This document shows, in pieces, positions 1 through 64,000 of a DNA stretch of 64,000 nucleotides; position 1 is the stretch's first letter, and each line of letters begins with the position of its first letter. The notes beneath the pieces are model-generated. The model saw nothing but the letters and a program-made list of their open reading frames with translations. It searched no databases and had not been told where the DNA came from. The stretch is from Candidatus Kapaibacterium thiocyanatum. Lineage in GTDB: Bacteria > Bacteroidota > Ignavibacteria > Kapaibacteriales > Kapaibacteriaceae. The stretch is from assembly GCA_001899175.1 (NCBI GenBank), contig MKVH01000025.1, positions 1 through 64,000 of the forward strand. Direction: 5' to 3'. Made by a program: the position numbers and the translations under genes.

Positions 1-2
1 AC

Positions 3-3000
3 GGCAAGAACTACGGCGAATACCTGCCGTCGAATCACTCGGCCAAGAGCTGGACCATCGACGGCAATCCCTTCAGCGGTACGGCTACGCGCCTCGTCAC
101 CACGCAGATGGGTGGCATGAACAACGTGACCGGTGTCACGGACATTTCGTCGAATACGGTAACGACGACGAACAAGCAATACGGCCTGAACACCATCACC
201 TTCCAGGACAACACGACGCAGAAAGGATGGGATACGCTGGCCGCTGCCAGCGCCCTCGTCGCCTCGCCGTCCGGCTTCTACGGTATCTGCTACAAGAGCA
301 AGTCCATCGACGAGAACGGCAATCATACCGCTATGTATGTCGATGGCCTTGGGCGTACGCGCTACGTCGTCGTCGACAGCGGTGGCCTCGACCTCGTCAC
401 GACGTATACCTACAACACGAAGAACCAGCTCGTGACGGTGACGAATCCTGCGGGACAGGATATCGACTACGACTATGACCGGTGGGGGAACGTCACGTCG
501 GTGACGCATCCCGACTTCGGCGCCGTACGTGCCAAGTACAATAACGTGGGTCAGGTGCGCTTCACGCAGAAGCGGACGCAGTCGCCGGGCGATGGCCATG
601 CCGGCGATGCCGTGACGTTCTATCAGTACGACGACCTGGGTCGTATGACGGCCATCGGCGAGGCCGTCTTCGAGAGTTCCAGCGCCTTCAATGGGCTCGA
701 CTCGTCGACCATCAACCTCACCGGGACGGGTAGTACCTATGTCCGGCCTACCGTCAATCCGTCGCTGTTCTCCGGGTCGGTGGCATATCCGACACCTCCC
801 AGCATCTATCCGCTTCTGCCTGTCCTCTCGCCGAACAACAGGGCAGGTGCGGCCGGTTGCCTGTTCGAATGGGGTAGTGTACGTCCCGGTTACGAAGCGC
901 TCTTTCCCTTCAACGCCCTCGAGCGGACGATCATCAAGCCCATCGACATCTGTGTCTTCAACGATGCGGCTCCCTACGGTCCCGTCTCGGCGGCGAACGA
1001 CTTCGAGGACTTCACCGACAACCCGCACAACGGACGTCAGGCCATCTCCTACGACCAGATGCCGCTCGGCGGTAGCGGCTCCTTCTGGCGCAGCTTCCCG
1101 AGTCCGACGCAATGGAACGCGCTCTCGAAGACCGGTACGGTTCGCAACCAGGCAGGTCGTGTGGCCGCCATCGCCTATCGCGACCACCCGTACGAGGCGT
1201 ATCGCTACCGCGTCTACAGCTACGACGAACGCGGCCGCGTGGAATGCGTGATCAAGCTCACGCCGGCTCTCGGCTTCGATGCCGTCTACTACTCGTACAA
1301 CTCGTCGGACCAGATCACCAGCATCCACGTCGTCGACGCCCTCCGCCAGTATGCCACATGGTACGGTTACGACGACAACGGTCGTGTGGCCGAGATGACG
1401 TCGCACGTGACGCCCGCCTACGATGGCGTCAACCCGCCCAATAACGGTATGGGGTTCACGACGGGAAGCATCGTCAAGCCCGCACTCATCACCCGTCCCG
1501 TCGGCGCGCCGCGCGTGACGTATACGTATGATGCCATAGGCAACCTTACGGGCAAGGTCTATCACGATGCCGACGACCTGAACCGCGAACTCAATACCAC
1601 ATACCTGTACGATCCCCGCTGGCGCCTGCAGCAGCAGGACCACTCGTGGGACCTCGACCCCGTCAGCTCGAGCGACATCTACACGCGCGACAACGGCGGC
1701 CGCATCACGCAGCGCAGCAGCACGCTGCTCGACGGCGACGTCTACGACCACACGTACACGTACGACAACGCCGGGCGGCTCGTCACGGCCGACGTGGACC
1801 ACAACCTCACGCCGTGGAAGAGCGAGACGTACGACGTGAACGAGATCGCCCGCCGCACGCAGACGACGAAGACGGGTGTGGTGGCAGGGTATACCTATGC
1901 GCCGCTCCCGGTATCGGCGACCAATGCGCCGACGGACATCGCTCCGAGCGTCAACGGCGAGATTCTGACGGACGACCAGACGTACAACCGCGACGGCGCC
2001 CTGAACTATCGCTATCTGCGTCCGCAGGGCACGGCGCCTACCGTGCCGTTCTCCAAGGAATGGTTCCACTACGGCTACAATGATCGTCTCGTCAAGATGC
2101 AGACACAGGCGACGGATCAGCCGACGGGCCCCACGTGCGGGCTGATGCCGCCGTTCTCCATCTCCTTCTCGCTCTCGGGCAAGATGGAGTGGCAGTATTC
2201 GTACTCGCCGTCGGGCGAGCGCGAGATCAAGCGTCTCGTCCTCTCGCCCACATCGGACTCGACCTGCGGTCAGGTCTTCCCATGGACATACTACCTTCTG
2301 GGTACCGGCGACGAACAGCAGGTCGTCTATCACGGCCGTCAGATCAGTCGTGGCGACTGCGACGGAGGCCCCGGCCGCCGCGTCTTCTTCTATCCCGTCG
2401 AGTTCCGTTCCTACGGTGTGGACGGTCTGAACATCGTCTGGGAACGCGATGCCAACGGCAATATGGTGTCGCGCTTCGTGGGTACGGACATCCAGGGCTC
2501 GGAGCGGTACGTGGTAGGGAAGAACGCGTACCAGAAGGTGCGTGACTACCTTCCGTTCGGTGTCGATGTGGCTGTGGCGAATGACCAGAGAAGAGGATAT
2601 CTCGGCAAGGAAACGGACTACGAGACGGCGCCGCAGTACAACGTCATCCTGAACACGCCGCTGTACCACGAACGCCTCATGGACATGAGTGCGCGGAAGT
2701 ACAGCAAGACGCAAGGGGGCTTCACCAGTGTGGATGCGCTGTGGGGCATGGCAGTGGGAACGTCGCCGTACATCTACAGTCATCATGATCCCATCAACTT
2801 CGCGGATCCGAGTGGCTATGCCGGAACACCGGTCGGCGGTGGCGGCACTGGTACTGGCGGTACTGGTGGCACACCGGGTGGCAAGACCGGTGGAGCATGG
2901 CCGTACAACCCTTTCATGCTGGATGCCTTCAGCAGTGATGAGAGCAGGTCGATGACATCCAGGGAGATGATCGATCGCCTGGGCTGGAACGCGACACTGG

Positions 3001-3524
3001 TGGCTCAGCAGCCACAGTATGCGGCGAAGTCGAAATCGAAGTCCGAGAAGAAGGACCCGAAGGCAATATCGTCGGCGAATACTTCGCAGGAAGCGTCAGC
3101 AGGTACCATTGTCATTGGATCTGGTGTAGCGACGTATCTTGTGACAGCGGTTAGTACGGCATTGGTAGTGAGTGGCGGAATTCTAATAATATTCGCTGCG
3201 ATCGTGCCCGGCGACACGAGGATCGACGATGCTGAGGAAGCCGGTGCGGAGTCCGAACCGGACAGTGAAGCGCAACCGTTGAGTCTGCAGGAGCAGGCTG
3301 CCAAGCTTAGGGAAAAACATGGCAAAGCAGAAGTCGAGTTGTCGAATGGATGGCTGCACCTGACTGGTAGTGCTCATGGGAATGTCAGAACACCGCACGT
3401 ACATGATTTGGAATGGAACACTAATCCTCAAACTGGTGTTGCTCATCCCAAAAAGATCGATCACCCACGTCCCGCGACGCAGAAAGACCTAGATGAGGCT
3501 GCAAAAATTATCAACGGAAAGTAG
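3..3524 (+). CDS. RHS-repeat polymorphic toxin, 5' truncated by window edge
   Basis: The frame is open from base 3, so the true start lies upstream; 1173 residues are visible. The body carries YD/RHS-type repeats (for example YDNAGRLV, YDDNGRVAEM, YGYNDRLVKM), a family that forms a hollow shell around a toxic C-terminal tip. An RHS-associated core is visible at residues ~865-939, from YLGKETDYETAP to HDPINFADPSGYAG. After it comes a Gly/Thr-rich linker, a hydrophobic stretch at ~1033-1070 that could act in membrane passage, and a tip of about 100 residues with a His-rich HGNVRTPHVHD motif (~1125-1135). The tip belongs to no family I can name; nuclease activity would be only a guess. Its 3' end is AT-richer than the body, as expected for exchangeable tips. 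The stop is three bases before the first immunity gene. Confidence 0.9.
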   Translation, partial: GKNYGEYLPSNHSAKSWTIDGNPFSGTATRLVTTQMGGMNNVTGVTDISSNTVTTTNKQYGLNTITFQDNTTQKGWDTLAAASALVASPSGFYGICYKSKSIDENGNHTAMYVDGLGRTRYVVVDSGGLDLVTTYTYNTKNQLVTVTNPAGQDIDYDYDRWGNVTSVTHPDFGAVRAKYNNVGQVRFTQKRTQSPGDGHAGDAVTFYQYDDLGRMTAIGEAVFESSSAFNGLDSSTINLTGTGSTYVRPTVNPSLFSGSVAYPTPPSIYPLLPVLSPNNRAGAAGCLFEWGSVRPGYEALFPFNALERTIIKPIDICVFNDAAPYGPVSAANDFEDFTDNPHNGRQAISYDQMPLGGSGSFWRSFPSPTQWNALSKTGTVRNQAGRVAAIAYRDHPYEAYRYRVYSYDERGRVECVIKLTPALGFDAVYYSYNSSDQITSIHVVDALRQYATWYGYDDNGRVAEMTSHVTPAYDGVNPPNNGMGFTTGSIVKPALITRPVGAPRVTYTYDAIGNLTGKVYHDADDLNRELNTTYLYDPRWRLQQQDHSWDLDPVSSSDIYTRDNGGRITQRSSTLLDGDVYDHTYTYDNAGRLVTADVDHNLTPWKSETYDVNEIARRTQTTKTGVVAGYTYAPLPVSATNAPTDIAPSVNGEILTDDQTYNRDGALNYRYLRPQGTAPTVPFSKEWFHYGYNDRLVKMQTQATDQPTGPTCGLMPPFSISFSLSGKMEWQYSYSPSGEREIKRLVLSPTSDSTCGQVFPWTYYLLGTGDEQQVVYHGRQISRGDCDGGPGRRVFFYPVEFRSYGVDGLNIVWERDANGNMVSRFVGTDIQGSERYVVGKNAYQKVRDYLPFGVDVAVANDQRRGYLGKETDYETAPQYNVILNTPLYHERLMDMSARKYSKTQGGFTSVDALWGMAVGTSPYIYSHHDPINFADPSGYAGTPVGGGGTGTGGTGGTPGGKTGGAWPYNPFMLDAFSSDESRSMTSREMIDRLGWNATLVAQQPQYAAKSKSKSEKKDPKAISSANTSQEASAGTIVIGSGVATYLVTAVSTALVVSGGILIIFAAIVPGDTRIDDAEEAGAESEPDSEAQPLSLQEQAAKLREKHGKAEVELSNGWLHLTGSAHGNVRTPHVHDLEWNTNPQTGVAHPKKIDHPRPATQKDLDEAAKIINGK

Positions 3525-3527
3525 TGT

Positions 3528-4247
3528 ATGAACAACATAGGTGCCGTGACGCAACTGCTTGAGGAGTTAGCGCAATTTCTATTGACCAAGATCGAATCTC
3601 AGTCTTCGGATAGTAGTGTTGTCTTGGAAATTAATACTCTTGATAATCCTGGATGGATGATCTCCTCGATACTCATCCCAGGAATCGCGAGGACTGGCAG
3701 CGGAAGTAAATCAGTCGGGGCTTTTGACGAAGAAAGCCAGTACTGGTGGACCTGTATTGAAGAAGAGTATGGTGAAAGTTCAAAGGTATTGATGGCGAGT
3801 GAAGCCATTGTTTCCGCATATGGAGGGCCATCATATCTCCCTATCATCGTTGAAAAAGTATACTCTCGAGTTGTTAACGGGGCACTGGACGAGAATGTCG
3901 TCGTATTAAGTGATGAGCTGATTTCTAACCTGAGTTCCTGGCTGTTAGTACAATGTGATGGCAACTGGGAGCATTCTGAAGGGATTGGAATCGTAATGAC
4001 AAGCACGGGCCAGTGGAGACTCCAGGCAACCAATGTCTCGACGCATCTCCTACGGAAGAAAATAGAAAGGGAAAAGCCACCCAGATTCCCAATACTTGGT
4101 ACAAGGAAGACGTGGCTACGTGATCCGGTGATGATCGATCAGTGCTGGTACCATGATTCGGCAGATATCGGTGGTCTCGCCGATATGCTCGAAACGTTCC
4201 TGAACAATTCGGAGCTCGATCCGGCGGGCTTGCCGAACAGTGTATGA
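3528..4247 (+). CDS. Immunity protein of the RHS toxin (Imm53-like), copy 1
   Basis: This 239-residue cytosolic protein starts three bases after the RHS stop, the usual place for a cognate immunity gene, so it probably neutralises the resident toxin tip. It has no signal peptide or membrane segment. The N-terminal half contains TLDNPGW (~37-43), a WWTC and an AYGGP motif. The C-terminal half contains a QCDGNWEH motif followed by GQWRLQATN and QCWYHDS. TLDNPGW and CDGxWEH are, from memory, both hallmarks of the Imm53 immunity family, where they sit in one short domain, so this may be a duplicated or split Imm53 unit. Two paralogs follow downstream. The gene is AT-richer than the surrounding chromosome, consistent with horizontal acquisition. 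The immunity role is inferred from position and motifs. Confidence 0.8.
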   Translation: MNNIGAVTQLLEELAQFLLTKIESQSSDSSVVLEINTLDNPGWMISSILIPGIARTGSGSKSVGAFDEESQYWWTCIEEEYGESSKVLMASEAIVSAYGGPSYLPIIVEKVYSRVVNGALDENVVVLSDELISNLSSWLLVQCDGNWEHSEGIGIVMTSTGQWRLQATNVSTHLLRKKIEREKPPRFPILGTRKTWLRDPVMIDQCWYHDSADIGGLADMLETFLNNSELDPAGLPNSV

Positions 4248-4262
4248 ACGCCCGGTAGGGTG

Positions 4263-4436
4263 GTGTTCCAATATGTTGATGGAGATTTCCCACTCCAGCG
4301 ACTGGATGAGAGGCGGTTGATCGACGGTATTACATTGTGGACGATCGTGAACCTACCCTTGTCGCAGGTGCCTCGTCCTGGTTCAGCAACGCAGAAAGAT
4401 CTGGACGAAGCCGCGAAAATCATCAACGGAAAATAA
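4263..4436 (+). pseudogene. Relic of a displaced RHS toxin tip, copy 1
   Basis: A 57-codon open stretch with no start codon ends in PRPGSATQKDLDEAAKIINGK (two adjacent parts: PRPGS, then ATQKDLDEAAKIINGK) and a stop. The final 16 residues match the C-terminus of the intact RHS protein (ATQKDLDEAAKIINGK), while the upstream part (VFQYVDGDF...LDERRLIDG) does not. The stop lies exactly three bases before the second immunity gene, reproducing the junction of the intact toxin and its immunity gene. This is best read as the 3' end of a former toxin tip left behind with its immunity gene when a new tip was inserted upstream. Confidence 0.75.
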
Positions 4437-4439
4437 TCC

Positions 4440-5159
4440 ATGAACGACATGAATGCAGTGACACGATTGCTTGAGCAGTTGGCGCAATATCTGATCGACA
4501 AAATAGAAGCTGTGCCAACTGGAGACCTCATTGTACTAACGATCAACTCACTTGATAATCCCGGTTGGGGAGTCTCGTCGGTACTCATGCATGAGACTGT
4601 TGCCGATAGGAAATCTGTCGGAACGATTGATGATAACAGCTTGGATTGGTGGACCTGCTACGAACAAGTGTATGCTGAGAGCCCAAAAAGGTTAATGAAG
4701 ACTGATGCTCTAGTGACGGCATATGGTGGTCCACTATACCTTGCTACTATTGCTGAGAAGGTCTATGCACGAGTGGTGAATGGGGTCTTGAACGAGAATG
4801 TCGCCATCTTGAATGATACTATTATCGATAATCTCTGCGCATGGCTGTCAGTGCAATGTGATGGTGAGTGGGAGCATTCTGAAGCGATTAGAATTGTACT
4901 GACAAGTGCCGGTCAATGGAAGTTTCAGGCGACGAATGTCTCGACACACTTGTTGCAGAAAGAAATGGAGTCGGAAGTACGACCAATGTTTCCAATGCTT
5001 GGTACGGAGAAAGCATGGATGCGTGACCCGGTGATGATCGATCAGTGCTGGTATCATGACTCGACAGATATTGGTGGTCTTGCCGATATGTTCGAAACGT
5101 TCCTGAACAATTCGGAGCTCGATCCGGCTGGTTTGCCGAACAATGTTCCAACGCCCTGA
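4440..5159 (+). CDS. Immunity-type protein (Imm53-like), copy 2
   Basis: This 239-residue paralog of the gene at 3528-4247 has the same layout: an N-terminal half with SLDNPGW, DWWTC and AYGGP, and a C-terminal half with QCDGEWEHSE, GQWKFQATNVSTHL and RDPVMIDQCWYHDSTDIGGL. It starts three bases after a relic of a toxin C-terminus, so it is an orphan immunity gene whose toxin has been lost. Such genes are known in RHS and CDI loci to protect against siblings that still carry the older tip. The last ~45 residues are nearly identical to the other two copies while the N-terminal halves differ much more, which suggests recombination or selection acting on the 3' ends. Base composition is AT-rich for the window. 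Confidence 0.75.
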   Translation: MNDMNAVTRLLEQLAQYLIDKIEAVPTGDLIVLTINSLDNPGWGVSSVLMHETVADRKSVGTIDDNSLDWWTCYEQVYAESPKRLMKTDALVTAYGGPLYLATIAEKVYARVVNGVLNENVAILNDTIIDNLCAWLSVQCDGEWEHSEAIRIVLTSAGQWKFQATNVSTHLLQKEMESEVRPMFPMLGTEKAWMRDPVMIDQCWYHDSTDIGGLADMFETFLNNSELDPAGLPNNVPTP

Positions 5160-5190
5160 TGTTTCGCGCGTATTCGGAGAACGGCTTGAT

Positions 5191-5282
5191 GGTAGCGTTC
5201 CAACATGTTGATGGAACCGTGGTAGCGTTCCAATATGTTGATGGAACCATCAAGGGTAGCGTTCCAATATGTTGATGGAACC
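5191..5282 (+). repeat. Three tandem copies of a 28-bp hairpin repeat
   Basis: Copies lie at 5191-5218, 5221-5248 and 5255-5282. Each begins GGTAGC and contains GTTCCA and TGGAAC, which are reverse complements separated by nine bases, so the unit can fold into a 6-bp stem with a 9-base loop. The first two are 2 bases apart and the next is 6 bases further. In one frame the unit reads VAFQYVDGT, so an origin as a decayed coding fragment is also possible. Further copies are at 5479-5506 and 6634-6661, and a degenerate one begins near 4263. Confidence 0.85.
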
Positions 5283-5434
5283 GTCAAGCATTCGAAGAAT
5301 GGCTTGATAGTGGGATTCTTGCTCGCGTTCGTATCATGATATGAACGATCATTCCCTTTGGTAACGAAGAAGCGAACCGTTCGTTGGCCTGCTACAGCCG
5401 GGCATTTGGACCTCGTGTTCCAATGTGTGGATGA
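5255..5434 (+). repeat. 180-bp direct duplication, copy A
   Basis: This segment starts with a hairpin repeat and ends at GTGTGGATGA. It recurs almost unchanged at 5479-5659, with only a handful of substitutions and a one-base indel visible by eye. The two copies are separated by 44 bases that contain the RHS-core fragment, which shows a recent local duplication. Confidence 0.85.
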
Positions 5435-5446
5435 TGTTCTGAAGTC

Positions 5447-5479
5447 CTCGGCAAGGAGTCGGACTACGAGACGGCGCCG
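5447..5479 (+). pseudogene. 33-bp fragment of RHS core coding sequence
   Basis: These bases match positions 2601-2633 inside the intact RHS core at 31 of 33 positions and would encode LGKESDYETAP. The fragment is flanked directly by the end of repeat copy A and the start of repeat copy B. It shows that the noncoding patchwork derives in part from RHS genes and that breakpoints fall inside the core just upstream of the variable tip. Confidence 0.8.
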
Positions 5480-5659
5480 GTAGCGTTCCAATATGTTGAT
5501 GGAACCGTCAAGCACTCGAGGAATGGCTTGATAGTGGGATTCTTGCTCGCGTTCGTTGTCATGATATGAACGATCATTCCCTTCGGTAACGAAGAAGCGA
5601 ACCGTTCGTTGGCCTGCTACAGCCGGGCATTTGGACCTCGTGTTCCAATGTGTGGATGA
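5479..5659 (+). repeat. 180-bp direct duplication, copy B
   Basis: Second copy of the segment at 5255-5434, again led by a hairpin repeat (5479-5506). Past its end the sequence continues into a region resembling the toxin-tip relic upstream of immunity gene 2. Confidence 0.85.
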
Positions 5660-5754
5660 ACTTTCTGTGCCAGTATGGGATGAGAGGCGTTTAGCGACGG
5701 TACTACACTATGACATGATCATGAACGGTGCCCTTGTGACAGGTGTCTCGTCTC

Positions 5755-5811
5755 GGCTCAGCAGCACAGATAGATCTGGACGAAGCCGCGAAAATCATCA
5801 ACGGAAAGTAG
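5755..5811 (+). pseudogene. Relic of a displaced RHS toxin C-terminus, copy 2
   Basis: Eighteen codons plus a stop read GSAAQIDLDEAAKIINGK, matching the C-terminus of the intact RHS protein. The stop is three bases before the third immunity gene, the same spacing as at the two upstream junctions. The preceding sequence (VFQCVDELSVPVWDERRL, from about 5640) is homologous to the relic at 4263-4436 but lies in another frame, so it has suffered an indel. This is a decayed toxin end, not an expressed gene. Confidence 0.75.
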
Positions 5812-5814
5812 ATT

Positions 5815-6537
5815 ATGAATGACACAAATGCAGTGATACAACCGCTCGAGAAGCTAGCGCAATTTCTAATTGACAATATTGAAACTACGTTGGAGGGCGA
5901 GTCTATCGTTCTGAGAATCAGTACTCTCGACAATCCCGGTTGGGAGGTCTCTTCGATACTTCCGAATGAAGCTGCAAAGAATGATGTCGAGAGAAAATCC
6001 GTCGGAGCAATTGATGAAGAGAGTGAGGACTGGTGGACTTGCTTCGAGCAAAAATATGCTGAGAGTGCAAAGGTGCTAATGAAGACCGATGTCGTTGTGA
6101 CGGCATATGGAGGCCCATTGTACCTTCCTGTTATTGCCGAAAAAGTATACTCACGAGTTATGCGTGGAATCCTGAATGAGAACCCGATCATCCTGAATGA
6201 TGGGCTGATCGATAGAATCAGTACATGGCGGCAAGTTCAATGTGATGGTGAATGGGAACATTTGGATGGAATCAGAATTGCTCTAGCAAGTACCGGCCAG
6301 TGGAAGTTTCAGGCGACGAATGTCTCGACGCATTTGATGCGGAAGGACCTGGAATGGGAGAAACGACCAAGGTTTCCGATACTCGGTACGAAGAAGGTAT
6401 GGATGCGCGACCCGGTCATGATCGATCAATGCTGGTACCATGATTCGACAGAAATCGGAGGATTGGCCAGTATGCTCGAAACGTTCCTGAACAATTCGGA
6501 GCTCGATCCGGCAGGTTTGCCGACGGGTAGGTGCTAA
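5815..6537 (+). CDS. Immunity-type protein (Imm53-like), copy 3
   Basis: This 240-residue paralog of the two upstream immunity genes shows the same two-half layout, with STLDNPGW, DWWTC and AYGGP in the N-terminal half and QCDGEWEH, GQWKFQATNVSTHL and RDPVMIDQCWYHDST in the C-terminal half. It follows a decayed toxin C-terminus by three bases and is probably an orphan immunity gene kept after loss of its toxin. The reading frame is intact and the spacing of motifs is conserved, so it is still under selection or very recently formed. There is no signal peptide or membrane segment. Role is inferred from context. Confidence 0.75.
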   Translation: MNDTNAVIQPLEKLAQFLIDNIETTLEGESIVLRISTLDNPGWEVSSILPNEAAKNDVERKSVGAIDEESEDWWTCFEQKYAESAKVLMKTDVVVTAYGGPLYLPVIAEKVYSRVMRGILNENPIILNDGLIDRISTWRQVQCDGEWEHLDGIRIALASTGQWKFQATNVSTHLMRKDLEWEKRPRFPILGTKKVWMRDPVMIDQCWYHDSTEIGGLASMLETFLNNSELDPAGLPTGRC

Positions 6538-6971
6538 TGCGCAGATCGCGCGAGATCGTGCCATCATTAGGGGTGTAGTTGGGGTCTCCTTGCTGCTCTT
6601 TCTCTGGTTCGCATTCCATACACATGAACTCCGGGTAGCGTTCCAGTATGTTGATGGAACCATCAAATGGACCTCATGTCCCGGTATGTGGATGGATCAT
6701 TCGCGTCAACGACTGGATGAGAATCGACTACGTTGTGGATTCATCCCGTTGACGAAGAAGAAGCGGAGTGCTCCGTAGCATCGGTATTCCATCTCCCGAT
6801 ACGAAGATGGATTGGAAGCTCCGACAGGAACGCGGACGTCGCCAACGCTATACCGCCGTCCAAACCGCGAACAAATGCTACGCTTGGGTGACTCCCCGTA
6901 CCCGCCGGTCTCGAACCTGTGCCTCAATCGGGAATTATGTGGCTATCCTCCGCTCATATCCCGCATCCTCC
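6538..6971 (+). other. Gene-free tail of the toxin-immunity array
   Basis: No supportable gene is seen. The stretch contains one hairpin repeat (6634-6661), followed by sequence similar to the decayed toxin relics: ACTGGATGAGA at ~6713, and a segment near 6739 resembling part of the 180-bp duplication. From roughly 6780 on, no relation to the array is apparent. Short open frames here have no start context or recognisable product. Confidence 0.55.
6634..6661 (+). repeat. Hairpin repeat, isolated copy downstream of immunity gene 3
   Basis: Same unit as at 5191-5282 (GGTAGC, then GTTCCA and TGGAAC around a nine-base spacer) with one change in the loop. It is the last recognisable member of the family in the window. 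Confidence 0.8.
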
Positions 6972-6979
6972 TATCTTTG
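6972..6979 (+). promoter_or_regulatory. Bacteroidota-type -7 box for the M16 peptidase
   Basis: TATCTTTG matches the TAnnTTTG consensus exactly and lies 27 bases before the ATG at 7007, which supports that start over any upstream in-frame codon. No clear -33 element was seen. Confidence 0.55.
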
Positions 6980-7006
6980 GGGTCAACCATTCGTCAGAGA
7001 ACCCCC

Positions 7007-8257
7007 ATGCCTACCGTCGATATCCACCGCCGTACGCTTTCCAATGGATTACGAGTCGTCGTATGTCCGGACCATGGTGCGCCGACCGTGACCGTCAACG
7101 TCACCTATCGCGTCGGATCGCACGATGAATGGCCTGCACGGACGGGCCTGGCCCATCTGTTCGAACATCTGATGTTCGACAATACGTCGACGGGACTGGA
7201 GAAGCAGTACGATCTGTATTGCACGAAGGCCGGTGGATCGAACAATGCCTATACGACCTTCGATCACACGACGTACTTCATCAACCTGCCGTCGCATCAG
7301 GTGGAGCTCGGCTTCTGGCTCGAAGCCGAACGGATGCGCGACTTCATGATCACCGACCATGCCCTGACCACACAGAAAAGCGTCGTGATCGAAGAGATCA
7401 AGCAGAACGTGGAGAACCAGCCGTACGGACGATGGAGGACGGCCACGGAAGAAGCCGCCTACACGCCGGACTGTCACTATCACTGGGAGGTCTATGGATC
7501 TTCGGAACATGTGGCCTCCGTTTCCATGGACGATGCGCGGACGTTCTACGAGAAGTACTACCGGCCGTCCAATGCCGCCCTCGTCGTGGCCGGCGACGTC
7601 ACACCAGACGTCGCCTTCGACATGGCCGAGCGCCACTTCGGTCATATCGTATCGCCATCGGCGGCTATCGAGCGCACGTCCTACGACGATGCATGGCGGG
7701 TGTTCGGTGCGCATTCGGTGGTACCCGACGCCGTGCCGATGCCGGCTGTCTTCATTTCCTTCCACATGCCGGGCATCTTCGATACGGCCAGCTATTCGGC
7801 CGAGATCGCGGCGATGGTATTGGGATCGGGGCGGACGTCCCCGCTGTACAAGCATCTTGTCAACGATCTGCGTATCGCATCGTCGGCGATGGCCTTCTTC
7901 GACCGCCGGGCCAACACGTCGCTTCTCACGATCTACGCCCACGCCAATGAGGAATCCGTGACGGCCGACCAGCTCGCCGCAGCCGTCATGGAAGCCATCC
8001 AGGGATATACGTGTACGGAAGAGGACTTCGAGAAGGCCTCGAACCGCATTCGCACGGCTCTCGCCGCTGAGATACAACGCAACGAAGGTGTGGCCGACAG
8101 CGTGGCTTCCTATACGGTGTTCTTCGACGATCCGGGGCTGGTCAATACGGTGCTTGACAACTATGCGGCGCAGACGCGTGAATCCGTCCAGGCGATGATC
8201 GATCGTTGCCGCTCCATCGACGATGGGATACGCGTGGACGTCGTGCCGAATGCCTGA
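7007..8257 (+). CDS. M16-family zinc metallopeptidase
   Basis: This 416-residue protein is a single M16 (pitrilysin/insulinase-type) unit. The inverted zinc motif HLFEH is at residues 50-54, the expected downstream acidic cluster VVIEEIKQNVEN is present, and a second M16 fold follows (YRPSNAALVVAGDV onward). M16 proteins cleave peptides, and bacterial forms often work as pairs of active and inactive subunits; no partner gene is adjacent. No signal peptide is evident, so a cytoplasmic location is likely. The chosen ATG is preceded by a TAnnTTTG box. The open frame extends upstream to 6812, but that part lies in the decayed array and lacks family similarity. It is convergent with the aminotransferase gene, 27 bases away. 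Confidence 0.9.
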   Translation: MPTVDIHRRTLSNGLRVVVCPDHGAPTVTVNVTYRVGSHDEWPARTGLAHLFEHLMFDNTSTGLEKQYDLYCTKAGGSNNAYTTFDHTTYFINLPSHQVELGFWLEAERMRDFMITDHALTTQKSVVIEEIKQNVENQPYGRWRTATEEAAYTPDCHYHWEVYGSSEHVASVSMDDARTFYEKYYRPSNAALVVAGDVTPDVAFDMAERHFGHIVSPSAAIERTSYDDAWRVFGAHSVVPDAVPMPAVFISFHMPGIFDTASYSAEIAAMVLGSGRTSPLYKHLVNDLRIASSAMAFFDRRANTSLLTIYAHANEESVTADQLAAAVMEAIQGYTCTEEDFEKASNRIRTALAAEIQRNEGVADSVASYTVFFDDPGLVNTVLDNYAAQTRESVQAMIDRCRSIDDGIRVDVVPNA

Positions 8258-8284
8258 TCGTCGTTCACCGACCGCAAGGAGTGG

Positions 8285-9451
8285 TCACGTTTCGGATGCG
8301 ATGCCCGCTACCTGACGCAGGCGTTCCGCCGCGCGCTCCAGCGTTGCGTCTTCCTTGGCGATGCAGAATCTCAATGCAGCCGAAGGCTGCCCATCGTTCA
8401 CGGAGATGAAGGGGCTGAGCGGGATCGACGCCACGCCGATGTCCTTCGTCAATCGTACGGCCAGATCCATGTCGCCTTCACGGGAGAAGCCGTCGTATCC
8501 GAGTAGCTGGAAGTACGATCCCGTGCAGGGAAGGATGGACCATGCGCTGCCTTCCAGCAGCGAGCGGAAAAGGTCGCGCTTGTGCTGGAAGAACGTTCCT
8601 ACCTGTGTATAGGTGGTTTCGTCCTGCATGTAGCGTGCGAGCGCCACCTGCGTCGGTGTATGGACACTGAAGGAGAGGAACTGGTGTACCTTCCTGAATT
8701 CGTTCGTCAGCGCCGGTGGTGCCAGACAGCATCCAATTTTCCAACCGGTGGTGTGGAAGGTCTTGCCGAAGGACGTGACGACGAAAGAGCGTTCCCTCAG
8801 GCCGTCGATGGACGCCGCCGAATGGTGGCGTTGCCCGTCGAAGACGATATGGTCATAGACTTCGTCGCTCAGGATCACGATGTCCGTACCGTCGACGACG
8901 TCGGCGAGTGCGCACAGATCGCCGTCGCTCCACGTCGTTCCGGTCGGATTGTGGGGCGAGTTGATGATGATCATCGACGTCGCAGGGGTGATCATGGCGC
9001 GCAGCTCATCCATGTCCGGACGATAGTGCGGCGCCTTCAGCAGGATGGGGAGGACGCGGCCACCGTTGGCGACGACGGCCGGACCATAGGAATCGTAGGC
9101 AGGTTCGAAGATGACGACATCGTCGCCCGGTCTCACGACGGTCGTAACCGCCGTGAACAGTGCGGCGGTAGCACCCGGTGTGATGGTCAGCTCCGTCGCG
9201 GGATCGACGGTGACGTCGTGCATCACCGCATACTTCCGCGCGATGGCCTCGCGGAAGGCAAGGACGCCCTGCATCGGTGCATACTGGTTGTATCCGTCCC
9301 GCAACGCCTGGCCGACGAAGTCGACCAGGACGGGGTCGCATGCATAGTCCGGGAATCCCTGGGCGAGATTGATCGCACCGTGTTCCTGTGCCAGGCCGGT
9401 CATCACCGAGAACACGGTGGTACCCACGGCCGGCAGTTTCGAACGAATCAC
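8285..9451 (-). CDS. Class I/II PLP aminotransferase (methionine / kynurenine aminotransferase-like)
   Basis: This 388-residue fold-type I PLP enzyme has the motifs YNQYAPMQGV, SPHNPTGT, LSDEVYDH and SFGKTFHTTGWKIG; the last contains the Schiff-base lysine. The overall pattern fits the YbdL/KAT group, whose members transaminate methionine, glutamine or kynurenine with 2-oxo acids in the cytosol. Length is typical. It lies 16 bases downstream of the NYN-domain gene on the same strand and is probably co-transcribed. A kynurenine 3-monooxygenase is encoded about 16 kb away, so a role in tryptophan breakdown is possible, but substrate cannot be decided from sequence alone. Confidence 0.85.
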   Translation of the reverse strand: MIRSKLPAVGTTVFSVMTGLAQEHGAINLAQGFPDYACDPVLVDFVGQALRDGYNQYAPMQGVLAFREAIARKYAVMHDVTVDPATELTITPGATAALFTAVTTVVRPGDDVVIFEPAYDSYGPAVVANGGRVLPILLKAPHYRPDMDELRAMITPATSMIIINSPHNPTGTTWSDGDLCALADVVDGTDIVILSDEVYDHIVFDGQRHHSAASIDGLRERSFVVTSFGKTFHTTGWKIGCCLAPPALTNEFRKVHQFLSFSVHTPTQVALARYMQDETTYTQVGTFFQHKRDLFRSLLEGSAWSILPCTGSYFQLLGYDGFSREGDMDLAVRLTKDIGVASIPLSPFISVNDGQPSAALRFCIAKEDATLERAAERLRQVAGIASET

Positions 9452-9467
9452 ACCTTGCTCCGAACGA

Positions 9468-10463
9468 TCAGTTGTCGAGGATCAGACTCACCTGCTTCGC
9501 TACCGGCTCGCCATCGTTGTTGAAGCCGATGCTGAACTCGACGGTGTCGCCTTCGCGAAGATCGTTGAAATCCGAATCGATGAGATCGGTGTGATGGAAG
9601 AAGAGATTGTTCGGGCGGTACCGGATGAAGCCGTACCCGTTCTTCAGGCTCAGGATGTCGCTTTCGTCGCGTTGTCCTTCCACTACGTCGGGTTCGTCTC
9701 CCGCCGCCGGGACCGGGACGCGTGGGGCCGGCGGGGCCGGTGGCGGCGTGAACGTGTTGTTCTGCTGTGCCTGCTGCTGCGAACGGGGGCGTGCATCGCT
9801 GTTGACGAAGAGATTGTTGATGAGCGAGTCGTTCTTCCGTGCCCTGTTCTCGATCAGTTCGTGCATGGCCACGGGATACGTCACTTCCTCGAGGAGTTCC
9901 TGCGACGTACGGGTGATGATGCGGTTGCCCTCGTTGTCCGTGAACTCGAAGTCCCACGACAGCACCATGACGCGTGCGCCGACCGTGTTGAGTTTGCGTA
10001 CGAGGGGCACGTAGTCGCCATCCGACGTGATCAGCACGACGACGTCGAACTGCTTGTTGATCGTGAGTTCGAAGGCTTCGAGGGCCATCCATACGTCGAT
10101 GCCTTTCTCCTCGCGGCGGCCACCGATGTTGCGGAGGGGTAGATAGTGGGTGATGACGCCTTCCCACATCAGGATGTCGTCGAACACACGCTCGTAGTAC
10201 AGGAGGTTTCCGCGCTGCTGTGCTTCCTGGGCAGGCATGCGCCCACGAAAGAAGTGGGCGTCGACGATCTGCGACAGACGTACGTCCGCGCCTTCTTCCG
10301 CTGCGACAGTGTGCCGTATGAATTCATGCAGCCCGGCGATACTGATGCGGCTGTTGCGGGGATGATTGAAGGCGTAGTAGTTGCTGACGTGCAGGAAATA
10401 ATTGCCATCGTAGAAAACCCCGATACGAGCCAGTCGAGAACCGTTTTGTGCGGCCATGTGCAA
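9468..10463 (-). CDS. NYN-domain ribonuclease-like protein fused to a cold-shock-like domain
   Basis: This 331-residue protein has two parts. Residues ~13-210 form a NYN (LabA/DUF88, PIN-like) nuclease domain with the acidic motifs FYDGNYF, KGIDVWMALEAF and LITSDGDYVPL, which in this family bind metal for RNA cleavage. A Pro/Gln-rich linker follows, and the last ~70 residues carry an S1/cold-shock-type OB fold (NGYGFIRYRPNNLFFHH...LREGDTVEFSI) that would bind RNA. It is presumably a cytosolic RNA-processing or RNA-quality enzyme. It is divergent from the lipoprotein gene at 10537 and upstream of the aminotransferase. A start at 10457 (second ATG) is also possible. Confidence 0.85.
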   Translation of the reverse strand: MHMAAQNGSRLARIGVFYDGNYFLHVSNYYAFNHPRNSRISIAGLHEFIRHTVAAEEGADVRLSQIVDAHFFRGRMPAQEAQQRGNLLYYERVFDDILMWEGVITHYLPLRNIGGRREEKGIDVWMALEAFELTINKQFDVVVLITSDGDYVPLVRKLNTVGARVMVLSWDFEFTDNEGNRIITRTSQELLEEVTYPVAMHELIENRARKNDSLINNLFVNSDARPRSQQQAQQNNTFTPPPAPPAPRVPVPAAGDEPDVVEGQRDESDILSLKNGYGFIRYRPNNLFFHHTDLIDSDFNDLREGDTVEFSIGFNNDGEPVAKQVSLILDN

Positions 10464-10536
10464 TACACTCGAAATAAATGAAGAGAATTGTCAATTGAAG
10501 AGCGGCTGGCGAAAATGGTCGGTGCTATTTTCGACC

Positions 10537-11346
10537 ATGACCCCATATCCCATCGCCCTGTTCGCCATCCTGACGGCACTTCTCGGAACGTCCTGTGCCA
10601 ATGAACGACGAAGGCCGGAAGCGTACGATATCACCGACACTCTGCACTGGATACCATATCGTCTCGTTCACCGCGAAGCCGCTACCATATCCGTGGTTTC
10701 TTCGACCGATAGTGTGACCATCGACATCGCCGGTATCACCGTGACGGATACGACAGGACCCGGGAAGCTCATACAGGATTCCATCGACGCTGTCCTCCTG
10801 GGCAACTCGTTCATCACGGAACAGGTTCCACCGAATGCGCGGGCATTCGTGGATACGCTGGTGGCCGAATACAGGAAGTTCACCACTGACTTCCCTGACA
10901 CACCAGGCGGCTGGATGGTTGAACGGTCGGCGGATATCCTCCGCAATACCCCATCCCTATTGGTTGTCACAGTGCGATCGTACGAGAACATGGGCGGAGC
11001 TCACCCCAACCACTTCGAACGGTATCTGAATTTTTCCCCCTCGACTGGACGTCTGCTGACGCTCGATAGCGTTCTTGCCGGAACCTATACCCCTACCCTG
11101 ATTGCCGAAGCCGAACGAATGTTCCGTAGCGAACGCGAAATAACGAAAGAATCCAGTCTCAGCGATGCCGGATGGATGTTTCCGGATGATAAGTTTACGC
11201 TGGCCGTCAACTGGATGCCGAGCAGGGAAGGCCTCGTCTTTCACTACAATACCTACGAGGTCGGTCCCTATGTGATGGGGACGACGACGATCACGGTGCC
11301 GTACAAGGCGCTGAAGCAGTATCTGCGGCCGGGCTGGCCTCGCTAG
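10537..11346 (+). CDS. Lipoprotein-like DUF4163/DUF3298 protein
   Basis: This 269-residue exported protein begins with a hydrophobic signal (MTPYPIALFAILTALLGTSC) ending in a cysteine, so it may be a lipoprotein, although the lipobox (GTSC) is not canonical. The middle and C-terminal parts fit the DUF4163/DUF3298 pair found in RsiV-like and other envelope proteins; the GGAHPNHFERYLNFSPSTG segment is the characteristic DUF3298 start. Some relatives bind lysozyme or act in envelope sensing; nothing here shows which. An upstream in-frame ATG at 10456 would add 27 charged residues before the signal and is therefore disfavoured. It stands alone between a divergent and a convergent gene. Confidence 0.75.
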   Translation: MTPYPIALFAILTALLGTSCANERRRPEAYDITDTLHWIPYRLVHREAATISVVSSTDSVTIDIAGITVTDTTGPGKLIQDSIDAVLLGNSFITEQVPPNARAFVDTLVAEYRKFTTDFPDTPGGWMVERSADILRNTPSLLVVTVRSYENMGGAHPNHFERYLNFSPSTGRLLTLDSVLAGTYTPTLIAEAERMFRSEREITKESSLSDAGWMFPDDKFTLAVNWMPSREGLVFHYNTYEVGPYVMGTTTITVPYKALKQYLRPGWPR

Positions 11347-11367
11347 GGGAAAGGGGGTATTCCCTTC

Positions 11368-12024
11368 TCAGAATCCGCGCTTCAGTTTGGCAGAAAGGCG
11401 CTCGGAGAGGACGTTGCGGCCGGTATCGGACAGAAGGCCGAGGCCGATGACGCTCTGCCGGAAGGTATAGGCCTTGGCCAGCGGGAACTGACGTCCATCC
11501 AGCAGCCAGGCCAGGAAGATACCGTCCGATATCCCCGATTCCAGGTGCGTGAAGGCCTCCACGTCGACGTCCGTGAACCAGCCGGAATGGACGAGCTGCT
11601 GCGTGAGCTGTGTTCCCAGCTCGTGGAGGAACTGGCGCGTGCGCTGCACGCGCGTAAGAAAGACCGTGTTGTCGGTACGGAGTGCATGGGCCCAGAATTC
11701 CAGCAGGAGAGGGGCCTGGCCTGCCCGCGATTCGTAGAATTCGACGGCGCTGCCGCGGATGGCGTCCACCTTGCTCATGGCATCGTCGGCAGCGTCCACA
11801 CGCTGCCTGACGATGCTTTCGAATTCGGTCATCCACGAGTCGTAGATCGCGAGGAAGAGCTCTTCCTTGGTTCGGAAATATTCGTAGATGGTGCCCTTGC
11901 CGATATCGGCCTGCGTGGCGATGTCCTGCATCTTGGTGGCGTGGTAGCCGGTCCGGGAGAAGGTTTCTGCAGCATGGCGGATGATCTCCGCACGTTTGGC
12001 CGATTTGTCGACGATCGCGGGCAT
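11368..12024 (-). CDS. TetR/AcrR-family transcriptional regulator
   Basis: This 218-residue protein has an N-terminal TetR helix-turn-helix (AAETFSRTGYHATKMQDIA, then IGKGTIYEYFRTKEEL, residues ~18-60) and a helical ligand-binding C-terminal domain. TetR proteins repress genes by binding palindromic operators as dimers, released by small ligands. It starts 21 bases downstream of the transaldolase stop on the same strand, so it is the last gene of that run and does not have an obvious divergent target. Ligand and targets cannot be inferred. Confidence 0.9.
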   Translation of the reverse strand: MPAIVDKSAKRAEIIRHAAETFSRTGYHATKMQDIATQADIGKGTIYEYFRTKEELFLAIYDSWMTEFESIVRQRVDAADDAMSKVDAIRGSAVEFYESRAGQAPLLLEFWAHALRTDNTVFLTRVQRTRQFLHELGTQLTQQLVHSGWFTDVDVEAFTHLESGISDGIFLAWLLDGRQFPLAKAYTFRQSVIGLGLLSDTGRNVLSERLSAKLKRGF

Positions 12025-12045
12025 GTATGGTCCTAAGCTGGTGGG

Positions 12046-12705
12046 TCAGGCCTTGGCGGCCATCATCTTCTCGTGGTCCTTCAGGAAGGCGTCCAGACCG
12101 GCGTCGGTCAGCGGATGCTTCATGGATTGCATGAGTACCTTGTAGGGAACGGTAGCAATGTGCGCGCCAGCTTTTGCGCATTCGAGAAGATGCAGGGGAT
12201 TGCGGATCGAGGCCGCGATGATCTGCGATTCGAGTCCCTGGACGTCCCAGATCTCGGCCGTATCGCGTACCGCCTGGATGCCATCCGTCGAAATGTCGTC
12301 GAGCCTTCCGAGGAAGACGCTCACGTACGTGGCACCTGCATTGGCGGCGATGAGGGCCTGGTTGGGCGTGAAGAGCAGCGTGACGTTCGTGGGAATGTCC
12401 TGGTCGGCCAGCTTCCGGACGGCGGCGAGGCCCTCGGGAATGAAGGGGATCTTGATGGTGGCGTCGGGGAACCACGAGAGGATCTCGTCGGCTTCTCGCA
12501 GCATGCCGTCGGTGTCCACGCTCACGACTTCGACGCTCAGATGGCCACCTACGCTCTTGTGGATGTCGAGGATGAGCTTCTTGATGTCGACCGACGGATC
12601 TTCCCTGGCGAGGAGGGACGGATTGGTGGTGACGCCGCTCAGTATTCCGAGCGAAGCCGCATGTTGGATTTCCTTGAGATTGGCGCTGTCGACGTACAAC
12701 TGCAT
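12046..12705 (-). CDS. Transaldolase / fructose-6-phosphate aldolase-type (TalC/FSA)
   Basis: This 219-residue protein has the short transaldolase form. MQLYVDSANLKEI, GVTTNPSLLAR and TIKIPFIPEG are family motifs, and Lys85 in the last is the Schiff-base lysine. Such enzymes either transfer a dihydroxyacetone unit in the non-oxidative pentose phosphate pathway or cleave fructose 6-phosphate; length and motifs cannot separate the two. A strong TAnnTTTG box lies 31 bases upstream of the start. The downstream TetR gene is 21 bases away and likely co-transcribed. Confidence 0.9.
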   Translation of the reverse strand: MQLYVDSANLKEIQHAASLGILSGVTTNPSLLAREDPSVDIKKLILDIHKSVGGHLSVEVVSVDTDGMLREADEILSWFPDATIKIPFIPEGLAAVRKLADQDIPTNVTLLFTPNQALIAANAGATYVSVFLGRLDDISTDGIQAVRDTAEIWDVQGLESQIIAASIRNPLHLLECAKAGAHIATVPYKVLMQSMKHPLTDAGLDAFLKDHEKMMAAKA

Positions 12706-12736
12706 GTCGGTCTCCGTGCGTGGATGGAATGGACTG

Positions 12737-12744
12737 CAAAGATA
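12737..12744 (-). promoter_or_regulatory. -7 box for the transaldolase gene
   Basis: Read on the minus strand this is TATCTTTG, an exact TAnnTTTG match, 31 bases before the transaldolase start and inside the gap after the MqnA-like gene. It suggests that transaldolase-tetR is a separate transcript from the genes upstream. Confidence 0.55.
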
Positions 12745-12813
12745 CCGGACGTGGCCGCAATTACCCTACCATGCAGGTGCGGGACGGATGCTTCTTCGCG
12801 TTCCGCGGCCGTA

Positions 12814-13575
12814 TCAGCTCTCGGAGCTTTCGCCCCATGGATCGCGGCCGAACAGCTTCACAGCCGGCAGGTCCGTGAAGACCTGATGGAAGAAGAGTAT
12901 CTGCATCGTCGTTTCCATCGCTTCCTCCGTGTCTTCGTTCCATACGTAGGTGATACGCCCCTCGCGAGGGAAATGGTCGCCTTCGGCCGGGACGTTCTCG
13001 CCGATCGGCCGTTCGGCAGGCGGCGAGCCGGCGATGAGACGGACGGCATCCTCGACGGTATCGACGTCGGCTTCGACGCGGCAGGCCCACAGACCGGCCA
13101 CGAGCGCTTCCTCCGTGAGATCGTACCATTCTTCGCTGACGTCCATCGCCGGATGATCGGTCTCTCCCACGTAGGCGATGGTGCAATCGCCGGTGCCCTG
13201 GGACAGGGCAGGCACTTCGACGTCGAATTTTTCGGCCAGGACGATGGCTCCAATGCGTACCAGGAAGTCGTTCGGCGTGGGCGACGACACGCTGTCGATA
13301 CCGGTGAGATGTTCGGCGAAGGACATGCCGACGACGTTGGTGTAGTCGTGGAGCTGCACGCACGGTCCGGCGATGATCCGGTAGTCCACGAGCGTCACGC
13401 CCATGCCGTATCCGATGGGCGATACGAGGGCCATGTCGACCATGTTCGCGAGAAGGAGTCGGCTGCACTCCGGCTCCGAGGCGCGGATCAGCGTCCAGCC
13501 GAGGCGCTGGCATACGTCGTCGACGTTGCCGAGGATCGGTGCGTAGAGGGGATGATCGGGTACGGCAATCTTCAT
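12814..13575 (-). CDS. MqnA-like periplasmic-binding-fold protein (possible menaquinone biosynthesis)
   Basis: This 253-residue cytosolic protein starts MKIAVPDHPLYAPIL and contains DMALVSPIGYGM, a pattern like the MqnA/VitK2_biosynth family (chorismate dehydratase of the futalosine menaquinone route), which has a solute-binding-protein fold without a signal peptide. Similarity is moderate, and no other mqn gene is in the window, so a different member of the fold remains possible. Its ATG overlaps the stop of the upstream methyltransferase gene in an ATGA arrangement, which implies translational coupling. The C-terminal segment TTMQILFFHQVFTDLPAVKLFG is unusually long for an MqnA. Confidence 0.5.
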   Translation of the reverse strand: MKIAVPDHPLYAPILGNVDDVCQRLGWTLIRASEPECSRLLLANMVDMALVSPIGYGMGVTLVDYRIIAGPCVQLHDYTNVVGMSFAEHLTGIDSVSSPTPNDFLVRIGAIVLAEKFDVEVPALSQGTGDCTIAYVGETDHPAMDVSEEWYDLTEEALVAGLWACRVEADVDTVEDAVRLIAGSPPAERPIGENVPAEGDHFPREGRITYVWNEDTEEAMETTMQILFFHQVFTDLPAVKLFGRDPWGESSES

Positions 13576-14099
13576 AGGGACCTCGTTGTGGCATACATGG
13601 CAATTCCTGCGGCGACGGCGACGTTGAGGGAATGCTTCACGCCGTGCATGGGAATCTCGAGTGCGCCGTCGCAGACGGCAAGGACGTCGTTGGAAACGCC
13701 GGAAATCTCGTTGCCGAGCACGAGAGCGCACGGATAGTCGGCGGCGACCAGCGTATCGATCGGCCGGGGACTGTCCGTCAGTTCGACGGCGAAGATGCGC
13801 AGTCCATCGGCCTTCATCAGTGCGATGGCCTCCATGGTATTCCGGATGGCGACCCACGGTACGGTGTCGTCGGCCCCAAGTGCCGTCTTGTGGATTTCCG
13901 CACGCGGCGGCGCCGGTGTATAACCGGTGAGGACGAGGCGCTGGATACGGAAGGCATCGGCGGAACGGAAGATCGATCCCACGTTGTACATGCTGCGGAT
14001 ATCCTGCAGGATGACGGTCACCGGGTGCCGACGAATGGAAGGGACTTCATCAGGTGACAGACGTCGGTCGACGAGTTCGGAATGGGAGAGTTTACGCAC
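13572..14099 (-). CDS. SpoU/TrmH-family RNA 2'-O-methyltransferase
   Basis: This 175-residue protein has the SPOUT knot motifs: VILQDIRSMYNVGSIFRSADAF, split here as VILQDIRSMYNVG and SIFRSADAF (motif 1, with the catalytic-type Asn-Val-Gly-Ser region); LVLGNEISGVS (motif 2); and LEIPMHGVKHSLNVAVAAGIA, where MHGVKHSLNV is motif 3. It methylates a ribose in tRNA or rRNA using S-adenosylmethionine. The frame is open far upstream, but that part is antisense to the phosphatase gene. GTG at 14099 is the first plausible start after the divergent promoter region. The stop overlaps the next gene's start by four bases. Confidence 0.85.
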   Translation of the reverse strand: MRKLSHSELVDRRLSPDEVPSIRRHPVTVILQDIRSMYNVGSIFRSADAFRIQRLVLTGYTPAPPRAEIHKTALGADDTVPWVAIRNTMEAIALMKADGLRIFAVELTDSPRPIDTLVAADYPCALVLGNEISGVSNDVLAVCDGALEIPMHGVKHSLNVAVAAGIAMYATTRSL

Positions 14100-14126
14100 A
14101 CCGCGAATATCGTACTTTGGAGACGT

Positions 14127-15065
14127 ATGAACAGAAGAGAACTGCTGACGTTGTTGCTGGCCGCCCTGCCTGCGGCCCGTATCGTTGCCGGTGGACCCAG
14201 TACGGTGCGCAATGCGCGCCCGTTGCCGGTGCCCGTGCCGCCATCGTTCGGCAGCGAGCCTCTGGTGAGATTCCTGGTCCTCGGAGACTGGGGCACGGCC
14301 GGTTCGCTGCAGAAGAAGATCGCGGCTTCCATGGAACGCGTCGCCGGCGAGGCGGGCGGTATCACGGCCGTGATCAGCACGGGAGACAACATCTATCCCA
14401 ATGGCGTGGACAGTGCCGACGATCCGCAGTGGAAGCGCAAATTCGCCGATATCTATACCGGCCGTCATCTCCAGGTTCCGTGGTGGGCCGTGCTCGGTAA
14501 TCACGATTACAGGAAGAACGTCGACGCCCAGATCGAATACGGGAAGCGGGACACGCGCTGGCACATGCCGGCCCGATACTACCGGACGGAAATCGCGATC
14601 GACGCTGAAACAAAACTGGCGGTTTTCGCTCTTGACACGCAGGCGATCCTGCAGCGTACGGAGGGCTGGAAAGAGCAGGTACAGTGGCTGCAGAAATCTC
14701 TCGGGAGTGAGAAGGCCGCATGGAAGATCGTCGTAGGACATCATCCGCTGCGGTCGGCGGGTGCCTACGGTGATCAGGCCTGGATGATCACCCATATCAA
14801 ACCCCTGCTCGACAGATATGGCGTGGCCATGTATCTCTGTGGTCACGATCACGATCTGCAGGTCATCGCCCATCCTTCGGATACGTTCCTGTGCGTGGTT
14901 TCTGGCGCAGGAGGCGGTGCACGCGACACGGCGTTCGGAGATCATTCGCTGTTCGCCGCCACCAACGGAGGATTCGCCATGCTGAGCGTCACTCCACGAC
15001 GCGCGGCGATCGCCATGTACGATGCGGACGGTACGTTGCGCTTCGTGCATGGGCGGAATGCATAG
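14127..15065 (+). CDS. Purple acid phosphatase-type metallophosphoesterase, exported
   Basis: This 312-residue protein has the full calcineurin-like metal site in order: GDWG, GDNIYPNGV, GNHDY, GHHP and GHDHD. The spacing matches tartrate-resistant (ACP5-like) acid phosphatases. The N-terminus MNRRELLTLLLAALPAARIVAGG has a paired arginine before a hydrophobic stretch, so export by Tat is possible, which suits a folded dinuclear metalloenzyme. It would hydrolyse phosphomonoesters in the periplasm or outside the cell. It is divergent from the trmH-like gene. TACTTTGG, one base off TAnnTTTG, ends six bases before the ATG and would give almost no leader. Confidence 0.88.
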   Translation: MNRRELLTLLLAALPAARIVAGGPSTVRNARPLPVPVPPSFGSEPLVRFLVLGDWGTAGSLQKKIAASMERVAGEAGGITAVISTGDNIYPNGVDSADDPQWKRKFADIYTGRHLQVPWWAVLGNHDYRKNVDAQIEYGKRDTRWHMPARYYRTEIAIDAETKLAVFALDTQAILQRTEGWKEQVQWLQKSLGSEKAAWKIVVGHHPLRSAGAYGDQAWMITHIKPLLDRYGVAMYLCGHDHDLQVIAHPSDTFLCVVSGAGGGARDTAFGDHSLFAATNGGFAMLSVTPRRAAIAMYDADGTLRFVHGRNA

Positions 15066-15113
15066 GGTGGCAAGGGCATACAGGTAGTTATATACATTCG
15101 AGCGGGAGCGGTC

Positions 15114-18100
15114 ATGTCGATCCGTTGCTTCGTGGTGATGATGGTGGCCGGTATGATAGGGGCGACGGCTCTCGTGGCGCAGTCGTATCCGGACAGCAAG
15201 GGCCGTGACTTCTGGTTCACCTTCCTGCCCAACTATCACAATACCGCCAGCAACCTTCCGATCGAACCCCTTCGCCAGCTCGAGCACCAGCTCTACATCT
15301 ACATCGGCGCCGAGCGCCCGACGTCCGGTACGATCACGTGGTACGACGAAGCGGGCCGGGCGAACGTGGAAACGTTCAACATCGTCGATCCTTCGAAGCT
15401 CCACGAAACGCACCGCTTCTACAGCGGTTACGAGCTGCGTGGATTCAACACCGGTGGTGATATCGACATCCCGTCCAGCCAGTGCGAAATCCCCGCCAAC
15501 CAGTCCGTCCATATCGAAGCCGATAACGACGTCACGGTCTATGCCATGAATCAGGCCGAGCTCACCAGCGATGCCTTTCTCGTACTGCCCACGGATGCCC
15601 TCGGCGACGACTACGTCGTGATGGCCTATACGACCGATCCAAAGATGACGGCACTCGGCAGCATGAGCGGCAATACCACGCCCAGCCAGTTCGCCGTCGT
15701 GGCCGTCGAGGACAATACCGAAGTGGAGATCGTACCGTCGTCGGCCACGATCAACAACGCGACGCGCCAGCCCATGACGACGGTCCTGTCCAAAGGACAG
15801 TCCTTCCTCGTACAGCAGAATCCCCGTATCGAAGCATTCGGCGATCTCACCGGATCGGTGGTACGCGCCAACAAACCTGTCGCCGTCTTCGGCGGGCATC
15901 AGCGAACGACGCTTCCCATCGCCCTGACCAATTCGCTAGGGTCGCGTGACTGTCTGGTGGAGCAGATCAATCCGATCAGGACATGGGGCAAGAGCGCCTT
16001 CCTGACGCCGTTCGCACCCTCGGCCGACGAATTGCCGGACGGTAACGATCTCTATCGCGTTCTGGCTGCCTTCGACTCCACGGCCGTCGTCGTCAACGGC
16101 GCCCAGGTGGCACTGCTCGGTGCCGGCCAGTTCCATGAAGGAGCCCTCGTCGAGGCACTGGACGTCACCACGTCGCGTCCTGCCCTCGTGGCCCAGTACA
16201 AGAAGTCGTCCAGCCCCGGTGGCCAGCAGAGCGGCAGCCGTATCGGCGATCCGCTCATGATGCTCGTCCCTCCGGCCGAACAGTTCATGAGGTCCTACCG
16301 GTTCATGAACGCCCAGGCCTATCGCTTCGACGGCAATCCGGCGAATCCGACGGTCATCGACTCCGTCTACAAGGAGCAGTACCTCAACGTCGTGATTCCT
16401 ATCGGACCAGCGAATACGGCACCGCTGAACATCAACCTCCAGCTCGACGGCAGGCCCGTCAACGCGCAGTGGAAGCGCATCGGATCTTCGGAATTCGGAT
16501 ATGCGACGCTGCGGATGCTGGACGGCGTGCATACCATCTCGGCCGATACGACGTTCGGTATCTACGTCTACGGCTACGGCGTCGCGAATTCCTATGGCTA
16601 TATCGGCGGCATGGCCTTCCGCCCGCTCGACACCTATCCTCCGAAGATCTCGGACGAGCCGACATGTTCCGGTAGCGATGTCGTGGTCACGGACTCCGTT
16701 CTCGGAGATTCGCGCATCCGCACCATCGCCGTCGTTCCCGGTTCGGACACGAACGTCCGCTATACGATGCCGTCGATCGGCACGCCGCAGTCCATCGTAC
16801 GCATGGCCATCGGTCTCGACAATCCGTATGCGGATGGAGCCATCACCATCGAGGCGATGGATGATGTAGAGCAACGCACGCGCCGCACCATCGCCATCCC
16901 GGGCTTCACCGTCGGCGTCGACGGCCGGGGAAGCGAACCTACGCCGCTGGCGAAGACGTGGGTGCTCCCCGTCGGTCGTGGCCGTTGCGACAGTATCGTG
17001 TTGCACAACTACGGAGCCTGGCCACAGAAGATCTCGACCCTTCGTTTCACGAGTGGTACGGCCATCGATATCTCGGATCTGCCTCTGGACATCGCTCCGG
17101 GAGGGCGGACCGTCATTCGGTATTGCCGCCGTGTGGATGAAGAAGGCGAAGGGATGGATACCTTGCTCATCGGCGACACCTGCCTTGCACGCCCCGTCGC
17201 CGCCATCGATATCCGGGCACGGATGGACAGGTCGAAGCCGACGGTCGCGACAACGACCGATCCCTGTTCGACGAGCGTGACCATGACCGTGACGGAGCGC
17301 TCCGAAGCGGACTTCGGTCTGGAGAACGTAACCGTCATGACGGACGTCCTGCGCAACTGCACGGCCGATGTGCGGACCACGGCCGCCGACGAGATCAGCT
17401 ACGTCATCACCGTCATCGATCCGTTCGAGGACGCCATCTACGGCGTCGATGCCGTGGATTCGGCAGGCAATCGCGAAGTCTTCATCGATACTATTCCCGG
17501 CTTCACCCTCAGCTTCCTCGGCGAACGGGGAAGGACGACGACCTTCCCGTATCCGGTATCGCCCGTAGGGGGGCGTCACTGCCGCGACGTGGCCATACGC
17601 AACTACGGTACGCGATCCATCACGCTCGACGAGGCACGACTCGATCTCAATATCCGGTTCTCCGTGCCCCAGCATCAGTTCCCGATCACGGTTCCGCCGG
17701 GCGAGGAACGGTTCCTGACCGTATGCTACGAACCCGTGGTTGCGGCCGACAGCCTGAACGACGCCGACACCATGCGTTTCCGGTTCGGATGCAGCGAGAA
17801 GAACGTCTCCGTACAGGGAGGTGGAAGTGTCGTCGTCTTCGAAGGCGTGTCGGGTTGCAACGTCCCCCTGAATACCGATGTCTGGAAGGCCAGTCGGATG
17901 GCCGTCTCTCCGCAGCCGGCTACCGATGCCGTCGTGCTGGTCCTGCGAGATTCCGTGGACGGTGCGGTGGTGCGTATCGTCGACGTCACGGGTGGCGAAA
18001 TTGCGCGGTACACGTACAGAGGGCCGATGACGAAGGCCCTGAGCGTATCGGTCGGTGACGTGCCCGATGGAACCTATGTCTGCCTCGTCGATCACAATCA

Positions 18101-18137
18101 AGGTACCACATCGGCCGTCATCGTGATCAGACGGTAA
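15114..18137 (+). CDS. IgGFc-binding-domain surface protein with T9SS C-terminal sorting region
   Basis: This 1007-residue protein has a signal peptide (to ~AVAQ, residue 23), then an IgGFc-binding-type N-terminal domain (SKGRDFWFTFLPNY, VYAMNQAELTSDAFLVLPTDALG divided by loops), then two Ig-like/choice-of-anchor-D-like segments, each with a conserved pair of cysteines. The last ~85 residues (MAVSPQPATDAVVL...DGTYVCLVDH) resemble the Por secretion C-terminal domain, so it is presumably exported by type IX secretion and attached to the cell surface. Likely an adhesin or structural surface protein; no catalytic motif is seen. TACATTCG, one base off the promoter consensus, lies at 15093-15100. 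Confidence 0.8.
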   Translation: MSIRCFVVMMVAGMIGATALVAQSYPDSKGRDFWFTFLPNYHNTASNLPIEPLRQLEHQLYIYIGAERPTSGTITWYDEAGRANVETFNIVDPSKLHETHRFYSGYELRGFNTGGDIDIPSSQCEIPANQSVHIEADNDVTVYAMNQAELTSDAFLVLPTDALGDDYVVMAYTTDPKMTALGSMSGNTTPSQFAVVAVEDNTEVEIVPSSATINNATRQPMTTVLSKGQSFLVQQNPRIEAFGDLTGSVVRANKPVAVFGGHQRTTLPIALTNSLGSRDCLVEQINPIRTWGKSAFLTPFAPSADELPDGNDLYRVLAAFDSTAVVVNGAQVALLGAGQFHEGALVEALDVTTSRPALVAQYKKSSSPGGQQSGSRIGDPLMMLVPPAEQFMRSYRFMNAQAYRFDGNPANPTVIDSVYKEQYLNVVIPIGPANTAPLNINLQLDGRPVNAQWKRIGSSEFGYATLRMLDGVHTISADTTFGIYVYGYGVANSYGYIGGMAFRPLDTYPPKISDEPTCSGSDVVVTDSVLGDSRIRTIAVVPGSDTNVRYTMPSIGTPQSIVRMAIGLDNPYADGAITIEAMDDVEQRTRRTIAIPGFTVGVDGRGSEPTPLAKTWVLPVGRGRCDSIVLHNYGAWPQKISTLRFTSGTAIDISDLPLDIAPGGRTVIRYCRRVDEEGEGMDTLLIGDTCLARPVAAIDIRARMDRSKPTVATTTDPCSTSVTMTVTERSEADFGLENVTVMTDVLRNCTADVRTTAADEISYVITVIDPFEDAIYGVDAVDSAGNREVFIDTIPGFTLSFLGERGRTTTFPYPVSPVGGRHCRDVAIRNYGTRSITLDEARLDLNIRFSVPQHQFPITVPPGEERFLTVCYEPVVAADSLNDADTMRFRFGCSEKNVSVQGGGSVVVFEGVSGCNVPLNTDVWKASRMAVSPQPATDAVVLVLRDSVDGAVVRIVDVTGGEIARYTYRGPMTKALSVSVGDVPDGTYVCLVDHNQGTTSAVIVIRR

Positions 18138-18142
18138 TCCGT

Positions 18143-18150
18143 TACTTTTG
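18143..18150 (+). promoter_or_regulatory. -7 box for the C-terminal processing protease
   Basis: TACTTTTG is an exact TAnnTTTG match, 34 bases before the ATG at 18185, in the short gap after the upstream T9SS gene. Confidence 0.55.
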
Positions 18151-18184
18151 ACGTCCCATTTCGTCCGTTTTCCCCCAAGCTCCC

Positions 18185-19816
18185 ATGCTTCCCATGCAGA
18201 AGACCTCCCTTCGACTCGTATTGCTGGTTTCGGCGGCTGTGGCCGTCGGTATCGGCCTCGGCGTCTATGTCCAGCCCGCGATCTCGGGCGACAACGTCTT
18301 CGAGAACGTCCGCAAGTTCAATGAAGTCCTCAACATGGCAGCCAAGAACTATGTGGAGGAAGTCGACACGCAGAAGCTCACGGAAGCCGCCATCAAGGGC
18401 ATGCTCGACGAGCTCGATCCGCACTCCGTCTACATCCCTGCCAAGGAAATGCAGAAGGTGCAGGAAGACTTCCAGGGGTCGTTCGAGGGCGTGGGCGTGG
18501 AATTCGACATCATCAACGACACCATCACGATCGTTTCCCCGATCTCCGGAGGTCCGAGCGAAGCTCTCGGCATCCAGGCGGGCGACAAGATCGTCCGCAT
18601 CAACGACACCTCGGCCGTGAAGATCACACGCGACATGGTTCCAAAGAAGCTGCGTGGTCCGAAGGGTACGATCGTCAAGGTCCACATCAAGCGTCCGGGC
18701 GAATCGGAACTGCTCGTATTCGACATCAAGCGCGACAAGATTCCGATCAACAGTGTCGACGCCTCCTTCATCATCCAGGGGACGGACGTCGGCTACATCG
18801 CCGCGAACCGCTTCAGCGCCACGACGTACGAAGAGCTGCTCACGAATGCGCGCAGGCTCCGCGATGCCGGCATGAAGAAGATGCTGCTCGACCTTCGCGG
18901 CAATCCGGGCGGCTATCTCGACCAGGCCTTCCGTATCGCCGACGAATTCATTCCGGCAGGAAAGAAGATCGTCTACACGAAGGGACGTCGCGCCGAATTC
19001 GACGAAGATTTCTGGTCGACACCTGGCGGTGAATTCGAGGACATTCCGCTCATCGTCATGGTGAACGGTGGTTCGGCATCCGCGAGCGAGATCGTCTCCG
19101 GCGCCATCCAGGACCTCGATCGCGGTCTCGTCGTGGGCGAAACATCCTTCGGCAAGGGGCTCGTCCAGCGTCAGTACCAGCTCGGCGACGGCTCGGCCTA
19201 TCGCCTCACCATCTCGCGCTACTATACGCCGTCGGGTCGCCTCATCCAGCGTCCGTACGACGACAAGTCGAAGTACTATCGCGGCGAAGGCCGTGTGGAA
19301 GCGGAAGAAGGAGACAACATCGAGCACGAGAAGGATGCCAGCGAGGATTCCACGCACAAGCGTCCGACGTTCAAGACGGCCGGTGGCCGTACCGTCTTCG
19401 GCGGTGGTGGCATCACGCCCGACTACGTGGTGAAGAGCGATACGATCGCCATGCTCGCCCGCAAGCTCCGTGCGAAGAACCTGTACTGGGAAACGGCCGA
19501 CAATCTGATGAAGGTCAAGGGTAAGGATATCCGTGCCGTCTACGGCGAAGATCTAGGCAAGTACGTCCGCAGCTTCACCATCGGTGACGACGTCATCGCC
19601 CAGCTCAAGGAACTTGCCAGGCAGAAGGACGTTGAATGGAACGATGCCGAGTTCAAGCAGGATGACGACTTCATCCGCACCGTCATCAAGGCGTACATCG
19701 GCCGCTCCATCTTCAACAACAACGGCTATACGGCCGTGATGCTGGATGTGGACAAACAGGCGAAGAAGGCTCTCGATCTCTTCCCCGAAGCGAAGAAGAT
19801 CGCGAAGCTTCGCTAA
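18185..19816 (+). CDS. C-terminal processing peptidase, S41 family (CtpA/Prc-like)
   Basis: This 543-residue protein has an N-terminal signal/anchor (~residues 5-33), a PDZ domain at ~85-170 (GSFEGVGVEF, QAGDKIVRIND) and an S41 protease core containing the nucleophile in GGSASASEIVSGA and the general-base lysine in GETSFGKGLVQ. These enzymes trim or degrade periplasmic proteins from the C-terminus. The C-terminal ~170 residues form the extra domain common in Bacteroidota homologs. A second ATG at 18194 is possible. It is followed at 32 bases by the DUF3108 gene, which has its own promoter box. Confidence 0.93.
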   Translation: MLPMQKTSLRLVLLVSAAVAVGIGLGVYVQPAISGDNVFENVRKFNEVLNMAAKNYVEEVDTQKLTEAAIKGMLDELDPHSVYIPAKEMQKVQEDFQGSFEGVGVEFDIINDTITIVSPISGGPSEALGIQAGDKIVRINDTSAVKITRDMVPKKLRGPKGTIVKVHIKRPGESELLVFDIKRDKIPINSVDASFIIQGTDVGYIAANRFSATTYEELLTNARRLRDAGMKKMLLDLRGNPGGYLDQAFRIADEFIPAGKKIVYTKGRRAEFDEDFWSTPGGEFEDIPLIVMVNGGSASASEIVSGAIQDLDRGLVVGETSFGKGLVQRQYQLGDGSAYRLTISRYYTPSGRLIQRPYDDKSKYYRGEGRVEAEEGDNIEHEKDASEDSTHKRPTFKTAGGRTVFGGGGITPDYVVKSDTIAMLARKLRAKNLYWETADNLMKVKGKDIRAVYGEDLGKYVRSFTIGDDVIAQLKELARQKDVEWNDAEFKQDDDFIRTVIKAYIGRSIFNNNGYTAVMLDVDKQAKKALDLFPEAKKIAKLR

Positions 19817-19821
19817 CTTTG
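19814..19821 (+). promoter_or_regulatory. -7 box for the DUF3108 gene
   Basis: TAACTTTG matches TAnnTTTG exactly and overlaps the stop codon of the upstream protease gene. It is 27 bases before the ATG at 19849, favouring that ATG over an in-frame TTG that lies inside the box. Confidence 0.55.
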
Positions 19822-19848
19822 CGTCCTTTACAGACAGAAACACCACAC

Positions 19849-20634
19849 ATGAACACCATGATCCGTCTGGCGGTCGTCGGCATCATCATGCTGACGGCCG
19901 GTCTCACACGTGCGTCCGCACAGTCCTTCCTCTATCCAGGTGAAGAGCTTACGTTCCGCGTGTCCTACCTCAACATCACGCTCGGTACGGTCAAGTCCGT
20001 CGTCGAGCCGTATACGACGCTCGACGGACGCCGCGTCGCGAAGGTCAAGGTCTACATCAACTCCCATCCGAACATTCCCTTCGTATCGCTTCACTCCATT
20101 TACGAGAGCTGGGTGGATACGACGGTGACGTTCTCCTACAAGTTCAATGCGAATACGCAGGTCGACGACAAGTGGGAGTTCGATCAGTATCTGTTCGACT
20201 ATACGAACAAGCTGCTGACGATGGAGAAGTACAGGGACAAGCAGAAGGTATCGTCGAAGACGGCCGAGATCAAGAAGCGTTTCAACGATGGCAGTTCGCT
20301 GCTGTTCGCTGCGAGGTCCATGCTGTATTCGAAGAAGAGCTATCGTATGCCCACCGTCATCATGGAAGACACCGTTAGCACGGTGATCAACTTCCAGGGC
20401 AAGCAGGAAGCCGTCGATATCGATGCCGCCAGTTATCCCGTACGTACCGTCTACTTCAACGGCGATGCGAACTGGACAGGGATCTACGGTCTTACCGGAC
20501 GCTTCGAAGGATGGTTCTCCGACGACGAAGCCCGCATTCCGATCAAGGCCAAGATGAAGGTCTACGTCGGCAGCGTGACGATCGAACTGCAATCCTGGAA
20601 GCGCGGCTCGTGGCAGCCGCCGAAGGCCGGATGA
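19849..20634 (+). CDS. DUF3108 exported protein
   Basis: This 261-residue protein has a signal peptide (MNTMIRLAVVGIIMLTAGLT, cleaved near ASAQ) and then the DUF3108 pattern, starting FLYPGEELTFRVSYLNITLG and continuing with beta-rich repeats of the form NSHPNIPFVSLHSIYESW. The family is predicted to be periplasmic or outer-membrane associated and of unknown function; no catalytic residues are apparent. Its stop overlaps the start of the sugar-kinase gene in an ATGA junction, implying co-translation with it. Confidence 0.85.
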   Translation: MNTMIRLAVVGIIMLTAGLTRASAQSFLYPGEELTFRVSYLNITLGTVKSVVEPYTTLDGRRVAKVKVYINSHPNIPFVSLHSIYESWVDTTVTFSYKFNANTQVDDKWEFDQYLFDYTNKLLTMEKYRDKQKVSSKTAEIKKRFNDGSSLLFAARSMLYSKKSYRMPTVIMEDTVSTVINFQGKQEAVDIDAASYPVRTVYFNGDANWTGIYGLTGRFEGWFSDDEARIPIKAKMKVYVGSVTIELQSWKRGSWQPPKAG

Positions 20635-21539
20635 TCATCGTCGTCGACGGAGGAGGCTCGACCACGGCCTGCGCCGCTTTCACGGGCACACACGAGCATG
20701 GCCGCACGGAACTGCCGTCCTGCAAACCAGCCGCAGGAGACACGCGTACGGATGAACTGTGCCGTTACCTCGGCTCCTGGCTTGTCACCACGCATCTGAA
20801 CATCGCATCGTCCGACATACTCCTCGTGGGCATGTCGGGTGTATGGTCGCAGGAGGAACGTCGTTCCTATACCGAGGATCTCGACCTGTCATGGTCACGC
20901 TACGTCGGCGACACCGTGCCCCGTATCACCGTGGTCAGCGACATCGAACTGGTACAACTCGCAGCACTCAACGGCAGGCCCGGCGTCGTTCTCGTTGCAG
21001 GGACGGGGGCCATCGCTCTCGGTATCGCCCGTGATGGAAGACAGATCAGGGTGGGTGGATGGGGCCCCCGCATCGACGATGCGGGCAGCGGCTTCTGGAT
21101 GGGGCGCAAAGCCTTGCGCGCAGTCGCGTGGATGCTGGATGGACGCGGACCCTCGACCCTGCTGATACGACCCGTCGCCGCCTTCCTCATGGCCGATCCG
21201 GCCGATGTGCCGACACTCCAGAACAAATTGCGCACGACGTCGATCGATCGCTGCGCACGCCTCGCCCATGCCGTCTTCGCCTATGCCGCGGAAGGCGATG
21301 CCGTCGCCATGCATATCAGGGGTGAAGCCGCACGCGAACTTGCGCGACTCATCACGACGGTATGCAGCGATACGTCAGATATTCCTCCGGACATCGTCCT
21401 CTATGGTTCGCTGTGGCGCGATGAACCGTTCTACCGCATCGTCCACGGTCTCGTCAGCGACCAGGTGCACGGCGCATCGTTGCAGACGATGACCGACGTC
21501 CTCGCGTCGACGGCCGAAGCCATGCTGACGGCATCCTGA
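20631..21539 (+). CDS. BadF/BadG/BcrA-type ATPase, N-acetylglucosamine kinase-like
   Basis: This 302-residue protein of the ASKHA fold has phosphate-1 motif VDGGGSTTACAAF at the N-terminus, the adenosine and phosphate-2 region VAGTGAIALGI, and GGWGPRIDDAGSGFWMG, typical of the BadF family members that phosphorylate amino sugars such as N-acetylglucosamine. A role in recycling cell-wall sugars would fit the adjacent LD-carboxypeptidase, which acts on murein peptides, but this is inference. Its ATG overlaps the stop of the DUF3108 gene by four bases. Confidence 0.85.
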   Translation: MIIVVDGGGSTTACAAFTGTHEHGRTELPSCKPAAGDTRTDELCRYLGSWLVTTHLNIASSDILLVGMSGVWSQEERRSYTEDLDLSWSRYVGDTVPRITVVSDIELVQLAALNGRPGVVLVAGTGAIALGIARDGRQIRVGGWGPRIDDAGSGFWMGRKALRAVAWMLDGRGPSTLLIRPVAAFLMADPADVPTLQNKLRTTSIDRCARLAHAVFAYAAEGDAVAMHIRGEAARELARLITTVCSDTSDIPPDIVLYGSLWRDEPFYRIVHGLVSDQVHGASLQTMTDVLASTAEAMLTAS

Positions 21540-21556
21540 GTCTGCACACGTCGTTC

Positions 21557-21579
21557 GGACATCGAAGCGCTCGATGTCC
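21557..21579. terminator. Hairpin between convergent genes
   Basis: GGACATCGA and TCGATGTCC form a perfect 9-bp stem around a 5-base loop. It sits between the convergent sugar-kinase and LD-carboxypeptidase genes and could end transcription from both sides. No long T tract follows, so it is not a classical intrinsic terminator. Confidence 0.45.
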
Positions 21580-21593
21580 CGCACCGCGCGTCG

Positions 21594-22526
21594 TCAGCGA
21601 ACGGCAGCATCGACGAGTCTGAGATACCGGCTGCGCGCGGAAATCGATGCGCGAATTCCCATCGGAAGCGTGAGCTTCTTCTGCTCGTGGCCATACATCA
21701 GGTTGCCGAGGACGGGTCCCGTCGAACGTGCTGCATATTCCGTCAGGACTTCCCCGATGTCCCGCGTCTGCGTGGACGAGCCGCGTACGACCTTCTGCGT
21801 GAACTGGCCGAAGACCGTGGCCGCGCATGACGATGGAATGCCGGCGAGGGAAAGCTGCGTCAGCATGCGGTCGATGCGATAGGTCTCTTCGCCTACGTCT
21901 TCGAGAACGAGAACATTGTCCTCGAGTGCAGGCATGTACGGCGTGCCGAGCAGCGAGACGAAGACACTCAGATTGCCGCCGAGCAGACGTCCTTCCGCGG
22001 CACCGCGCCGCAGGATCGTGACCGGAAGCGATTGCTTCAACGGCCCCAGGGGTTTCGCCGATGTGAGCACGCGCCAGAACCATTCCTCGCTTTCCCCGTC
22101 GAACGTGTCGGCCATGTCGACGCTCGGCATGGCGCCCGAGAACGTGACGAGCGATGTCTTTTTCCATATGGCGAGCTGCAGTGCCGTCGTATCGGAAAAC
22201 CCGACGAAGATCTTCGGATGACGCCTGATGATGCGGTAGTCGATGTCGTCGAGCAGACGCATCGTGCCGTAGCCTCCGCGTGCGCACATGATGGCGTCGA
22301 TACCGTCGTTCGTGAACATGTCCATCAGGTCGGACAGCCGTTCCTCGTCCGTACCGGCGAGGTAGCCCGCATGGCTCCGCCGTGCCGCACGACCGAGTTC
22401 CACACGGTAGCCGAGCGATTCCAGATACCGGATGCCACGGTCGAGTCTCGAGGGGTCTCGCTGTGGTGAGGCCGGTGAAACGATGCCGATGACGGCGTGT
22501 CTGGGCAGGCGTTTGGGGATAAGCAT
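21594..22526 (-). CDS. LD-carboxypeptidase (S66 family, LdcA/MccF-like)
   Basis: This 310-residue protein has the S66 features: IGIVSPAS at the N-terminus, MCARGGYG before the nucleophile region, GFSDTTAL with the catalytic serine, LEDVGEETYRIDR with the glutamate, and MYGHEQKKLTLPMG with the histidine. The family cleaves the terminal D-alanine from murein tetrapeptides in the cytosol during wall recycling. Some members instead give resistance to microcin C. Length is normal and no signal peptide is seen. Confidence 0.92.
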   Translation of the reverse strand: MLIPKRLPRHAVIGIVSPASPQRDPSRLDRGIRYLESLGYRVELGRAARRSHAGYLAGTDEERLSDLMDMFTNDGIDAIMCARGGYGTMRLLDDIDYRIIRRHPKIFVGFSDTTALQLAIWKKTSLVTFSGAMPSVDMADTFDGESEEWFWRVLTSAKPLGPLKQSLPVTILRRGAAEGRLLGGNLSVFVSLLGTPYMPALEDNVLVLEDVGEETYRIDRMLTQLSLAGIPSSCAATVFGQFTQKVVRGSSTQTRDIGEVLTEYAARSTGPVLGNLMYGHEQKKLTLPMGIRASISARSRYLRLVDAAVR

Positions 22527-22729
22527 GGGTAAAAATCGCGATTTACGGTGGAAAAGGTGTGGATCGAACGTTACACCGCATGGGCAGATCGTAACGCCGA
22601 TGACTCGACAGGAATTGCTAAGTTGCGCCCCGGCAATCTCTTACACCAGTATTCCCGGCATCTCCGTCGTATGGCACGCCATTTGGTTGGCCATGTCCGC
22701 GGCAAGATGTTCCACGCCGGGCCGACCTC

Positions 22730-25291
22730 ATGTTCCCGTTGCGACGTCGTACTATCCGATCGATCATGTCCATGCTGTTCCTGATGGTTTGTTCCATCGG
22801 GGTGAGCTATGCCCAGCCGTCGATCAGCGGTATCGTCAACGACTACGTCCAGGTCAAGGAAGTATTTCCCTGCGACAGTACGGTTCGCGTGGAATCGACT
22901 CAGGGGTTGTCCGCCGGCAGCCGCGTCCTGCTCACGCAGATGAAGGGTGCGCTCGCCTCCGTCGTGAACGACAGTACCTATGGAACGATCCTCGCCATCA
23001 ACGGCGCAGGTGCGACGGAATTCCTGACCATCGATCATATCGATGGCGACCTCGTGACCTTCACTACACGCATGGTCCACGACTATTCCCCATCCGGCAT
23101 GGTGCAGCTCGTCCGCGTGCCGGTCTACGATGACATCATTATCGGCGGACCGTTGTCCGCGAAACCCTGGAACGGCACGACGGGCGGTGTGCTCGTCATC
23201 GAAGTGCGCGGAGCTCTGGCCTTCGCTGCCGACATCACTGTCGACGGAGCGGGCTTCCGTGGCGGCAGGACGTCGATTCCGCGAAGCCGGTGCGATGTCG
23301 GCGACTTCGTCGTCAACTGGGCCGTCGGTCTGTCCGCGGAAAAAGGCGAGGGCATCTTCCAGCCGCCGACGAATGCCGGCGCCGGACGCGGTCCCGCCGT
23401 GTCGGGCGGTGGGGGCGGCAACGGCAACAATGCAGGCGGCGGCGGTGGTGGTAATGCCGCACGTGGCGGTATCGGCGGCAATCCCAATCTCTATTGTCAT
23501 CTCTTTCCGGCCGTCGGTGGCTATGGCGGTAGTGCGCTGGATACGCTCAACGGCAAGCAGCGATTCTTCCTCGGCGGTGGCGGTGGCGGCGGGCATCAGA
23601 ACGATGTCCAGGGCACCGGCGGTGCGGCCGGTGGTGGACTCGTCGTCATCAAGGCCAGGCGTATCGTCGGGAACGGTCATACCATCAATGCGAACGGTGC
23701 GCATGTCACGCTTCTTGCCGGTGAGGATGGTTGCGGTGGTGGCGGTGCAGGCGGTACGGTCGTCGTCGACGCCGATACGGTGGAAGGATCGCTCGTGATT
23801 TCCTGCACCGGTGGTAACGGCGGCAGCACCAATGCCATGTACAATGCTCACGGTCCGGGCGGTGGTGGAGCGGGTGGAGCGGTCATCCTCACGCGTTCTC
23901 ATGCATCGCTGACGACGGACCTTCGGGGCGGCCTGCCTGGAACGCACCTGGTGCAAAGCAATGAAGTCTATAGAAGCGGTTTCGGTGCCGAGCCCGGTGG
24001 CGAAGGAGTCGTCACGGTTCCCTTTGCGTGGAAACGTCCGATCAGCATTTCGCTGACCGTAGATGGTGACGCGGCATTGTGCGAAGGTGCGGTTACCTTC
24101 ATCGATGCGTCGCCGGGATTCGCCAGTTATCGATGGAGCGATGGCGCGACGTCTCCGCGACGGTTCGTGAGCGATCCCGGATCGTACGTCATGATCGCCG
24201 TCGACAGTGGCGGCTGCACGCACGTCTCGCGGAGCGTCGTCGTCTCGCGGAATACGACGTCGTACAGCGTCGGTGGCGTGCTCGACTTCGGTATGTGCGA
24301 TTTCGACGTACCATACCGGAAGACGCATGTCTTCCGCAATACGGACGACGAGGATCTGACGATCGGCAGCATCGATATGCCCGGCGGATTCACGCTTGTA
24401 CGCCCGGATTCGTTTCCGGTCACCGTGCCTGCGGGACAGCAGCTCGACCTCGAAGTGGAATTCATCGCCGCAGAGGACAGGCCGTACAGCGGCTCGATGG
24501 TGATCAACAGCACGGCCCCGTGTGCGGACACGAGCGTCGTCGAATGCAAGGCGACCGTCAATCCCGTCTATGTCACGTTCTCCGTTCCGGACACCGTGGC
24601 CGGTGTGGGTGCTCGCGGCTTCGGCATACCGCTCTACTGCCTCGTCGAGCCTGATACGGCCACGCTGAAGGTATCGTTGGCCCACGTCGTACTGTCGCTC
24701 GACAATCGTGTATTCGCTGTGGATACGATCTTCGGGGCGGACAGGATGACGGATGTCGTCGATCTCGTCAACAACGTCCGGACGATCACGCTCAGGATCG
24801 CAGGTGCGAACGTCCGTGGCGGTTCCCGCGTTCTCGCCACACTTGTCGGGACGACGCTCTCGTCCGTCGTGAAGGCCACGCCGATCAGGATCGTCGGCGT
24901 GACGTGGACCGATGCGGAGCAGATACCCGTCACGAAGGTGAAGGACGGTTCGTTGCAGGTCGATCCGCTCTGCTATGGCGATGCACGCGTCGTGCGCTTC
25001 TTCGCGCCCGCATTGCTGCAGATCGCACCGAATCCCGTCGTTGACGATCTGGTCGTCACCATCGGTATGACGGTACCGGGAACCTACGACCTCGCCATCG
25101 TCGACGTACAGGGTAATCCCGTGATGACACGGTCGTTCGACCGTCCATTCCACGACGGACAGGGCGTCGCATCGCGGTACGTCAACGAAACGTTATCGAT
25201 CCCTTCAGGATCGCTGGCCAACGGTGCCTATGTGGCACGTCTCATCACACCTGTCCAGACGCTTTCCGTCCCCTTCGTCGTCGCACGTTGA
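22730..25291 (+). CDS. Gly-rich surface protein with T9SS C-terminal sorting region
   Basis: This 853-residue protein has a basic signal peptide ending near SYAQ (residue 29). Residues ~200-410 are rich in glycine clusters (GGGGGNGNNAGGGGGGN and similar) in a beta-helix-like context. An Ig/PKD-like segment with WSDGATS and a choice-of-anchor segment (FGMCDFDVPYRKTHVFRNT) follow. The C-terminal ~85 residues (LLQIAPNPVVDDLVV...GSLANGAYVARL) fit the Por sorting domain for type IX secretion. No enzyme motif was recognised; a role as surface adhesin or coat is inferred. It is convergent with the kynurenine monooxygenase gene, seven bases apart. Confidence 0.8.
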   Translation: MFPLRRRTIRSIMSMLFLMVCSIGVSYAQPSISGIVNDYVQVKEVFPCDSTVRVESTQGLSAGSRVLLTQMKGALASVVNDSTYGTILAINGAGATEFLTIDHIDGDLVTFTTRMVHDYSPSGMVQLVRVPVYDDIIIGGPLSAKPWNGTTGGVLVIEVRGALAFAADITVDGAGFRGGRTSIPRSRCDVGDFVVNWAVGLSAEKGEGIFQPPTNAGAGRGPAVSGGGGGNGNNAGGGGGGNAARGGIGGNPNLYCHLFPAVGGYGGSALDTLNGKQRFFLGGGGGGGHQNDVQGTGGAAGGGLVVIKARRIVGNGHTINANGAHVTLLAGEDGCGGGGAGGTVVVDADTVEGSLVISCTGGNGGSTNAMYNAHGPGGGGAGGAVILTRSHASLTTDLRGGLPGTHLVQSNEVYRSGFGAEPGGEGVVTVPFAWKRPISISLTVDGDAALCEGAVTFIDASPGFASYRWSDGATSPRRFVSDPGSYVMIAVDSGGCTHVSRSVVVSRNTTSYSVGGVLDFGMCDFDVPYRKTHVFRNTDDEDLTIGSIDMPGGFTLVRPDSFPVTVPAGQQLDLEVEFIAAEDRPYSGSMVINSTAPCADTSVVECKATVNPVYVTFSVPDTVAGVGARGFGIPLYCLVEPDTATLKVSLAHVVLSLDNRVFAVDTIFGADRMTDVVDLVNNVRTITLRIAGANVRGGSRVLATLVGTTLSSVVKATPIRIVGVTWTDAEQIPVTKVKDGSLQVDPLCYGDARVVRFFAPALLQIAPNPVVDDLVVTIGMTVPGTYDLAIVDVQGNPVMTRSFDRPFHDGQGVASRYVNETLSIPSGSLANGAYVARLITPVQTLSVPFVVAR

Positions 25292-25296
25292 CGACG
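25276..25296. terminator. Possible hairpin across two convergent stop codons
   Basis: CGTCGTC and GACGACG can pair around a 7-base loop. The stem overlaps the stop of the T9SS gene and ends a few bases before the stop of the monooxygenase gene. With only seven bases between these genes, any terminator has to overlap coding sequence. Confidence 0.3.
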
Positions 25297-25298
25297 GA

Positions 25299-26681
25299 TC
25301 AGTTCTTTCCCGGAGATCCCGACGCCACGACGATGTCGGGCCTTGCCTTCATGATGTCATGCATCAGCTTCGCAGCTTCCTCCGACTGCCAGTCCGCCGC
25401 AACGGCCGGAAGCGACATGATGTGCTGCATGAGATCGTCCTGTTCGCGTCCGATGCGCTGTGCCTCGTTATAGGGTGTATCCGACGAGAATGTCACGAGT
25501 GTATAGAGGGGGATGAACCTGGCCGGGTAATGCGCATGGAGCCATGCTTCGATCTTCTTGCGAAGGAGGAAGGCCGGATCGGCCACCTTGTCCCGCATCT
25601 CGATGAAGTTGTCGAGGGCGAGGTCCGCGATGGCATCGCCGGCAGGCTTGCGCAGGTCCTGATACGTGCGGAGCGTATCGGCCCAGTCGCCCTTGCAGTG
25701 ATCGAGGCATTCCATCAGGATGCGGCAGTCTTCGAAGCCGCAATTCATGCCCTGACCGTAGAACGGTACGATGGCATGCGCTGCGTCGCCGATGAGCGCC
25801 ACGCGATCCTTCATGATCCAGGGAGAGCAGCGGACCGTGACGAGGGATGATTCGGGATTCGAGAAGAAGTCCTCGATCAGCGTCGGCATCATGGCCCTGG
25901 CATCGGGGAACTGTTCGTCGAAGAACCGCTCCACGTCCTGCTTCGTGGTGAGTTCGGTGAAGGAGGGCGATCCGTCGTGGGCGAAGAAGAGCGTGCAGGT
26001 GAAGCTGCCGTCGAGATTCGGCAGGGCGATCATCATGTAGGAATGACGCGGCCAGATGTGCAGGGCGTGCTTCTCGATACCGAAGCCGCCCGTCGACGTC
26101 GGCGGAATGTGCAGCTCCTTGTATCCGTGCTGCAGGTACGTCTGCGAATAGTCGAACCTGTCGGTCTTCTGCATCTTCTCGCGGACGGCCGAATAGGCCC
26201 CGTCGGCACCGAAGAGAATGTCAGCGTCGACGGTCATGCGTTCACCGGTATGGACGTTCTCGAAAACGGCGCGGGCATCGTCTACGTCGACATCGGTACA
26301 GCGTACGGAGAAGGTGATCTCGACGCCATGCCGTTCGGCGCAGGAGAGCAGGACCTTGTTGAGTTCACCGCGCGAGACGCTGTTGATGGCCTGATCGCCG
26401 ACGCCATAGGCGAGGAAGGTCTGGTTGCCTGCGACGTCGTGCATCACACGGCCGCGCATGGGAATGGCCACGGTCCGGATGTCGTCCGCGATGCCCGCCA
26501 GTTCGAGTGCGCGCAGGCCGCGGTCGGACATCGCGAGGTTGATCGAACGTCCCGCACTGATGGTGGCATTGCGCATATCCGGACGTCGTTCGAACAGGCG
26601 CACCTTGTATCCGCGTTTCGCGAGCATGACGCTCAATAGGCATCCTACGAGACCGGCTCCAACGATGGTAATGCGTTGCAT
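25299..26681 (-). CDS. kmo: Kynurenine 3-monooxygenase
   Basis: This 460-residue group A flavin monooxygenase has the FAD-binding IVGAGLVGCLLS near the N-terminus, GADGAYSAVREKM in the middle and IGDAAHAIVPFYGQGMNCGFED. The last, together with SINLAMSDRGLRAL, is typical of kynurenine 3-hydroxylases. It would convert L-kynurenine to 3-hydroxykynurenine with NADPH and O2 in tryptophan degradation or de novo NAD synthesis. Bacterial homologs are common in Bacteroidota. No tryptophan dioxygenase, kynureninase or 3-hydroxyanthranilate dioxygenase gene is in the window. It is the last gene of a long minus-strand run, 14 bases after a lipoprotein gene. Confidence 0.92.
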   Translation of the reverse strand: MQRITIVGAGLVGCLLSVMLAKRGYKVRLFERRPDMRNATISAGRSINLAMSDRGLRALELAGIADDIRTVAIPMRGRVMHDVAGNQTFLAYGVGDQAINSVSRGELNKVLLSCAERHGVEITFSVRCTDVDVDDARAVFENVHTGERMTVDADILFGADGAYSAVREKMQKTDRFDYSQTYLQHGYKELHIPPTSTGGFGIEKHALHIWPRHSYMMIALPNLDGSFTCTLFFAHDGSPSFTELTTKQDVERFFDEQFPDARAMMPTLIEDFFSNPESSLVTVRCSPWIMKDRVALIGDAAHAIVPFYGQGMNCGFEDCRILMECLDHCKGDWADTLRTYQDLRKPAGDAIADLALDNFIEMRDKVADPAFLLRKKIEAWLHAHYPARFIPLYTLVTFSSDTPYNEAQRIGREQDDLMQHIMSLPAVAADWQSEEAAKLMHDIMKARPDIVVASGSPGKN

Positions 26682-26695
26682 GATTGTCCAGGGTG

Positions 26696-27271
26696 TTAGT
26701 CGTTGTTCTTGATGTCGAACCTGGGATTGACCAGGGTGCAGTGTGATGTCGCATCGGTATCGACGAGGATCCATTCGGTGCTCGGATGCTTCGACGGGAA
26801 GCGTCCGACGTGGATGCAGGCGACGGTGACGTCCGTCCACCGTCCGTCGTTCACGATCTCCAGCCGTGCGAGTGTGTCGCCCGGAATCGGTGTGGCGACG
26901 GTCCTCATCGTGCCGTTGTTCGTGACGGATGTGCGGTCCGATCCGATCGTGATTACGATGCCGTCGTCGCGTCCGGCGTCGCGGTCATAGGGCGTCGTTC
27001 GCGTACGGAACGTGACCTGCGATCCGGGGCCGAGAAGGAAGTTGCTGTAGAAGACGCCGTCGGTGAGCTTCTTGACCCTGATACTCGCCTTCGCCGACGG
27101 TCCGAGCTTGAGGATGTGATCTTCTGATGCATCGACGTTGCGGTAGTCGCCGTGGATGAGCCCTTCGATGGGCCAGCCGGAATTGCGATGCAGTCCGAAC
27201 CGGTGTGCATCCGCACAGCCGGCGAGAACGATGCAGGCCGTCAGCAGCGATATGGTGAGGCGGTGCTTCAT
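26696..27271 (-). CDS. Lipoprotein of unknown function
   Basis: This 191-residue protein starts MKHRLTISLLTACIVLAGC, a clear lipoprotein signal with lipobox LAGC (Cys19). The mature part is beta-rich with VTFRTRTTPYD and RLEIVNDGRWTDVTVACIHVGRF segments, suggesting a carbohydrate-binding-like or concanavalin-like sandwich, but no family is recognised. Its ATG overlaps the upstream gene's stop by four bases. It is probably anchored in the inner leaflet of the outer membrane or exposed at the surface. The upstream in-frame ATG at 27328 would precede the signal and is rejected. Confidence 0.75.
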   Translation of the reverse strand: MKHRLTISLLTACIVLAGCADAHRFGLHRNSGWPIEGLIHGDYRNVDASEDHILKLGPSAKASIRVKKLTDGVFYSNFLLGPGSQVTFRTRTTPYDRDAGRDDGIVITIGSDRTSVTNNGTMRTVATPIPGDTLARLEIVNDGRWTDVTVACIHVGRFPSKHPSTEWILVDTDATSHCTLVNPRFDIKNND

Positions 27272-28656
27272 TCGTGAGGAAGGTTTCGGCCGTAGCGCAG
27301 TTCTTCGCGATGGAAGAGGCGTTCCCACAGCGTGACGCCGATACCGAGGTAGAAGGCGTCGAAGCTCAGGGGATTGTTGACGTGTTCTCCGCCCCAGTCG
27401 TAGCCGCGGAGGCTGCCCGTCGAGCCCGAGACGTAGCCGACGGTGAGGAGGACGTTGAGTTCCGTATTCACGGGAAGGGTCAGACGTGCACCTGCATGCG
27501 TGAAGGTCGACGGCGCGTAGTTGTATTCGGCGAAGGGCTCCACGACGAAGTCGGGGCCGATCGGGCGCAGGACGATGCTAGCGCGTATCGGGAGGACGCC
27601 GATGCCGAAGGCCACGTTGCCGGGTGCGACGACGTTGATGAGCGACGTACCGAGCGACAGCTTGTAGTCGAGGAAGGGAAGGGCGATGGTGGCGTTGCAT
27701 AACCGTGCCGTGAAACCGGTGACGGCAGGCTTGGCGCTTCCCGTCTTGTTCGGTGCGAACAGCGAAGCGTCGGTGTTCGCACCCACGAGCATGAATTCGG
27801 CGAGGCCGATGGCCCACGATGAATGTTCGTGGTACTTCCATTCGACGTTCAGTTCCTCGTCCTTGTTGAGGAAGTCGAGTACCGATGCACCGATGCCGAG
27901 GTAGGGAAAGTTCACGAAGGATCCCGGGGCCACGAAGCCCGACATGCCGAAGGCATAGCCTGCGTAGAGGCGCAGGTTGAGGCCGCCGATGCTGCCCAGT
28001 TCCGCGGAGCCGGACAGGTTGACGTATTGCGACGGCAGGAAGGCGAAGGACGCCTGCGCCGAAAGGGCCAGATAGGGAATCGTGTTCTTCAGGTACCAGC
28101 GCTTCTTGATGTTGAGCACGCCCGCACCGTTGAGGTAGTGGGCGAGGTCGTCGTCGGGTCTGAGCAGCTCCCATGCCGTGAATCCGTACGACCAGCCGGG
28201 CTCGTCGTCGAACCAGTGCAGCTTCCACTCGCCGATACCGAAGCGGTAGATCGATCCCTTGAAGATGTTGCCTTCCGTCGACTGCCTCTTCTGCGTGAGG
28301 ATGCGGTCGATGTCGAAGTAGAGACCGAAGAGGCCGGCGTTGACGGATTCGCCGCCGAGGCCGGAACCGATGAGTCCGATACCTTCGAACAGTCCGAGGC
28401 GTATGAAGTTGGGATACTCGCGTTCGACGACGCTGTCGCGCTGGACCATGTTGCGCTCCATCACGATCGTGCGCGACGAAGGATAGATGATGCCGTTGTC
28501 GCGTTCGCCCGGTTGATTGCGGACCTGCTCGATGACGGTCGTGTCGATCTTCGTGATCGTATACACGTCCTTCTCCGTACGTGTGATAGAACCGCAACCG
28601 ACGAGCAGTACTGCGGCGATCGACGACGCGATGAGAATAAGTCGGGAACGTCTCAT
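27268..28656 (-). CDS. Lipoprotein with outer-membrane-like beta-rich body, unknown function
   Basis: This 462-residue protein begins MRRSRLILIASSIAAVLLVGC, a lipoprotein signal with lipobox LVGC. The body has many alternating amphipathic strands with Gly and aromatic residues (FGLYFDIDRILTQ, LRLYAGYAFGMSG, VEPFAEYNYAPSTF), as in outer-membrane barrel-like proteins, and it ends in another strand (YLGIGVTLWERLF). Both flanking junctions are 4-base ATGA overlaps, so it is tightly coupled to the FAH-family gene upstream and the small lipoprotein downstream. No known family was recognised; localisation is inferred. Confidence 0.7.
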   Translation of the reverse strand: MRRSRLILIASSIAAVLLVGCGSITRTEKDVYTITKIDTTVIEQVRNQPGERDNGIIYPSSRTIVMERNMVQRDSVVEREYPNFIRLGLFEGIGLIGSGLGGESVNAGLFGLYFDIDRILTQKRQSTEGNIFKGSIYRFGIGEWKLHWFDDEPGWSYGFTAWELLRPDDDLAHYLNGAGVLNIKKRWYLKNTIPYLALSAQASFAFLPSQYVNLSGSAELGSIGGLNLRLYAGYAFGMSGFVAPGSFVNFPYLGIGASVLDFLNKDEELNVEWKYHEHSSWAIGLAEFMLVGANTDASLFAPNKTGSAKPAVTGFTARLCNATIALPFLDYKLSLGTSLINVVAPGNVAFGIGVLPIRASIVLRPIGPDFVVEPFAEYNYAPSTFTHAGARLTLPVNTELNVLLTVGYVSGSTGSLRGYDWGGEHVNNPLSFDAFYLGIGVTLWERLFHREELRYGRNLPHE

Positions 28657-29300
28657 GCGAAGGATATCCGTAGTGTGGTAAGATCGTCGAGTGTAGCGAC
28701 GGCCCGGTCTCCCCGGCGGATCTGCGCGACGCCCTCCGGCGTTCCGGTGAAGATGGCGTCGCCCATGCGCAGCGTGAAGATGCGGGACAGGTAGGAGATC
28801 ATCTCGGCGACCGTACGTTCCATGGTCGCCGTCGACGCATGCTGGCGGCGTTCGCCGTTCACGTCGAGTGCGATCGTCCATGGTCCTGGGCCTGCCGCAT
28901 CCGCGGGCACGATATGGGATACGGGCGCCGAGCCCTTCCATCCCTTGGCCACTGCCCATGGTTCTCCGCGCTGCTTGGCCGTAGCCTGTACGTCGCGTGC
29001 CGTGAGGTCGAGGCCGATGCCGTAGCCGGCGATGACCTTGTACGCATCGTCGACCGTCACGTTCTCCGCATCGATGCCGATGACGACGACGAGTTCGACT
29101 TCATGATGGACGTTGTCCGACCATGCCGGCAGAGCCACGATGCTGCCGTCGGGAGCGTAGGAGGAGGGCGGCTTGATGAAGACGATGGGGTCGTCGGGAA
29201 CGGCCGCGCCCATCTCACGTGCGTGTGCCGCGTAGTTGCGGCCGATGCCATAGAGCGTGCCGACGGGCAGCGTGGCCTTGCTGGTGAACGTCCAGTTCAT
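28653..29300 (-). CDS. Fumarylacetoacetate hydrolase-family protein
   Basis: This 215-residue protein has the FAH core: GIGRNYAAHAREMG, FIKPPSSY, HHEVELVVVIG with metal ligands, GYGIGLDLTARDVQ, and GDAIFTGTPEGVAQ. It resembles the short fumarylpyruvate hydrolase/acylpyruvase (FAHD1-like) enzymes that cleave C-C bonds in aromatic catabolism, or that act as oxaloacetate decarboxylases. With a kynurenine monooxygenase in the same run it may serve aromatic amino-acid breakdown, but the exact substrate is open. Both ends overlap neighbouring genes by four bases. Confidence 0.88.
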   Translation of the reverse strand: MNWTFTSKATLPVGTLYGIGRNYAAHAREMGAAVPDDPIVFIKPPSSYAPDGSIVALPAWSDNVHHEVELVVVIGIDAENVTVDDAYKVIAGYGIGLDLTARDVQATAKQRGEPWAVAKGWKGSAPVSHIVPADAAGPGPWTIALDVNGERRQHASTATMERTVAEMISYLSRIFTLRMGDAIFTGTPEGVAQIRRGDRAVATLDDLTTLRISFA

Positions 29301-31444
29301 GGTTTGTTCGGTGGCAGAGGTGGCGGATCCTGTATCTCTTCGGCAGGCGGCATGTTGATGATGTCCGGACTCGTCGTATCCGCCGAGTCCTTCTCCACTG
29401 CGAAGCGCGTCTGCCTGTAGCCGAGGTTGGCGTCGTCGTAGACCTTCTGCATCAACCGCCCCCATGCGGGCGCGGCTGCGCGCCCGCCCTGGCCGTAGTC
29501 GCCGGTGAACTGGATGCGCCGGTCGTCGAAGCCCACCCATACACCCGCTACGAGCTGAGGCGTGTAGCCGATGAACCAGGCATCGGCGAAGTCGTTCGTC
29601 GTTCCCGTCTTGCCTGCGGCATCGTACTTGAAGAATCGTCGTATGCTGGAGCCCGTGCCGCCATCCACGACGCCGCGCATCATGGAGATCATGCTGCGTG
29701 CGACGGACGGGCTGATGGCATCGCTCACCGTGGAGGGCAGGCGAGCTTCGTAGAGCACGTTGCCCATGCGGTCTTCGATACGCGTGATGGCGGCCGTGGG
29801 AACGGCGACGCCCTGATTGATGAAGATGCCGTAGGCGTTCGTCATTTCGAGCGGCGTCACTTCCACGCTTCCGAGAGCGATGGACGGAACGGGGCGCAGC
29901 GGCGAGACGATGCCCATGCGCTGGCAGAGGCCGACGACCTTCGAGGCCGACGTATGCTCCGTGATGAGTCGTGCCGCCACGGAATTCGTGGAGAACTTCA
30001 GCGCGGTACGAAGGGGCATGGGGCCGCCGTTCTTGCTCGATCCCGCGGGGGCCCATACGTCTCCCGACGGCAGGACGATGGAGAACGGTCCGCTCTCGAT
30101 TGGCGAGTCCGGTGTGAGCCCGCTTTCGAGGGCGGCCGCATAGACGAAGGGCTTGAAGGACGAGCCGGGCTGACGCCGGATCTGCGTGACGTGATTGAGG
30201 GAGTATCGCGCGGCGGGATTGTTGCGCATGCTCTGCGGCGATGCGCCCACCATGGCGAGAATGCCGCCCGTGCGGGGATCGATGACGACGAGGCCTGTCT
30301 GGATCGTTGTGGCATCACGCTTGACGGAGTCGACGAACTTGCGGTCGCGCTTGTACCGCTCCATGATGCGCTTGCGTTGATCCGGCGTGGCCGAGATGTA
30401 GTCGCTCTTCTTGACGATGGCCCGTTCGAGCAGGCTGTTCAGCAATGCACCCTTGGACTTCCACGAGAAGTTCTTGTCGAACAGTTGCTGATACTGTCCG
30501 AGATGTTCCGCCACGGCCAGATTGGCATAACGCTGTATCGACGCATTCAGCGTCGTATGGATCACCAGGCCGTCCCGGTACAGGTCATAGCCCTTCAGCT
30601 TGTCGTTCCCGTCGCCGTCCCTGCCGAGCTGCTGTCGTATCATCTCCACGAAGTGTGGGGCGATGCCTCGCGAGATCTGCGCGGGCGACGGTTTGGCGAG
30701 GGGTTCGCTGGTGGCGCGTGCCCATTGTGCATCGTTGATGAACGACGCTTCGTGCATCATGCCGAGGATGAGATTGCGTCGGGCGATGCCCGCGCTGTCG
30801 TCGCTGTTGTACTTCTCCGGAGCCTTGAACAGTCCTACGAGGTAGGCGCATTCACTGGTCGACAATTCCATCGGCTGCTTGTTGAAGTACACCTGGGCCG
30901 CCACCTGGATGCCGTAGGCACCGCGACCGTAGTAGACGGTGTTGGCATACATCTCCAGAATTTCGTTCTTGGTGTAGGTGCGTTCGATCTGGAGTGCCGT
31001 CCACGCCTCGCGGATCTTCCGCGCAAGCGTCTGCTCCTGCGTGAAGTAGAGATTGCGTGCGAGCTGCTGCGTGATGGTCGAGGCGCCTTCCTTCGTGCGC
31101 ATGGCGAGGATGTTCTTCACCGTGGCCTTGACGATGCGCATCGTGTGGACGCCCCAGTGTTCGTAGAAGGCACGATCCTCCGTGGCGATCAGGGCATTGA
31201 CGAAGTTCCGCGGGATACTGTCGAAGGGAATCGACGTACGCCTCGTCGTGGCGAAGTGTTCGAGCAGGACGCCGTCCGACGAGAAGACCTGCGTGGCGAG
31301 ATCCTGTTTGGGATTCTCGAGTTGTTCGAGGGTGGGGAGTCCATCACTCAGCACGACCATCACGTAGATCGCCACCGCCACCACGATACCTGTGATACCG
31401 TAGAGGAAGGCGCGAAGAACGGTGCGGGGGGAGATGTGCTTCAT
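29297..31444 (-). CDS. Penicillin-binding protein 1A (bifunctional transglycosylase/transpeptidase)
   Basis: This 715-residue class A PBP has an N-terminal membrane anchor (~residues 9-33), a GT51 glycosyltransferase domain with EDRAFYEHWGV (catalytic Glu), STITQQLARNLYFTQ and RKIREAWTALQIE, and a transpeptidase domain with the active-site PGSSFKPF, STNS and GKTGTT boxes. It polymerises and crosslinks peptidoglycan at the outer face of the inner membrane. A proline-rich tail ends the protein. It overlaps the FAH gene by four bases and follows the OmpA/PD40 gene by nine. Confidence 0.95.
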   Translation of the reverse strand: MKHISPRTVLRAFLYGITGIVVAVAIYVMVVLSDGLPTLEQLENPKQDLATQVFSSDGVLLEHFATTRRTSIPFDSIPRNFVNALIATEDRAFYEHWGVHTMRIVKATVKNILAMRTKEGASTITQQLARNLYFTQEQTLARKIREAWTALQIERTYTKNEILEMYANTVYYGRGAYGIQVAAQVYFNKQPMELSTSECAYLVGLFKAPEKYNSDDSAGIARRNLILGMMHEASFINDAQWARATSEPLAKPSPAQISRGIAPHFVEMIRQQLGRDGDGNDKLKGYDLYRDGLVIHTTLNASIQRYANLAVAEHLGQYQQLFDKNFSWKSKGALLNSLLERAIVKKSDYISATPDQRKRIMERYKRDRKFVDSVKRDATTIQTGLVVIDPRTGGILAMVGASPQSMRNNPAARYSLNHVTQIRRQPGSSFKPFVYAAALESGLTPDSPIESGPFSIVLPSGDVWAPAGSSKNGGPMPLRTALKFSTNSVAARLITEHTSASKVVGLCQRMGIVSPLRPVPSIALGSVEVTPLEMTNAYGIFINQGVAVPTAAITRIEDRMGNVLYEARLPSTVSDAISPSVARSMISMMRGVVDGGTGSSIRRFFKYDAAGKTGTTNDFADAWFIGYTPQLVAGVWVGFDDRRIQFTGDYGQGGRAAAPAWGRLMQKVYDDANLGYRQTRFAVEKDSADTTSPDIINMPPAEEIQDPPPLPPNKP

Positions 31445-31453
31445 GGCGAATGG

Positions 31454-33142
31454 TTATCGAAGAATCTTGACGAGTTCCACGCGGCGCGACCGTTTGCGCC
31501 ACTGGTCCAGTGATTCACCCTTGCGTTTGTCCGGCTTCAGGCGTTCGCCTGCCGAACGTCCTTCGAGGAGACTGCGGTCCACACCACGCTGGACGAGCTG
31601 GTCGATGATGAAGTCGACGCGCTGCCGTCCGAGCTTGAGATTGTTCACATCCGTATCGACGTCGTCCGTATGCCCGATGAGGATGAGGCGCTGAAGCTGA
31701 TCGCCCGACAGCTCGATGTTCCGTACGAGCATGTCGAGGGCGCTCTGCCACGTCTGGCTGGTCTCCGTTCCGTTGGAGTCCAGCGTATTCTGATACGGTG
31801 CATCGAAGATCGCCGTCGGGAAGTTCACGCGCAGGAACAACGTGATGGGAAGATGCAGGGGCTTCTCCATACGAACGGTATCGTTCGCTTGTTCCTTGGG
31901 GATGGTCGTCACCGTGCGGTCGTAGAAGAGCTTGCCCGACTGTGCCGATACCTCGATGGGCGTGTCCGTAGGGACGGAGAGCGTGTAGTCGCCGGCCGTA
32001 TCCGTTCGTGTGGAGGAGAGGACCTGCTTCGACGCTTCGTCGCGTGCCGTCACTTCGGCATCGACGACAGGCTCGCTCGTCTTCTCGTTCACGACGCGCC
32101 CCTTGATCGTCGTCCGGGGTTTCTTCGCCAGCTCCTCCCGACGTGCGATGTCTTCCGGCTTCTTCCTGTCGTCCTTCAGCGTGTCCTTCTTCACGCGTCG
32201 TTCCATCACGCGATCGACGCGATGGAGGACGTAGACATCGAAGTCTCCGCTGCGTTGCGACGAACCGTAATAGAGGATGGAGTCGGATGGCATCCAGGGA
32301 AACAGTTCATCCGCAGCCGTGTTGACGGGCAGGCCGATGTTGCGAACATCGGAAAGAGCGATGGAATCCTTTCGCGGGCGTTCGACGGCAGCCTGGAAGA
32401 TGTCGTATCCTCCGGCCGTGGCATGGCCTGCAGATGCGAAGAGTATCTTCCTGCCATCCGACGCGAACGACGGCGACAGTTCGTCGCATGGTGTGTTGAC
32501 GGCAGGACCCAGGTTGACGGGCTCGCTCCATGCTTCGCCGTTGCGAACGGTATACCACAGGTCGGTGCCGCCGTACGATCCCGGCCGGTCCGATGCGAAG
32601 ACCATGATCTCGCTGCCCTGTGCACTCGCCGGCACGACGACGGGATGACCGTCCCAGTAGACGTCGAGGTTGACGGGGCGGCCGAGCGGCTCGCCGAAGG
32701 TGACGGTGCCGTTCGAGATCGTCGCGGGATGGATGGCCGCATCGCCCATGATCCTGTCCGGCATGACGCAGGTGAGCATCACGGGTGCCGCCGCACTCGC
32801 ACGGGCCGTATCCACCGACGTCACGGACGTGCGTGTAACGGTGTGATAGGTGGCGATGCCTGCGTTATCTCCGTTCACGAGCAGGGTAGCGGTACGTCCG
32901 GCGGGCATGAGGCCCCATTGATGTCCGTTGCCGCTGGCGCCGTCGACGATGCTGATCTTCCAGTGGGGGAAGCGTGCCGACGACGTATCGAAGAGTACCG
33001 TCGTGAACGACGTCGGTGCACATGGAGGCGGTGGTGGCGGTGGTGGACAGTCCTGTGCCGCGCGATCCGGCCGCGGAGCGGCACAGGCGACACAGAGCAG
33101 GGCGGCACATGCCATGGTCATGAAGGATCTAGTCACGGGCAT
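31454..33142 (-). CDS. OmpA-family protein with PD40 repeats and CarboxypepD-like domain
   Basis: This 562-residue exported protein starts MPVTRSFMTMACAALLCVAC, a signal peptide with possible lipidation. It contains WD40-like PD40 repeats (IMVFASDRPGSYGGTDLWY, ILFASAGHATAGGYDIF, LYYGSSQRSGDFDVY), then a carboxypeptidase-regulatory-like segment (TIKGRVVNEKTSEPVVDAEV) and a C-terminal OmpA peptidoglycan-binding domain (LILIGHTDDVDTDVNNLKLG, RSAGERLKP). This architecture is common in Bacteroidota and resembles PorE/T9SS-linked proteins. Its start overlaps the aat gene by 14 bases; a start at 33121 without overlap is the alternative. Confidence 0.85.
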   Translation of the reverse strand: MPVTRSFMTMACAALLCVACAAPRPDRAAQDCPPPPPPPPCAPTSFTTVLFDTSSARFPHWKISIVDGASGNGHQWGLMPAGRTATLLVNGDNAGIATYHTVTRTSVTSVDTARASAAAPVMLTCVMPDRIMGDAAIHPATISNGTVTFGEPLGRPVNLDVYWDGHPVVVPASAQGSEIMVFASDRPGSYGGTDLWYTVRNGEAWSEPVNLGPAVNTPCDELSPSFASDGRKILFASAGHATAGGYDIFQAAVERPRKDSIALSDVRNIGLPVNTAADELFPWMPSDSILYYGSSQRSGDFDVYVLHRVDRVMERRVKKDTLKDDRKKPEDIARREELAKKPRTTIKGRVVNEKTSEPVVDAEVTARDEASKQVLSSTRTDTAGDYTLSVPTDTPIEVSAQSGKLFYDRTVTTIPKEQANDTVRMEKPLHLPITLFLRVNFPTAIFDAPYQNTLDSNGTETSQTWQSALDMLVRNIELSGDQLQRLILIGHTDDVDTDVNNLKLGRQRVDFIIDQLVQRGVDRSLLEGRSAGERLKPDKRKGESLDQWRKRSRRVELVKILR

Positions 33143-33749
33143 CGGTTTCCGAGATGTCCGAGAAGATTGCCGGCGTGTCGAGTGCGTCGGCGAGCATGAG
33201 CTGATAGATGGCATCCGGAATTTCCACGGCACCGAGGGACTCGGTGAAGTCGTTGATGTACTGCGTGTCGAGCAGGCGGAAGCCACGCAGGCGGAGGACT
33301 GCGATGAGATGTGCGAACGCCACCTTCGAGGCATCGCTGCGGCGGCTGAACATCGACTCGCCGAAGAAGGCGCCGGCCAACGATACGCCGTACAGTCCGC
33401 CCACGAGCTCCTCCCCTACCCATGACTCGATGGAGTGGGCATGACCCGATTCATGGAGATCGCAATACGCCTGGATGATCTCGGGAGAAATCCACGACTG
33501 ATCCCTGTCGGCGCACTGCGTGATCACCTCCCTGAATGCCGTATCCATCGTGATGCGGAAGGTACGCTTGCGCAGGGTCTTCAGCAGGGAACGGCTGATA
33601 TGGACGTCGTCGAGCGGGATGATGGCCCGCGGGTCCGGACGATGCCATACGATACGTCCCGAACGCTCCTCGGCCATCGGAAAGAATCCGTTGCGGTAGC
33701 CCACGAGCAGAACGTCGGGCATCAGGATGGAAGAGGCGGGTGAACGCAT
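33129..33749 (-). CDS. aat: Leucyl/phenylalanyl-tRNA--protein transferase
   Basis: This 206-residue protein has all Aat signatures: GYRNGFFPMAEE, WHRPDPRAIIPLD, SWISPEIIQAYCDLHESGHAHSIE (split: SWISPEIIQAYCDLHESG, HAHSIE), GGLYGVSLAGAFFGESMFSR, DASKVAFAHL and GFRLLDTQYIND. It transfers Leu or Phe from tRNA to proteins with N-terminal Arg or Lys, marking them for ClpAP through the N-end rule. Length is typical. It is 15 bases downstream of trmB. Confidence 0.96.
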   Translation of the reverse strand: MRSPASSILMPDVLLVGYRNGFFPMAEERSGRIVWHRPDPRAIIPLDDVHISRSLLKTLRKRTFRITMDTAFREVITQCADRDQSWISPEIIQAYCDLHESGHAHSIESWVGEELVGGLYGVSLAGAFFGESMFSRRSDASKVAFAHLIAVLRLRGFRLLDTQYINDFTESLGAVEIPDAIYQLMLADALDTPAIFSDISETDARD

Positions 33750-33764
33750 GGATTGACTGCGAAA

Positions 33765-34445
33765 CTACGACGTAGGATCAAGGCTGGCCATGTACCGTAC
33801 GTACGGAATGTCCTTGCGATGACAGAAATCCTGCTGGTCCGTGACGAAGGGGAACGGCCAGTCCGATTCGACGACGACGTCGCGGATGACGACTCCGGGC
33901 ATGGAACCGAGTACATGGCGCTGGAATTCGTCCACGTCCGGCCGGTCCGTGGCAAGATAGAGCCGCCCGCCCGGTCTCAGTACACGCCATACCTCGGCGA
34001 GGAATTCCGGTGAGAACGCTCTCCGTTTGTAATGACGCTTCTTCGGCCATGGATCGGGGAAGAGATAGAAGGCATGATCGATGGACGCATCGGGGATGAA
34101 GCCCAGGCCGTTGACCACGGAATACCATGCTGCGCGGGCGTTCGGAATCTCCTCGCCCGCTATCACGTTGTTGATCCAGTTCACGAGAGTGTGACGCACT
34201 TCGATGCCGAGCACATTCTGGCCGGGCCGGTGCAGGGCATGCTGGAGCAGGAATCCTCCGCGCCCGCATCCGATGTCGAGGACGTCGGCGGGCCGGCCGT
34301 TGGCGAACCACGACTCCCAGGGTGCCTGGTCGATGAGCGGCGGATACCACTCCGGAATCGTACGATGCTGGGCAACGGGGAGATAGAGCTGAGGGCTCGT
34401 ATGGTGCCTGATGCGGGGGATCGGATATTTGCGGTAGTCGAGCAT
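33765..34445 (-). CDS. trmB: tRNA (guanine-N7-)-methyltransferase
   Basis: This 226-residue class I methyltransferase has the SAM site VLDIGCGRGGFLLQ and the TrmB signature FPDPWPKKRHYKRR, with LATDRPDV near the C-terminus. It makes m7G46 in tRNA. The ATG at 34445 is chosen because a TTG six bases earlier lies within an exact promoter box (34449-34456). It is first in the eight-gene minus-strand run and divergent from secD. Confidence 0.95.
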   Translation of the reverse strand: MLDYRKYPIPRIRHHTSPQLYLPVAQHRTIPEWYPPLIDQAPWESWFANGRPADVLDIGCGRGGFLLQHALHRPGQNVLGIEVRHTLVNWINNVIAGEEIPNARAAWYSVVNGLGFIPDASIDHAFYLFPDPWPKKRHYKRRAFSPEFLAEVWRVLRPGGRLYLATDRPDVDEFQRHVLGSMPGVVIRDVVVESDWPFPFVTDQQDFCHRKDIPYVRYMASLDPTS

Positions 34446-34448
34446 TCG

Positions 34449-34456
34449 CAAAAATA
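34449..34456 (-). promoter_or_regulatory. -7 box for trmB and the downstream run, very close to the start codon
   Basis: Read on the minus strand this is TATTTTTG, an exact TAnnTTTG match ending three bases before the trmB ATG. If it is used, the transcript would begin at or next to the start codon, giving a leaderless message. Confidence 0.5.
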
Positions 34457-34518
34457 ACCAGATGAAGGCGGTGGCGAGGGATGTCCGTATTCTCTGTCGT
34501 CTGTCTGCAACTTTCTCT

Positions 34519-34526
34519 TATATTCG
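34519..34526 (+). promoter_or_regulatory. Candidate -7 box for the secDF operon
   Basis: TATATTCG differs from TAnnTTTG at one base. It would give a leader of roughly 80 bases before secD. Confidence 0.3.
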
Positions 34527-34603
34527 CAGTCCTTTTGTCCTTCGCAATGGGGCAATGGGCGGCCTGTGTTCTAACCGGTCGCCGCGTACGAAGCATGTCA
34601 GTC

Positions 34604-34610
34604 AGGAGGA
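34604..34610 (+). promoter_or_regulatory. Strong Shine-Dalgarno before secD
   Basis: AGGAGGA lies four bases before the TTG at 34615. It decides this start over an in-frame ATG at 34555. Such a strong site is unusual beside the other genes here, most of which show none. Confidence 0.6.
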
Positions 34611-34614
34611 GTCC

Positions 34615-36657
34615 TTGAAGAAGAACCTGGGTAAGTACCTGCTCATCATCCTGCCGATTCTGGCAGCCGGTTATATGTTGTGGCCGACGTTCAACTTCTA
34701 CAGGTTGGACAAGGAACGCGCCCTGGTGGCCGGCGACTCCGCGGCGCTGGAGCAATGGGAACGCTCGTACGGCGAGGCCTATCAGGCAGCCCGCAACGGA
34801 CGTTTGAAGCTCGGTCTCGACCTTCGCGGCGGGATGTACGTGACACTCGAAGTGGACGTGCTCCGCATGATCGAAGAGTCGGCGGACCAGTCGAGCATCG
34901 ATGATGCCTTCCGCGACGTCATCTCGAAGACGCGTGCCGAGACGAACAACACCGATCTCGACGTCCTCGACACCTTCCTCAAGAACTTCCGCGCTACCAA
35001 CCGTTCGCTGCTGCAGTACTTCACCGTCACGAACGCCGCCGATCCCACGGACGAGTCCGTGATCGCGAAGCTTCGCCGCGACGTCGACGGTGCCGTCGAC
35101 CAGGCCCTGCAGGTCATCAAGCAACGGATCAACAAGTACGAAGTCTCCGAAGCGAACATCCAGAAGCAGGGTGCACGCCGCATCCTCATCGAAATGCCGG
35201 ACGTCAAGGACGAGAAGGAAATCCGCACGCTGCTCCAGACCACGGCCCGCCTTGAATTCAAGCGCGTGCTGATGAATCGCGAGCTGCTCCGCACCTTCAT
35301 GACCATCGACGCAGTGCTCAAGGGACATGTTCCTGACGAAGCCAAGGCCGTCGATACGTCTGCCGTCAAGGATTCGACCGCTACGGCCAAGGATTCCTCT
35401 GCCATCGCCAAGGCCGATTCCGCCAGGCAGGGAGACAGCGCCAAGGTGGACACGTCCAAGAAGACGCCGACTGATCCCTATGCAGGTCTGCCCGAAGAAG
35501 AGGCACGTCGCCGCTACCGCGCCGACTATCCCTTCACGAGCATGATCCAGTCCACGATCATCGTCAACGAGCGTGCCCAGCCCTTCAGCTTCGTCGGCGT
35601 GAAGCCCGAGGACTTCCCCGAGAACGCGCAGTACCGCTTCATCATCGACGAGAAGCTCCTGCCGCGCGTACTCTCCATCCTCGAGCGCCCCGACATCCGC
35701 AAGATCATGCCCGTCGACCTCGACATCGTCGTCGGTGCCAAGACGGATGACTTCTTCGCCAAGCAGGGCGCCAAGGTCTACGACGTCTACGGTGTGGCCA
35801 AGGAGCCGGAACTCACGGGCGATGCCGTCGTGGAAGCCTTCCCCAGCTTCGACCAGGCTGCCAACCAGCCCGTCGTACTGATGGAAATGAATGCCGAAGG
35901 TGCCGAAAAGTGGGCACAGATCACGGGCGCCAACATCGGCAAGCGCATCGCCATCGTCCTCGATGGTCGCGTGCACTCGGCGCCGAACGTCCAGAACAAG
36001 ATTCCGAACGGTTCATCGCAGATCACCGGTATGGCCAACGCCGAAGAGGCGAACCTGCTGGCCGTCGTTCTCAAGGCCGGTGCACTCAAGGCTCCGGTCA
36101 AGATCATCGAAGAACGTGTCGTCGGTCCGTCGCTCGGTGAAGACTCCATCCGTCGTGGCGTCACGACGAGCGTGATCTCCTTCGCCATCGTCATCCTCTT
36201 CATGCTCGCCTACTATGCACTGGGTGGTGGCGTCGCCGACGTCGCCCTGCTCATGAACGTCCTTCTCGTCGTGGCCGCACTGGCCGCCTTCGGAGGTACG
36301 CTCACGCTGCCCGGTATCGCCGGTATCATCCTCTCCGTGGCGATGGCCGTGGACGCGAACATTCTCGTCTTCGAGCGGATACGTGAGGAAATGGCGGCGG
36401 GGCGCACATTGAAGGCAGCCGTCGAACAGGGCTATGCCAAGGCCATGAGCGCCATCATCGACTCCAACATCACGCACATCCTGTCTTCGATCGTACTGAT
36501 CTATCTCGGCACGGGTCCTGTGAAGGGCTTCGCGCTCACGCTGATCATCGGTGTGGTCATGACGCTGTTCACCGCTGTACTGGTTACGCGGGCGATCTTC
36601 GAGATCATTATCGCCGGTGGCGCAACCACCTTCAACTTTGGCCAAAAGAAGGCATAA
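34615..36657 (+). CDS. secD: Protein translocase subunit SecD
   Basis: This 680-residue protein has one N-terminal membrane helix (LLIILPILAAGYMLWP), the D1 motif LKLGLDLRGGMYVTLEVD, a long periplasmic P1 region and five C-terminal helices with VVGPSLGEDSIRRGV, AMAVDANILVFERIREE and the Asp/Arg relay typical of SecD. It helps pull secreted proteins across the membrane with the proton gradient. Residues ~243-288 are a low-complexity Ala/Lys/Asp/Ser insert not typical of SecD. A TTG start is used, supported by a strong upstream ribosome site. secF follows 12 bases later. Confidence 0.95.
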   Translation: MKKNLGKYLLIILPILAAGYMLWPTFNFYRLDKERALVAGDSAALEQWERSYGEAYQAARNGRLKLGLDLRGGMYVTLEVDVLRMIEESADQSSIDDAFRDVISKTRAETNNTDLDVLDTFLKNFRATNRSLLQYFTVTNAADPTDESVIAKLRRDVDGAVDQALQVIKQRINKYEVSEANIQKQGARRILIEMPDVKDEKEIRTLLQTTARLEFKRVLMNRELLRTFMTIDAVLKGHVPDEAKAVDTSAVKDSTATAKDSSAIAKADSARQGDSAKVDTSKKTPTDPYAGLPEEEARRRYRADYPFTSMIQSTIIVNERAQPFSFVGVKPEDFPENAQYRFIIDEKLLPRVLSILERPDIRKIMPVDLDIVVGAKTDDFFAKQGAKVYDVYGVAKEPELTGDAVVEAFPSFDQAANQPVVLMEMNAEGAEKWAQITGANIGKRIAIVLDGRVHSAPNVQNKIPNGSSQITGMANAEEANLLAVVLKAGALKAPVKIIEERVVGPSLGEDSIRRGVTTSVISFAIVILFMLAYYALGGGVADVALLMNVLLVVAALAAFGGTLTLPGIAGIILSVAMAVDANILVFERIREEMAAGRTLKAAVEQGYAKAMSAIIDSNITHILSSIVLIYLGTGPVKGFALTLIIGVVMTLFTAVLVTRAIFEIIIAGGATTFNFGQKKA

Positions 36658-36669
36658 GAGGCACACGAC

Positions 36670-37614
36670 ATGGATCTGATCAAGAAAACAAACATCGATT
36701 TCGTTTCCCGCAGGAACGCATTCATCGGTGCCTCGCTCCTGCTGAACGTCGTCGGACTGATTGCCGTCTTCCTTCTCGGTATCGACTACGGTATCGACTT
36801 CGTGGGTGGTACGCAGGTGGCCGTACAGTTCAAGCAGAATACGGCGACCATCGACGACGTCCGCGCGTCGCTCGAGAAGATCGGCTATGCCGGTGCGGAG
36901 CTCAAGAGCTTCGGCGGCCCCGGACAGTACCTCATCCGTGTGAAGGCAGCCAACGGCGACAAGGGCAACAGCGTATCGCAGGCCATCGTCAACCAGCTCT
37001 CCACGCAGTTCTCGCGTGACCAGGTCGTCATCCTGTCGTCCGAGAAGATCGATGCCAAGGTTTCCGACGAACTCAAGATGGACTCGCTGTGGGCCCTCAT
37101 CGCGGCGGCCGTCATCATCGTTCTCTACGTCGCCTTCCGATTCGAATTCGTCTACGGTCTGGGCGCCATCGTCGCGCTCGTCCACGACGTTCTCATGGCC
37201 TTCGTGATCTCCGTGCTCTTCAACAAGCTCGGCTGGATCAACCTCGAAACGAACATCAACTCCATCGCCGCCTACCTCACGATTCTCGGTTACTCGATCA
37301 ACGACAAGGTGGTCGTGTTCGACCGTATCCGCGAGAACAAGGAAAAGCACAAGGGCATGGGGCTCGCACAATTGATCAATCTCTCCCTGAACGAAACGCT
37401 CAGCCGTACGCTCATCACCGGTATCGCCGTCCTCGCGGCACTGCTCGTGATGGTCTTCTTCGGCGGCGAAGTACTCGAAGGATTCGCCTTCACGATGTTC
37501 ATCGGTATCGTGATCGGTACGTATTCGTCGATCTACATCGCTTCGTCCTTCGTCATCTGGTTCGATGAGCGCCGCAAGCAGGGGAAAACGTCTGGCGTCG
37601 TCGCCAAGGCATAA
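36670..37614 (+). CDS. secF: Protein translocase subunit SecF
   Basis: This 314-residue protein shows the SecF layout: one helix near the N-terminus, GIDYGIDFVGGTQVAVQF, a periplasmic domain, then five helices with YSINDKVVVFDRIREN and LSRTLITGIAVLAALLVM. It pairs with SecD in the SecDF complex that assists protein export, and here may support the many T9SS cargo proteins that first cross by Sec. Length is normal. It is followed 14 bases later by the STAS gene. Confidence 0.96.
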   Translation: MDLIKKTNIDFVSRRNAFIGASLLLNVVGLIAVFLLGIDYGIDFVGGTQVAVQFKQNTATIDDVRASLEKIGYAGAELKSFGGPGQYLIRVKAANGDKGNSVSQAIVNQLSTQFSRDQVVILSSEKIDAKVSDELKMDSLWALIAAAVIIVLYVAFRFEFVYGLGAIVALVHDVLMAFVISVLFNKLGWINLETNINSIAAYLTILGYSINDKVVVFDRIRENKEKHKGMGLAQLINLSLNETLSRTLITGIAVLAALLVMVFFGGEVLEGFAFTMFIGIVIGTYSSIYIASSFVIWFDERRKQGKTSGVVAKA

Positions 37615-37628
37615 TACCGGCTACAACA

Positions 37629-37973
37629 ATGTCAACGTTCGCAACCCAGCAGCCGCGCAGCGGCGTGACCGTGATCAGCTTCGGAGAGCAGGCCATCGGA
37701 GGCCCCGAAGCCGTGGAACTCGCCGGACTGGTCCGTGAGGCGGCAGCCTCCGGAACGTCCGTCACGATCTTCGATCTCGCACGCGTCACCATCATGAACA
37801 GCTCCGGCCTTGGGATGCTGGTAAGCTCGCTTACCACCGTGAAGAAATACAACGGCACACTTCGTCTGGCCAACATTCCGGAGAAGGTTCGCTCACTCCT
37901 GGAAATGACGCATCTGTCGGCGGTCTTCGAGACCTATGCCTCCGTCGACGAAGCTGTCGGTACGGGAGCCTGA
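37629..37973 (+). CDS. STAS-domain protein (anti-anti-sigma factor-like)
   Basis: This 114-residue single-domain STAS protein has the signature VTIMNSSGLGMLVSSLTTV, including the serine pair where SpoIIAA-type proteins are phosphorylated. Family members relieve inhibition of sigma factors or regulate other partners by switching phosphorylation state. No anti-sigma kinase gene is adjacent; the partner must be elsewhere. It is 2 bases before purA and probably part of the secDF-purA transcript. Confidence 0.88.
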   Translation: MSTFATQQPRSGVTVISFGEQAIGGPEAVELAGLVREAAASGTSVTIFDLARVTIMNSSGLGMLVSSLTTVKKYNGTLRLANIPEKVRSLLEMTHLSAVFETYASVDEAVGTGA

Positions 37974-37975
37974 CC

Positions 37976-39253
37976 ATGAGCGTGCGCATCATCGTAGGCG
38001 CACAGTGGGGAGACGAGGGCAAGGGCAAGATCGTCGACCTGCTGAGCGAAGGAACCAGCATCGTCGCCCGCTATCAGGGCGGAGCCAACGCGGGCCACAC
38101 CATCGTCCATGGTGACCGCAAGTACATCCTGCATCTCATTCCCTCCGGTATCCTGCACCCTGCGGTGCAGTGCGTGATCGGCAACGGAGTCGTGATCGAT
38201 CCCGTGGCACTGATGGACGAAATCCACATGCTCGAGAGCATGGGCGTCAACATCAGTGGCCGCCTGCACATCTCGCACAAGGCCCACCTCATCATGCCGT
38301 ATCACAAGATGCTCGATGCGGCTCGCGAGAAGCAGGCAGGATCCATCGGGTCCATCGGTACGACGGGGCGCGGCATCGGACCGGCCTACTTCGACAAGGC
38401 CCAGCGCATCGGTATCCGCATCGTCGATCTCCTCGATCGCGATCTGCTGTGCGACAAGCTCCGCACGAACCTCGAAGAGAAGAACCAGTTGCTCCAGGCC
38501 ATCTACGACCAGGAGCCGCTCGACGTCGATGCTCTCATCGAAGAGTATCTCGCCTTCGATACGCACATCGATCCCTACATCACGGATACGACGGCATTGC
38601 TGAACATGGCGCTGAAGGACGGGAAGAGCATTCTCGCCGAAGGAGCCCAGGGCGCACTGCTCGATCTGGACCATGGCACGTATCCCTTCGTGACGAGCTC
38701 GAATCCCACCAGCGGTGGCGCGTGTACCGGCCTCGGTATTCCGCCTACCAGCATCACGTCCATCATGGGCGTGGTCAAGGCCTACAGCACGCGCGTCGGC
38801 AACGGCCCGTTTCCCACGGAACTGCACGATGCCACGGGCGATCTGCTGCGCAGTGAAGGTCATGAATTCGGTGCCACCACGGGCCGCTCGCGGCGCTGCG
38901 GATGGCTCGACATTCCGGCACTGAAGTATTCGCTGATGGTGAACGGCATCACGGAAATCGCACTCACCAAGCTCGACGTTCTCGGAGCCCTCGACGAAAT
39001 CCGCATCTGCACCGGATACTCCGTCGACGGCAAGCCTGCCAAGCTCTTTCCCGCAGACGTCCGTACCCTCGAACGTGTCACCTGCGACTACATCACGCTT
39101 CCGGGCTGGAAATCCGACATCGAAGGGATCTCTTCCTTCGATGCGCTGCCGGCCGAAGCCCGTTCCTACGTCGAGACGATCGAACGCCTTCTCGAGACTC
39201 GCGTCACGTGGGTCTCCACGAGTCCCGCACGCGAGGATACGTTCAGAAGGTAA
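37976..39253 (+). CDS. purA: Adenylosuccinate synthetase
   Basis: This 425-residue enzyme has the P-loop-like GAQWGDEGKGKIVDLL at residues ~8-23, GGANAGHT, IGTTGRGIGPAY and TRVGNGPFPTEL. It converts IMP, aspartate and GTP to adenylosuccinate, the first step to AMP. Length is typical. It is the last gene of the secD-secF-STAS-purA run, and about 185 bases without a gene follow. Confidence 0.97.
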   Translation: MSVRIIVGAQWGDEGKGKIVDLLSEGTSIVARYQGGANAGHTIVHGDRKYILHLIPSGILHPAVQCVIGNGVVIDPVALMDEIHMLESMGVNISGRLHISHKAHLIMPYHKMLDAAREKQAGSIGSIGTTGRGIGPAYFDKAQRIGIRIVDLLDRDLLCDKLRTNLEEKNQLLQAIYDQEPLDVDALIEEYLAFDTHIDPYITDTTALLNMALKDGKSILAEGAQGALLDLDHGTYPFVTSSNPTSGGACTGLGIPPTSITSIMGVVKAYSTRVGNGPFPTELHDATGDLLRSEGHEFGATTGRSRRCGWLDIPALKYSLMVNGITEIALTKLDVLGALDEIRICTGYSVDGKPAKLFPADVRTLERVTCDYITLPGWKSDIEGISSFDALPAEARSYVETIERLLETRVTWVSTSPAREDTFRR

Positions 39254-39381
39254 GTAGCCTCAGCGACGATTCGTATCCCTGAACGAACATCTCCGATATC
39301 CCGGAGAGGTCGTGTCGTGCCTGTCGTCGCACCCATGACGGAAACCTTCCAGCCCGTCCGCGGTCATTCCCGATAGCATGC

Positions 39382-39405
39382 CGACGTTCCACGTGGAGAA
39401 CGTCG
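39382..39405. terminator. Inverted repeat downstream of purA
   Basis: CGACGTTC and GAACGTCG form an 8-bp stem around an 8-base loop that itself contains CACGTG. It lies 128 bases after purA and 33 bases before the next gene, so it could be a terminator or an operator for the large gene downstream. No T tract follows on the plus strand. Confidence 0.35.
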
Positions 39406-39438
39406 CAACTCCCAGAAAAAATGCTATGTTATGACCTC

Positions 39439-42400
39439 ATGTCGGTACGCCGCGCCATAGTGCTGGTGACCCTGTTCGCCCTTTCATCGTTGGCCGTCCT
39501 GGCACAGCGCTGGGAGCGCGTGGACGTGCCCAAACCCTTCGACAAGGGCTACTACCTCGACATCTATTTCCTTCCTTCCAATCCACAGTACGGATGGGCC
39601 GTGGATCAGCACTTCGGCTACGTGATCCGCACGACGGATGGCGGCAGGTCCTGGCGCGGAGACTCGGTCAAACAGCAGAACGCCGGATGCCATCTCGAGT
39701 GGGTCCAGTTCCTCGACGAGAACCTCGGATACTGCAGTGGCCCCTGCGGCATCTACAAGTCCGTGGACGGCGGGCATACATGGACGACGGATCTCCGTCC
39801 CGACAGCGTGAGCATATGGGGTGGCTGGTTCCGGAACACAACGGAAGGATGGGTGACGGGTGGTGGCACGTGTGGCCGCAATGTCTTCCTCAGGACCGTC
39901 GACGGTGGCATGAACTGGACGAAGTTCGTCGATTCGTCGGAGAAGAATTCCAAGATGGCCGATCCCCTGTGGCTTCCGGGCTTTCCCGCAGGAGTCGTCT
40001 ACGCGGTCGGCAGCGGTCTCATCTGGATGTCCGACGATGACGGGGCCACCTGGGCGCCGCATGTGCGGACGGGGGCCACGTCGCCCTGGCATGAGGAACT
40101 CGCCATGAACGGTGCGAGCATCTTCGTTCCGGGCTCGGGGACGACGTGCGAAGGCGGGACGGGCGGTGGTGCCGGCGGTGGCGTACGCACGACGGACAAT
40201 AACGGTACGACGTGGCGCGACTTCAATACCGGCCAGCAGATGTTCGGAGCATACCTCGTGACGCCTCGTATCGGCTGGGCATCGGGATACAATCGAAGCG
40301 TCTACTACACCGGCGATGCCGGCAACACGTGGGAACTGCGCAACTGCGGCATCGAACAGAACAACAATCTCGACGACATCTTCTTCATCGACGACAGTAC
40401 GGGATGGGTCGTCGGCGACGGCGTCTACCGACTCGCTCCTCCGTTGCGGACGGTATCGGATTCGGCCCTGGTCTTCGCAGGGGTCTGTCCGGACTCCACG
40501 ATGCGCGATACGATCCGTGTGCGCAACATCAACTTCTTCGCATCTCCGTGGTCGATGACCATCACAGGACCAGACGCCGATCTGTTCAGGATTGATACGC
40601 CCGTACTGCCGACGATATCGGGATGTGCCAACCTCCCCGTCATCATCGAATACAGCGCACGACGTCCGGGCCTGCATACGGCCGTGCTCACCATTACCTT
40701 CGGCAATCCTTCCGCCATACTCATCGTCACGCTGACGGGTGACAGGCGGGACTGGAGTGCATTCCCCGCCGATACCCTGGTCACCTACAACGCTCGTGCG
40801 GGTGCGCCGGTCGACCGGCAACTGCTGTGGAGATCGCGTCTGCCCTCGTACGAAACGATCGTCGGTATACAGCGCATCAGTGGCGACACCACCATTTCGC
40901 TCAACGCCAACATGCCCGCCCTCGTCGGTTCGGGTGTGACGGAGACGACGATTCGTGCCACTCTGCAGGATACGGGATGGCATCAGGCACGCTTCCTCGT
41001 GCGTCTCGCTCCATGCATGCGCGACACGTTCATCACCGTACGCGTCTATGGTCTCTCGCCGATCTTCTCGTCCGTCGCATCCGCACAGACCGACGCCGCC
41101 TGCAGGAGCTTCGATACCCTTCGCATTCCCGTGCGGAATACGGGCAACGATGTGCTGACCATATCCGGTGTACGATTCGAAGGACTCGGAACGCTTGCCT
41201 TCTCGGCATTGCAATGGTCGAGTGGTGCCGTGCGGCCCCCGGTGACCATCCGTACCGGGCAGGCCGATACACTCTACGTCCTCTACACTCCCGTCGGTAC
41301 TCTCGACAACGCGAACCTCGTACTGGAACACGACGACTTCACCCGCGCACGCGGTATCATGACGCCGTGGAACATCGCACTGCGCGCCGCCTCACGGAAG
41401 GTCGTCATGTCGGTATCGCCGTCGACGATCGATCTGGGTACGCTGTGCATCGGCCAGGTAGGGGAACGGGAAGTGGCGTTCGAGAACAGCGGTGTCGCCA
41501 CGGCCTCCGTTACGGTAGGAAAGCGGCCATCGGCGTTGACGGGATTCCCATCCCTGCAGTTCTTCGTGAACGCGAAGCAGAAGCGGGTCTTCAACCTGAG
41601 ATATACGGCATCGGAACCGGGCGATCACGTCGACACATTACAGCTTCGGGTATCGCCCTGCGATACCGTTCTCGACGTCATCGTCAAGGTGCGGGTAGTG
41701 GCACTGCGCGTCGACATCCAGCCACGATCGCTCAACATTTCCGTGCCGTCCGGAACGACCTCCCGCCAGACGGCCGCCGTCAGGATCCTGCAGGCTCCGT
41801 CGGCCACCATCGACAGGATCACATTGAGACCTCCGCATCCCGATGCCTCGCTCGAATACGAGACATTGCCGAAGACGCTGTCTTCAGCGGATAGTCTGAT
41901 CGTCACGGTCGTATGGACGGGCAACGGAGACGTCACGCACTCGGCCTTCCTCGTCGTGGAAGCCGAAGAAGGATGCCGCTCGTCCGACAGTATTCCCGTT
42001 ACGCTGCAATCGTATTCGCAGGACGTCGATCTGTCGAAGCGCTCGCTGAACATGTCCGTCCGCTGTACCGCCGAAGCCGTCACGGACAGCGTCGTCATCA
42101 CGAACAAGGGACAGCAACCCCTCACGATAGGTATACCCGTTCTCGCGCCGACGGATCAACGGCTGACGATCGTCACACCGACGCAATCCTTCGTGTTGCC
42201 GCCGGGCGGGTCGAGGGCGATCGTCGTCAGCTTTGTGCCGACCATGCCGGGTGTCGTCACCACCTCGCTGCAACTCGTGCTCCAGCCGGGGGACCGTTCC
42301 ATCGCGATTCCGCTGACGGCGAGGTTCGACGATGCACGTCCGTCGACCGACCCGCAGATCGTAAACTTCGATACCGTCTTCGCCTGCGACCACGAGCGCC

Positions 42401-43698
42401 AGTTCAGCGTTGCCGTGAAGAATACCGGTACGCTGAACGACATGTTCGACGTCGTCCGCACGGACGGTATCGCAGGGATATCCGTCGCACCCGGTGCGGT
42501 GCAGATCGCGGCAGGTGGCGAAGCATCGCTGCTCGTCACGTGCACGCCGGCCCAGGTCCAGAACGGCAGGTGGACGGAGAAGGTGACCGTACGCTCACGT
42601 ACGTGCGGCACGGAAGCGACGTTCGACATCCAGGTCGTGGCTTCTTCCGCGCGCCTCGACGTCACACCGCAACGTATCGATGCGGGAGTCGTCGACACGG
42701 GCGTTCCCGCGACACGCACGGTGAACATCGACAATACGGGTGACCGGCAACATCGCATCACGTCCATCCGCATCGATCCGCCGGCATCGCCGTGGTCGTG
42801 CGACATGGCTCTCGTGAACACCATCGTTGCTGCTGGCGACCGACGCACGATGGACGTACGGCTGCTGGCGTCCGCACCAGGATCCTATCCTGCCCGTCTC
42901 GTGATCACGGAGATCGCCGATTGCGAGATCGTTCATGTCGTCGAACTGCAAGGCGAGGTCGTCGTTCCTTCCGACACGGTACCGCCGACGCACCGCATCG
43001 TCCTGCACATGAACGATTATCAGACCGCACCGGTGAAAGGGCTGGAGATGCCGGTCTACTGGGACGTCGATACACGTGCTGCCGAGCTCGACTCCGTGCG
43101 GATACGTATCGAGTTCTCCTACCTTCATTACGTCATCGATACCATCCTGTCCGGATCGATGCGTCCGGGTGTCGTCAGCACGTCCTATTCACCGGGCAAG
43201 ATCGATATCACCATGCGTCGCGACGGTGAACGCATCGGTGAGCCGGGCGTGCTCTGCATCCTGCGCGGTGAAGTGTTCGCGGCGTTGCCGGACAGTACGC
43301 CCTTCCTGTTCACGGATGTGCTGCCATACAGCACGATCGCGGCGCAGCGCAAGGAAGAGATCGTCGTATCGACCGATCCGGGTTCGCTGATCGTCGATGT
43401 CTGCGGACCGAGATTCCTGATCCGTCTCGGTACCGTGCCCGTCATGCGGTTCGAACCTCCGCACCCATCGACGGACATCATCCGCGTCCACGTCGATACG
43501 GACAAGGAAGACTTCCTTTCCTACGAGATCACCGATGCCACGGGCAACGTCGTCGTGCGGGAAACCCTGCGGACCGTTCCCGCCGGATCTTCCGATCTCG
43601 ACATTCCCGTCAGTACGCTCAGCTCCGGTGTCTATGGTGTGCGTCTGTGGACGGGCAGGGGTGGTACGCTCAGCGGTCTTCGGGCCGTGGTGCACTGA
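39439..43698 (+). CDS. Large T9SS cargo: YCF48-like N-terminus, Ig-like/choice-of-anchor-D repeats, C-terminal sorting region
   Basis: This 1419-residue protein has a signal peptide (MSVRRAIVLVTLFALSSLAV, cleaved at VLAQ). Residues ~25-330 are a YCF48/BNR-type beta propeller with repeats such as IRTTDGGRSWRG, YKSVDGGHTWTT and VRTTDNNGTTWRD. From ~350 to ~1190 there are about seven Ig-like, choice-of-anchor-D-type units, each starting with a paired-cysteine loop. The last ~85 residues resemble the Por sorting domain (MRFEPPHPSTDIIRV...LSSGVYGVRLW). It is likely secreted and surface-bound, perhaps in adhesion or gliding. The next gene, on the other strand, overlaps its 3' end by 29 bases. An alternative ATG is at 39421. 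Confidence 0.8.
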   Translation: MSVRRAIVLVTLFALSSLAVLAQRWERVDVPKPFDKGYYLDIYFLPSNPQYGWAVDQHFGYVIRTTDGGRSWRGDSVKQQNAGCHLEWVQFLDENLGYCSGPCGIYKSVDGGHTWTTDLRPDSVSIWGGWFRNTTEGWVTGGGTCGRNVFLRTVDGGMNWTKFVDSSEKNSKMADPLWLPGFPAGVVYAVGSGLIWMSDDDGATWAPHVRTGATSPWHEELAMNGASIFVPGSGTTCEGGTGGGAGGGVRTTDNNGTTWRDFNTGQQMFGAYLVTPRIGWASGYNRSVYYTGDAGNTWELRNCGIEQNNNLDDIFFIDDSTGWVVGDGVYRLAPPLRTVSDSALVFAGVCPDSTMRDTIRVRNINFFASPWSMTITGPDADLFRIDTPVLPTISGCANLPVIIEYSARRPGLHTAVLTITFGNPSAILIVTLTGDRRDWSAFPADTLVTYNARAGAPVDRQLLWRSRLPSYETIVGIQRISGDTTISLNANMPALVGSGVTETTIRATLQDTGWHQARFLVRLAPCMRDTFITVRVYGLSPIFSSVASAQTDAACRSFDTLRIPVRNTGNDVLTISGVRFEGLGTLAFSALQWSSGAVRPPVTIRTGQADTLYVLYTPVGTLDNANLVLEHDDFTRARGIMTPWNIALRAASRKVVMSVSPSTIDLGTLCIGQVGEREVAFENSGVATASVTVGKRPSALTGFPSLQFFVNAKQKRVFNLRYTASEPGDHVDTLQLRVSPCDTVLDVIVKVRVVALRVDIQPRSLNISVPSGTTSRQTAAVRILQAPSATIDRITLRPPHPDASLEYETLPKTLSSADSLIVTVVWTGNGDVTHSAFLVVEAEEGCRSSDSIPVTLQSYSQDVDLSKRSLNMSVRCTAEAVTDSVVITNKGQQPLTIGIPVLAPTDQRLTIVTPTQSFVLPPGGSRAIVVSFVPTMPGVVTTSLQLVLQPGDRSIAIPLTARFDDARPSTDPQIVNFDTVFACDHERQFSVAVKNTGTLNDMFDVVRTDGIAGISVAPGAVQIAAGGEASLLVTCTPAQVQNGRWTEKVTVRSRTCGTEATFDIQVVASSARLDVTPQRIDAGVVDTGVPATRTVNIDNTGDRQHRITSIRIDPPASPWSCDMALVNTIVAAGDRRTMDVRLLASAPGSYPARLVITEIADCEIVHVVELQGEVVVPSDTVPPTHRIVLHMNDYQTAPVKGLEMPVYWDVDTRAAELDSVRIRIEFSYLHYVIDTILSGSMRPGVVSTSYSPGKIDITMRRDGERIGEPGVLCILRGEVFAALPDSTPFLFTDVLPYSTIAAQRKEEIVVSTDPGSLIVDVCGPRFLIRLGTVPVMRFEPPHPSTDIIRVHVDTDKEDFLSYEITDATGNVVVRETLRTVPAGSSDLDIPVSTLSSGVYGVRLWTGRGGTLSGLRAVVH

Positions 43699-44818
43699 CC
43701 GGGCCGAGCAGTCCTGTCAGGGCCTCGTGCAGTGCTTCCCGAAGCGCGACCTTGGAATCCTTCGTCAACGTCACGCTCGCGGACTTCAACCTGTGTACCG
43801 TATCGTTCTCCTTGATACGGTTCAGCGAAAGCTCGATCACGGCTTCGTTGCCGGACTTCGTGATCGACCCCGTGATGATGTCCTTCACTTCGAACATGCG
43901 GAGGATCTTCAGCTCCGTTGCCGTCGCCGAATTGTAGTTCTCGACGAGGAACATTCCCGCAAGGGCGTACATCGAGTCGCGCGTCTCGATGTCGGTCACC
44001 GTATAGCGGTCGAGATCCTGCAATGCGTGGGCGACGGTCTGCACGGCGTCGTACGATACCGTCACCTTCTCCTTGAATAACGACCATTGCTCTCCACCGC
44101 CGAGGTCCTTGAACGTGATGCCGCCGACACTCACGAGTTCCGTCGGCACGACGCGGAAGGAACCTTCGGCATTCGCGAACAGTGTCGAATCGGCGATGCA
44201 CAGGGCGAAGGCGCGCTGGAACGAGGCCAGGATGGCCGGGTCCGCCATGACCTTCTCGGTGACGTTGTCATGATGACGGAGGACGGCATAGCCGATGCCC
44301 GACGTCGTGATACCCTCCGGAAGCCCGTCCGTGAGAATGACTTCCGTACGGATCAGATTGGCGATACGTGCCACGTTCGTGAAGACGATGGCATTCGTCT
44401 TCAGGATATGCGATGCCTCGGCCAGGGTCACCTCGGACGTCCGCTTCAGCGACCGTAATACGGAGTCGCGTTCGAAGCTGGACACCAGACGATACTTTCC
44501 CGACACTTCGAGCCCGAGGGCTACGCCTGCCTCGACCTTTCCGATCGACAGCGCCTTGTCCGCCGTATCCAGCGTGATCGATCCCATCAGCAGGGGGATT
44601 TCCGGAAGTCCCTGATCGGCAACGGAGTTCGCCTTCCATTCCGGTTGCCCACCGAGGGGCGTTCCGGAATGCCCGGGCATTCGGCCATATAGTGCCGTGA
44701 CGCACAGAAACAGGGCTGCAAGGACGTGTAATGTCTTGGTAATACGGACGTAACATCCACCTAACAGGCCGCCGATAGTTTTGCGATCGCAAGCAACAGG
44801 GGATAGTTGTTTGGTCAT
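43670..44818 (-). CDS. Exported protein of unknown function (possibly CsgG/TolB-N-like)
   Basis: This 382-residue frame begins MTKQLSPVACDRKTIGG and then has a hydrophobic export signal (TLHVLAALFLCVTALYG), so ~28 residues precede the signal; a shorter form with a non-ATG start is possible. The mature part has VALGLEVSGKYRLVSSFERD and AVIFTNVARI-like alternating segments and a C-terminal stretch (ILRMFEVKDIITGSITKSG) resembling proteins of the CsgG/FlgO/TolB-N fold, which sense or assemble envelope structures. This link is weak. It converges with and overlaps the large T9SS gene by 29 bases and is divergent from the TonB receptor. Confidence 0.6.
   Translation of the reverse strand: MTKQLSPVACDRKTIGGLLGGCYVRITKTLHVLAALFLCVTALYGRMPGHSGTPLGGQPEWKANSVADQGLPEIPLLMGSITLDTADKALSIGKVEAGVALGLEVSGKYRLVSSFERDSVLRSLKRTSEVTLAEASHILKTNAIVFTNVARIANLIRTEVILTDGLPEGITTSGIGYAVLRHHDNVTEKVMADPAILASFQRAFALCIADSTLFANAEGSFRVVPTELVSVGGITFKDLGGGEQWSLFKEKVTVSYDAVQTVAHALQDLDRYTVTDIETRDSMYALAGMFLVENYNSATATELKILRMFEVKDIITGSITKSGNEAVIELSLNRIKENDTVHRLKSASVTLTKDSKVALREALHEALTGLLGPVSAPRPEDR
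44776..44783 (+). promoter_or_regulatory. -7 box for the TonB receptor gene
   Basis: TAGTTTTG matches TAnnTTTG exactly, about 55 bases before the likely start. It lies inside the 5' end of the divergent gene. Confidence 0.5.
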
Positions 44819-44837
44819 TCAGTTCATCGTAGAGGTT

Positions 44838-47675
44838 GTGTTGAAACACTTCGGTACATCGGTCGCCATACTTCTTGTGACGTTCATGACGCCGGTTCTC
44901 GTCTGGGCACAAACGGGAATCATCGCCGGCAAAGTTACGGATGGAGAATCAGGCGAACCATTGCGTGGTGCCACCGTACAGGTGGTAGAAAACAAAAAAG
45001 GTGCCTACACGGACACGAAGGGTACCTTCAGGATCAAGAACATTGCGCCCGGTTCCTATACCCTCAAGTTCTCCTATGTCGGCTACAGCATGAAGACCGT
45101 CGAGAAGGTCGCCGTGACCGCTGACAAGACGGCAACCATCAACGTCGTCCTTTCCGTCACCAAGTCGTCGGCCAAGGAAGTCGTCGTCGAGGCCACGCGC
45201 GTCAACGACAACGCCGCAGCCCTGCTCGCCACGCGGAAGAATGCCGCCCAGGTGAGCGACGGGATCGGACGGGAAGAAATCTCCAAGCTCGCGGACAGCG
45301 ACGCCGGCCAATCGCTCAAGCGCGTTTCCGGTGTGACGCTCGTGGACAACAAGTTCGTCTACGTCCGCGGCGTGAGCGACCGTTACAGCAACACGACGTT
45401 GAACGGTGCTTCGCTGGCTTCTACGGAGCCCGACAAGAAGTCGTTCGCCTTCGACATGTTCCCGAGCGAGCTGCTGGAGAACGCCAACGTAGCCAAGTCC
45501 TTCACGCCCGACCTGCCCGGCAACTTCGCCGGTGGCCTGGTCCAGCTCAACACGATCGACTTCCCGAGCGGTACGAGCGTGAAGTTCAGCGCTTCGTCGG
45601 GCTACAACGACAACGTGACGCTCAAGACAGATCGCTTCCTGATGACGGAAGGAGGCAAGACGGACTGGCTCGGTATCGACGACGGCAGCCGGGCCCTGCC
45701 TGCAGGGTTCCCCGCATCGCGTCTCGAGATGAACGAGCTGCTCCGTGACGTGCGTGCCGGCAACCAGGAATCGATCGATCGCCTGAACGGCCTCGGCCGC
45801 TCCTTCCACAACAATCTCTGGTCAACGGGTTCCACTACCGCAGCTCCGAACGGCAGCTTCGGTGTGACGTACAGCGACCTCTTCAGCACCGGTGAAAGTG
45901 ATCAGTTCGGCCTCGTCGCCTCCATGTCCTACGGCAACAGCTACGGCCTGAACAACATCGTCCGCGGCGGCCTGCTGGCCAATCCGCAGGACTATCTCTT
46001 CCGCTTCCAGGGCACGCAGGCGAGCCGCTCCGTAAGCTGGGGCGGTCTTGTGAATATGGCCTACCGTATCGGTACGTCGACGACGATCAGCTTCAAGAAC
46101 GTCTACAACCGCTCGTCGGATTTCGAGAACGTCTATCTCTCCGGCGAGAACTACGCCCAGTCCATCGTGCAGCGACTGTTCAGCTTCCAGTTCGTGGACA
46201 AGACCCTCTATAGCGGTACGGTATCCGGCGAACACAACCTCCCCTTCAATAATGCACTGGTGGACTGGCGCGTCGGCTACTCGCAGTCCGAACGTGACGA
46301 GCCGGATTTCCGCCGTCTGCAGTTCATGCGCAACACGGCCGATTCGGGTCAACCGCTCTTCGCAGCGTTCGACCTCACACCCCAGGGTGCCGGATCGCGC
46401 GCGGGGCGCTTCTTCAGCAATCTCCAGGACAATGCCATCACGGGCGGTCTGAACTTCCAGCTTCCCGTTACCACTGACCTCAAGATCAAGGTCGGTGGTC
46501 TCGTCGAGAACCGCTCGCGCGTCTTCAAGGCACGCAGCATCACCATCGTACAGAGCTTCGACAACGACATGGCCGACAAGATGGTGATTCCGGACAACGA
46601 CGTAGTGCCGGACCTCAGTCCCATCTTCGCCGATTCCAACTATTCGACCAATCGTCTCAGCTATTCCGAGGATTCCAAGCTCAGCGATACCTACGATGCA
46701 CAGGAAAATCTCGTCGCCGGTTATGCGATGGTCGACTTCCCCGTGTCCATCGCCGGTGTCGATGTCCGCTTCATCACGGGTGCTCGCATCGAGAAGAGCA
46801 TCCAGCGACTCAACAGCTTCTCGGTGACGGACAATCCCGTCCATGTCGATCAGGATCTGCTCGACGTCCTGCCTTCGCTCAACGTCGTCGTCAAGCCATC
46901 GGATCTCATCAACGTCCGCCTCTCGGCATCGCAGACGCTGGCACGTCCGTCGTTGCGTGAATTCGCACCGTTCCAGTTCTTCGACTTCCAGCAGCAGGCC
47001 ACGATCGCGGGTAATCCCAACCTGCGCCGTACGCTCATCCAGAACTACGACGTCCGCTTCGAATACTTCACGGCACCGGGTCAGGTCCTTTCGGCCAGCC
47101 TCTTCTACAAGCGCTTCGACAATGCGATCGAGGAAACGCTCTTCCCGCAGCAGAGCGAGGTCGTGCGTTCCTTCGCCAACGCTTCGGGCGCCGCCCACAA
47201 CTACGGTGTGGAACTCGAAATACGTCAGGGGCTCGGCTTCATCGCCAACCCTCTCAACAACTTCATGCTGTCGCTGAACGCAGCGCTCATCCGCTCCGAA
47301 CTCACGGTATTCCAGGCCACGGTGCAGGACACGCGTCCGATGTGGGGACAGTCGCCGTACACGATCAACCTCGCGCTCTACTATGTGAATCCCGATTCGC
47401 GTACATCGGTCACGCTTGGATACAACACCTACGGCAAGCGGATCATCCAGGTGAATCAGGTGGGGACGTTCCAGGGCAATCCTCACGTCTACGAACTGCC
47501 GCGGGATCTCGTCGACTTCTCCATCATCCAGCCCGTCGGCGAAAGCTGGGAAATCAAGCTCGCCGTTCGTGACCTGCTCAACCAGCCACTGAAGTGGGAG
47601 CAGGAAGGTTCACTCGTCCAGTCCAACCTTCGTGGCCGCAGCGTTTCGCTCGGCTTCGGATACAAGATTCAATAA
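44838..47675 (+). CDS. TonB-dependent receptor with carboxypeptidase-regulatory-like N-terminal domain
   Basis: This ~945-residue outer-membrane receptor has a signal peptide (HFGTSVAILLVTFMTPVLVW, cleaved near AQ), a CarboxypepD_reg-like domain (IIAGKVTDGESGEPLRGATV), a plug (ISKLADSDAGQSLKRVSGV, FVYVRGVSDRYSNTTLNG) and a 22-strand barrel ending in SVSLGFGYKIQ. Plug details resemble outer-membrane receptors of the TonB/FecA-CirA group, rather than a SusC with a SusD partner; no susD gene is adjacent. Substrate is unknown. The start is uncertain: GTG at 44838 or TTG at 44841 gives a normal signal peptide. The following T9SS gene begins 34 bases later and may share its transcript. Confidence 0.88.
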   Translation: MLKHFGTSVAILLVTFMTPVLVWAQTGIIAGKVTDGESGEPLRGATVQVVENKKGAYTDTKGTFRIKNIAPGSYTLKFSYVGYSMKTVEKVAVTADKTATINVVLSVTKSSAKEVVVEATRVNDNAAALLATRKNAAQVSDGIGREEISKLADSDAGQSLKRVSGVTLVDNKFVYVRGVSDRYSNTTLNGASLASTEPDKKSFAFDMFPSELLENANVAKSFTPDLPGNFAGGLVQLNTIDFPSGTSVKFSASSGYNDNVTLKTDRFLMTEGGKTDWLGIDDGSRALPAGFPASRLEMNELLRDVRAGNQESIDRLNGLGRSFHNNLWSTGSTTAAPNGSFGVTYSDLFSTGESDQFGLVASMSYGNSYGLNNIVRGGLLANPQDYLFRFQGTQASRSVSWGGLVNMAYRIGTSTTISFKNVYNRSSDFENVYLSGENYAQSIVQRLFSFQFVDKTLYSGTVSGEHNLPFNNALVDWRVGYSQSERDEPDFRRLQFMRNTADSGQPLFAAFDLTPQGAGSRAGRFFSNLQDNAITGGLNFQLPVTTDLKIKVGGLVENRSRVFKARSITIVQSFDNDMADKMVIPDNDVVPDLSPIFADSNYSTNRLSYSEDSKLSDTYDAQENLVAGYAMVDFPVSIAGVDVRFITGARIEKSIQRLNSFSVTDNPVHVDQDLLDVLPSLNVVVKPSDLINVRLSASQTLARPSLREFAPFQFFDFQQQATIAGNPNLRRTLIQNYDVRFEYFTAPGQVLSASLFYKRFDNAIEETLFPQQSEVVRSFANASGAAHNYGVELEIRQGLGFIANPLNNFMLSLNAALIRSELTVFQATVQDTRPMWGQSPYTINLALYYVNPDSRTSVTLGYNTYGKRIIQVNQVGTFQGNPHVYELPRDLVDFSIIQPVGESWEIKLAVRDLLNQPLKWEQEGSLVQSNLRGRSVSLGFGYKIQ

Positions 47676-47709
47676 CCTCTCTAACCTTGTCAACCATTCG
47701 GAGTCGATC

Positions 47710-50700
47710 ATGCAACGACTGATTCTTGCTGCGGTCTTCGTCCTGTTGGGATGGTCCGCTGCATCGGCACAAAGCCCGACGCAGTGCACCCTCATCTCTC
47801 CCAACGGCGGCGAAACGTTCCGACCGGGCACTTCGCAGGACCTGCGCTGGGATACGACGGGTACGTCCCGCGCCCGCTGGCGCTTCCTGTTCGGTACATC
47901 ACCCGCAGGACCGTGGACGCAGCTCGTACGCGCAGACAATGTTCTGGACAGCGGCGCAACCCGCGGTGCTTTCGCCGGCGGCCTTCGTGTTCCTGCCGTG
48001 GCTACCACGTCGGGCTACATTCGCATGGAGCTCATCAGCGACCCTAACGTCTTCGATATTTCCGACAATCCCTTCACGATCATCCAGCCGCAGACGATCG
48101 TTCCCGATTCCATCATCAAGGGTGAGATCACGGGCACGGTTCATCTGCATCGTAACAAGATCTACGGTCTTCAGGGATATGTCTACGTGAACGATGGCGG
48201 CAAGCTCGTCATCGATCCGGGCACGATCATCGTCGGCGACACGCCCGGCAACAACTCCGCACTCATCGTCAACCGCGGCGGCAAGCTCATCGCCGAAGGC
48301 ACGAAGACGTCCCCGATCATCTTCACCAGCCGTGCCGCACCGGGTCAACGTGCACGTGGTGACTGGGGTGGTGTACTCATCTGCGGCAAGGCCCGCACGA
48401 ACCATCCTGCAGGTCAGGCCGCTCTCGAAGGTGGCGTGGCCGATGCCAACCCTGGCAAGGGCTGGTTCGGTGGTACGGACGACGACGATTCCAGCGGTAT
48501 CCTCAAGTATGTCCGCATCGAATTCGCCGGTATCGCAACGCAGCCGAACTCGGAGCTCAACGGCCTGACGCTCGGTGGCGTAGGACGCCGCACGGTGCTC
48601 GACTATATCCAGGTTTCCTTCGCCAACGACGATGCCTTCGAATGGTTCGGCGGCTCCGTCAACGCACGCCACCTCGTGGCCATCGGTACGCTGGACGACG
48701 ACTTCGACGGCGACAACGGCTGGAGCGGCAAGGTCCAGTTCGCCGTCGCACAACGCTACCGTACGGTAGCCGACGTGTCGACGTCGCAGAGCTTCGAGAT
48801 CGACAACGATGCGACGGGCTCGTTCAACAGCCCCAAGACGTCCGTCGTCTTCTCGAACGTCACGTCGATCGGTCCCATCCAGGACACGTCGTGGACGCCC
48901 GGTAACGGCGCGAACCAGTTCAGCTCGCGCTTCGGTGCCGCTGCACAGATCCGTCGTAACGCTCGCGCCAGCATCTTCAACTCGATCTTCCTCGGCTGGC
49001 CGCGCGGTATCGAAATCGCCCAGGTCCCGACGATGGTCGTCGCCTTCAACGATACGCTCAGCCTTCGTCAGAACTCGTGGTTCGGCATCAAGGGCACGTG
49101 GCTCAACCTCGCCGGTGGTACGCCCCCGGTAGGCATGGACGCCAACTGGATCGCCAAGGCCGGATTCAACAACACGATCGAGAAGGGCAATCCTCATGCG
49201 GCCTTCCTCGAGAATCCGTTCGCGACGGACGTCACCTTCTCGCCCAGGCCCCTTCCCGTCGCCACATTCCTCACGACGGCTTCCTTCACGAATACGGCCA
49301 ACGGTGTGCCGATCGACGATCCGTTCTTCGAACGCGTCGCCTATCGCGGTGCATTCTCGCCCACGGAAGCACGCTGGGACGAAGGCTGGACGAACTACGA
49401 TCCCGTCAACACGGAATACCGTGCACAACCGCTCGTACACATCCTCACGCCTGGTGCGGCTGCCGGCGAAACCTACGTCCAGGGTGCCAAGGTCGATATC
49501 ACGTGGGACACGACCGGTGGTGCAGGCAATCACTTCAAGTTCGAATTCGGTACGACGCCCGCAGGTCCGTGGACGGCGATCGCCGGTGCCGAGAACGTCA
49601 CGGATGCCGGTGCAACGCGCGGCAAGCTGACGCAAGGCTTCACGGTTCCGAACGTGCTCACGACGACGGGCTACATCAGGATGTCGCTGGTATCGGACAA
49701 CACGATCTACGACGTCAGCAACGTACCCTTCACGATCATCTCGGGCGTCGTCGATCCCGTCGTGCGCCTCATCGAACCCGGCACGAGCAACAGGACCTTC
49801 CGCGTAGGTCAGTCCGTCGACGTCCGCTGGGACACGACGGGTACGTATCGCAAGCACTTCAAGTTCGAATTCGGCAAGTCGCAGGACGGTCCGTGGGCCG
49901 CTCTGCCCGGTCTCTCCAACGTTCTCGACAGCGCTGCACGCCGCGGTGCCTTCGCCGGCGGTATCGTCTTCCGTCCGGCCGACGTCACGACGACGGGGTA
50001 CATCAGGATGACGATGGTCGAAGACCCGACGAAGTTCGACATCAACGATCAACCCTTCACGGTTACGGCTCCCGAGCCGGTGACGTGCGACTCGACGCTG
50101 ACGGGTGAGATCACCACGCGTGTGAAGCTGCACAACACGAAGGTCTACTGTCTCGACGGCTACGTTTACGTGAACGACGGTGCCGTTCTCGAGATCGAAC
50201 CGGGTACCATCATCCTCGGCGGTGTTCCGGGTACGAACTCGGCACTCATCGTCAACCGCGGTGGCAAGCTCGTCGCCGAGGGCACGGCCAACCTTCCCAT
50301 CATCTTCACGAGCCGCGCCGTTCCCGGTCAGCGTTCGCGTGGTGACTGGGGCGGTGTTCTCCTCTGCGGCAAGGCTCGCACGAATCACCCCGCAGGTCAG
50401 GCCGCCCTCGAAGGTGGCGTGGCCGATGCCAACCCGGGCAAGGGCTGGTTCGGCGGTACGGAAGACGATGACTCCAGCGGCGTTCTCAAGTATGTCCGTA
50501 TCGAATTCGCCGGTATCGCAACGCAGCCGAACTCGGAACTCAACGGTCTGACGCTCGGTGGCGTAGGACGCGGTACGGTGCTCGAATACATCCAGGTATC
50601 GCACGCCAACGACGATGCCTTCGAATGGTTCGGTGGTACGGTCAACGCACGGCACCTCATCGCTCTCGGTACGCTGGACGACGACTTCGACGGCGACAAC

Positions 50701-51690
50701 GGCTGGAGCGGCAAGGTCCAGTTCGCCATCGCACAACGTTATCGTACGATCGCCGACGTTTCGACGTCGCAGACGTTCGAAATGGACAACGATGCGACCG
50801 CATCGACCAACCAACCGCTCACGTCGCCGATCTTCTCGAACGTCACGTCGATCGGTCCCATCCAGGATACGTCGTGGACGCCCGGTAACGGCGCGAACCA
50901 GTTCAGCTCGCGCTTCGGTGCCGCTGCACAGATCCGTCGTAACGCTCGCACGAACATCTTCAACTCGATCTTCCTCGGCTGGCCGCGCGGTATCGAAATC
51001 GCCCAGGTCAACACGATGACGGCCGCCCTGAACGACTCCGTCCAGGTACGCAACAACTCGTGGTATGGTGTCAAGGGCACGTGGCTCAACCTCGCCGGCG
51101 GCACGCCTCCGGCAGGCATCGACGCCAACTGGATCTCGAAGGCTGAATTCGGCAACGTCATCGACAAGTCGTCGCCCGACGTCGCCCAGCTCGAGAACGC
51201 CTTCGCCACCAGCGTCGAATTCAATCCTGCTCCCAGGTCCAGCTCTCCCGTCCTGACGGGTGCCGGCTTCACGGGTAATGCCGACAACGCCTACTTCGAA
51301 CGCGTGAACTATCGCGGTGCTTTCGGCATGCAGCGTTGGGACGATCGCTGGGCCAACTACGATCCGGTGAACACGGAGTACAAGGCCCAGCCAGCGGTCA
51401 GTGTGGAAGAAGAGAATCCGCAAGCCGTGGCCATCACGGGTCGTGCATTCCCGAACCCCGCTTCCGATGCTTCGACGATCCGCTACGAACTCTCCCGCGC
51501 CGACGTCGTCACGATCCGCGTGGTCGACGCTCTCGGTATGCTCGCCTCGACGTTCATCGCCAACGAGCAGCAGGGTGCAGGTACGTACGAGTTCCGCCTC
51601 GTCACGTCCGATCTCGCGAACGGTGTGTACTACGTCACGATCAATGGCCAGCGCGGCACGATCACCATTCCGGTGAACGTCGTCCGCTAA
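47710..51690 (+). CDS. T9SS-sorted surface protein with two near-identical large modules
   Basis: This 1326-residue protein has a signal peptide (MQRLILAAVFVLLGWSAASA). Three Ig-like Kre9/KNH-type domains (PNGGETFRPGTSQDLRWDTT at ~27-120 and two near 577-795) alternate with two modules, residues 138-574 and 799-1228, that share most residues (GDWGGVL, NHPAGQAALEGGVADANPGK, FEWFGG, GTLDDDFDGDNGWSGKVQF). The modules are beta-helix-like and resemble T9SS-associated proteins of Bacteroidota. The last ~85 residues (AFPNPASDASTIRYELS...LANGVYYVTINGQRG) are a Por sorting domain. Many copies of this module type exist in the phylum; the function is unknown, perhaps adhesion. An in-frame upstream ATG at 47632 would precede the signal peptide and is rejected. 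Confidence 0.85.
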   Translation: MQRLILAAVFVLLGWSAASAQSPTQCTLISPNGGETFRPGTSQDLRWDTTGTSRARWRFLFGTSPAGPWTQLVRADNVLDSGATRGAFAGGLRVPAVATTSGYIRMELISDPNVFDISDNPFTIIQPQTIVPDSIIKGEITGTVHLHRNKIYGLQGYVYVNDGGKLVIDPGTIIVGDTPGNNSALIVNRGGKLIAEGTKTSPIIFTSRAAPGQRARGDWGGVLICGKARTNHPAGQAALEGGVADANPGKGWFGGTDDDDSSGILKYVRIEFAGIATQPNSELNGLTLGGVGRRTVLDYIQVSFANDDAFEWFGGSVNARHLVAIGTLDDDFDGDNGWSGKVQFAVAQRYRTVADVSTSQSFEIDNDATGSFNSPKTSVVFSNVTSIGPIQDTSWTPGNGANQFSSRFGAAAQIRRNARASIFNSIFLGWPRGIEIAQVPTMVVAFNDTLSLRQNSWFGIKGTWLNLAGGTPPVGMDANWIAKAGFNNTIEKGNPHAAFLENPFATDVTFSPRPLPVATFLTTASFTNTANGVPIDDPFFERVAYRGAFSPTEARWDEGWTNYDPVNTEYRAQPLVHILTPGAAAGETYVQGAKVDITWDTTGGAGNHFKFEFGTTPAGPWTAIAGAENVTDAGATRGKLTQGFTVPNVLTTTGYIRMSLVSDNTIYDVSNVPFTIISGVVDPVVRLIEPGTSNRTFRVGQSVDVRWDTTGTYRKHFKFEFGKSQDGPWAALPGLSNVLDSAARRGAFAGGIVFRPADVTTTGYIRMTMVEDPTKFDINDQPFTVTAPEPVTCDSTLTGEITTRVKLHNTKVYCLDGYVYVNDGAVLEIEPGTIILGGVPGTNSALIVNRGGKLVAEGTANLPIIFTSRAVPGQRSRGDWGGVLLCGKARTNHPAGQAALEGGVADANPGKGWFGGTEDDDSSGVLKYVRIEFAGIATQPNSELNGLTLGGVGRGTVLEYIQVSHANDDAFEWFGGTVNARHLIALGTLDDDFDGDNGWSGKVQFAIAQRYRTIADVSTSQTFEMDNDATASTNQPLTSPIFSNVTSIGPIQDTSWTPGNGANQFSSRFGAAAQIRRNARTNIFNSIFLGWPRGIEIAQVNTMTAALNDSVQVRNNSWYGVKGTWLNLAGGTPPAGIDANWISKAEFGNVIDKSSPDVAQLENAFATSVEFNPAPRSSSPVLTGAGFTGNADNAYFERVNYRGAFGMQRWDDRWANYDPVNTEYKAQPAVSVEEENPQAVAITGRAFPNPASDASTIRYELSRADVVTIRVVDALGMLASTFIANEQQGAGTYEFRLVTSDLANGVYYVTINGQRGTITIPVNVVR
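48121..49431 (+). repeat. Intragenic duplication, module 1
   Basis: This coding stretch recurs at 50104-51393. The central parts match closely at base level, for example from the GDWGG region to the IRRNAR region, including many silent positions, while the ends have diverged. Confidence 0.8.
50104..51393 (+). repeat. Intragenic duplication, module 2
   Basis: Second copy of the module at 48121-49431, slightly shorter near its 3' end (a gap where module 1 has TNTANGVPIDDPF and module 2 has TGNADNA). Confidence 0.8.
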
Positions 51691-51716
51691 GCTGCCGTCG
51701 GGTTCGAATCAATCGA

Positions 51717-51754
51717 GCGGTGGCGCACCGGAAGGTGCGTCACCGCTTTTGTTT
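51717..51754 (+). terminator. Rho-independent terminator after the 1326-aa gene
   Basis: GCGGTGGCGCACC pairs with GGTGCGTCACCGC (13 bp with one G-T pair) around a GGAA tetraloop, followed by TTTTGTTT. It lies 27 bases after the stop codon. Confidence 0.9.
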
Positions 51755-51806
51755 GAGACCAAGCCGCAAGTATTGTACAGGTCAACAAGGTAATAGGGAA
51801 GGTCAG

Positions 51807-52289
51807 CTACGCGCCTACCCAAGCCGCTTCCAGTTCAAGTCTTCGATAATTCATGGCCTGCTCGGTAGCGCCATAGTTCAGATCAGCCGGTCTTGGGCCG
51901 CCGTGCTCGTTCCAGAAGGAGCGTCGTAGCCGGTTACTCCTCACAACAGCGTTGTGAACCTCCTTTAAGGCGTCTAGGAACTGTGTCCATAATTCATGTT
52001 CGTTGTTGATATCGCCTATTGAACTGGATCTGAATGTGATGCTGTACAGTCTGCCCGATCTCTTCCCAATAGTAACTGTAAAGCTGGAGTCGATCTCAAC
52101 ATTGAGATGATCTTCGTCTGAAGAGGAATAGAGGAACTCGATTGATGCCGTTCTATGGATTGGTGACGAAAGCGCCCTCACCGCCCTCGGAATATCTCCC
52201 GAGACCGGTGTATACGTTAGCGGGGAATCTGGGTACCGGACATCCTTCAGGAACTCTGAAGGATCCAAGTCTATCCACTGGCTCGTCAT
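51807..52289 (-). CDS. Uncharacterised protein, partner of the two-TM protein upstream
   Basis: This 160-residue cytosolic protein (MTSQWIDLDPSEFLKDV...) has no recognised motif, signal peptide or membrane helix. It is predicted to be mixed alpha/beta with a VTIGKRSGRLYSITF strand pair and a charged, Arg-rich C-terminal helix region. Its ATG overlaps the stop of the upstream gene by four bases, so the two proteins are made together and probably act together. The pair is AT-richer than its surroundings and interrupts a conserved region, suggesting recent transfer. Confidence 0.65.
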   Translation of the reverse strand: MTSQWIDLDPSEFLKDVRYPDSPLTYTPVSGDIPRAVRALSSPIHRTASIEFLYSSSDEDHLNVEIDSSFTVTIGKRSGRLYSITFRSSSIGDINNEHELWTQFLDALKEVHNAVVRSNRLRRSFWNEHGGPRPADLNYGATEQAMNYRRLELEAAWVGA

Positions 52290-53095
52290 TGGGAACCTCC
52301 ACTCAATATGGCTTCCAAAGGCTCTGCCGCAAACTTACCGACCTTGTTTTTTGTCTGTCTACTGAACTTTGCCGGTTCGGTGGAATCGACGACCAAGACA
52401 CCCCAGTTTTCGTCATTTGCTTTCACAACTACAGCGTAGATGCTTCGAGACATTGGCCTGTTTTTTTTCAGGCGACTTTTAACAAACTCCAATGTGACAA
52501 AAGTATCCTGCGCATACTTGGATAGCTCATGATCTGTGCTGTGTGTTGAGATAGGATCCAGATTGAGGCTACTTGCCGTGCCTCCCTTTAACCAGGCTTC
52601 CCCAGCAATCCCATGACACCGCGTCTGAGAAGACGGAGGATCGAAGACCGTAAACGGAGATATATGAGAAACGTGCTGACCATATCGCATTAATGGAACC
52701 AGTTTGCCCACGGTAGCCTGGGCCTTGCGATTGACATGGATTCTCCAAGGCCACCAGTGTTCTCGGTACACAAACAATGTTACCCGGTTAATTGTATGAT
52801 CATTCTTCTCACCGCCGAATATGTCTTCGTGATGTTTCTGTAGTAACTTTTCGACGGCATAGATGGTTCGGGTTCTGACGCTATGCGACGTGACAACATT
52901 CTGGATCAGTATGATCGATCCTGCTGCGATCAATAGTGATACTCTCCATGTTGGACCTATCATTGTGCAGATTGTTATCGCCTTGCCTTCATACCATGAC
53001 TCTGGTGTCGCACCAAGAATCACACCGATGATTGTCGCAATAATCGAAGCGTAGTACAGTAGCCGGTACATCTTTGCACGACGTCGAATACTCAC
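52286..53095 (-). CDS. Two-TM membrane protein with a GAF-like cytosolic domain
   Basis: This 269-residue protein has two N-terminal helices (YYASIIATIIGVILGA and VSLLIAAGSIILIQNVV) and a ~190-residue cytosolic part with the strand and loop order of a GAF sensor: INRVTLFVYREHWW, a HGIAGEAWLKGG loop, then SIYAVVVKANDENWGVLVVDS and a final amphipathic helix VGKFAAEPLEAIL. GAF domains bind small ligands or nucleotides, and GAF proteins with membrane anchors occur in sensing and defence contexts. The GAF assignment is from pattern only. It is first in a two-gene unit with the orphan protein downstream. Base composition is AT-rich for the window. Confidence 0.65.
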   Translation of the reverse strand: MSIRRRAKMYRLLYYASIIATIIGVILGATPESWYEGKAITICTMIGPTWRVSLLIAAGSIILIQNVVTSHSVRTRTIYAVEKLLQKHHEDIFGGEKNDHTINRVTLFVYREHWWPWRIHVNRKAQATVGKLVPLMRYGQHVSHISPFTVFDPPSSQTRCHGIAGEAWLKGGTASSLNLDPISTHSTDHELSKYAQDTFVTLEFVKSRLKKNRPMSRSIYAVVVKANDENWGVLVVDSTEPAKFSRQTKNKVGKFAAEPLEAILSGGSQ

Positions 53096-53234
53096 AGGGT
53101 GGGCTCTACGAAATAGGGAAACAGCTGGTCTCTTTTGAGAAAAGATACGCGTAGACTTGACTCTTATATCTTACTGACTTGACGATTGCCGAACTCTGTT
53201 TCTACTTCCAATGAAAATTACTCTATCCCCCCTC

Positions 53235-54398
53235 CTACCCCAACAACATCCTCACCAGATCGAAATCATCCGGAAGGAGAAGGAAGGTGAGGATCATCCA
53301 CAACACCTGGACGGCGAGCATACGCCGTGCGAGGTCCGGGCGCTCGCGCTTGAAGCCATGCCACCACCACATGATGCCGAGTAGAGGCAGGGTGATGATG
53401 ACGTAGACGATGGCCACGCCTCCATAGCCCATGTACGAAAGACCCGTCGCAGCACGGATGATCGCTCCCATCGAGCCGTAGACGATGAGAAGATGGCTGA
53501 TGTAGATGAAGAGCGATTCATTGCCGATGACCTGCAGACCCCTGGCCACCTTGCTGTGCTGCAGCCTGTCCTCGACGAGGTAGAGGAGACTCATGCCGAG
53601 AACCGTCCCGCAGATGCGGAAGAGATGCAGGCCCGGCGACGTCTTCCACCAGATGGCATCCCACGGCAACATGGGAGGAAGATTCCTGATGGCGAAGATG
53701 ACGACGGTGAGCAGGACGCTGCCGATGGCCATGCGCATCGCCAGACGCCGCTGGTCGGTCGACGTCATGAAGATGCCGGTGACGAACACGCCGGCGAAGA
53801 GATAGCAGCTCCACGGCAATAGCGGAAACGGCGAGTCGGGCAGCGGCGAGATCATGATGGAGAGCGGACGCGGCAGCCACCAGATCGGTCCCGCGAGCCA
53901 GACGAAGGCCGTACCCGTCATGATGACGACGGCCAGTGCGCCGCAGATCCATGTGGCCGTTCGGAGGTTGCGGGACAGGGCATGGACGACGAGGACCGCG
54001 AGAGACGAGTAGACGATGGTCTGGAGGACGTCGATCTGCAGCCACGGAAGGATGTTCTCCACCGGCTCGTAGAGCGTCCGATCGAGCGAGAAGAACGGCA
54101 CGTGGAGCATGTAGCTCCAGAAGAGGATGTAGGAGAGCCGCCGGAGATAGTCGAGGAGTTCCGGCGTGAGATGACGGAACTTCTCTCCCTTCCTCGACAG
54201 GGCGATCCATAGGCCGGACCCCGCACAGAAGATGAAGGTCGGAGCCACGAAGCCGTTGCTGATATTCAGGCCGTCGAAGAACCATCCGGTGCGCAGTGCG
54301 GGATCGAGCAGGACGTTGAGGACGTGGACCTGGATCATCCAGAGCGCGGCAAGGCCGCGCAGGACGTCGAGGAAGATGAAGCGACGTGCTTGTGCCAT
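53235..54398 (-). CDS. Integral membrane acyltransferase-like protein (DUF1624/HGSNAT-type)
   Basis: This 387-residue protein has about 10 membrane helices and opens with RRFIFLDVLRGLAALWMIQVHVLN (written here as RFIFLDVLRGLAALWM then IQVHVLN), the signature of the heparan-alpha-glucosaminide acetyltransferase/DUF1624 and acyltransferase-3 groups, where a His in helix 1 is part of the active site. It may acetylate an envelope sugar. Substrate is unknown. It follows a 36-residue membrane peptide gene by 17 bases. The frame extends upstream to 54590, but that part is antisense to the phosphatase start and the small gene and is not used. Confidence 0.82.
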   Translation of the reverse strand: MAQARRFIFLDVLRGLAALWMIQVHVLNVLLDPALRTGWFFDGLNISNGFVAPTFIFCAGSGLWIALSRKGEKFRHLTPELLDYLRRLSYILFWSYMLHVPFFSLDRTLYEPVENILPWLQIDVLQTIVYSSLAVLVVHALSRNLRTATWICGALAVVIMTGTAFVWLAGPIWWLPRPLSIMISPLPDSPFPLLPWSCYLFAGVFVTGIFMTSTDQRRLAMRMAIGSVLLTVVIFAIRNLPPMLPWDAIWWKTSPGLHLFRICGTVLGMSLLYLVEDRLQHSKVARGLQVIGNESLFIYISHLLIVYGSMGAIIRAATGLSYMGYGGVAIVYVIITLPLLGIMWWWHGFKRERPDLARRMLAVQVLWMILTFLLLPDDFDLVRMLLG

Positions 54399-54415
54399 GA
54401 ACGATGGGCGAATGA

Positions 54416-54526
54416 TCAGCGGCGTGGTCCCTTGCCGAACATGCGGCGGAGGAAGCCGAGAATGTAGCTGTAGACGAATATTCCGCCCACGAGGAGGAGC
54501 AGAACGATGACGAGATAACGTTGCAC
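54416..54526 (-). CDS. Small single-helix membrane protein (36 aa)
   Basis: With a GTG start this encodes MQRYLVIVLLLLVGGIFVYS then YILGFLRRMFGKGPRR: one membrane helix followed by a basic tail. It resembles in style the small DUF4834-type proteins found in Bacteroidota, which lack known function; the match is by eye. It is 17 bases upstream of the acyltransferase gene and just divergent from the phosphatase gene, and would be missed by a minimum-length filter. Confidence 0.55.
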   Translation of the reverse strand: MQRYLVIVLLLLVGGIFVYSYILGFLRRMFGKGPRR

Positions 54527-54550
54527 GCCGAAATCTACGCACGCGACGTG

Positions 54551-54558
54551 TATCTTCG
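54551..54558 (+). promoter_or_regulatory. Candidate -7 box for the Ppx/GppA gene
   Basis: TATCTTCG differs from TAnnTTTG at one base and ends 40 bases before the ATG at 54599. Confidence 0.35.
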
Positions 54559-54598
54559 CGTCGTGGCAGAAGCTCAATCTTCATCGGCACAGCCGAAC

Positions 54599-56146
54599 AT
54601 GATCGCCGCGATCGACGTCGGAACGAACTCGTTTCACATGGTCGTGGCCTCCGTCAGCACCAGGGGCGTGTTGCGCATCCACGCACGCAACAAGGAAATG
54701 GTGCGGCTCGGTTCCGCCGGCGGCGACATGAAGAAGCTCGAGGCCGATGCGATGGATCGTGGTGTCGATACCCTGAAACGCTTCACGTCGGAAGCACGTC
54801 AGCATGATGCCCGTATCCGGGCCGTGGCTACGAGTGCGGTGCGGGAGGCGGTGAACAAGGACGAATTCGTCGAACGCGTGCACCGGGAAACGGGTATCGA
54901 GATCGAAGTCGTCAGCGGCGTCGAGGAGGGCCGCCTCATCTACGTCGGTTCGCTGCACGCCTTGCCGATCCTCACACGCCGGACGATGGTCTTCGACATC
55001 GGCGGCGGATCCACGGAGACCATCATCGGCTATCAGGGTGAAGCGGTCTTTGTACACTCGGCCAAGCTCGGCCACATCCGGATGTCGAAGCGGTTCTTCC
55101 CCTCGGCGACCGTCACCGACGAACAGATCGACCAATGCCGCCGCGCCATCAAGGGAGACTGGGTGCCGGTCTTCCAGACGCTCCTTGCCTACGGCTTCGA
55201 GCATGCCGTGGGATGTTCCGGTACGATCATGGCCGTGGCCGCGATGGTGATGGCACGTCAGGGCAAACGCATACCGGAGTCGATGAACGCCCTGCGATTC
55301 ACACGGCAGGAGCTGCTGCAGACGATCGACGACATCACGAAGGCCCGCACGCAGCAGCAGCGTCTGGCCCTGCCGGGGATGGACGCGAAACGTGCCGACG
55401 TGATCCTGGGAGGCGCCCTGATCCTCGAACAGGCGATCCTCGGCCTGAACCTCCAGGAGCTCACGATCAGCGGCTATGCCCTGCGCGAAGGTATCGTCTT
55501 CGATACCGTACAGAAACAGCGCGACATCGACGAATACCACCACCTTTCACACCTCCGCTACCAGAGCGTCGATCACCTCTGCGAACTCTACCGCGTACGC
55601 CGTCAGCACGCGGAACACGTGAAGAACCTTTGCCTGCGCCTGTTCGACGACCTCCGCCCCCTCCACAAGCTCGGTGACCGTGAGCGCGAGCTACTGGAAG
55701 CGGCGGCCCTGCTGCACGACGTCGGCTATCACATCAGCGCCGAGCAGCATCACAAGCACAGCGAATACATCATCCGCAACAGTCCGATGCCGGGCTTCAC
55801 CAACGACGAGACCGAGCTCATCGGCACCATCGCCCGCTATCACCGTAAGAGTCACCCCAAGAAGAAGCACATCCAGTTCGCCATACTGTCCGGATCCGAA
55901 CAGCATCTCGTGCGCGTCTGTGCCGCTATCCTCCGTATCTGCGAAGGTCTGGACCGCCGGCAGCAGCAATTCGTCCAGGGCGTCCGTGCCTCCTACGGCA
56001 CGAATACGATCGAAGTCTATCTGACCACGCCGGCCGGGGTGCCGGACATCGAGTTGTGGGGTGCAGAGCGCAGGAAAACGCTGCTCGAGGAGACGTTCGG
56101 GAAAAAGGTACGCCTGCTGGTGACGGCGACGCAGGGCATGGCCTGA
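54599..56146 (+). CDS. Ppx/GppA family exopolyphosphatase / pppGpp phosphohydrolase with HD domain
   Basis: This 515-residue protein has the ASKHA phosphate-binding AIDVGTNSFHMVV at the N-terminus, FDIGGGSTETI and the GCSGTIMA region, then a C-terminal HD-type domain with LLEAAALLHDVGYHIS and HHKHSEYIIRN. It hydrolyses terminal phosphates of polyphosphate or pppGpp, linking phosphate stores and stringent signalling. The length with the extra HD part is typical for Ppx of this group. A GTG at 54563 is the alternative start. It is divergent from the small membrane protein and acyltransferase genes. Confidence 0.92.
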   Translation: MIAAIDVGTNSFHMVVASVSTRGVLRIHARNKEMVRLGSAGGDMKKLEADAMDRGVDTLKRFTSEARQHDARIRAVATSAVREAVNKDEFVERVHRETGIEIEVVSGVEEGRLIYVGSLHALPILTRRTMVFDIGGGSTETIIGYQGEAVFVHSAKLGHIRMSKRFFPSATVTDEQIDQCRRAIKGDWVPVFQTLLAYGFEHAVGCSGTIMAVAAMVMARQGKRIPESMNALRFTRQELLQTIDDITKARTQQQRLALPGMDAKRADVILGGALILEQAILGLNLQELTISGYALREGIVFDTVQKQRDIDEYHHLSHLRYQSVDHLCELYRVRRQHAEHVKNLCLRLFDDLRPLHKLGDRERELLEAAALLHDVGYHISAEQHHKHSEYIIRNSPMPGFTNDETELIGTIARYHRKSHPKKKHIQFAILSGSEQHLVRVCAAILRICEGLDRRQQQFVQGVRASYGTNTIEVYLTTPAGVPDIELWGAERRKTLLEETFGKKVRLLVTATQGMA

Positions 56147-56245
56147 AGCGGTCGCGATAATAAAGGCTCTTCCCGTTCGTTATTTTCCCACACGGTAGTA
56201 CTGTAGATCGTCCAACAAGCCTCTTTATCTGAAGGAGTAGCTTCA

Positions 56246-57808
56246 ATGAACAAGCGCCCTATGCTGTCGGCGGTAGCCCTGATCGGAGTGGGCATCGTCT
56301 TCGGCGTCGTCCTCATGACGGGCATCGGCGGCAACGCCATCGAACGGCTGTTCGCGGCCGGAGTGACCGACCTCGGAGCGAAGTCCGCACCGGTCAACCA
56401 GCCCGAACTCGTCAAGGCACTGAACAACCAGTTCGTTTCCGTTTCCGATGCCGTCACGCAGTCCGTCGTCTCCATCAATGTCAAGACGGAAGCCAGGAAA
56501 AGCAGTGGGGCCATTCCCCGCGAGTTCTTCCGGTTCTTCGGTCCCGATGACGGTTCCGAGCCCGACATGCGGGAACCCGAAGGCGGAGAATCGGCAGGCT
56601 CGGGTGTGATCATCACGGCCGACGGCTACGTGGTGACGAACAACCACGTCGTGGAGAACGCCAGGGAGGGCGGCATCAAGGTGACGTTGAACGACCAGAA
56701 GGAATACAAGGCCCGGCTGATCGGACGTGATCCGCTGACGGACCTCGCCGTACTGAAGATCGACGGCTCCTTCCAGCCCGCGCACTTCGCTTCGCGTTCG
56801 GACATTCGCGTGGGTGAGTGGGTTGTGGCCGTAGGTAATCCGCTCGGACTGAAGTCGACGGTGACGTCGGGTATCGTCTCGGCCATCGGCCGCGGTATCG
56901 GCATCGTGGGCTCGAGCGAGATGTCGCAGGAACGCAACCGCTTCGCCGTCGAGAACTTCATCCAGACGGATGCGGCCATCAATCCGGGTAATTCGGGTGG
57001 CGGTCTGTTCAACCTGAACGGCTCTCTCGTCGGCATCAACACGGCCATCGCCTCCCGCACGGGATACAACCAGGGATACGGCTTTGCCATTCCCATCGAC
57101 ATGGTGAAGAGCGTCGCCCTCGACCTCATGGATGACGGCAAGATCCAGCGCGGCTATATCGGTATCGAGATCACGAGCGTCGACGCCACGTCGGCCAAGA
57201 CCGTCGGTCTCAGCAAGGTATCGGGCGTTCTCGTCAACAAGGTCGTCAAGGGCGGTGCTGCCGAAGCGGCAGGACTGGAAGTGGGCGACGTGGTGATGGA
57301 AGTGGATGGTTCGCCAGTGAAGACGTCGAACGATCTCCAGAACCAGATCGTCCTGCACCGCGCAGGCGACAAGGTCACGCTCAAGATCTGGCGCGACAGG
57401 AAGGAAATCACGAAGACGGTGACACTGAAGGCGATGGACGGTGACGACGTCGCCGTGGCGTCGACGGAAGCGACGGCCGGAGAGACGACGACGCAGTCCG
57501 ATTCTCCCGTGCAGTTCAAGGGTCTCGGCTTCACGGCCGAGCCGCTGACCGCCGCCACGAAGAAGGAATTCGAGACCGGTGAAGGCGTAATGGTGGGTAA
57601 GGTCGATGGCCGGGGAGCCGTAGCGCGCCGCGGACTTCGTCCGGGTACCGTCATCCTCAAGGCCGATGGACGTCCGGTGAACTCGCCGTCGCAACTCAAG
57701 AAGATCCTTTCCGACAAGAAGTCCGGCGATGGAGTGCTGTTCGTCGTCAAGGACAAGGACGGCACGAAGCAGGCCATCACGGTCGAAGTTCCCGAGGATA
57801 CTCTGTGA
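56246..57808 (+). CDS. DegP/HtrA-type periplasmic serine protease with two PDZ domains
   Basis: This 520-residue protease has an N-terminal membrane signal (VALIGVGIVFGVVLMTGIG), a trypsin-like domain with the catalytic triad in VTNNHVVENA (His), DPLTDLAVLKID (Asp) and NPGNSGGGLFN (Ser), then PDZ1 (~300-395, GYIGIEI, AAGLEVGDVVMEV) and PDZ2 (~415-515). It degrades misfolded periplasmic proteins. AGGAG lies 12 bases before the ATG. The stop overlaps the start of the next gene by four bases (GTGA). Confidence 0.95.
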   Translation: MNKRPMLSAVALIGVGIVFGVVLMTGIGGNAIERLFAAGVTDLGAKSAPVNQPELVKALNNQFVSVSDAVTQSVVSINVKTEARKSSGAIPREFFRFFGPDDGSEPDMREPEGGESAGSGVIITADGYVVTNNHVVENAREGGIKVTLNDQKEYKARLIGRDPLTDLAVLKIDGSFQPAHFASRSDIRVGEWVVAVGNPLGLKSTVTSGIVSAIGRGIGIVGSSEMSQERNRFAVENFIQTDAAINPGNSGGGLFNLNGSLVGINTAIASRTGYNQGYGFAIPIDMVKSVALDLMDDGKIQRGYIGIEITSVDATSAKTVGLSKVSGVLVNKVVKGGAAEAAGLEVGDVVMEVDGSPVKTSNDLQNQIVLHRAGDKVTLKIWRDRKEITKTVTLKAMDGDDVAVASTEATAGETTTQSDSPVQFKGLGFTAEPLTAATKKEFETGEGVMVGKVDGRGAVARRGLRPGTVILKADGRPVNSPSQLKKILSDKKSGDGVLFVVKDKDGTKQAITVEVPEDTL

Positions 57809-58518
57809 CACTGCGCTTGTTGCCGGTCATGATGCTTACGTTCTGCGCGATCGCCGTTCCGGCGGCCGCGCAGAAATGGTTTATGGGTCCTGTGATCGGA
57901 TACACGGCAGCGGTATCGGTGCCCGAAGACGTTCATACCAGCAGTGCCCCCGTCAGACTTCTTCTGGGCATGCAGGGAGCGTACGAGCCGTCGAACGGAA
58001 TACAGTTCCTGGTGGGTGCGGGTTATCGCCTGGAGCAGGTCGACGCTACGCGTGTTCTTCCGGAAGGCCAGGTAACGCTGTCGAAGGATGGCGGCATCCA
58101 GGTCGTCGATCCCGGTGCGGAGAGTCGTACGGTAACGTCGACGCTGACGCTCGGTTCGGTGGAGTTGCAGGCGGGACTTCGCGTGCGCGTGTTGCCCTTC
58201 GATTCGTCGGGCGGCGGAGTGCACGTGATGTTCGGTGGTATGCTCGATCGCGTGATGTCCGCGTCGATCGACGATGATTATTCCATGGTCCAGGGATGGC
58301 GAGGTCCGCGCACGGTCGGAACACCGCTCGAATCTTCGTTCGGTGCGGGTGTCGTGATGGGTGCGGGTGTCGTCTTTCCCGTCGGTGAGGGCAGGTTGAA
58401 CATCGACGTGCAGTACGTCACGCGCAGTACGCTGGATACGTCGAAGGACGCCGACGGCTATGCGTGGCTCGCAGGACGCGGTGTTCGCATCGGCTTCGGA
58501 TATCTGTTCAGGCTGTGA
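57805..58518 (+). CDS. Outer-membrane beta-barrel-like protein of unknown function
   Basis: This 237-residue protein with a GTG start has a signal peptide (MTLRLLPVMMLTFCAIAVPA, cleaved near AAAQ) and then amphipathic strands with glycines (FLVGAGYRLEQVD, GSVELQAGLRVRVLPF, GAGVVMGAGVVFPVG) ending in RIGFGYLFRL, whose terminal aromatic and hydrophobic pattern fits an outer-membrane barrel. No family is recognised. It is translationally coupled to the DegP-type protease upstream, hinting at a client or quality-control link, but that is inference. Confidence 0.72.
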   Translation: MTLRLLPVMMLTFCAIAVPAAAQKWFMGPVIGYTAAVSVPEDVHTSSAPVRLLLGMQGAYEPSNGIQFLVGAGYRLEQVDATRVLPEGQVTLSKDGGIQVVDPGAESRTVTSTLTLGSVELQAGLRVRVLPFDSSGGGVHVMFGGMLDRVMSASIDDDYSMVQGWRGPRTVGTPLESSFGAGVVMGAGVVFPVGEGRLNIDVQYVTRSTLDTSKDADGYAWLAGRGVRIGFGYLFRL

Positions 58519-58577
58519 TGAACCCGTCGACGCATGGCATGCCGTGCGTCGATGCGAATCATGATCGATGATGAATG

Positions 58578-58599
58578 GCGGCGACCACACGGTCGCCGC
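58578..58599. terminator. Bidirectional hairpin between convergent genes
   Basis: GCGGCGACC and GGTCGCCGC make a perfect 9-bp stem with an ACAC loop. An upstream second stem built on GACGCATGGC and GCCGTGCGTC (one mismatch) lies at ~58533-58554. Together they fill the gap between the outer-membrane protein gene and kup. Confidence 0.6.
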
Positions 58600-58623
58600 T
58601 CGTCGTTTCGAACCGGAGGTCGA

Positions 58624-60507
58624 TCAGATCTCGATATGGGATCCTACTTCGAGAGCCCTCTTCACGGGAATGCCGAAGTATCGCGACGGAGTACGCGAGT
58701 TGCGATGCATGAAGACGAAGAGGTCCTTGCGCCAGCGCGCCATACCCGTTCCATCCTTTACGGTCAACGATTCATGACCGAGCACGAAGGTCGCGTCGGT
58801 GATGTCGACGGGAATGTCGAATTCGGGCAGATACATGAGGTCGTTCATCAGGTTCAACTGGTCCATGAAGCCGTAGTGCAGGACGACCTGATAGAAGTCC
58901 CGCGGCATGGGATTGACGACGAATCGTTGTTCGTGCGGAACGTGGGCGACGCTTTCGATCTGGACGGTCAGCAGGATGATGGTCTCGTGCCGACATTTGT
59001 TGTATTTCACGTTCGAGACGAGTGCCGGTGGTGCCGTGCCTGCATAACCGCTCATGTACAGGGCCGTTCCGGGGACGATGGAATAACCGTCGATCTGCTG
59101 CGAGACGATTTCGCCGAGGGAGATATTCCGTCGTTCGATGGCCTGACGCAGCAGGTCGCGGCCGCGGTGCCAGGTCAACATGATCAGGAACAGCACTGCG
59201 GCCATCGCGAGGGGGAACCATCCACCGTCCTTGATCTTCACCACGTTGGCGATGAAGAACGAACCGTCGATCATCATGAAGACGGCGATGATGGCCAGGG
59301 TCGGCAGTACGCCCCAGTTGAAGATGCGTCGCATGGCATACCATGCCAGATAGCTCGTGATGACCATCGTCGTGGTGACGGCGATGCCGTACGCTGCGGC
59401 AAGATTGCCCGACGTCCTGAACTCGAGCACGAGCATCGTCGTGGCGATGAAGAGCGCCCAGTTGATGAAGGGGATGTAGATCTGTCCCCGTTCCTCGCTC
59501 GACGTATGCAGCACCTTCAACCGCGGGAAATATCCGAGCTGGAGGGCTTGCCACGTGAGGGAGAAGGCACCCGAGATCACGGCCTGCGAGGCGATGATCG
59601 TGGCGATCGTCGCGAGCAGCACGAGCGGCAGGACGCCCCACGACGGTACCATATGGTAGAACGGATTGCTGACCGTGGAGGCGATATGGCCTTCGCGGAG
59701 GAGCAGGGCGCCTTGTCCGAAATAGTTCAGTAGCAGCGCTGGAAAGACGAGGGTGAACCATCCACGTCGGATCGGCGCCTTGCCGAAGTGCCCCATGTCG
59801 GCATAGACCGTCTCGCCGCCGGTGACGACGAGGAAGACGGAGCCGAGGACGAGGAAGGCCTTGAGATCGTGATGGAGGAAGAAGTTGACCGCGTGCATCG
59901 GATTGACGGCAGCGATCACTTCAGGCGTCTGGATGACGGAGATGAGGCCCAGGGTGCCGAGGAGGGCGAACCAGAAGACCATGAACGGGCCGAAGATACG
60001 CGCCACGCCACCGGTACCGTGTCGTTGTATGGCGAACAGGCCCAGGAGGATGACGATGGTGATGGGCAGGACGGAATAGCCGAGCGCAGGGGCGGCGACC
60101 GTCAATCCTTCCACGGCCGAGAGTACCGAGATGGCCGGCGTGATGATGCCGTCGCCGTAGAGCAGCGTCGCACCGAAGATACCCATGGCGAACAGCAGCG
60201 TCATCTTTCCGACCGTGCCGCTGCGCTGGCTCACGAGTTCCATGAGTGCGAGGATGCCGCCTTCGCCCTTGTTGTCGAACCTCATGACGACGGCGAGGTA
60301 CTTGACGCAGATGATGAGCGTCAGCGCCCAGAAGATCAGCGAGAGAATGCCGAGGACTTCGGGTGGACCGGCCTTGAGATGATAGTGTTCGGAGAAGCAT
60401 TCCTTGATGGAATAGAGCGGGCTCGTTCCGATATCACCGTAGACAACGCCGATAGCGCCAACCGTTAATGCCGCGAGTCGTGACCGCGTACCTGAATCCT
60501 GAGTCAT
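58624..60507 (-). CDS. kup: Potassium transporter Kup
   Basis: This 627-residue membrane protein has the family motif GVVYGDIGTSPLYSIKEC, about 12 helices with YGDGIITPAISVLSAVEG and GGETVYADMGHFG, and a soluble C-terminal domain. It imports K+ together with protons. Length equals the usual ~630. ATG at 60507 is chosen. An exact TAnnTTTG box at 60568-60575 would also allow the in-frame ATG at 60552, adding 15 residues. Confidence 0.94.
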   Translation of the reverse strand: MTQDSGTRSRLAALTVGAIGVVYGDIGTSPLYSIKECFSEHYHLKAGPPEVLGILSLIFWALTLIICVKYLAVVMRFDNKGEGGILALMELVSQRSGTVGKMTLLFAMGIFGATLLYGDGIITPAISVLSAVEGLTVAAPALGYSVLPITIVILLGLFAIQRHGTGGVARIFGPFMVFWFALLGTLGLISVIQTPEVIAAVNPMHAVNFFLHHDLKAFLVLGSVFLVVTGGETVYADMGHFGKAPIRRGWFTLVFPALLLNYFGQGALLLREGHIASTVSNPFYHMVPSWGVLPLVLLATIATIIASQAVISGAFSLTWQALQLGYFPRLKVLHTSSEERGQIYIPFINWALFIATTMLVLEFRTSGNLAAAYGIAVTTTMVITSYLAWYAMRRIFNWGVLPTLAIIAVFMMIDGSFFIANVVKIKDGGWFPLAMAAVLFLIMLTWHRGRDLLRQAIERRNISLGEIVSQQIDGYSIVPGTALYMSGYAGTAPPALVSNVKYNKCRHETIILLTVQIESVAHVPHEQRFVVNPMPRDFYQVVLHYGFMDQLNLMNDLMYLPEFDIPVDITDATFVLGHESLTVKDGTGMARWRKDLFVFMHRNSRTPSRYFGIPVKRALEVGSHIEI

Positions 60508-60567
60508 GTGATGCGTGGTGATGGTTCGGAATTGCACGAAGAACGTGACCATGCCCCGGTCGGATGG

Positions 60568-60575
60568 CAAAACTA
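60568..60575 (-). promoter_or_regulatory. -7 box for kup
   Basis: Read on the minus strand this is TAGTTTTG, an exact TAnnTTTG match, 60 bases before the chosen kup start and 15 before the alternative one at 60552. Confidence 0.5.
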
Positions 60576-60623
60576 CGGACAAACCTTGCTGGACCCGTTT
60601 CGAGCCGGTATGCCCGCGGGGGG

Positions 60624-61133
60624 CTAGAGATACCGTTCCTTCAGGACGCCGAGGTGGTGTTCGGTATGGCCGGCGAGGATCCACATGAGCGCGCGCGGTG
60701 TCACCGGCTTGCCGTTGGCGATGCCCTGGCGTACGACGTCCTGTTCAGCGAGGGAGGCGAAGAGGAGGAGGTTGGCTTTCCGCAGAATCGTCATTTCAGC
60801 GATGATGTCGCCCAGCTTGCGTTCGTCGAAGATGGCGTTGGCTACGTAGGTTTCCTCGTCGAAGCCGGGGAGGGGTTGCGTCTCACCGCGGGCGATGCAC
60901 AGTGCCCGGTAGCCGAAGATGCGTTCGGAATCCATCAGGTGGCCGAACAGCTCCTTGATGCTCCACTTGCCATCGGCGTAGCGATACCGTGCCTTGTCGT
61001 CGTCGATGGTCGAGGTGAAGGCTTCGAGCGTACCGATCTGGTCCGCCAGTACCGTCAGGATGTTGGCGTCGTCGCCCACCCTGTCGATGTATTGATCGTA
61101 GTAGCCTGCGTATTCATGGGCGAGGGGCTTCAT
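60624..61133 (-). CDS. DinB-like (DinB_2/YfiT) protein
   Basis: This 169-residue protein fits the four-helix DinB/YfiT-like metal-binding fold: WSIKELFGHLMDSERIFGYRAL in helix 2 (first His) and ILAGHTEHHLGVLKERYL at the C-terminus, where the paired His residues complete the metal site. Members act as thiol-dependent transferases or are uncharacterised. It follows the glycosyltransferase gene by 21 bases on the same strand and may be co-transcribed with it. Confidence 0.85.
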   Translation of the reverse strand: MKPLAHEYAGYYDQYIDRVGDDANILTVLADQIGTLEAFTSTIDDDKARYRYADGKWSIKELFGHLMDSERIFGYRALCIARGETQPLPGFDEETYVANAIFDERKLGDIIAEMTILRKANLLLFASLAEQDVVRQGIANGKPVTPRALMWILAGHTEHHLGVLKERYL

Positions 61134-61154
61134 GGAGATGCTCTCGATGGTGAT

Positions 61155-62018
61155 CTAGATCAGTTCGTAGTTGCGGTATTCGCCGATGCGATGGCCGGTG
61201 AGTCGTTCGATGGCTCTGGAGAGTCGTTCCTTGAAGGGAAGCCGCTGCGGAGGTGGCGCGAAGGGCCAGTTGATGCGGGCGATGCGTTCCTGCATCACGC
61301 ATGGATGCGATCCTGTGAAGCGTTCGAGCGAAGCGATGTCGGTATAGTCGAACGTTTCGATGGAGGCATCGATCTTCCGTGCGGCCGTCGCGTCGTCGTG
61401 CCACAGGCGTTCGAACTCGATGCGTTTCCGCTGCTGGGCCCCCGGAGGTTTCACCCAGCCGTAGTGGAACATCGTGGCGTCGACCGGTTTGACGTTGAGC
61501 TTGCGTCCGTCGTAACGGAATCCCTGGGCGTCGGCCCAGGAGCGGATGGCGGGATCGCGCCGTACGACCCGTACTTCCCGGCGATACCAGTTGCGCGTAT
61601 CGCCTACGTAGTCGTACGATCCCCAGAAGTGCTTGTAGTTCAGGAGCAGGCCTTCGACGGTGAGGTCGTCCTTCCACCTCGCCATGGCCGATCGCAGGGC
61701 ATCGTATCCGTCTTCGTGCAGAACTTCGTCGCCCTGGATGTAGAAGCACCAGTCGGCATCCGCGGGCAGGGCATCGAAGGCCTTGTCGGTCTCCACGGCG
61801 AGTACTCTGCCGCCCTCACGGAGCGAGTCGTCCCACGTCGTTTCCACGATATGCACCTTCCGCGGATCGATGGAGCGGATGAGGTCGAGCGTTCCGTCGT
61901 CGGACTGGCCGACGGCGACCCATACACCATCGCACAGGGGAAGGATGGAGCGGATGGCCTCGACGACAGGATAATCGAAGTGGATGGCGTTCCGTATGAA
62001 GGTGAAGCCGTAGGTCAT
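61155..62018 (-). CDS. Glycosyltransferase family 2-like protein
   Basis: This 287-residue cytosolic protein (MTYGFTFIRNAIHFDYPVVE) has a GT-A layout: VWVAVGQSDDGTLDLI, DADWCFYIQGDEVLHEDG, where the acidic pair would bind the nucleotide-sugar metal, and a C-terminal helical part. GT2 enzymes transfer sugars in glycan and lipopolysaccharide assembly; the acceptor is unknown. The frame extends upstream to 62183 with no family similarity. It is divergent from the DUF1697 gene. Confidence 0.8.
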   Translation of the reverse strand: MTYGFTFIRNAIHFDYPVVEAIRSILPLCDGVWVAVGQSDDGTLDLIRSIDPRKVHIVETTWDDSLREGGRVLAVETDKAFDALPADADWCFYIQGDEVLHEDGYDALRSAMARWKDDLTVEGLLLNYKHFWGSYDYVGDTRNWYRREVRVVRRDPAIRSWADAQGFRYDGRKLNVKPVDATMFHYGWVKPPGAQQRKRIEFERLWHDDATAARKIDASIETFDYTDIASLERFTGSHPCVMQERIARINWPFAPPPQRLPFKERLSRAIERLTGHRIGEYRNYELI

Positions 62019-62197
62019 GGGCGTTCGTGTCGTTCGGATAAAACACAAATTACACGAATGGCGGTCAATCCCGTGGTCGTCCCCTCGGGCCGTCATGCCA
62101 GGGTGGAGTGGCTTGGCGTTGCGGTGTTCCGACGGGTTCCATTGCCCTGGTACCGTATCTTGCCTCGAGAAGAATCGCAGCACGTACTCTCCGGATC

Positions 62198-62740
62198 ATG
62201 CCCTACGTCGCACTCCTCCGTGGCATCAATGTCGGCGGAAACAACAAGGTGGAAATGGCGCGGTTGAGAACCGTCCTGACCGGACTCGGATTCTCGAACG
62301 TGTCGACCTACATCAACAGCGGGAATGCCTTCTTCGAGACGAAGGAGAAAGACGGCCGGAAACTCGAGGCGATGATCGAACGGGCCCTGGCCGATGAGTT
62401 CGGTCTGACGCTGTCCGTCGTCGTTCGCAGCCGTGCCGAGGTCCGGAAGATCGTGAAAGCGATTCCGGCGGACTGGCATACGCGTACGGACAGGAGATAC
62501 TACGTCCTGTTCCTGCGGCATACGATCGACGACAGGAATGTCCTTGCGCGGATACCGTTCAGGAAGGACGTCGAGGATATCGCCTACTGTCCGGGCGCAC
62601 TGCTCTGGTCCATCCTGCTGGACAAGATCACGAGAAGCGAGGTCGGAACGCTGACCCAATACGACTTCTATCGGGATATCACGATCAGGAACCTGAACAC
62701 GACGTTGAAGATCGCCGGAATCATGGAGGCGATGGAGTGA
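62198..62740 (+). CDS. DUF1697 family protein
   Basis: This 180-residue protein matches DUF1697 along its length: MPYVALLRGINVGGNNKVEM at the start, TYINSGNAFFET, and YDFYRDITIRNLNTT at the end. The family has a ferredoxin-like double fold and no established function. Upstream in-frame residues to 62108 do not match the family and are excluded. Confidence 0.9.
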   Translation: MPYVALLRGINVGGNNKVEMARLRTVLTGLGFSNVSTYINSGNAFFETKEKDGRKLEAMIERALADEFGLTLSVVVRSRAEVRKIVKAIPADWHTRTDRRYYVLFLRHTIDDRNVLARIPFRKDVEDIAYCPGALLWSILLDKITRSEVGTLTQYDFYRDITIRNLNTTLKIAGIMEAME

Positions 62741-63089
62741 TCGAGGCACGGTATCGTGAGCCGAACGGCACACACCCCGCTTCTGCATCATCGTTCCGGC
62801 ATGTCACGGCAGCGGGGACGGATGCGAACGGCACGTTCTCGTACTTGCGGATGATGTCCTGGATCAGTTCGAAACACTCGATGCATGTGTCGCCGTTCTC
62901 GAGCCGGGACTCCTGTCATCTCGACCAGGGCTTCACCCGGGAGCCGTTCGAACGGATCGGATATGCTGCGGGATCCCGATACGTTTTCGGCTGGATCGTC
63001 ATGGAGCCGGATCGCGCGTCGTTCGTCATGCCGTAGACAACCTATGCGATGGCCTCGACGGCGTGACATGTGCGGTAATCCCGTGGCCG
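62741..63089. other. Gene-poor gap before glutaryl-CoA dehydrogenase
   Basis: About 350 bases lack a convincing gene. A plus-strand open stretch begins with a GTGA overlap at 62737 (99 codons) and a minus-strand one spans 62788-63108, but neither product is recognisable. One minus-strand frame contains ENGDTCIECFELIQDIIRKY, which might be a fragment of a decayed gene. Confidence 0.4.
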
Positions 63090-63090
63090 C

Positions 63091-63129
63091 AAAACGAAAA
63101 CCCCACACGGTGCGGAACCATGTGGGGGC
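63091..63129 (-). terminator. Rho-independent terminator for the acyl-CoA dehydrogenase gene
   Basis: Read on the minus strand, CCCCACATGG pairs with CCGTGTGGGG (10 bp, one mismatch) around a 7-base loop and is followed by TTTTCGTTTT. It lies about 40 bases beyond the stop of the gene that enters from the right edge. Confidence 0.85.
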
Positions 63130-63169
63130 TAAATGACCGGAGTCGATGTATTCCGAACCTTCGGGCAGG

Positions 63170-64000
63170 TTATCCTGCGAAGGCTGCGAGGCCCGTGATG
63201 TCCTGACCGAGGATCAGCGTGTGCATTTCATGCGTGCCTTCGTAGGTCTTCACGCTTTCCAGGTTGGCGGCGTGGCGCATCACCGGATATTCGTCGAGGA
63301 TGCCATTGGCGCCGTGGATTTCGCGGCTCATGCGGGCGATGGTCAGGGCCATTTCGCAGTTGTTGCGCTTGGCCAGCGATACCTGTTGCGGACGCAGTGT
63401 GCCGTTGTCCTTGATGTGGCCGAGGCGCCAGCAGAGGAGCTGGGCCTTCGTGATCTCGTTGAGCATGTAGACCAGCTTGTCCTGCGTGAGCTGGAAGCCA
63501 GCGATCGGCCTGTCGAACTGGACGCGGCTCTTGGCATAGTTCAGGGAGCTGTCGTAGCAGGCCATAGCCGCGCCGACGACGCCCCAGGAAATGCCGTAGC
63601 GCGCTTGCGTGAGGCAGGAGAGGGGGCCCCGCAGACCCTCGACACCCGGAAGGATGCTGCTTTCGGGCAGCTCGACGTCCTGGAAGACGAGTTCCGACGT
63701 CACGGAAGCGCGGAGCGAGTGCTTGCCCTTCATCTCCGGTGCGGTGAAGCCCTTCATGCCCTTTTCGACGAGGAAGCCACGTACGACACCGTCGAGCTTG
63801 GCCCATACGACGGCGACATCGGCCAGCGTACCGTTCGTGATCCACATCTTGGCGCCGTTCAGGAGGTAACATCCGTCGATCTTCCGTGCGTTCGTGACCA
63901 TGCCCGACGGATTCGATCCGTAGTCGGGTTCCGTCAGGCCGAAGCAGCCGATGGCCTCGCCCTTGGCCAGGAGGGGTAGCCATTTCCGCTTCTGTTCCTC
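63170..64000 (-). CDS. Glutaryl-CoA dehydrogenase-type acyl-CoA dehydrogenase, 5' truncated by window edge
   Basis: The frame is open to the last base, so the N-terminus is outside the window; 276 residues are visible. CFGLTEPDYGSNPSGM, RYGISWGVVGAAMACYD, YAKSRVQFDRPIAGFQLTQ and the C-terminal YEGTHEMHTLILGQDITGL are the FAD-binding and active-site motifs of glutaryl-CoA dehydrogenase, with the catalytic base Glu in YEGT. It oxidises and decarboxylates glutaryl-CoA to crotonyl-CoA in lysine and tryptophan breakdown. A strong terminator follows. A start at 63901 would cut the conserved core and is not used. Confidence 0.92.
   Translation of the reverse strand, partial: EEQKRKWLPLLAKGEAIGCFGLTEPDYGSNPSGMVTNARKIDGCYLLNGAKMWITNGTLADVAVVWAKLDGVVRGFLVEKGMKGFTAPEMKGKHSLRASVTSELVFQDVELPESSILPGVEGLRGPLSCLTQARYGISWGVVGAAMACYDSSLNYAKSRVQFDRPIAGFQLTQDKLVYMLNEITKAQLLCWRLGHIKDNGTLRPQQVSLAKRNNCEMALTIARMSREIHGANGILDEYPVMRHAANLESVKTYEGTHEMHTLILGQDITGLAAFAG

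Follow-up and report, generated by a model that had tools for sequence, protein, structure and literature searches.

The window, the whole stretch of 64,000 nucleotides analysed here, is the first 64 kb of the 234-kb contig C25 in the 3.27-Mb, 28-contig genome of Candidatus Kapaibacterium thiocyanatum. It begins inside an RHS gene, beyond which lie three immunity genes and the remains of other cassettes. The features are as follows:

3–3524, + strand: RHS open reading frame of 1173 amino acids, open at the contig start
3–2816, + strand: RHS/YD-repeat shell and core (Pfam RHS_repeat, NCBIfam Rhs_assc_core), running off the start of C25
2811–3023, + strand: glycine-rich linker and conserved post-core stretch, common to another RHS gene of the genome
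3102–3212, + strand: hydrophobic segment, residues about 1034–1070, read from the sequence
3279–3521, + strand: short-form Ntox24 toxin domain, residues about 1093–1173, assigned by PF15529, a family profile and the alignment with L068
3375–3407, + strand: HGNVRTPHVHD motif, residues 1125–1135, in which H1125, P1131 and H1132 are invariant in the family
3522–3524, + strand: RHS stop codon
3528–4247, + strand: immunity gene 1, encoding a tandem double Imm53 protein of 239 amino acids (two stretches matching PF15580, E 3.2e-13)
4371–4436, + strand: remnant of a lost toxin, C-terminal tail only (...ATQKDLDEAAKIINGK-stop)
4440–5159, + strand: immunity gene 2, double Imm53, 65% identical to gene 1
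5447–5479, + strand: 33-bp fragment of RHS core matching 2601–2633, relic of a deleted RHS copy
5740–5811, + strand: second remnant toxin tail (...AAQIDLDEAAKIINGK-stop)
5815–6537, + strand: immunity gene 3, double Imm53, 65% identical to gene 1

The preliminary description of this DNA had reported an RHS frame ending in a hydrophobic stretch and a tip with the HGNVRTPHVHD motif, together with an adjacent downstream gene, and both were confirmed, the downstream gene starting 3 bases past the RHS stop. The tip that it had placed from position 3220 onward is real, but the homologous domain starts only near residue 1093 (nucleotide 3279). Judging from its sequence, the hydrophobic segment ahead of this domain probably has a role in translocation. 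The linker stretch and core share 76% identity over 137 amino acids with the other RHS gene, and the tips diverge beyond that point. The core has a GC content of 62%, the tip 52% and the immunity genes 47–48%, a drop typical of exchanged cassettes.

Tip exchange is also apparent from the rest of the genome, which contains 19 Rhs core matches. The core of the window, in part with its linker, is common to copies on contigs C6, C21 and C22 with different tips; the C21 core shows 86% DNA identity over positions 614–2811, yet its tip differs. The same core carries unrelated tips, as in polymorphic toxin systems. Several contigs, C21 and C25 among them, stop within RHS cores, as would be expected of an assembly broken at repeats. 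As regards the other tips themselves, two on C6 (L056, 4726–5646 and 3123–4193) and one on C22 (L057, 4350–5156), all on window-type cores, were without a Pfam match at E 0.1; long hydrophobic stretches close the C6 tip at 3123, which might be a membrane toxin. The RHS tip on C21 (L053/L054), whose core is closely related to that of the window, matched DUF4258 weakly (E about 0.003, below the cut-off). On C6, the gene immediately behind an RHS gene, at the position of an immunity gene, encodes a DUF1493 protein (L056, 4288–4692; E 4.8e-7).

By sequence, the tip of the window is homologous to Ntox24, a catalogued polymorphic-toxin domain. The earlier statement that it matches no toxin family does not hold, as Pfam detects PF15529 (Ntox24; older Pfam name Toxin_49) at 30.5 bits (E 4.5e-7, profile positions 51–84 of 91) against a gathering cut-off of 24 bits, and a whole-genome profile search agrees. 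A profile of the family that excluded the window sequence, assembled from relatives on Nostoc and Streptomyces plasmids, genome contigs, one viral contig and actinobacterial genomes, scored the tip at 41.7 bits, with 10.8 bits for the best of about 10,000 composition-matched shuffles. The family alignment was needed for this, since the window tip alone as query over viral and genome contigs retrieved no relative; PADLOC and PHROGs had no match for the tip either. All 13 collected relatives match Ntox24.

In the survey of Zhang et al. (2012, PMC3482391), Ntox24 is an all-beta polymorphic-toxin domain with conserved Y, H and H residues, partnered by Imm50 or Imm53 and carried by RHS and MuF proteins among others. 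Its two conserved histidines correspond to H1125 and H1132, which are present in 13/13 members. In window numbering, H1125, P1131, H1132, P1142 and G1145 are invariant across the 13 members, and R1156 is kept in 12. The window tip is like the catalogued family in its match to the C-terminal half, in the invariant H, PH, NPxTG and RP elements, and in having an RHS carrier and an Imm53 partner. The His-rich character that had been highlighted in the preliminary description turned out to be mostly incidental: seven histidines occur from residue 1106 onward, and H1106, H1119, H1134, H1148 and H1154 show no family conservation.

The tip departs from the family ahead of the motif. Canonical members have there a segment of roughly GxVTxYxxYDxxGxxxKRVD, which is absent from the window tip. 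The Y-containing hairpin is missing (the Tyr is found in 11 of 12 relatives), and W1117 and H1119 stand where 12/12 others have R and D. As the Tyr listed for the family is absent, we refer to the tip as a short Ntox24-related variant and not as a canonical member. A second short form was found at locus L068, in a genome (G1178) of the same order as the window genome. Its tip is laid out as SVSEQAAAL...GK...HYDLVGPPHRGVSTPHV...NVNPNTGELF...VRPMEQQDIRVVRNYL, scores above the Ntox24 cut-off on its own, and is 37% identical to the window tip over 75 residues (E 5e-8), the two having in common SxxEQAAxL...GK...H...TPHV...NxNPxTG...RP. It sits downstream of a HINT-like end and is followed by a small gene. 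Because L068 shows the same layout, the shortness of the window tip is, by this comparison, not private decay.

Structure predictions were made for both forms. The AlphaFold model of a canonical relative (L021) is made up of beta strands apart from a single helix of 3 residues (pLDDT 87). The model of the window tip has intermediate confidence (pLDDT 69.5 with six sequences; input of 102 residues, window 3216–3521) and shows a helix, five strands of at least 3 residues and a C-terminal helix. The first helix, at residues 24–35 of the 102-residue piece, coincides with the SLQEQAAKLREKH stretch, partly common to L068, and is predicted where the canonical hairpin, R and D would stand. Whereas canonical Ntox24 is modelled as all-beta and has an N-terminal Tyr hairpin and an R/D pair, the window tip is shorter, with predicted helices at its N- and C-terminus.

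The profile search against toxin-domain libraries suggested at the outset found Ntox24, as described above, while fold comparison gave no convincing solved-structure match for either model. Foldseek against the PDB returned nothing below E 0.2 for the canonical or window-tip model, and the sequence search of solved structures returned only noise (E 0.77 and 0.79). The best VIA Z-scores, 4.5 (canonical) and 2.9 (window tip), lie in the uninformative range of the tool, and PT7 of Bacillus cereus (8owu, Z 3.8, rmsd 6.5) was dropped for the same reason. The canonical model did match minor capsid proteins predicted for phages (Foldseek E 1.7e-5), a predicted similarity that agrees with the listing of MuF proteins among the Ntox24 carriers. 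A colicin E3-like fold has been proposed for Ntox24 by Zhang et al. (PMC3482391); the colicin E3 family is absent from the Pfam matches of the 13 members, though Ntox24 may nonetheless have such a fold.

The three genes downstream encode Imm53 proteins with PF15580 scores of 49.7, 43.4 and 49.2 bits for genes 1, 2 and 3, all above the Pfam cut-off of 25 bits. Imm53 is a listed partner of Ntox24, as here, where each protein of the 239-residue type has two domains and three genes stand in a row. Zhang et al. (2012, PMC3482391) use the terms polyimmunity loci and polyimmunity proteins for such tandem arrays and multi-domain immunity proteins, and Imm53 is not named among the prominent homogeneous polyimmunity families given there. 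The paralogues are under purifying selection (dN/dS 0.16–0.21, dS about 1–1.4), so that all three genes have probably stayed functional. Imm53 was also present in three other genomes sampled from the phylum, and the stretches read there had no recognisable Ntox24 tip adjoining it.

Genes 2 and 3 are preceded by just the last 17–20 codons of a toxin (...DLDEAAKIINGK-stop). The likely history is one of three successive toxin-immunity cassettes, from two of which the toxins were lost. The first Imm53 copy has GGAAAG ahead of its ATG, and the toxin tail may have been retained because the immunity gene has its ribosome-binding site there. Tip exchange and orphan immunity genes are described for Serratia RHS proteins (PMC10539506); swapped tips on a shared core and orphan immunity genes are common to both systems, whereas the relics here are reduced to the last 17–20 toxin codons. 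The shared core with swapped tips, the tandem Imm53 genes and the toxin relics fit the known behaviour of polymorphic toxins and polyimmunity.

The intergenic regions of the array also contain a 27-bp repeat, GTAGCGTTCCAATATGTTGATGGAACC, in five copies with at most 1 mismatch, between and after the immunity cassettes (window positions 5192–5282, 5480–5506 and 6635–6661) and absent from the rest of the genome. Three of these copies touch a 181-bp duplication (5255–5434 and 5479–5659, 97%). The possibility that the inter-cassette repeats of about 30 bp are a genome-wide recombination site was discarded, as across the genome they occur only here.

The neighbours of canonical Ntox24 genes had no Pfam family at cut-off where they were scanned, so they are not recognisable Imm53 proteins. 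At six loci (L021, L022, L032, L005, L007 and L034) a canonical Ntox24 is followed by a gene of about 150–190 amino acids, and several of these neighbours share the motif W..F/L..W...L.GD....E...N...L. They are possibly an undescribed Ntox24 immunity family, as their sequences suggest. On a phage-like viral contig (L048, 2287–3161) a 174-residue Ntox24 protein has a small gene overlapping its end, which resembles these neighbours.

Taken together, the locus probably encodes an RHS protein tipped with a short-form Ntox24 domain, and the gene immediately downstream its cognate double-Imm53 immunity protein. In the proposed mechanism, the tip would enter a neighbouring bacterium by way of the RHS shell, and the domain of about 80 residues would act there as a metal-independent ribonuclease through H1125 and H1132. 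In the producer cell, Imm53 would bind to the tip and block it. Ntox24 has been predicted to be a metal-independent endoRNase, found in toxin-antitoxin pairs too (Zhang et al. 2012, PMC3482391), and a CDI survey reports PF15529 in a Pseudomonas CdiA tip; a literature search under these family names found no experiment on Ntox24 activity. The earlier suggestion of an enzyme toxin, possibly a nuclease, next to an immunity gene fits this prediction and the Imm53 partner, though not the label of an unrecognised tip. We regard toxicity of the tip as likely. The ribonuclease reading was adopted because of the family prediction and the two invariant histidines; RNA is slightly favoured as the target, and catalysis by the two histidines has about an even chance of being correct.

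The missing hairpin Tyr, R and D could mean, from the alignment, that the activity of the tip is altered or lost. The tip might accordingly be read as decayed and inactive, with a frame still open and its catalytic residues gone, in the manner of the two adjoining cassettes, which are gutted to their tails. Such decay is unlikely, as the frame is intact to its stop with the immunity gene 3 bases on, H1125, P1131, H1132, P1142, G1145 and R1156 are all kept, and the independent short relative L068 has the same layout. The short form (helix, strands and helix, lacking Y, R and D) might also represent a separate class of enzyme that has an active site and a target of its own and is paired with a double-domain Imm53 kept in a homogeneous polyimmunity array; we consider this quite unlikely. 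In our reading the tip is a variant of a known toxin kind and does not found a new class.

HNH and His-Me nucleases are frequent among RHS tips, and the clustered histidines of the motif would suit an enzyme of that type, binding a metal and possibly acting as a DNase. For this tip, such a metal-dependent nuclease is improbable: only two of the seven histidines are conserved, with no invariant acidic residue or Asn alongside, and Pfam and NCBIfam gave no match for HNH or His-Me, although that absence is no proof. That the tip is simply where the RHS protein ends, a structural domain without toxicity, is least credible, indeed barely conceivable, as nothing beyond the absence of a solved homologue speaks for it, whereas the match to a toxin family, the immunity gene and the differing tips among RHS copies with the same core all speak against it.

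With the tip taken as a short-form Ntox24 toxin, this is otherwise a largely ordinary interbacterial toxin cassette, somewhat new in its short form without Y, R and D and in its homogeneous double-Imm53 array with toxin relics. It adds a short form to Ntox24, in the literature surveyed a family without a solved structure or tested activity, and the residues that survive in that form, H1125, P1131, H1132, P1142, G1145 and R1156, are the best candidates for its active site. The three Imm53 genes and the toxin relics provide a local snapshot of immunity genes outliving their toxins.

Follow-up and report, generated by a model that had tools for sequence, protein, structure and literature searches.

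Two overlapping genes of Candidatus Kapaibacterium thiocyanatum, one for a GAF-domain protein with two hydrophobic segments (GAF-2TM) and one for a smaller partner, constitute by sequence comparison a conserved linked module that is found across distant bacteria and is carried by phages and plasmids. It is probably, though by no means certainly, a mobile module that is expressed during lysogeny and brings about exclusion or abortive infection of other phages in the manner of RexAB. We propose this reading because the pair lies near an HTH or repressor gene in most of its phage or prophage-like loci and joins a membrane protein to a soluble one, as RexAB does, while the protein families are not shared. 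In the window, i.e., the complete stretch of 64,000 nucleotides that was analysed (contig MKVH01000025.1, positions 1 to 64,000), the relevant features are:

52286–53095, minus strand: GAF-2TM gene, 269 aa, GTG start (ORF listing)
51807–52289, minus strand: partner gene, 160 aa, ATG start (ORF listing)
52286–52289, minus strand: 4-nt overlap of the GAF-2TM and partner genes (ORF coordinates)
51691–53234, no strand assigned: inserted AT-rich segment with conserved neighbours on either side (gene order in relatives and GC content)
51715–51748, plus strand: terminator-like stem of 15 pairs, outside the module and behind the repeat-protein gene (pattern search)

An initial annotation, made from the letters of the window alone, had described two genes overlapping by 4 nt, and the ORF listing bears this out with minus-strand reading frames at the same outer coordinates. 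For the GAF-2TM gene an in-frame ATG at codon 9 is available as an alternative start. Both ORFs are more than chance products, since homologues elsewhere keep their order and their short overlaps. Upstream of the pair and on the same strand lies a gene for an acyltransferase-like membrane protein (named by eye) with its stop at 53235, and from the other side a gene for a long repeat protein (47632–51690, plus strand) converges on the pair, past the terminator-like stem. This stem had been termed a strong terminator. It is indeed present on the plus strand, but its strength did not hold up: one such pattern was found in the region versus 1.4 expected on average from shuffled sequences, and the stem is thus weak evidence for a terminator. 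The atypical base composition was confirmed, with a GC content of 0.488 for the pair and 0.478 for positions 52001–53000 versus about 0.60 in the surrounding DNA. A tRNA gene was not found in the window.

A second AT-rich stretch (GC about 0.48) occupies positions 108–6537 of the window. It starts with an ORF for a YD/Rhs-like repeat protein of 1138 aa (108–3524, named by eye), which is followed by three similar ORFs (3528–4247, 4440–5159 and 5815–6537; 239, 239 and 240 aa). Copies of the end of the 1138-aa protein precede the second and the third of these, and the arrangement resembles that of polymorphic toxin loci in which immunity genes are repeated in tandem.

Homologues of the acyltransferase-like protein are present in all five relatives searched (51–59% identity), and the loci of four of them were opened. 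In G001 the ends of the acyltransferase and repeat-protein genes overlap, in G002 a gap of 92 bp separates these genes and in G003, which belongs to the same genus, the gap is about 0.8 kb with one other ORF of 216 aa; none of these three carries the pair. They are the informative relatives, as the contig of G021 ends too early. In the window, the gap between the same neighbours measures 1,544 bp and holds the pair. Judging from gene order, the pair was inserted between conserved neighbours, because the informative relatives keep the flanking genes without it. Repeats that could mark the ends of the insertion were short and imperfect at the window pair. The ORF in the gap of G003 (L027:3213–3863) differs from the pair, and the gap may therefore be a recurrent insertion site.

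The window GAF protein as query retrieved one phage, Pseudomonas phage LPPA36, from 50,697 phage records and two Vibrio plasmids from 72,556 plasmid records. In LPPA36, the GAF gene shares 4 nt with the gene that follows, whose product is homologous to the second window protein. Profile searches added locus L008 and then L009–L013, the genomes G749 and G810 (loci L017 and L018) and, from IMG/VR contigs, L033–L037. In total, 16 loci were read (window, L006–L013, L017, L018 and L033–L037), two of which, L036 and L037, are nearly identical; one Vibrio plasmid (p114-1) is included, while the second plasmid with a GAF match was left out. At every one of the 16 loci the GAF gene is followed immediately by the partner gene in the same orientation, such that the co-occurrence on which the initial annotation had made its idea of a pair depend holds throughout. 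The genes overlap in 14 loci, by 4 nt in six and by 1 nt in eight, and are separated in p114-1 by 1 nt and in L010 by 4 nt (start chosen by alignment).

The GC content of the pair is below that of its flanks in 15/16 loci (two-sided sign test 0.0005), albeit by just 0.01 in L012; p114-1 is the locus where it is not lower. Together with the empty site in relatives and the carriage by phages and plasmids, this AT-richness agrees with the earlier suggestion of a mobile module. The pairwise distances of the two proteins are correlated (r 0.88 for 16 loci and 0.73 for 13; 1 in 5001 for both), as is also expected from linked inheritance alone. For L010 and L011, dN is well below dS in both genes (0.173 vs 1.207; 0.080 vs 0.606), and for the partners of p114-1 and L012 dN is 0.40 at a dS of 1.38; in the other comparisons synonymous sites were saturated or, for L036/L037, changes were too few. 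L010 and L011 stem from metagenome-assembled contigs titled as different phyla, and by eye they share flanking ORFs on either side. This suggests mis-binning or a single lineage, and the two loci may not be independent.

The module is very rare. In the Aliivibrio phylum sample, three of 398 genomes had a match to the GAF profile, the seed included, and in the sample of the Aliivibrio family (177 genomes) the seed itself was the one match. The partner profile matched two of 396 genomes, both of which carry the GAF gene; G810 is absent from the partner matches listed, and whether it belonged to this sample is not stated. Around the window organism, a search with the single GAF sequence gave nothing beyond the window genome itself in the family sample (22 others) or the phylum sample (394 others), and the GAF profile gave nothing in the other 197 genomes of a second, overlapping phylum sample (1/198 with the seed). 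Single-sequence scans of viral and genome contigs yielded no further relative, the partner-profile scan of viral contigs yielded none, and the phage pair had no DNA match in E. coli genomes. Two weak partner matches within the window's phylum, each covering 61 residues of a much longer ORF (560–609 residues) at an E of about 0.0025, were taken as chance.

The window GAF-2TM protein has hydrophobic segments at residues 12–30 and 52–70 (hydropathy), N-terminal to the GAF fold. Two such segments with basic flanks are found in every one of the 16 GAF proteins, where the two top-scoring hydrophobic windows within the N-terminal 95 residues reach 1.06–2.98, though at a stricter cut of 1.4 both segments were retained in only 6 of the first 11 proteins. 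A cytoplasmic location is predicted for the GAF domain and for both termini, given the basic residues before the first and after the second segment and a loop that in most of the proteins is close to neutral or negatively charged. The Pfam GAF family matches the window protein below its curated cut-off (E=0.097), and 7 of 9 aligned members are matched, the best at 6e-5. The predicted structure strongly resembles solved GAF domains (best 3ci6_A; Z 14.8, rmsd 3.6 over 138 residues) and gave 23 Foldseek matches at E <= 0.001; mean pLDDT for the whole protein is 68.5, with the membrane part less certain. From the model, the first protein carries the GAF alpha/beta fold, and together with the hydrophobic segments and the Pfam matches of its relatives this substantiates the membrane-anchored GAF-like protein proposed initially. 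Fourteen positions are invariant in the 16 members, R104, T106, F108, P134, R137, Y194, W231, G232, V235, D237 and S238 among them. One of the nearest solved folds is the GAF-type free methionine sulfoxide reductase fRMsr (4mmn_A; Z 14.6, rmsd 2.7 over 135 residues), whose catalytic cysteines, however, are not conserved in GAF-2TM proteins. Reductase chemistry of this type appears unlikely, since in no alignment column do as many as 8 of the 16 proteins have cysteine. The best PHROGs match of nine GAF proteins was to an unnamed family (0.0081), and 15 of them gave a single PADLOC match at 0.012.

For the partner, a soluble protein with a five-strand sheet and C-terminal helices is predicted at modest confidence (mean pLDDT 65.8); residues W5, P34, R38, Y54 and G75 are invariant. 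Nine members compared with Pfam matched seven families, each in one member and with E 0.02 at best, 15 members compared with PHROGs reached 0.02, and the window partner had a chance-level match in NCBIfam (E 0.1). Neither window protein matched a PADLOC family, the window partner being the one partner scanned. Structural comparisons gave no significant match by Foldseek against PDB (best E 0.12) or BFVD (best 0.07) or by VIA-align (best Z 3.3, rmsd 3.9 over 79 residues), and profile searches of solved structures returned nothing useful. Judged by the databases scanned, the partner belongs to no known family, in keeping with its former designation as an orphan; the view that the pair matches no known system likewise stands after scans of PADLOC (both window proteins and 15 GAF members), NCBIfam (both window proteins), and Pfam and PHROGs (partners). 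By eye, we take a motif of the partner to resemble DUF2283. DUF2283 proteins make up three of the 50 weak BFVD matches listed (ranks 26, 30 and 37), and the assignment stays a lead because Pfam showed no such match in nine members.

The small overlapping genes, their strict pairing in 16/16 loci and their carriage by phages and a plasmid would also suit a toxin–antitoxin system, in which a 2TM-GAF membrane toxin is restrained by the partner and stabilises mobile elements, with or without an effect on phages. We consider this unlikely, as the size of the upstream protein and its domain of ligand-binding type would be unusual for a plain toxin, and as no such family was matched by the window proteins (Pfam and NCBIfam) or the aligned members (Pfam).

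The initial annotation had named a constant housekeeping context as an outcome that would speak against its proposal. Such a context was not encountered: 8 of the 16 loci (LPPA36, L008, L017 and L033–L037) are phage or prophage-like. The flanks of L008 encode a UmuC-type polymerase and a minor tail protein of phage type, and L033 has a gene for a GPD tail protein; L034–L037 were counted as phage by their IMG/VR origin, and L017 was called prophage-like by eye from its gene order, the four of its flank proteins that were scanned having no match in Pfam. In seven of these eight loci, an HTH gene is located upstream of the pair and in the same direction. It encodes a full S24 repressor (CI/S24) in L034, where the gene ends 2 nt before the GAF gene, and in L035 at a distance of 0.4 kb. 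Shorter HTH genes are situated 0.5 kb (L033), 1.1 kb (L037), 1.3 kb (L008), 1.4 kb (L036) and 2.2 kb (L017) upstream, with other small genes in between in several loci; those of L008 and L017, likewise with intervening genes, score just under the Pfam cut-off. Near the pair of LPPA36 no HTH or repressor gene was seen, and a resolvase-family recombinase is encoded there. No repressor gene lies beside the pair in the flanks examined of the window, the Vibrio plasmid and six bacterial contigs (8/16 loci). The plasmid pair follows a recombinase gene at 0.8 kb.

Small secreted-looking proteins are encoded ahead of the pair in L008 (9369–9701), L036 (9023–9346) and L037 (2621–2944); the first matches DUF2511 and the other two are alike by eye. 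Between HTH gene and pair, L036 also encodes a staphylococcal-nuclease-like protein with an Excalibur domain (8068–8742).

The proximity to repressor genes in 7/8 phage loci could have a different meaning. GAF domains are common sensors of small molecules and serve mostly in signalling, and the GAF protein might sense a host metabolite or the state of the membrane and tune the repressor via the partner, i.e., contribute to lysogeny control and have no anti-phage role. This is improbable in our view: plasmid and chromosomal pairs occur with no repressor gene seen beside them, and the repressors that do lie nearby differ in type (S24 in two loci, short HTH proteins elsewhere).

Clustering near known defence genes, a check proposed in the initial annotation, was not seen in the 10 flank proteins, drawn from five loci, that were compared with PADLOC. 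Four of them gave matches at E <= 0.01, none a strong match to an established system: PDC-S59 for an ATPase in L018 (9.7e-8), PDC-S48 for an ORF in L008 that overlaps the HTH ORF in another frame (3.3e-8), JetA for a flank ORF in L012 (1.4e-4) and PDC-M09A for a flank ORF in L017 (0.0083). The context seen instead is the repressor side of temperate phages. The L018 gene (7700–8905), encoding an ATPase of the nSTAND/AAA type, begins 2 nt past the partner gene, and its product is a possible third module member in that genome.

Some chromosomal copies stand among ordinary genes, in L009 between those for cyclophilin and RuvX and in L013 between those for a TctC receptor and a mandelate-racemase relative. 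These settings, and the predominant use of GAF domains in signalling, would fit a cargo that serves host fitness or signalling and has no part in phage conflict, such as a sensor of stress or redox state acting as a phage moron. There is little to recommend this explanation when half of the loci read are phage or prophage-like, when neither protein has a kinase, cyclase or HTH output domain (Pfam, window proteins and nine aligned members of each) and when the gene is as rare as the profile counts indicate (3/398 and 1/198 genomes, seeds counted), unlike a generally useful trait.

According to the accessible portions of two reports, lambda rexAB, CarolAnn 43/44 and RexABpp are encoded together with the phage repressor or downstream of it, and in such repressor-linked two-gene systems a soluble protein is proposed to trigger a membrane effector; Sbash gp30/gp31, CarolAnn gp44/gp43 and P. 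putida RexABpp are given as relatives of RexAB (PMC6426596, PMC12894663). As far as these portions describe the systems, our pair resembles RexAB in being made up of adjacent genes of temperate phages for one membrane and one soluble protein. Its position may be comparable in the seven phage or prophage-like loci with an upstream HTH or repressor gene, in several of which other genes intervene, but not in LPPA36, the window or other bacterial loci. RexB and Sbash gp31 are described there with four transmembrane helices, whereas the membrane protein of the pair has two hydrophobic segments and, in addition, a GAF domain, and its gene comes first. RexA and Sbash gp30 are assigned a DUF4747 motif in the same portions, while nine partner proteins gave no such Pfam match, as a diverged RexA-like protein might also do, and the fold matches are weak. 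With two rather than four segments and a partner that matched no known family, the pair, from its sequences, does not appear to be RexAB by family membership. The Pseudomonas temperate phage Fc02, too, has exclusion genes in its regulatory region, but in the part of the report available these overlap on opposite strands and Olg1 matches the DEDDh exonuclease family (PMC9936078). In the literature searched, where preprints and subscription journals are thinly covered, no description of the pair and no paper on LPPA36 were found.

Among CBASS and Pycsar systems, the membrane effectors are small proteins whose cytoplasmic domain is of a potentially nucleotide-binding type. The GAF-2TM protein is similar in being small and membrane-borne with a predicted cytoplasmic domain of a kind that can bind nucleotides. 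It differs in its mate: the partner matches no cyclase or nucleotidyltransferase (Pfam, nine members), so the pair itself has no recognisable signal-making enzyme, and a Pfam scan of 20 flank proteins, taken from some of the loci, detected none either.

If the RexAB-like reading is correct, the first protein would be anchored in the inner membrane and expose its GAF domain to the cytoplasm, and the second would be its cytoplasmic partner, made in step through overlapping translation. In prophages the pair would be switched on during lysogeny, because it follows the repressor gene and has the same orientation. Infection could be signalled by a small molecule that enters the GAF pocket or by a phage product that meets the partner. 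The signal would alter the complex of the two proteins, the membrane helices would act on the membrane by leak or arrest, and the infection would abort. In this manner, the lysogen, or a host that has acquired the pair, would be protected against other phages as by RexAB. The loci without a repressor gene (8/16, and LPPA36 in addition), the distant, sub-threshold HTH genes of L008 and L017, the missing strong link to established defence genes among the 10 flank proteins and the rarity of the pair temper this reading.

A bolder version of the RexAB-like reading, which we regard as possible but rather doubtful, is that the pair stands for a form of immunity carried by phages that has not been described before. 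Here, a ligand bound in the GAF pocket would gate the membrane protein with its two helices, and the new partner fold would serve as sensor or gatekeeper of infection. It would be a small-molecule-gated analogue of RexAB that needs no dedicated cyclase and reads a cellular metabolite or nucleotide altered by infection.

Should the RexAB-like reading prove right, the two-gene systems with which prophages protect their hosts would gain a new protein architecture, and a compact one, since the pair takes up about 1.3 kb and has moved between distant bacteria. Its GAF pocket then raises the question of whether the protein reads a small molecule that is changed by infection.
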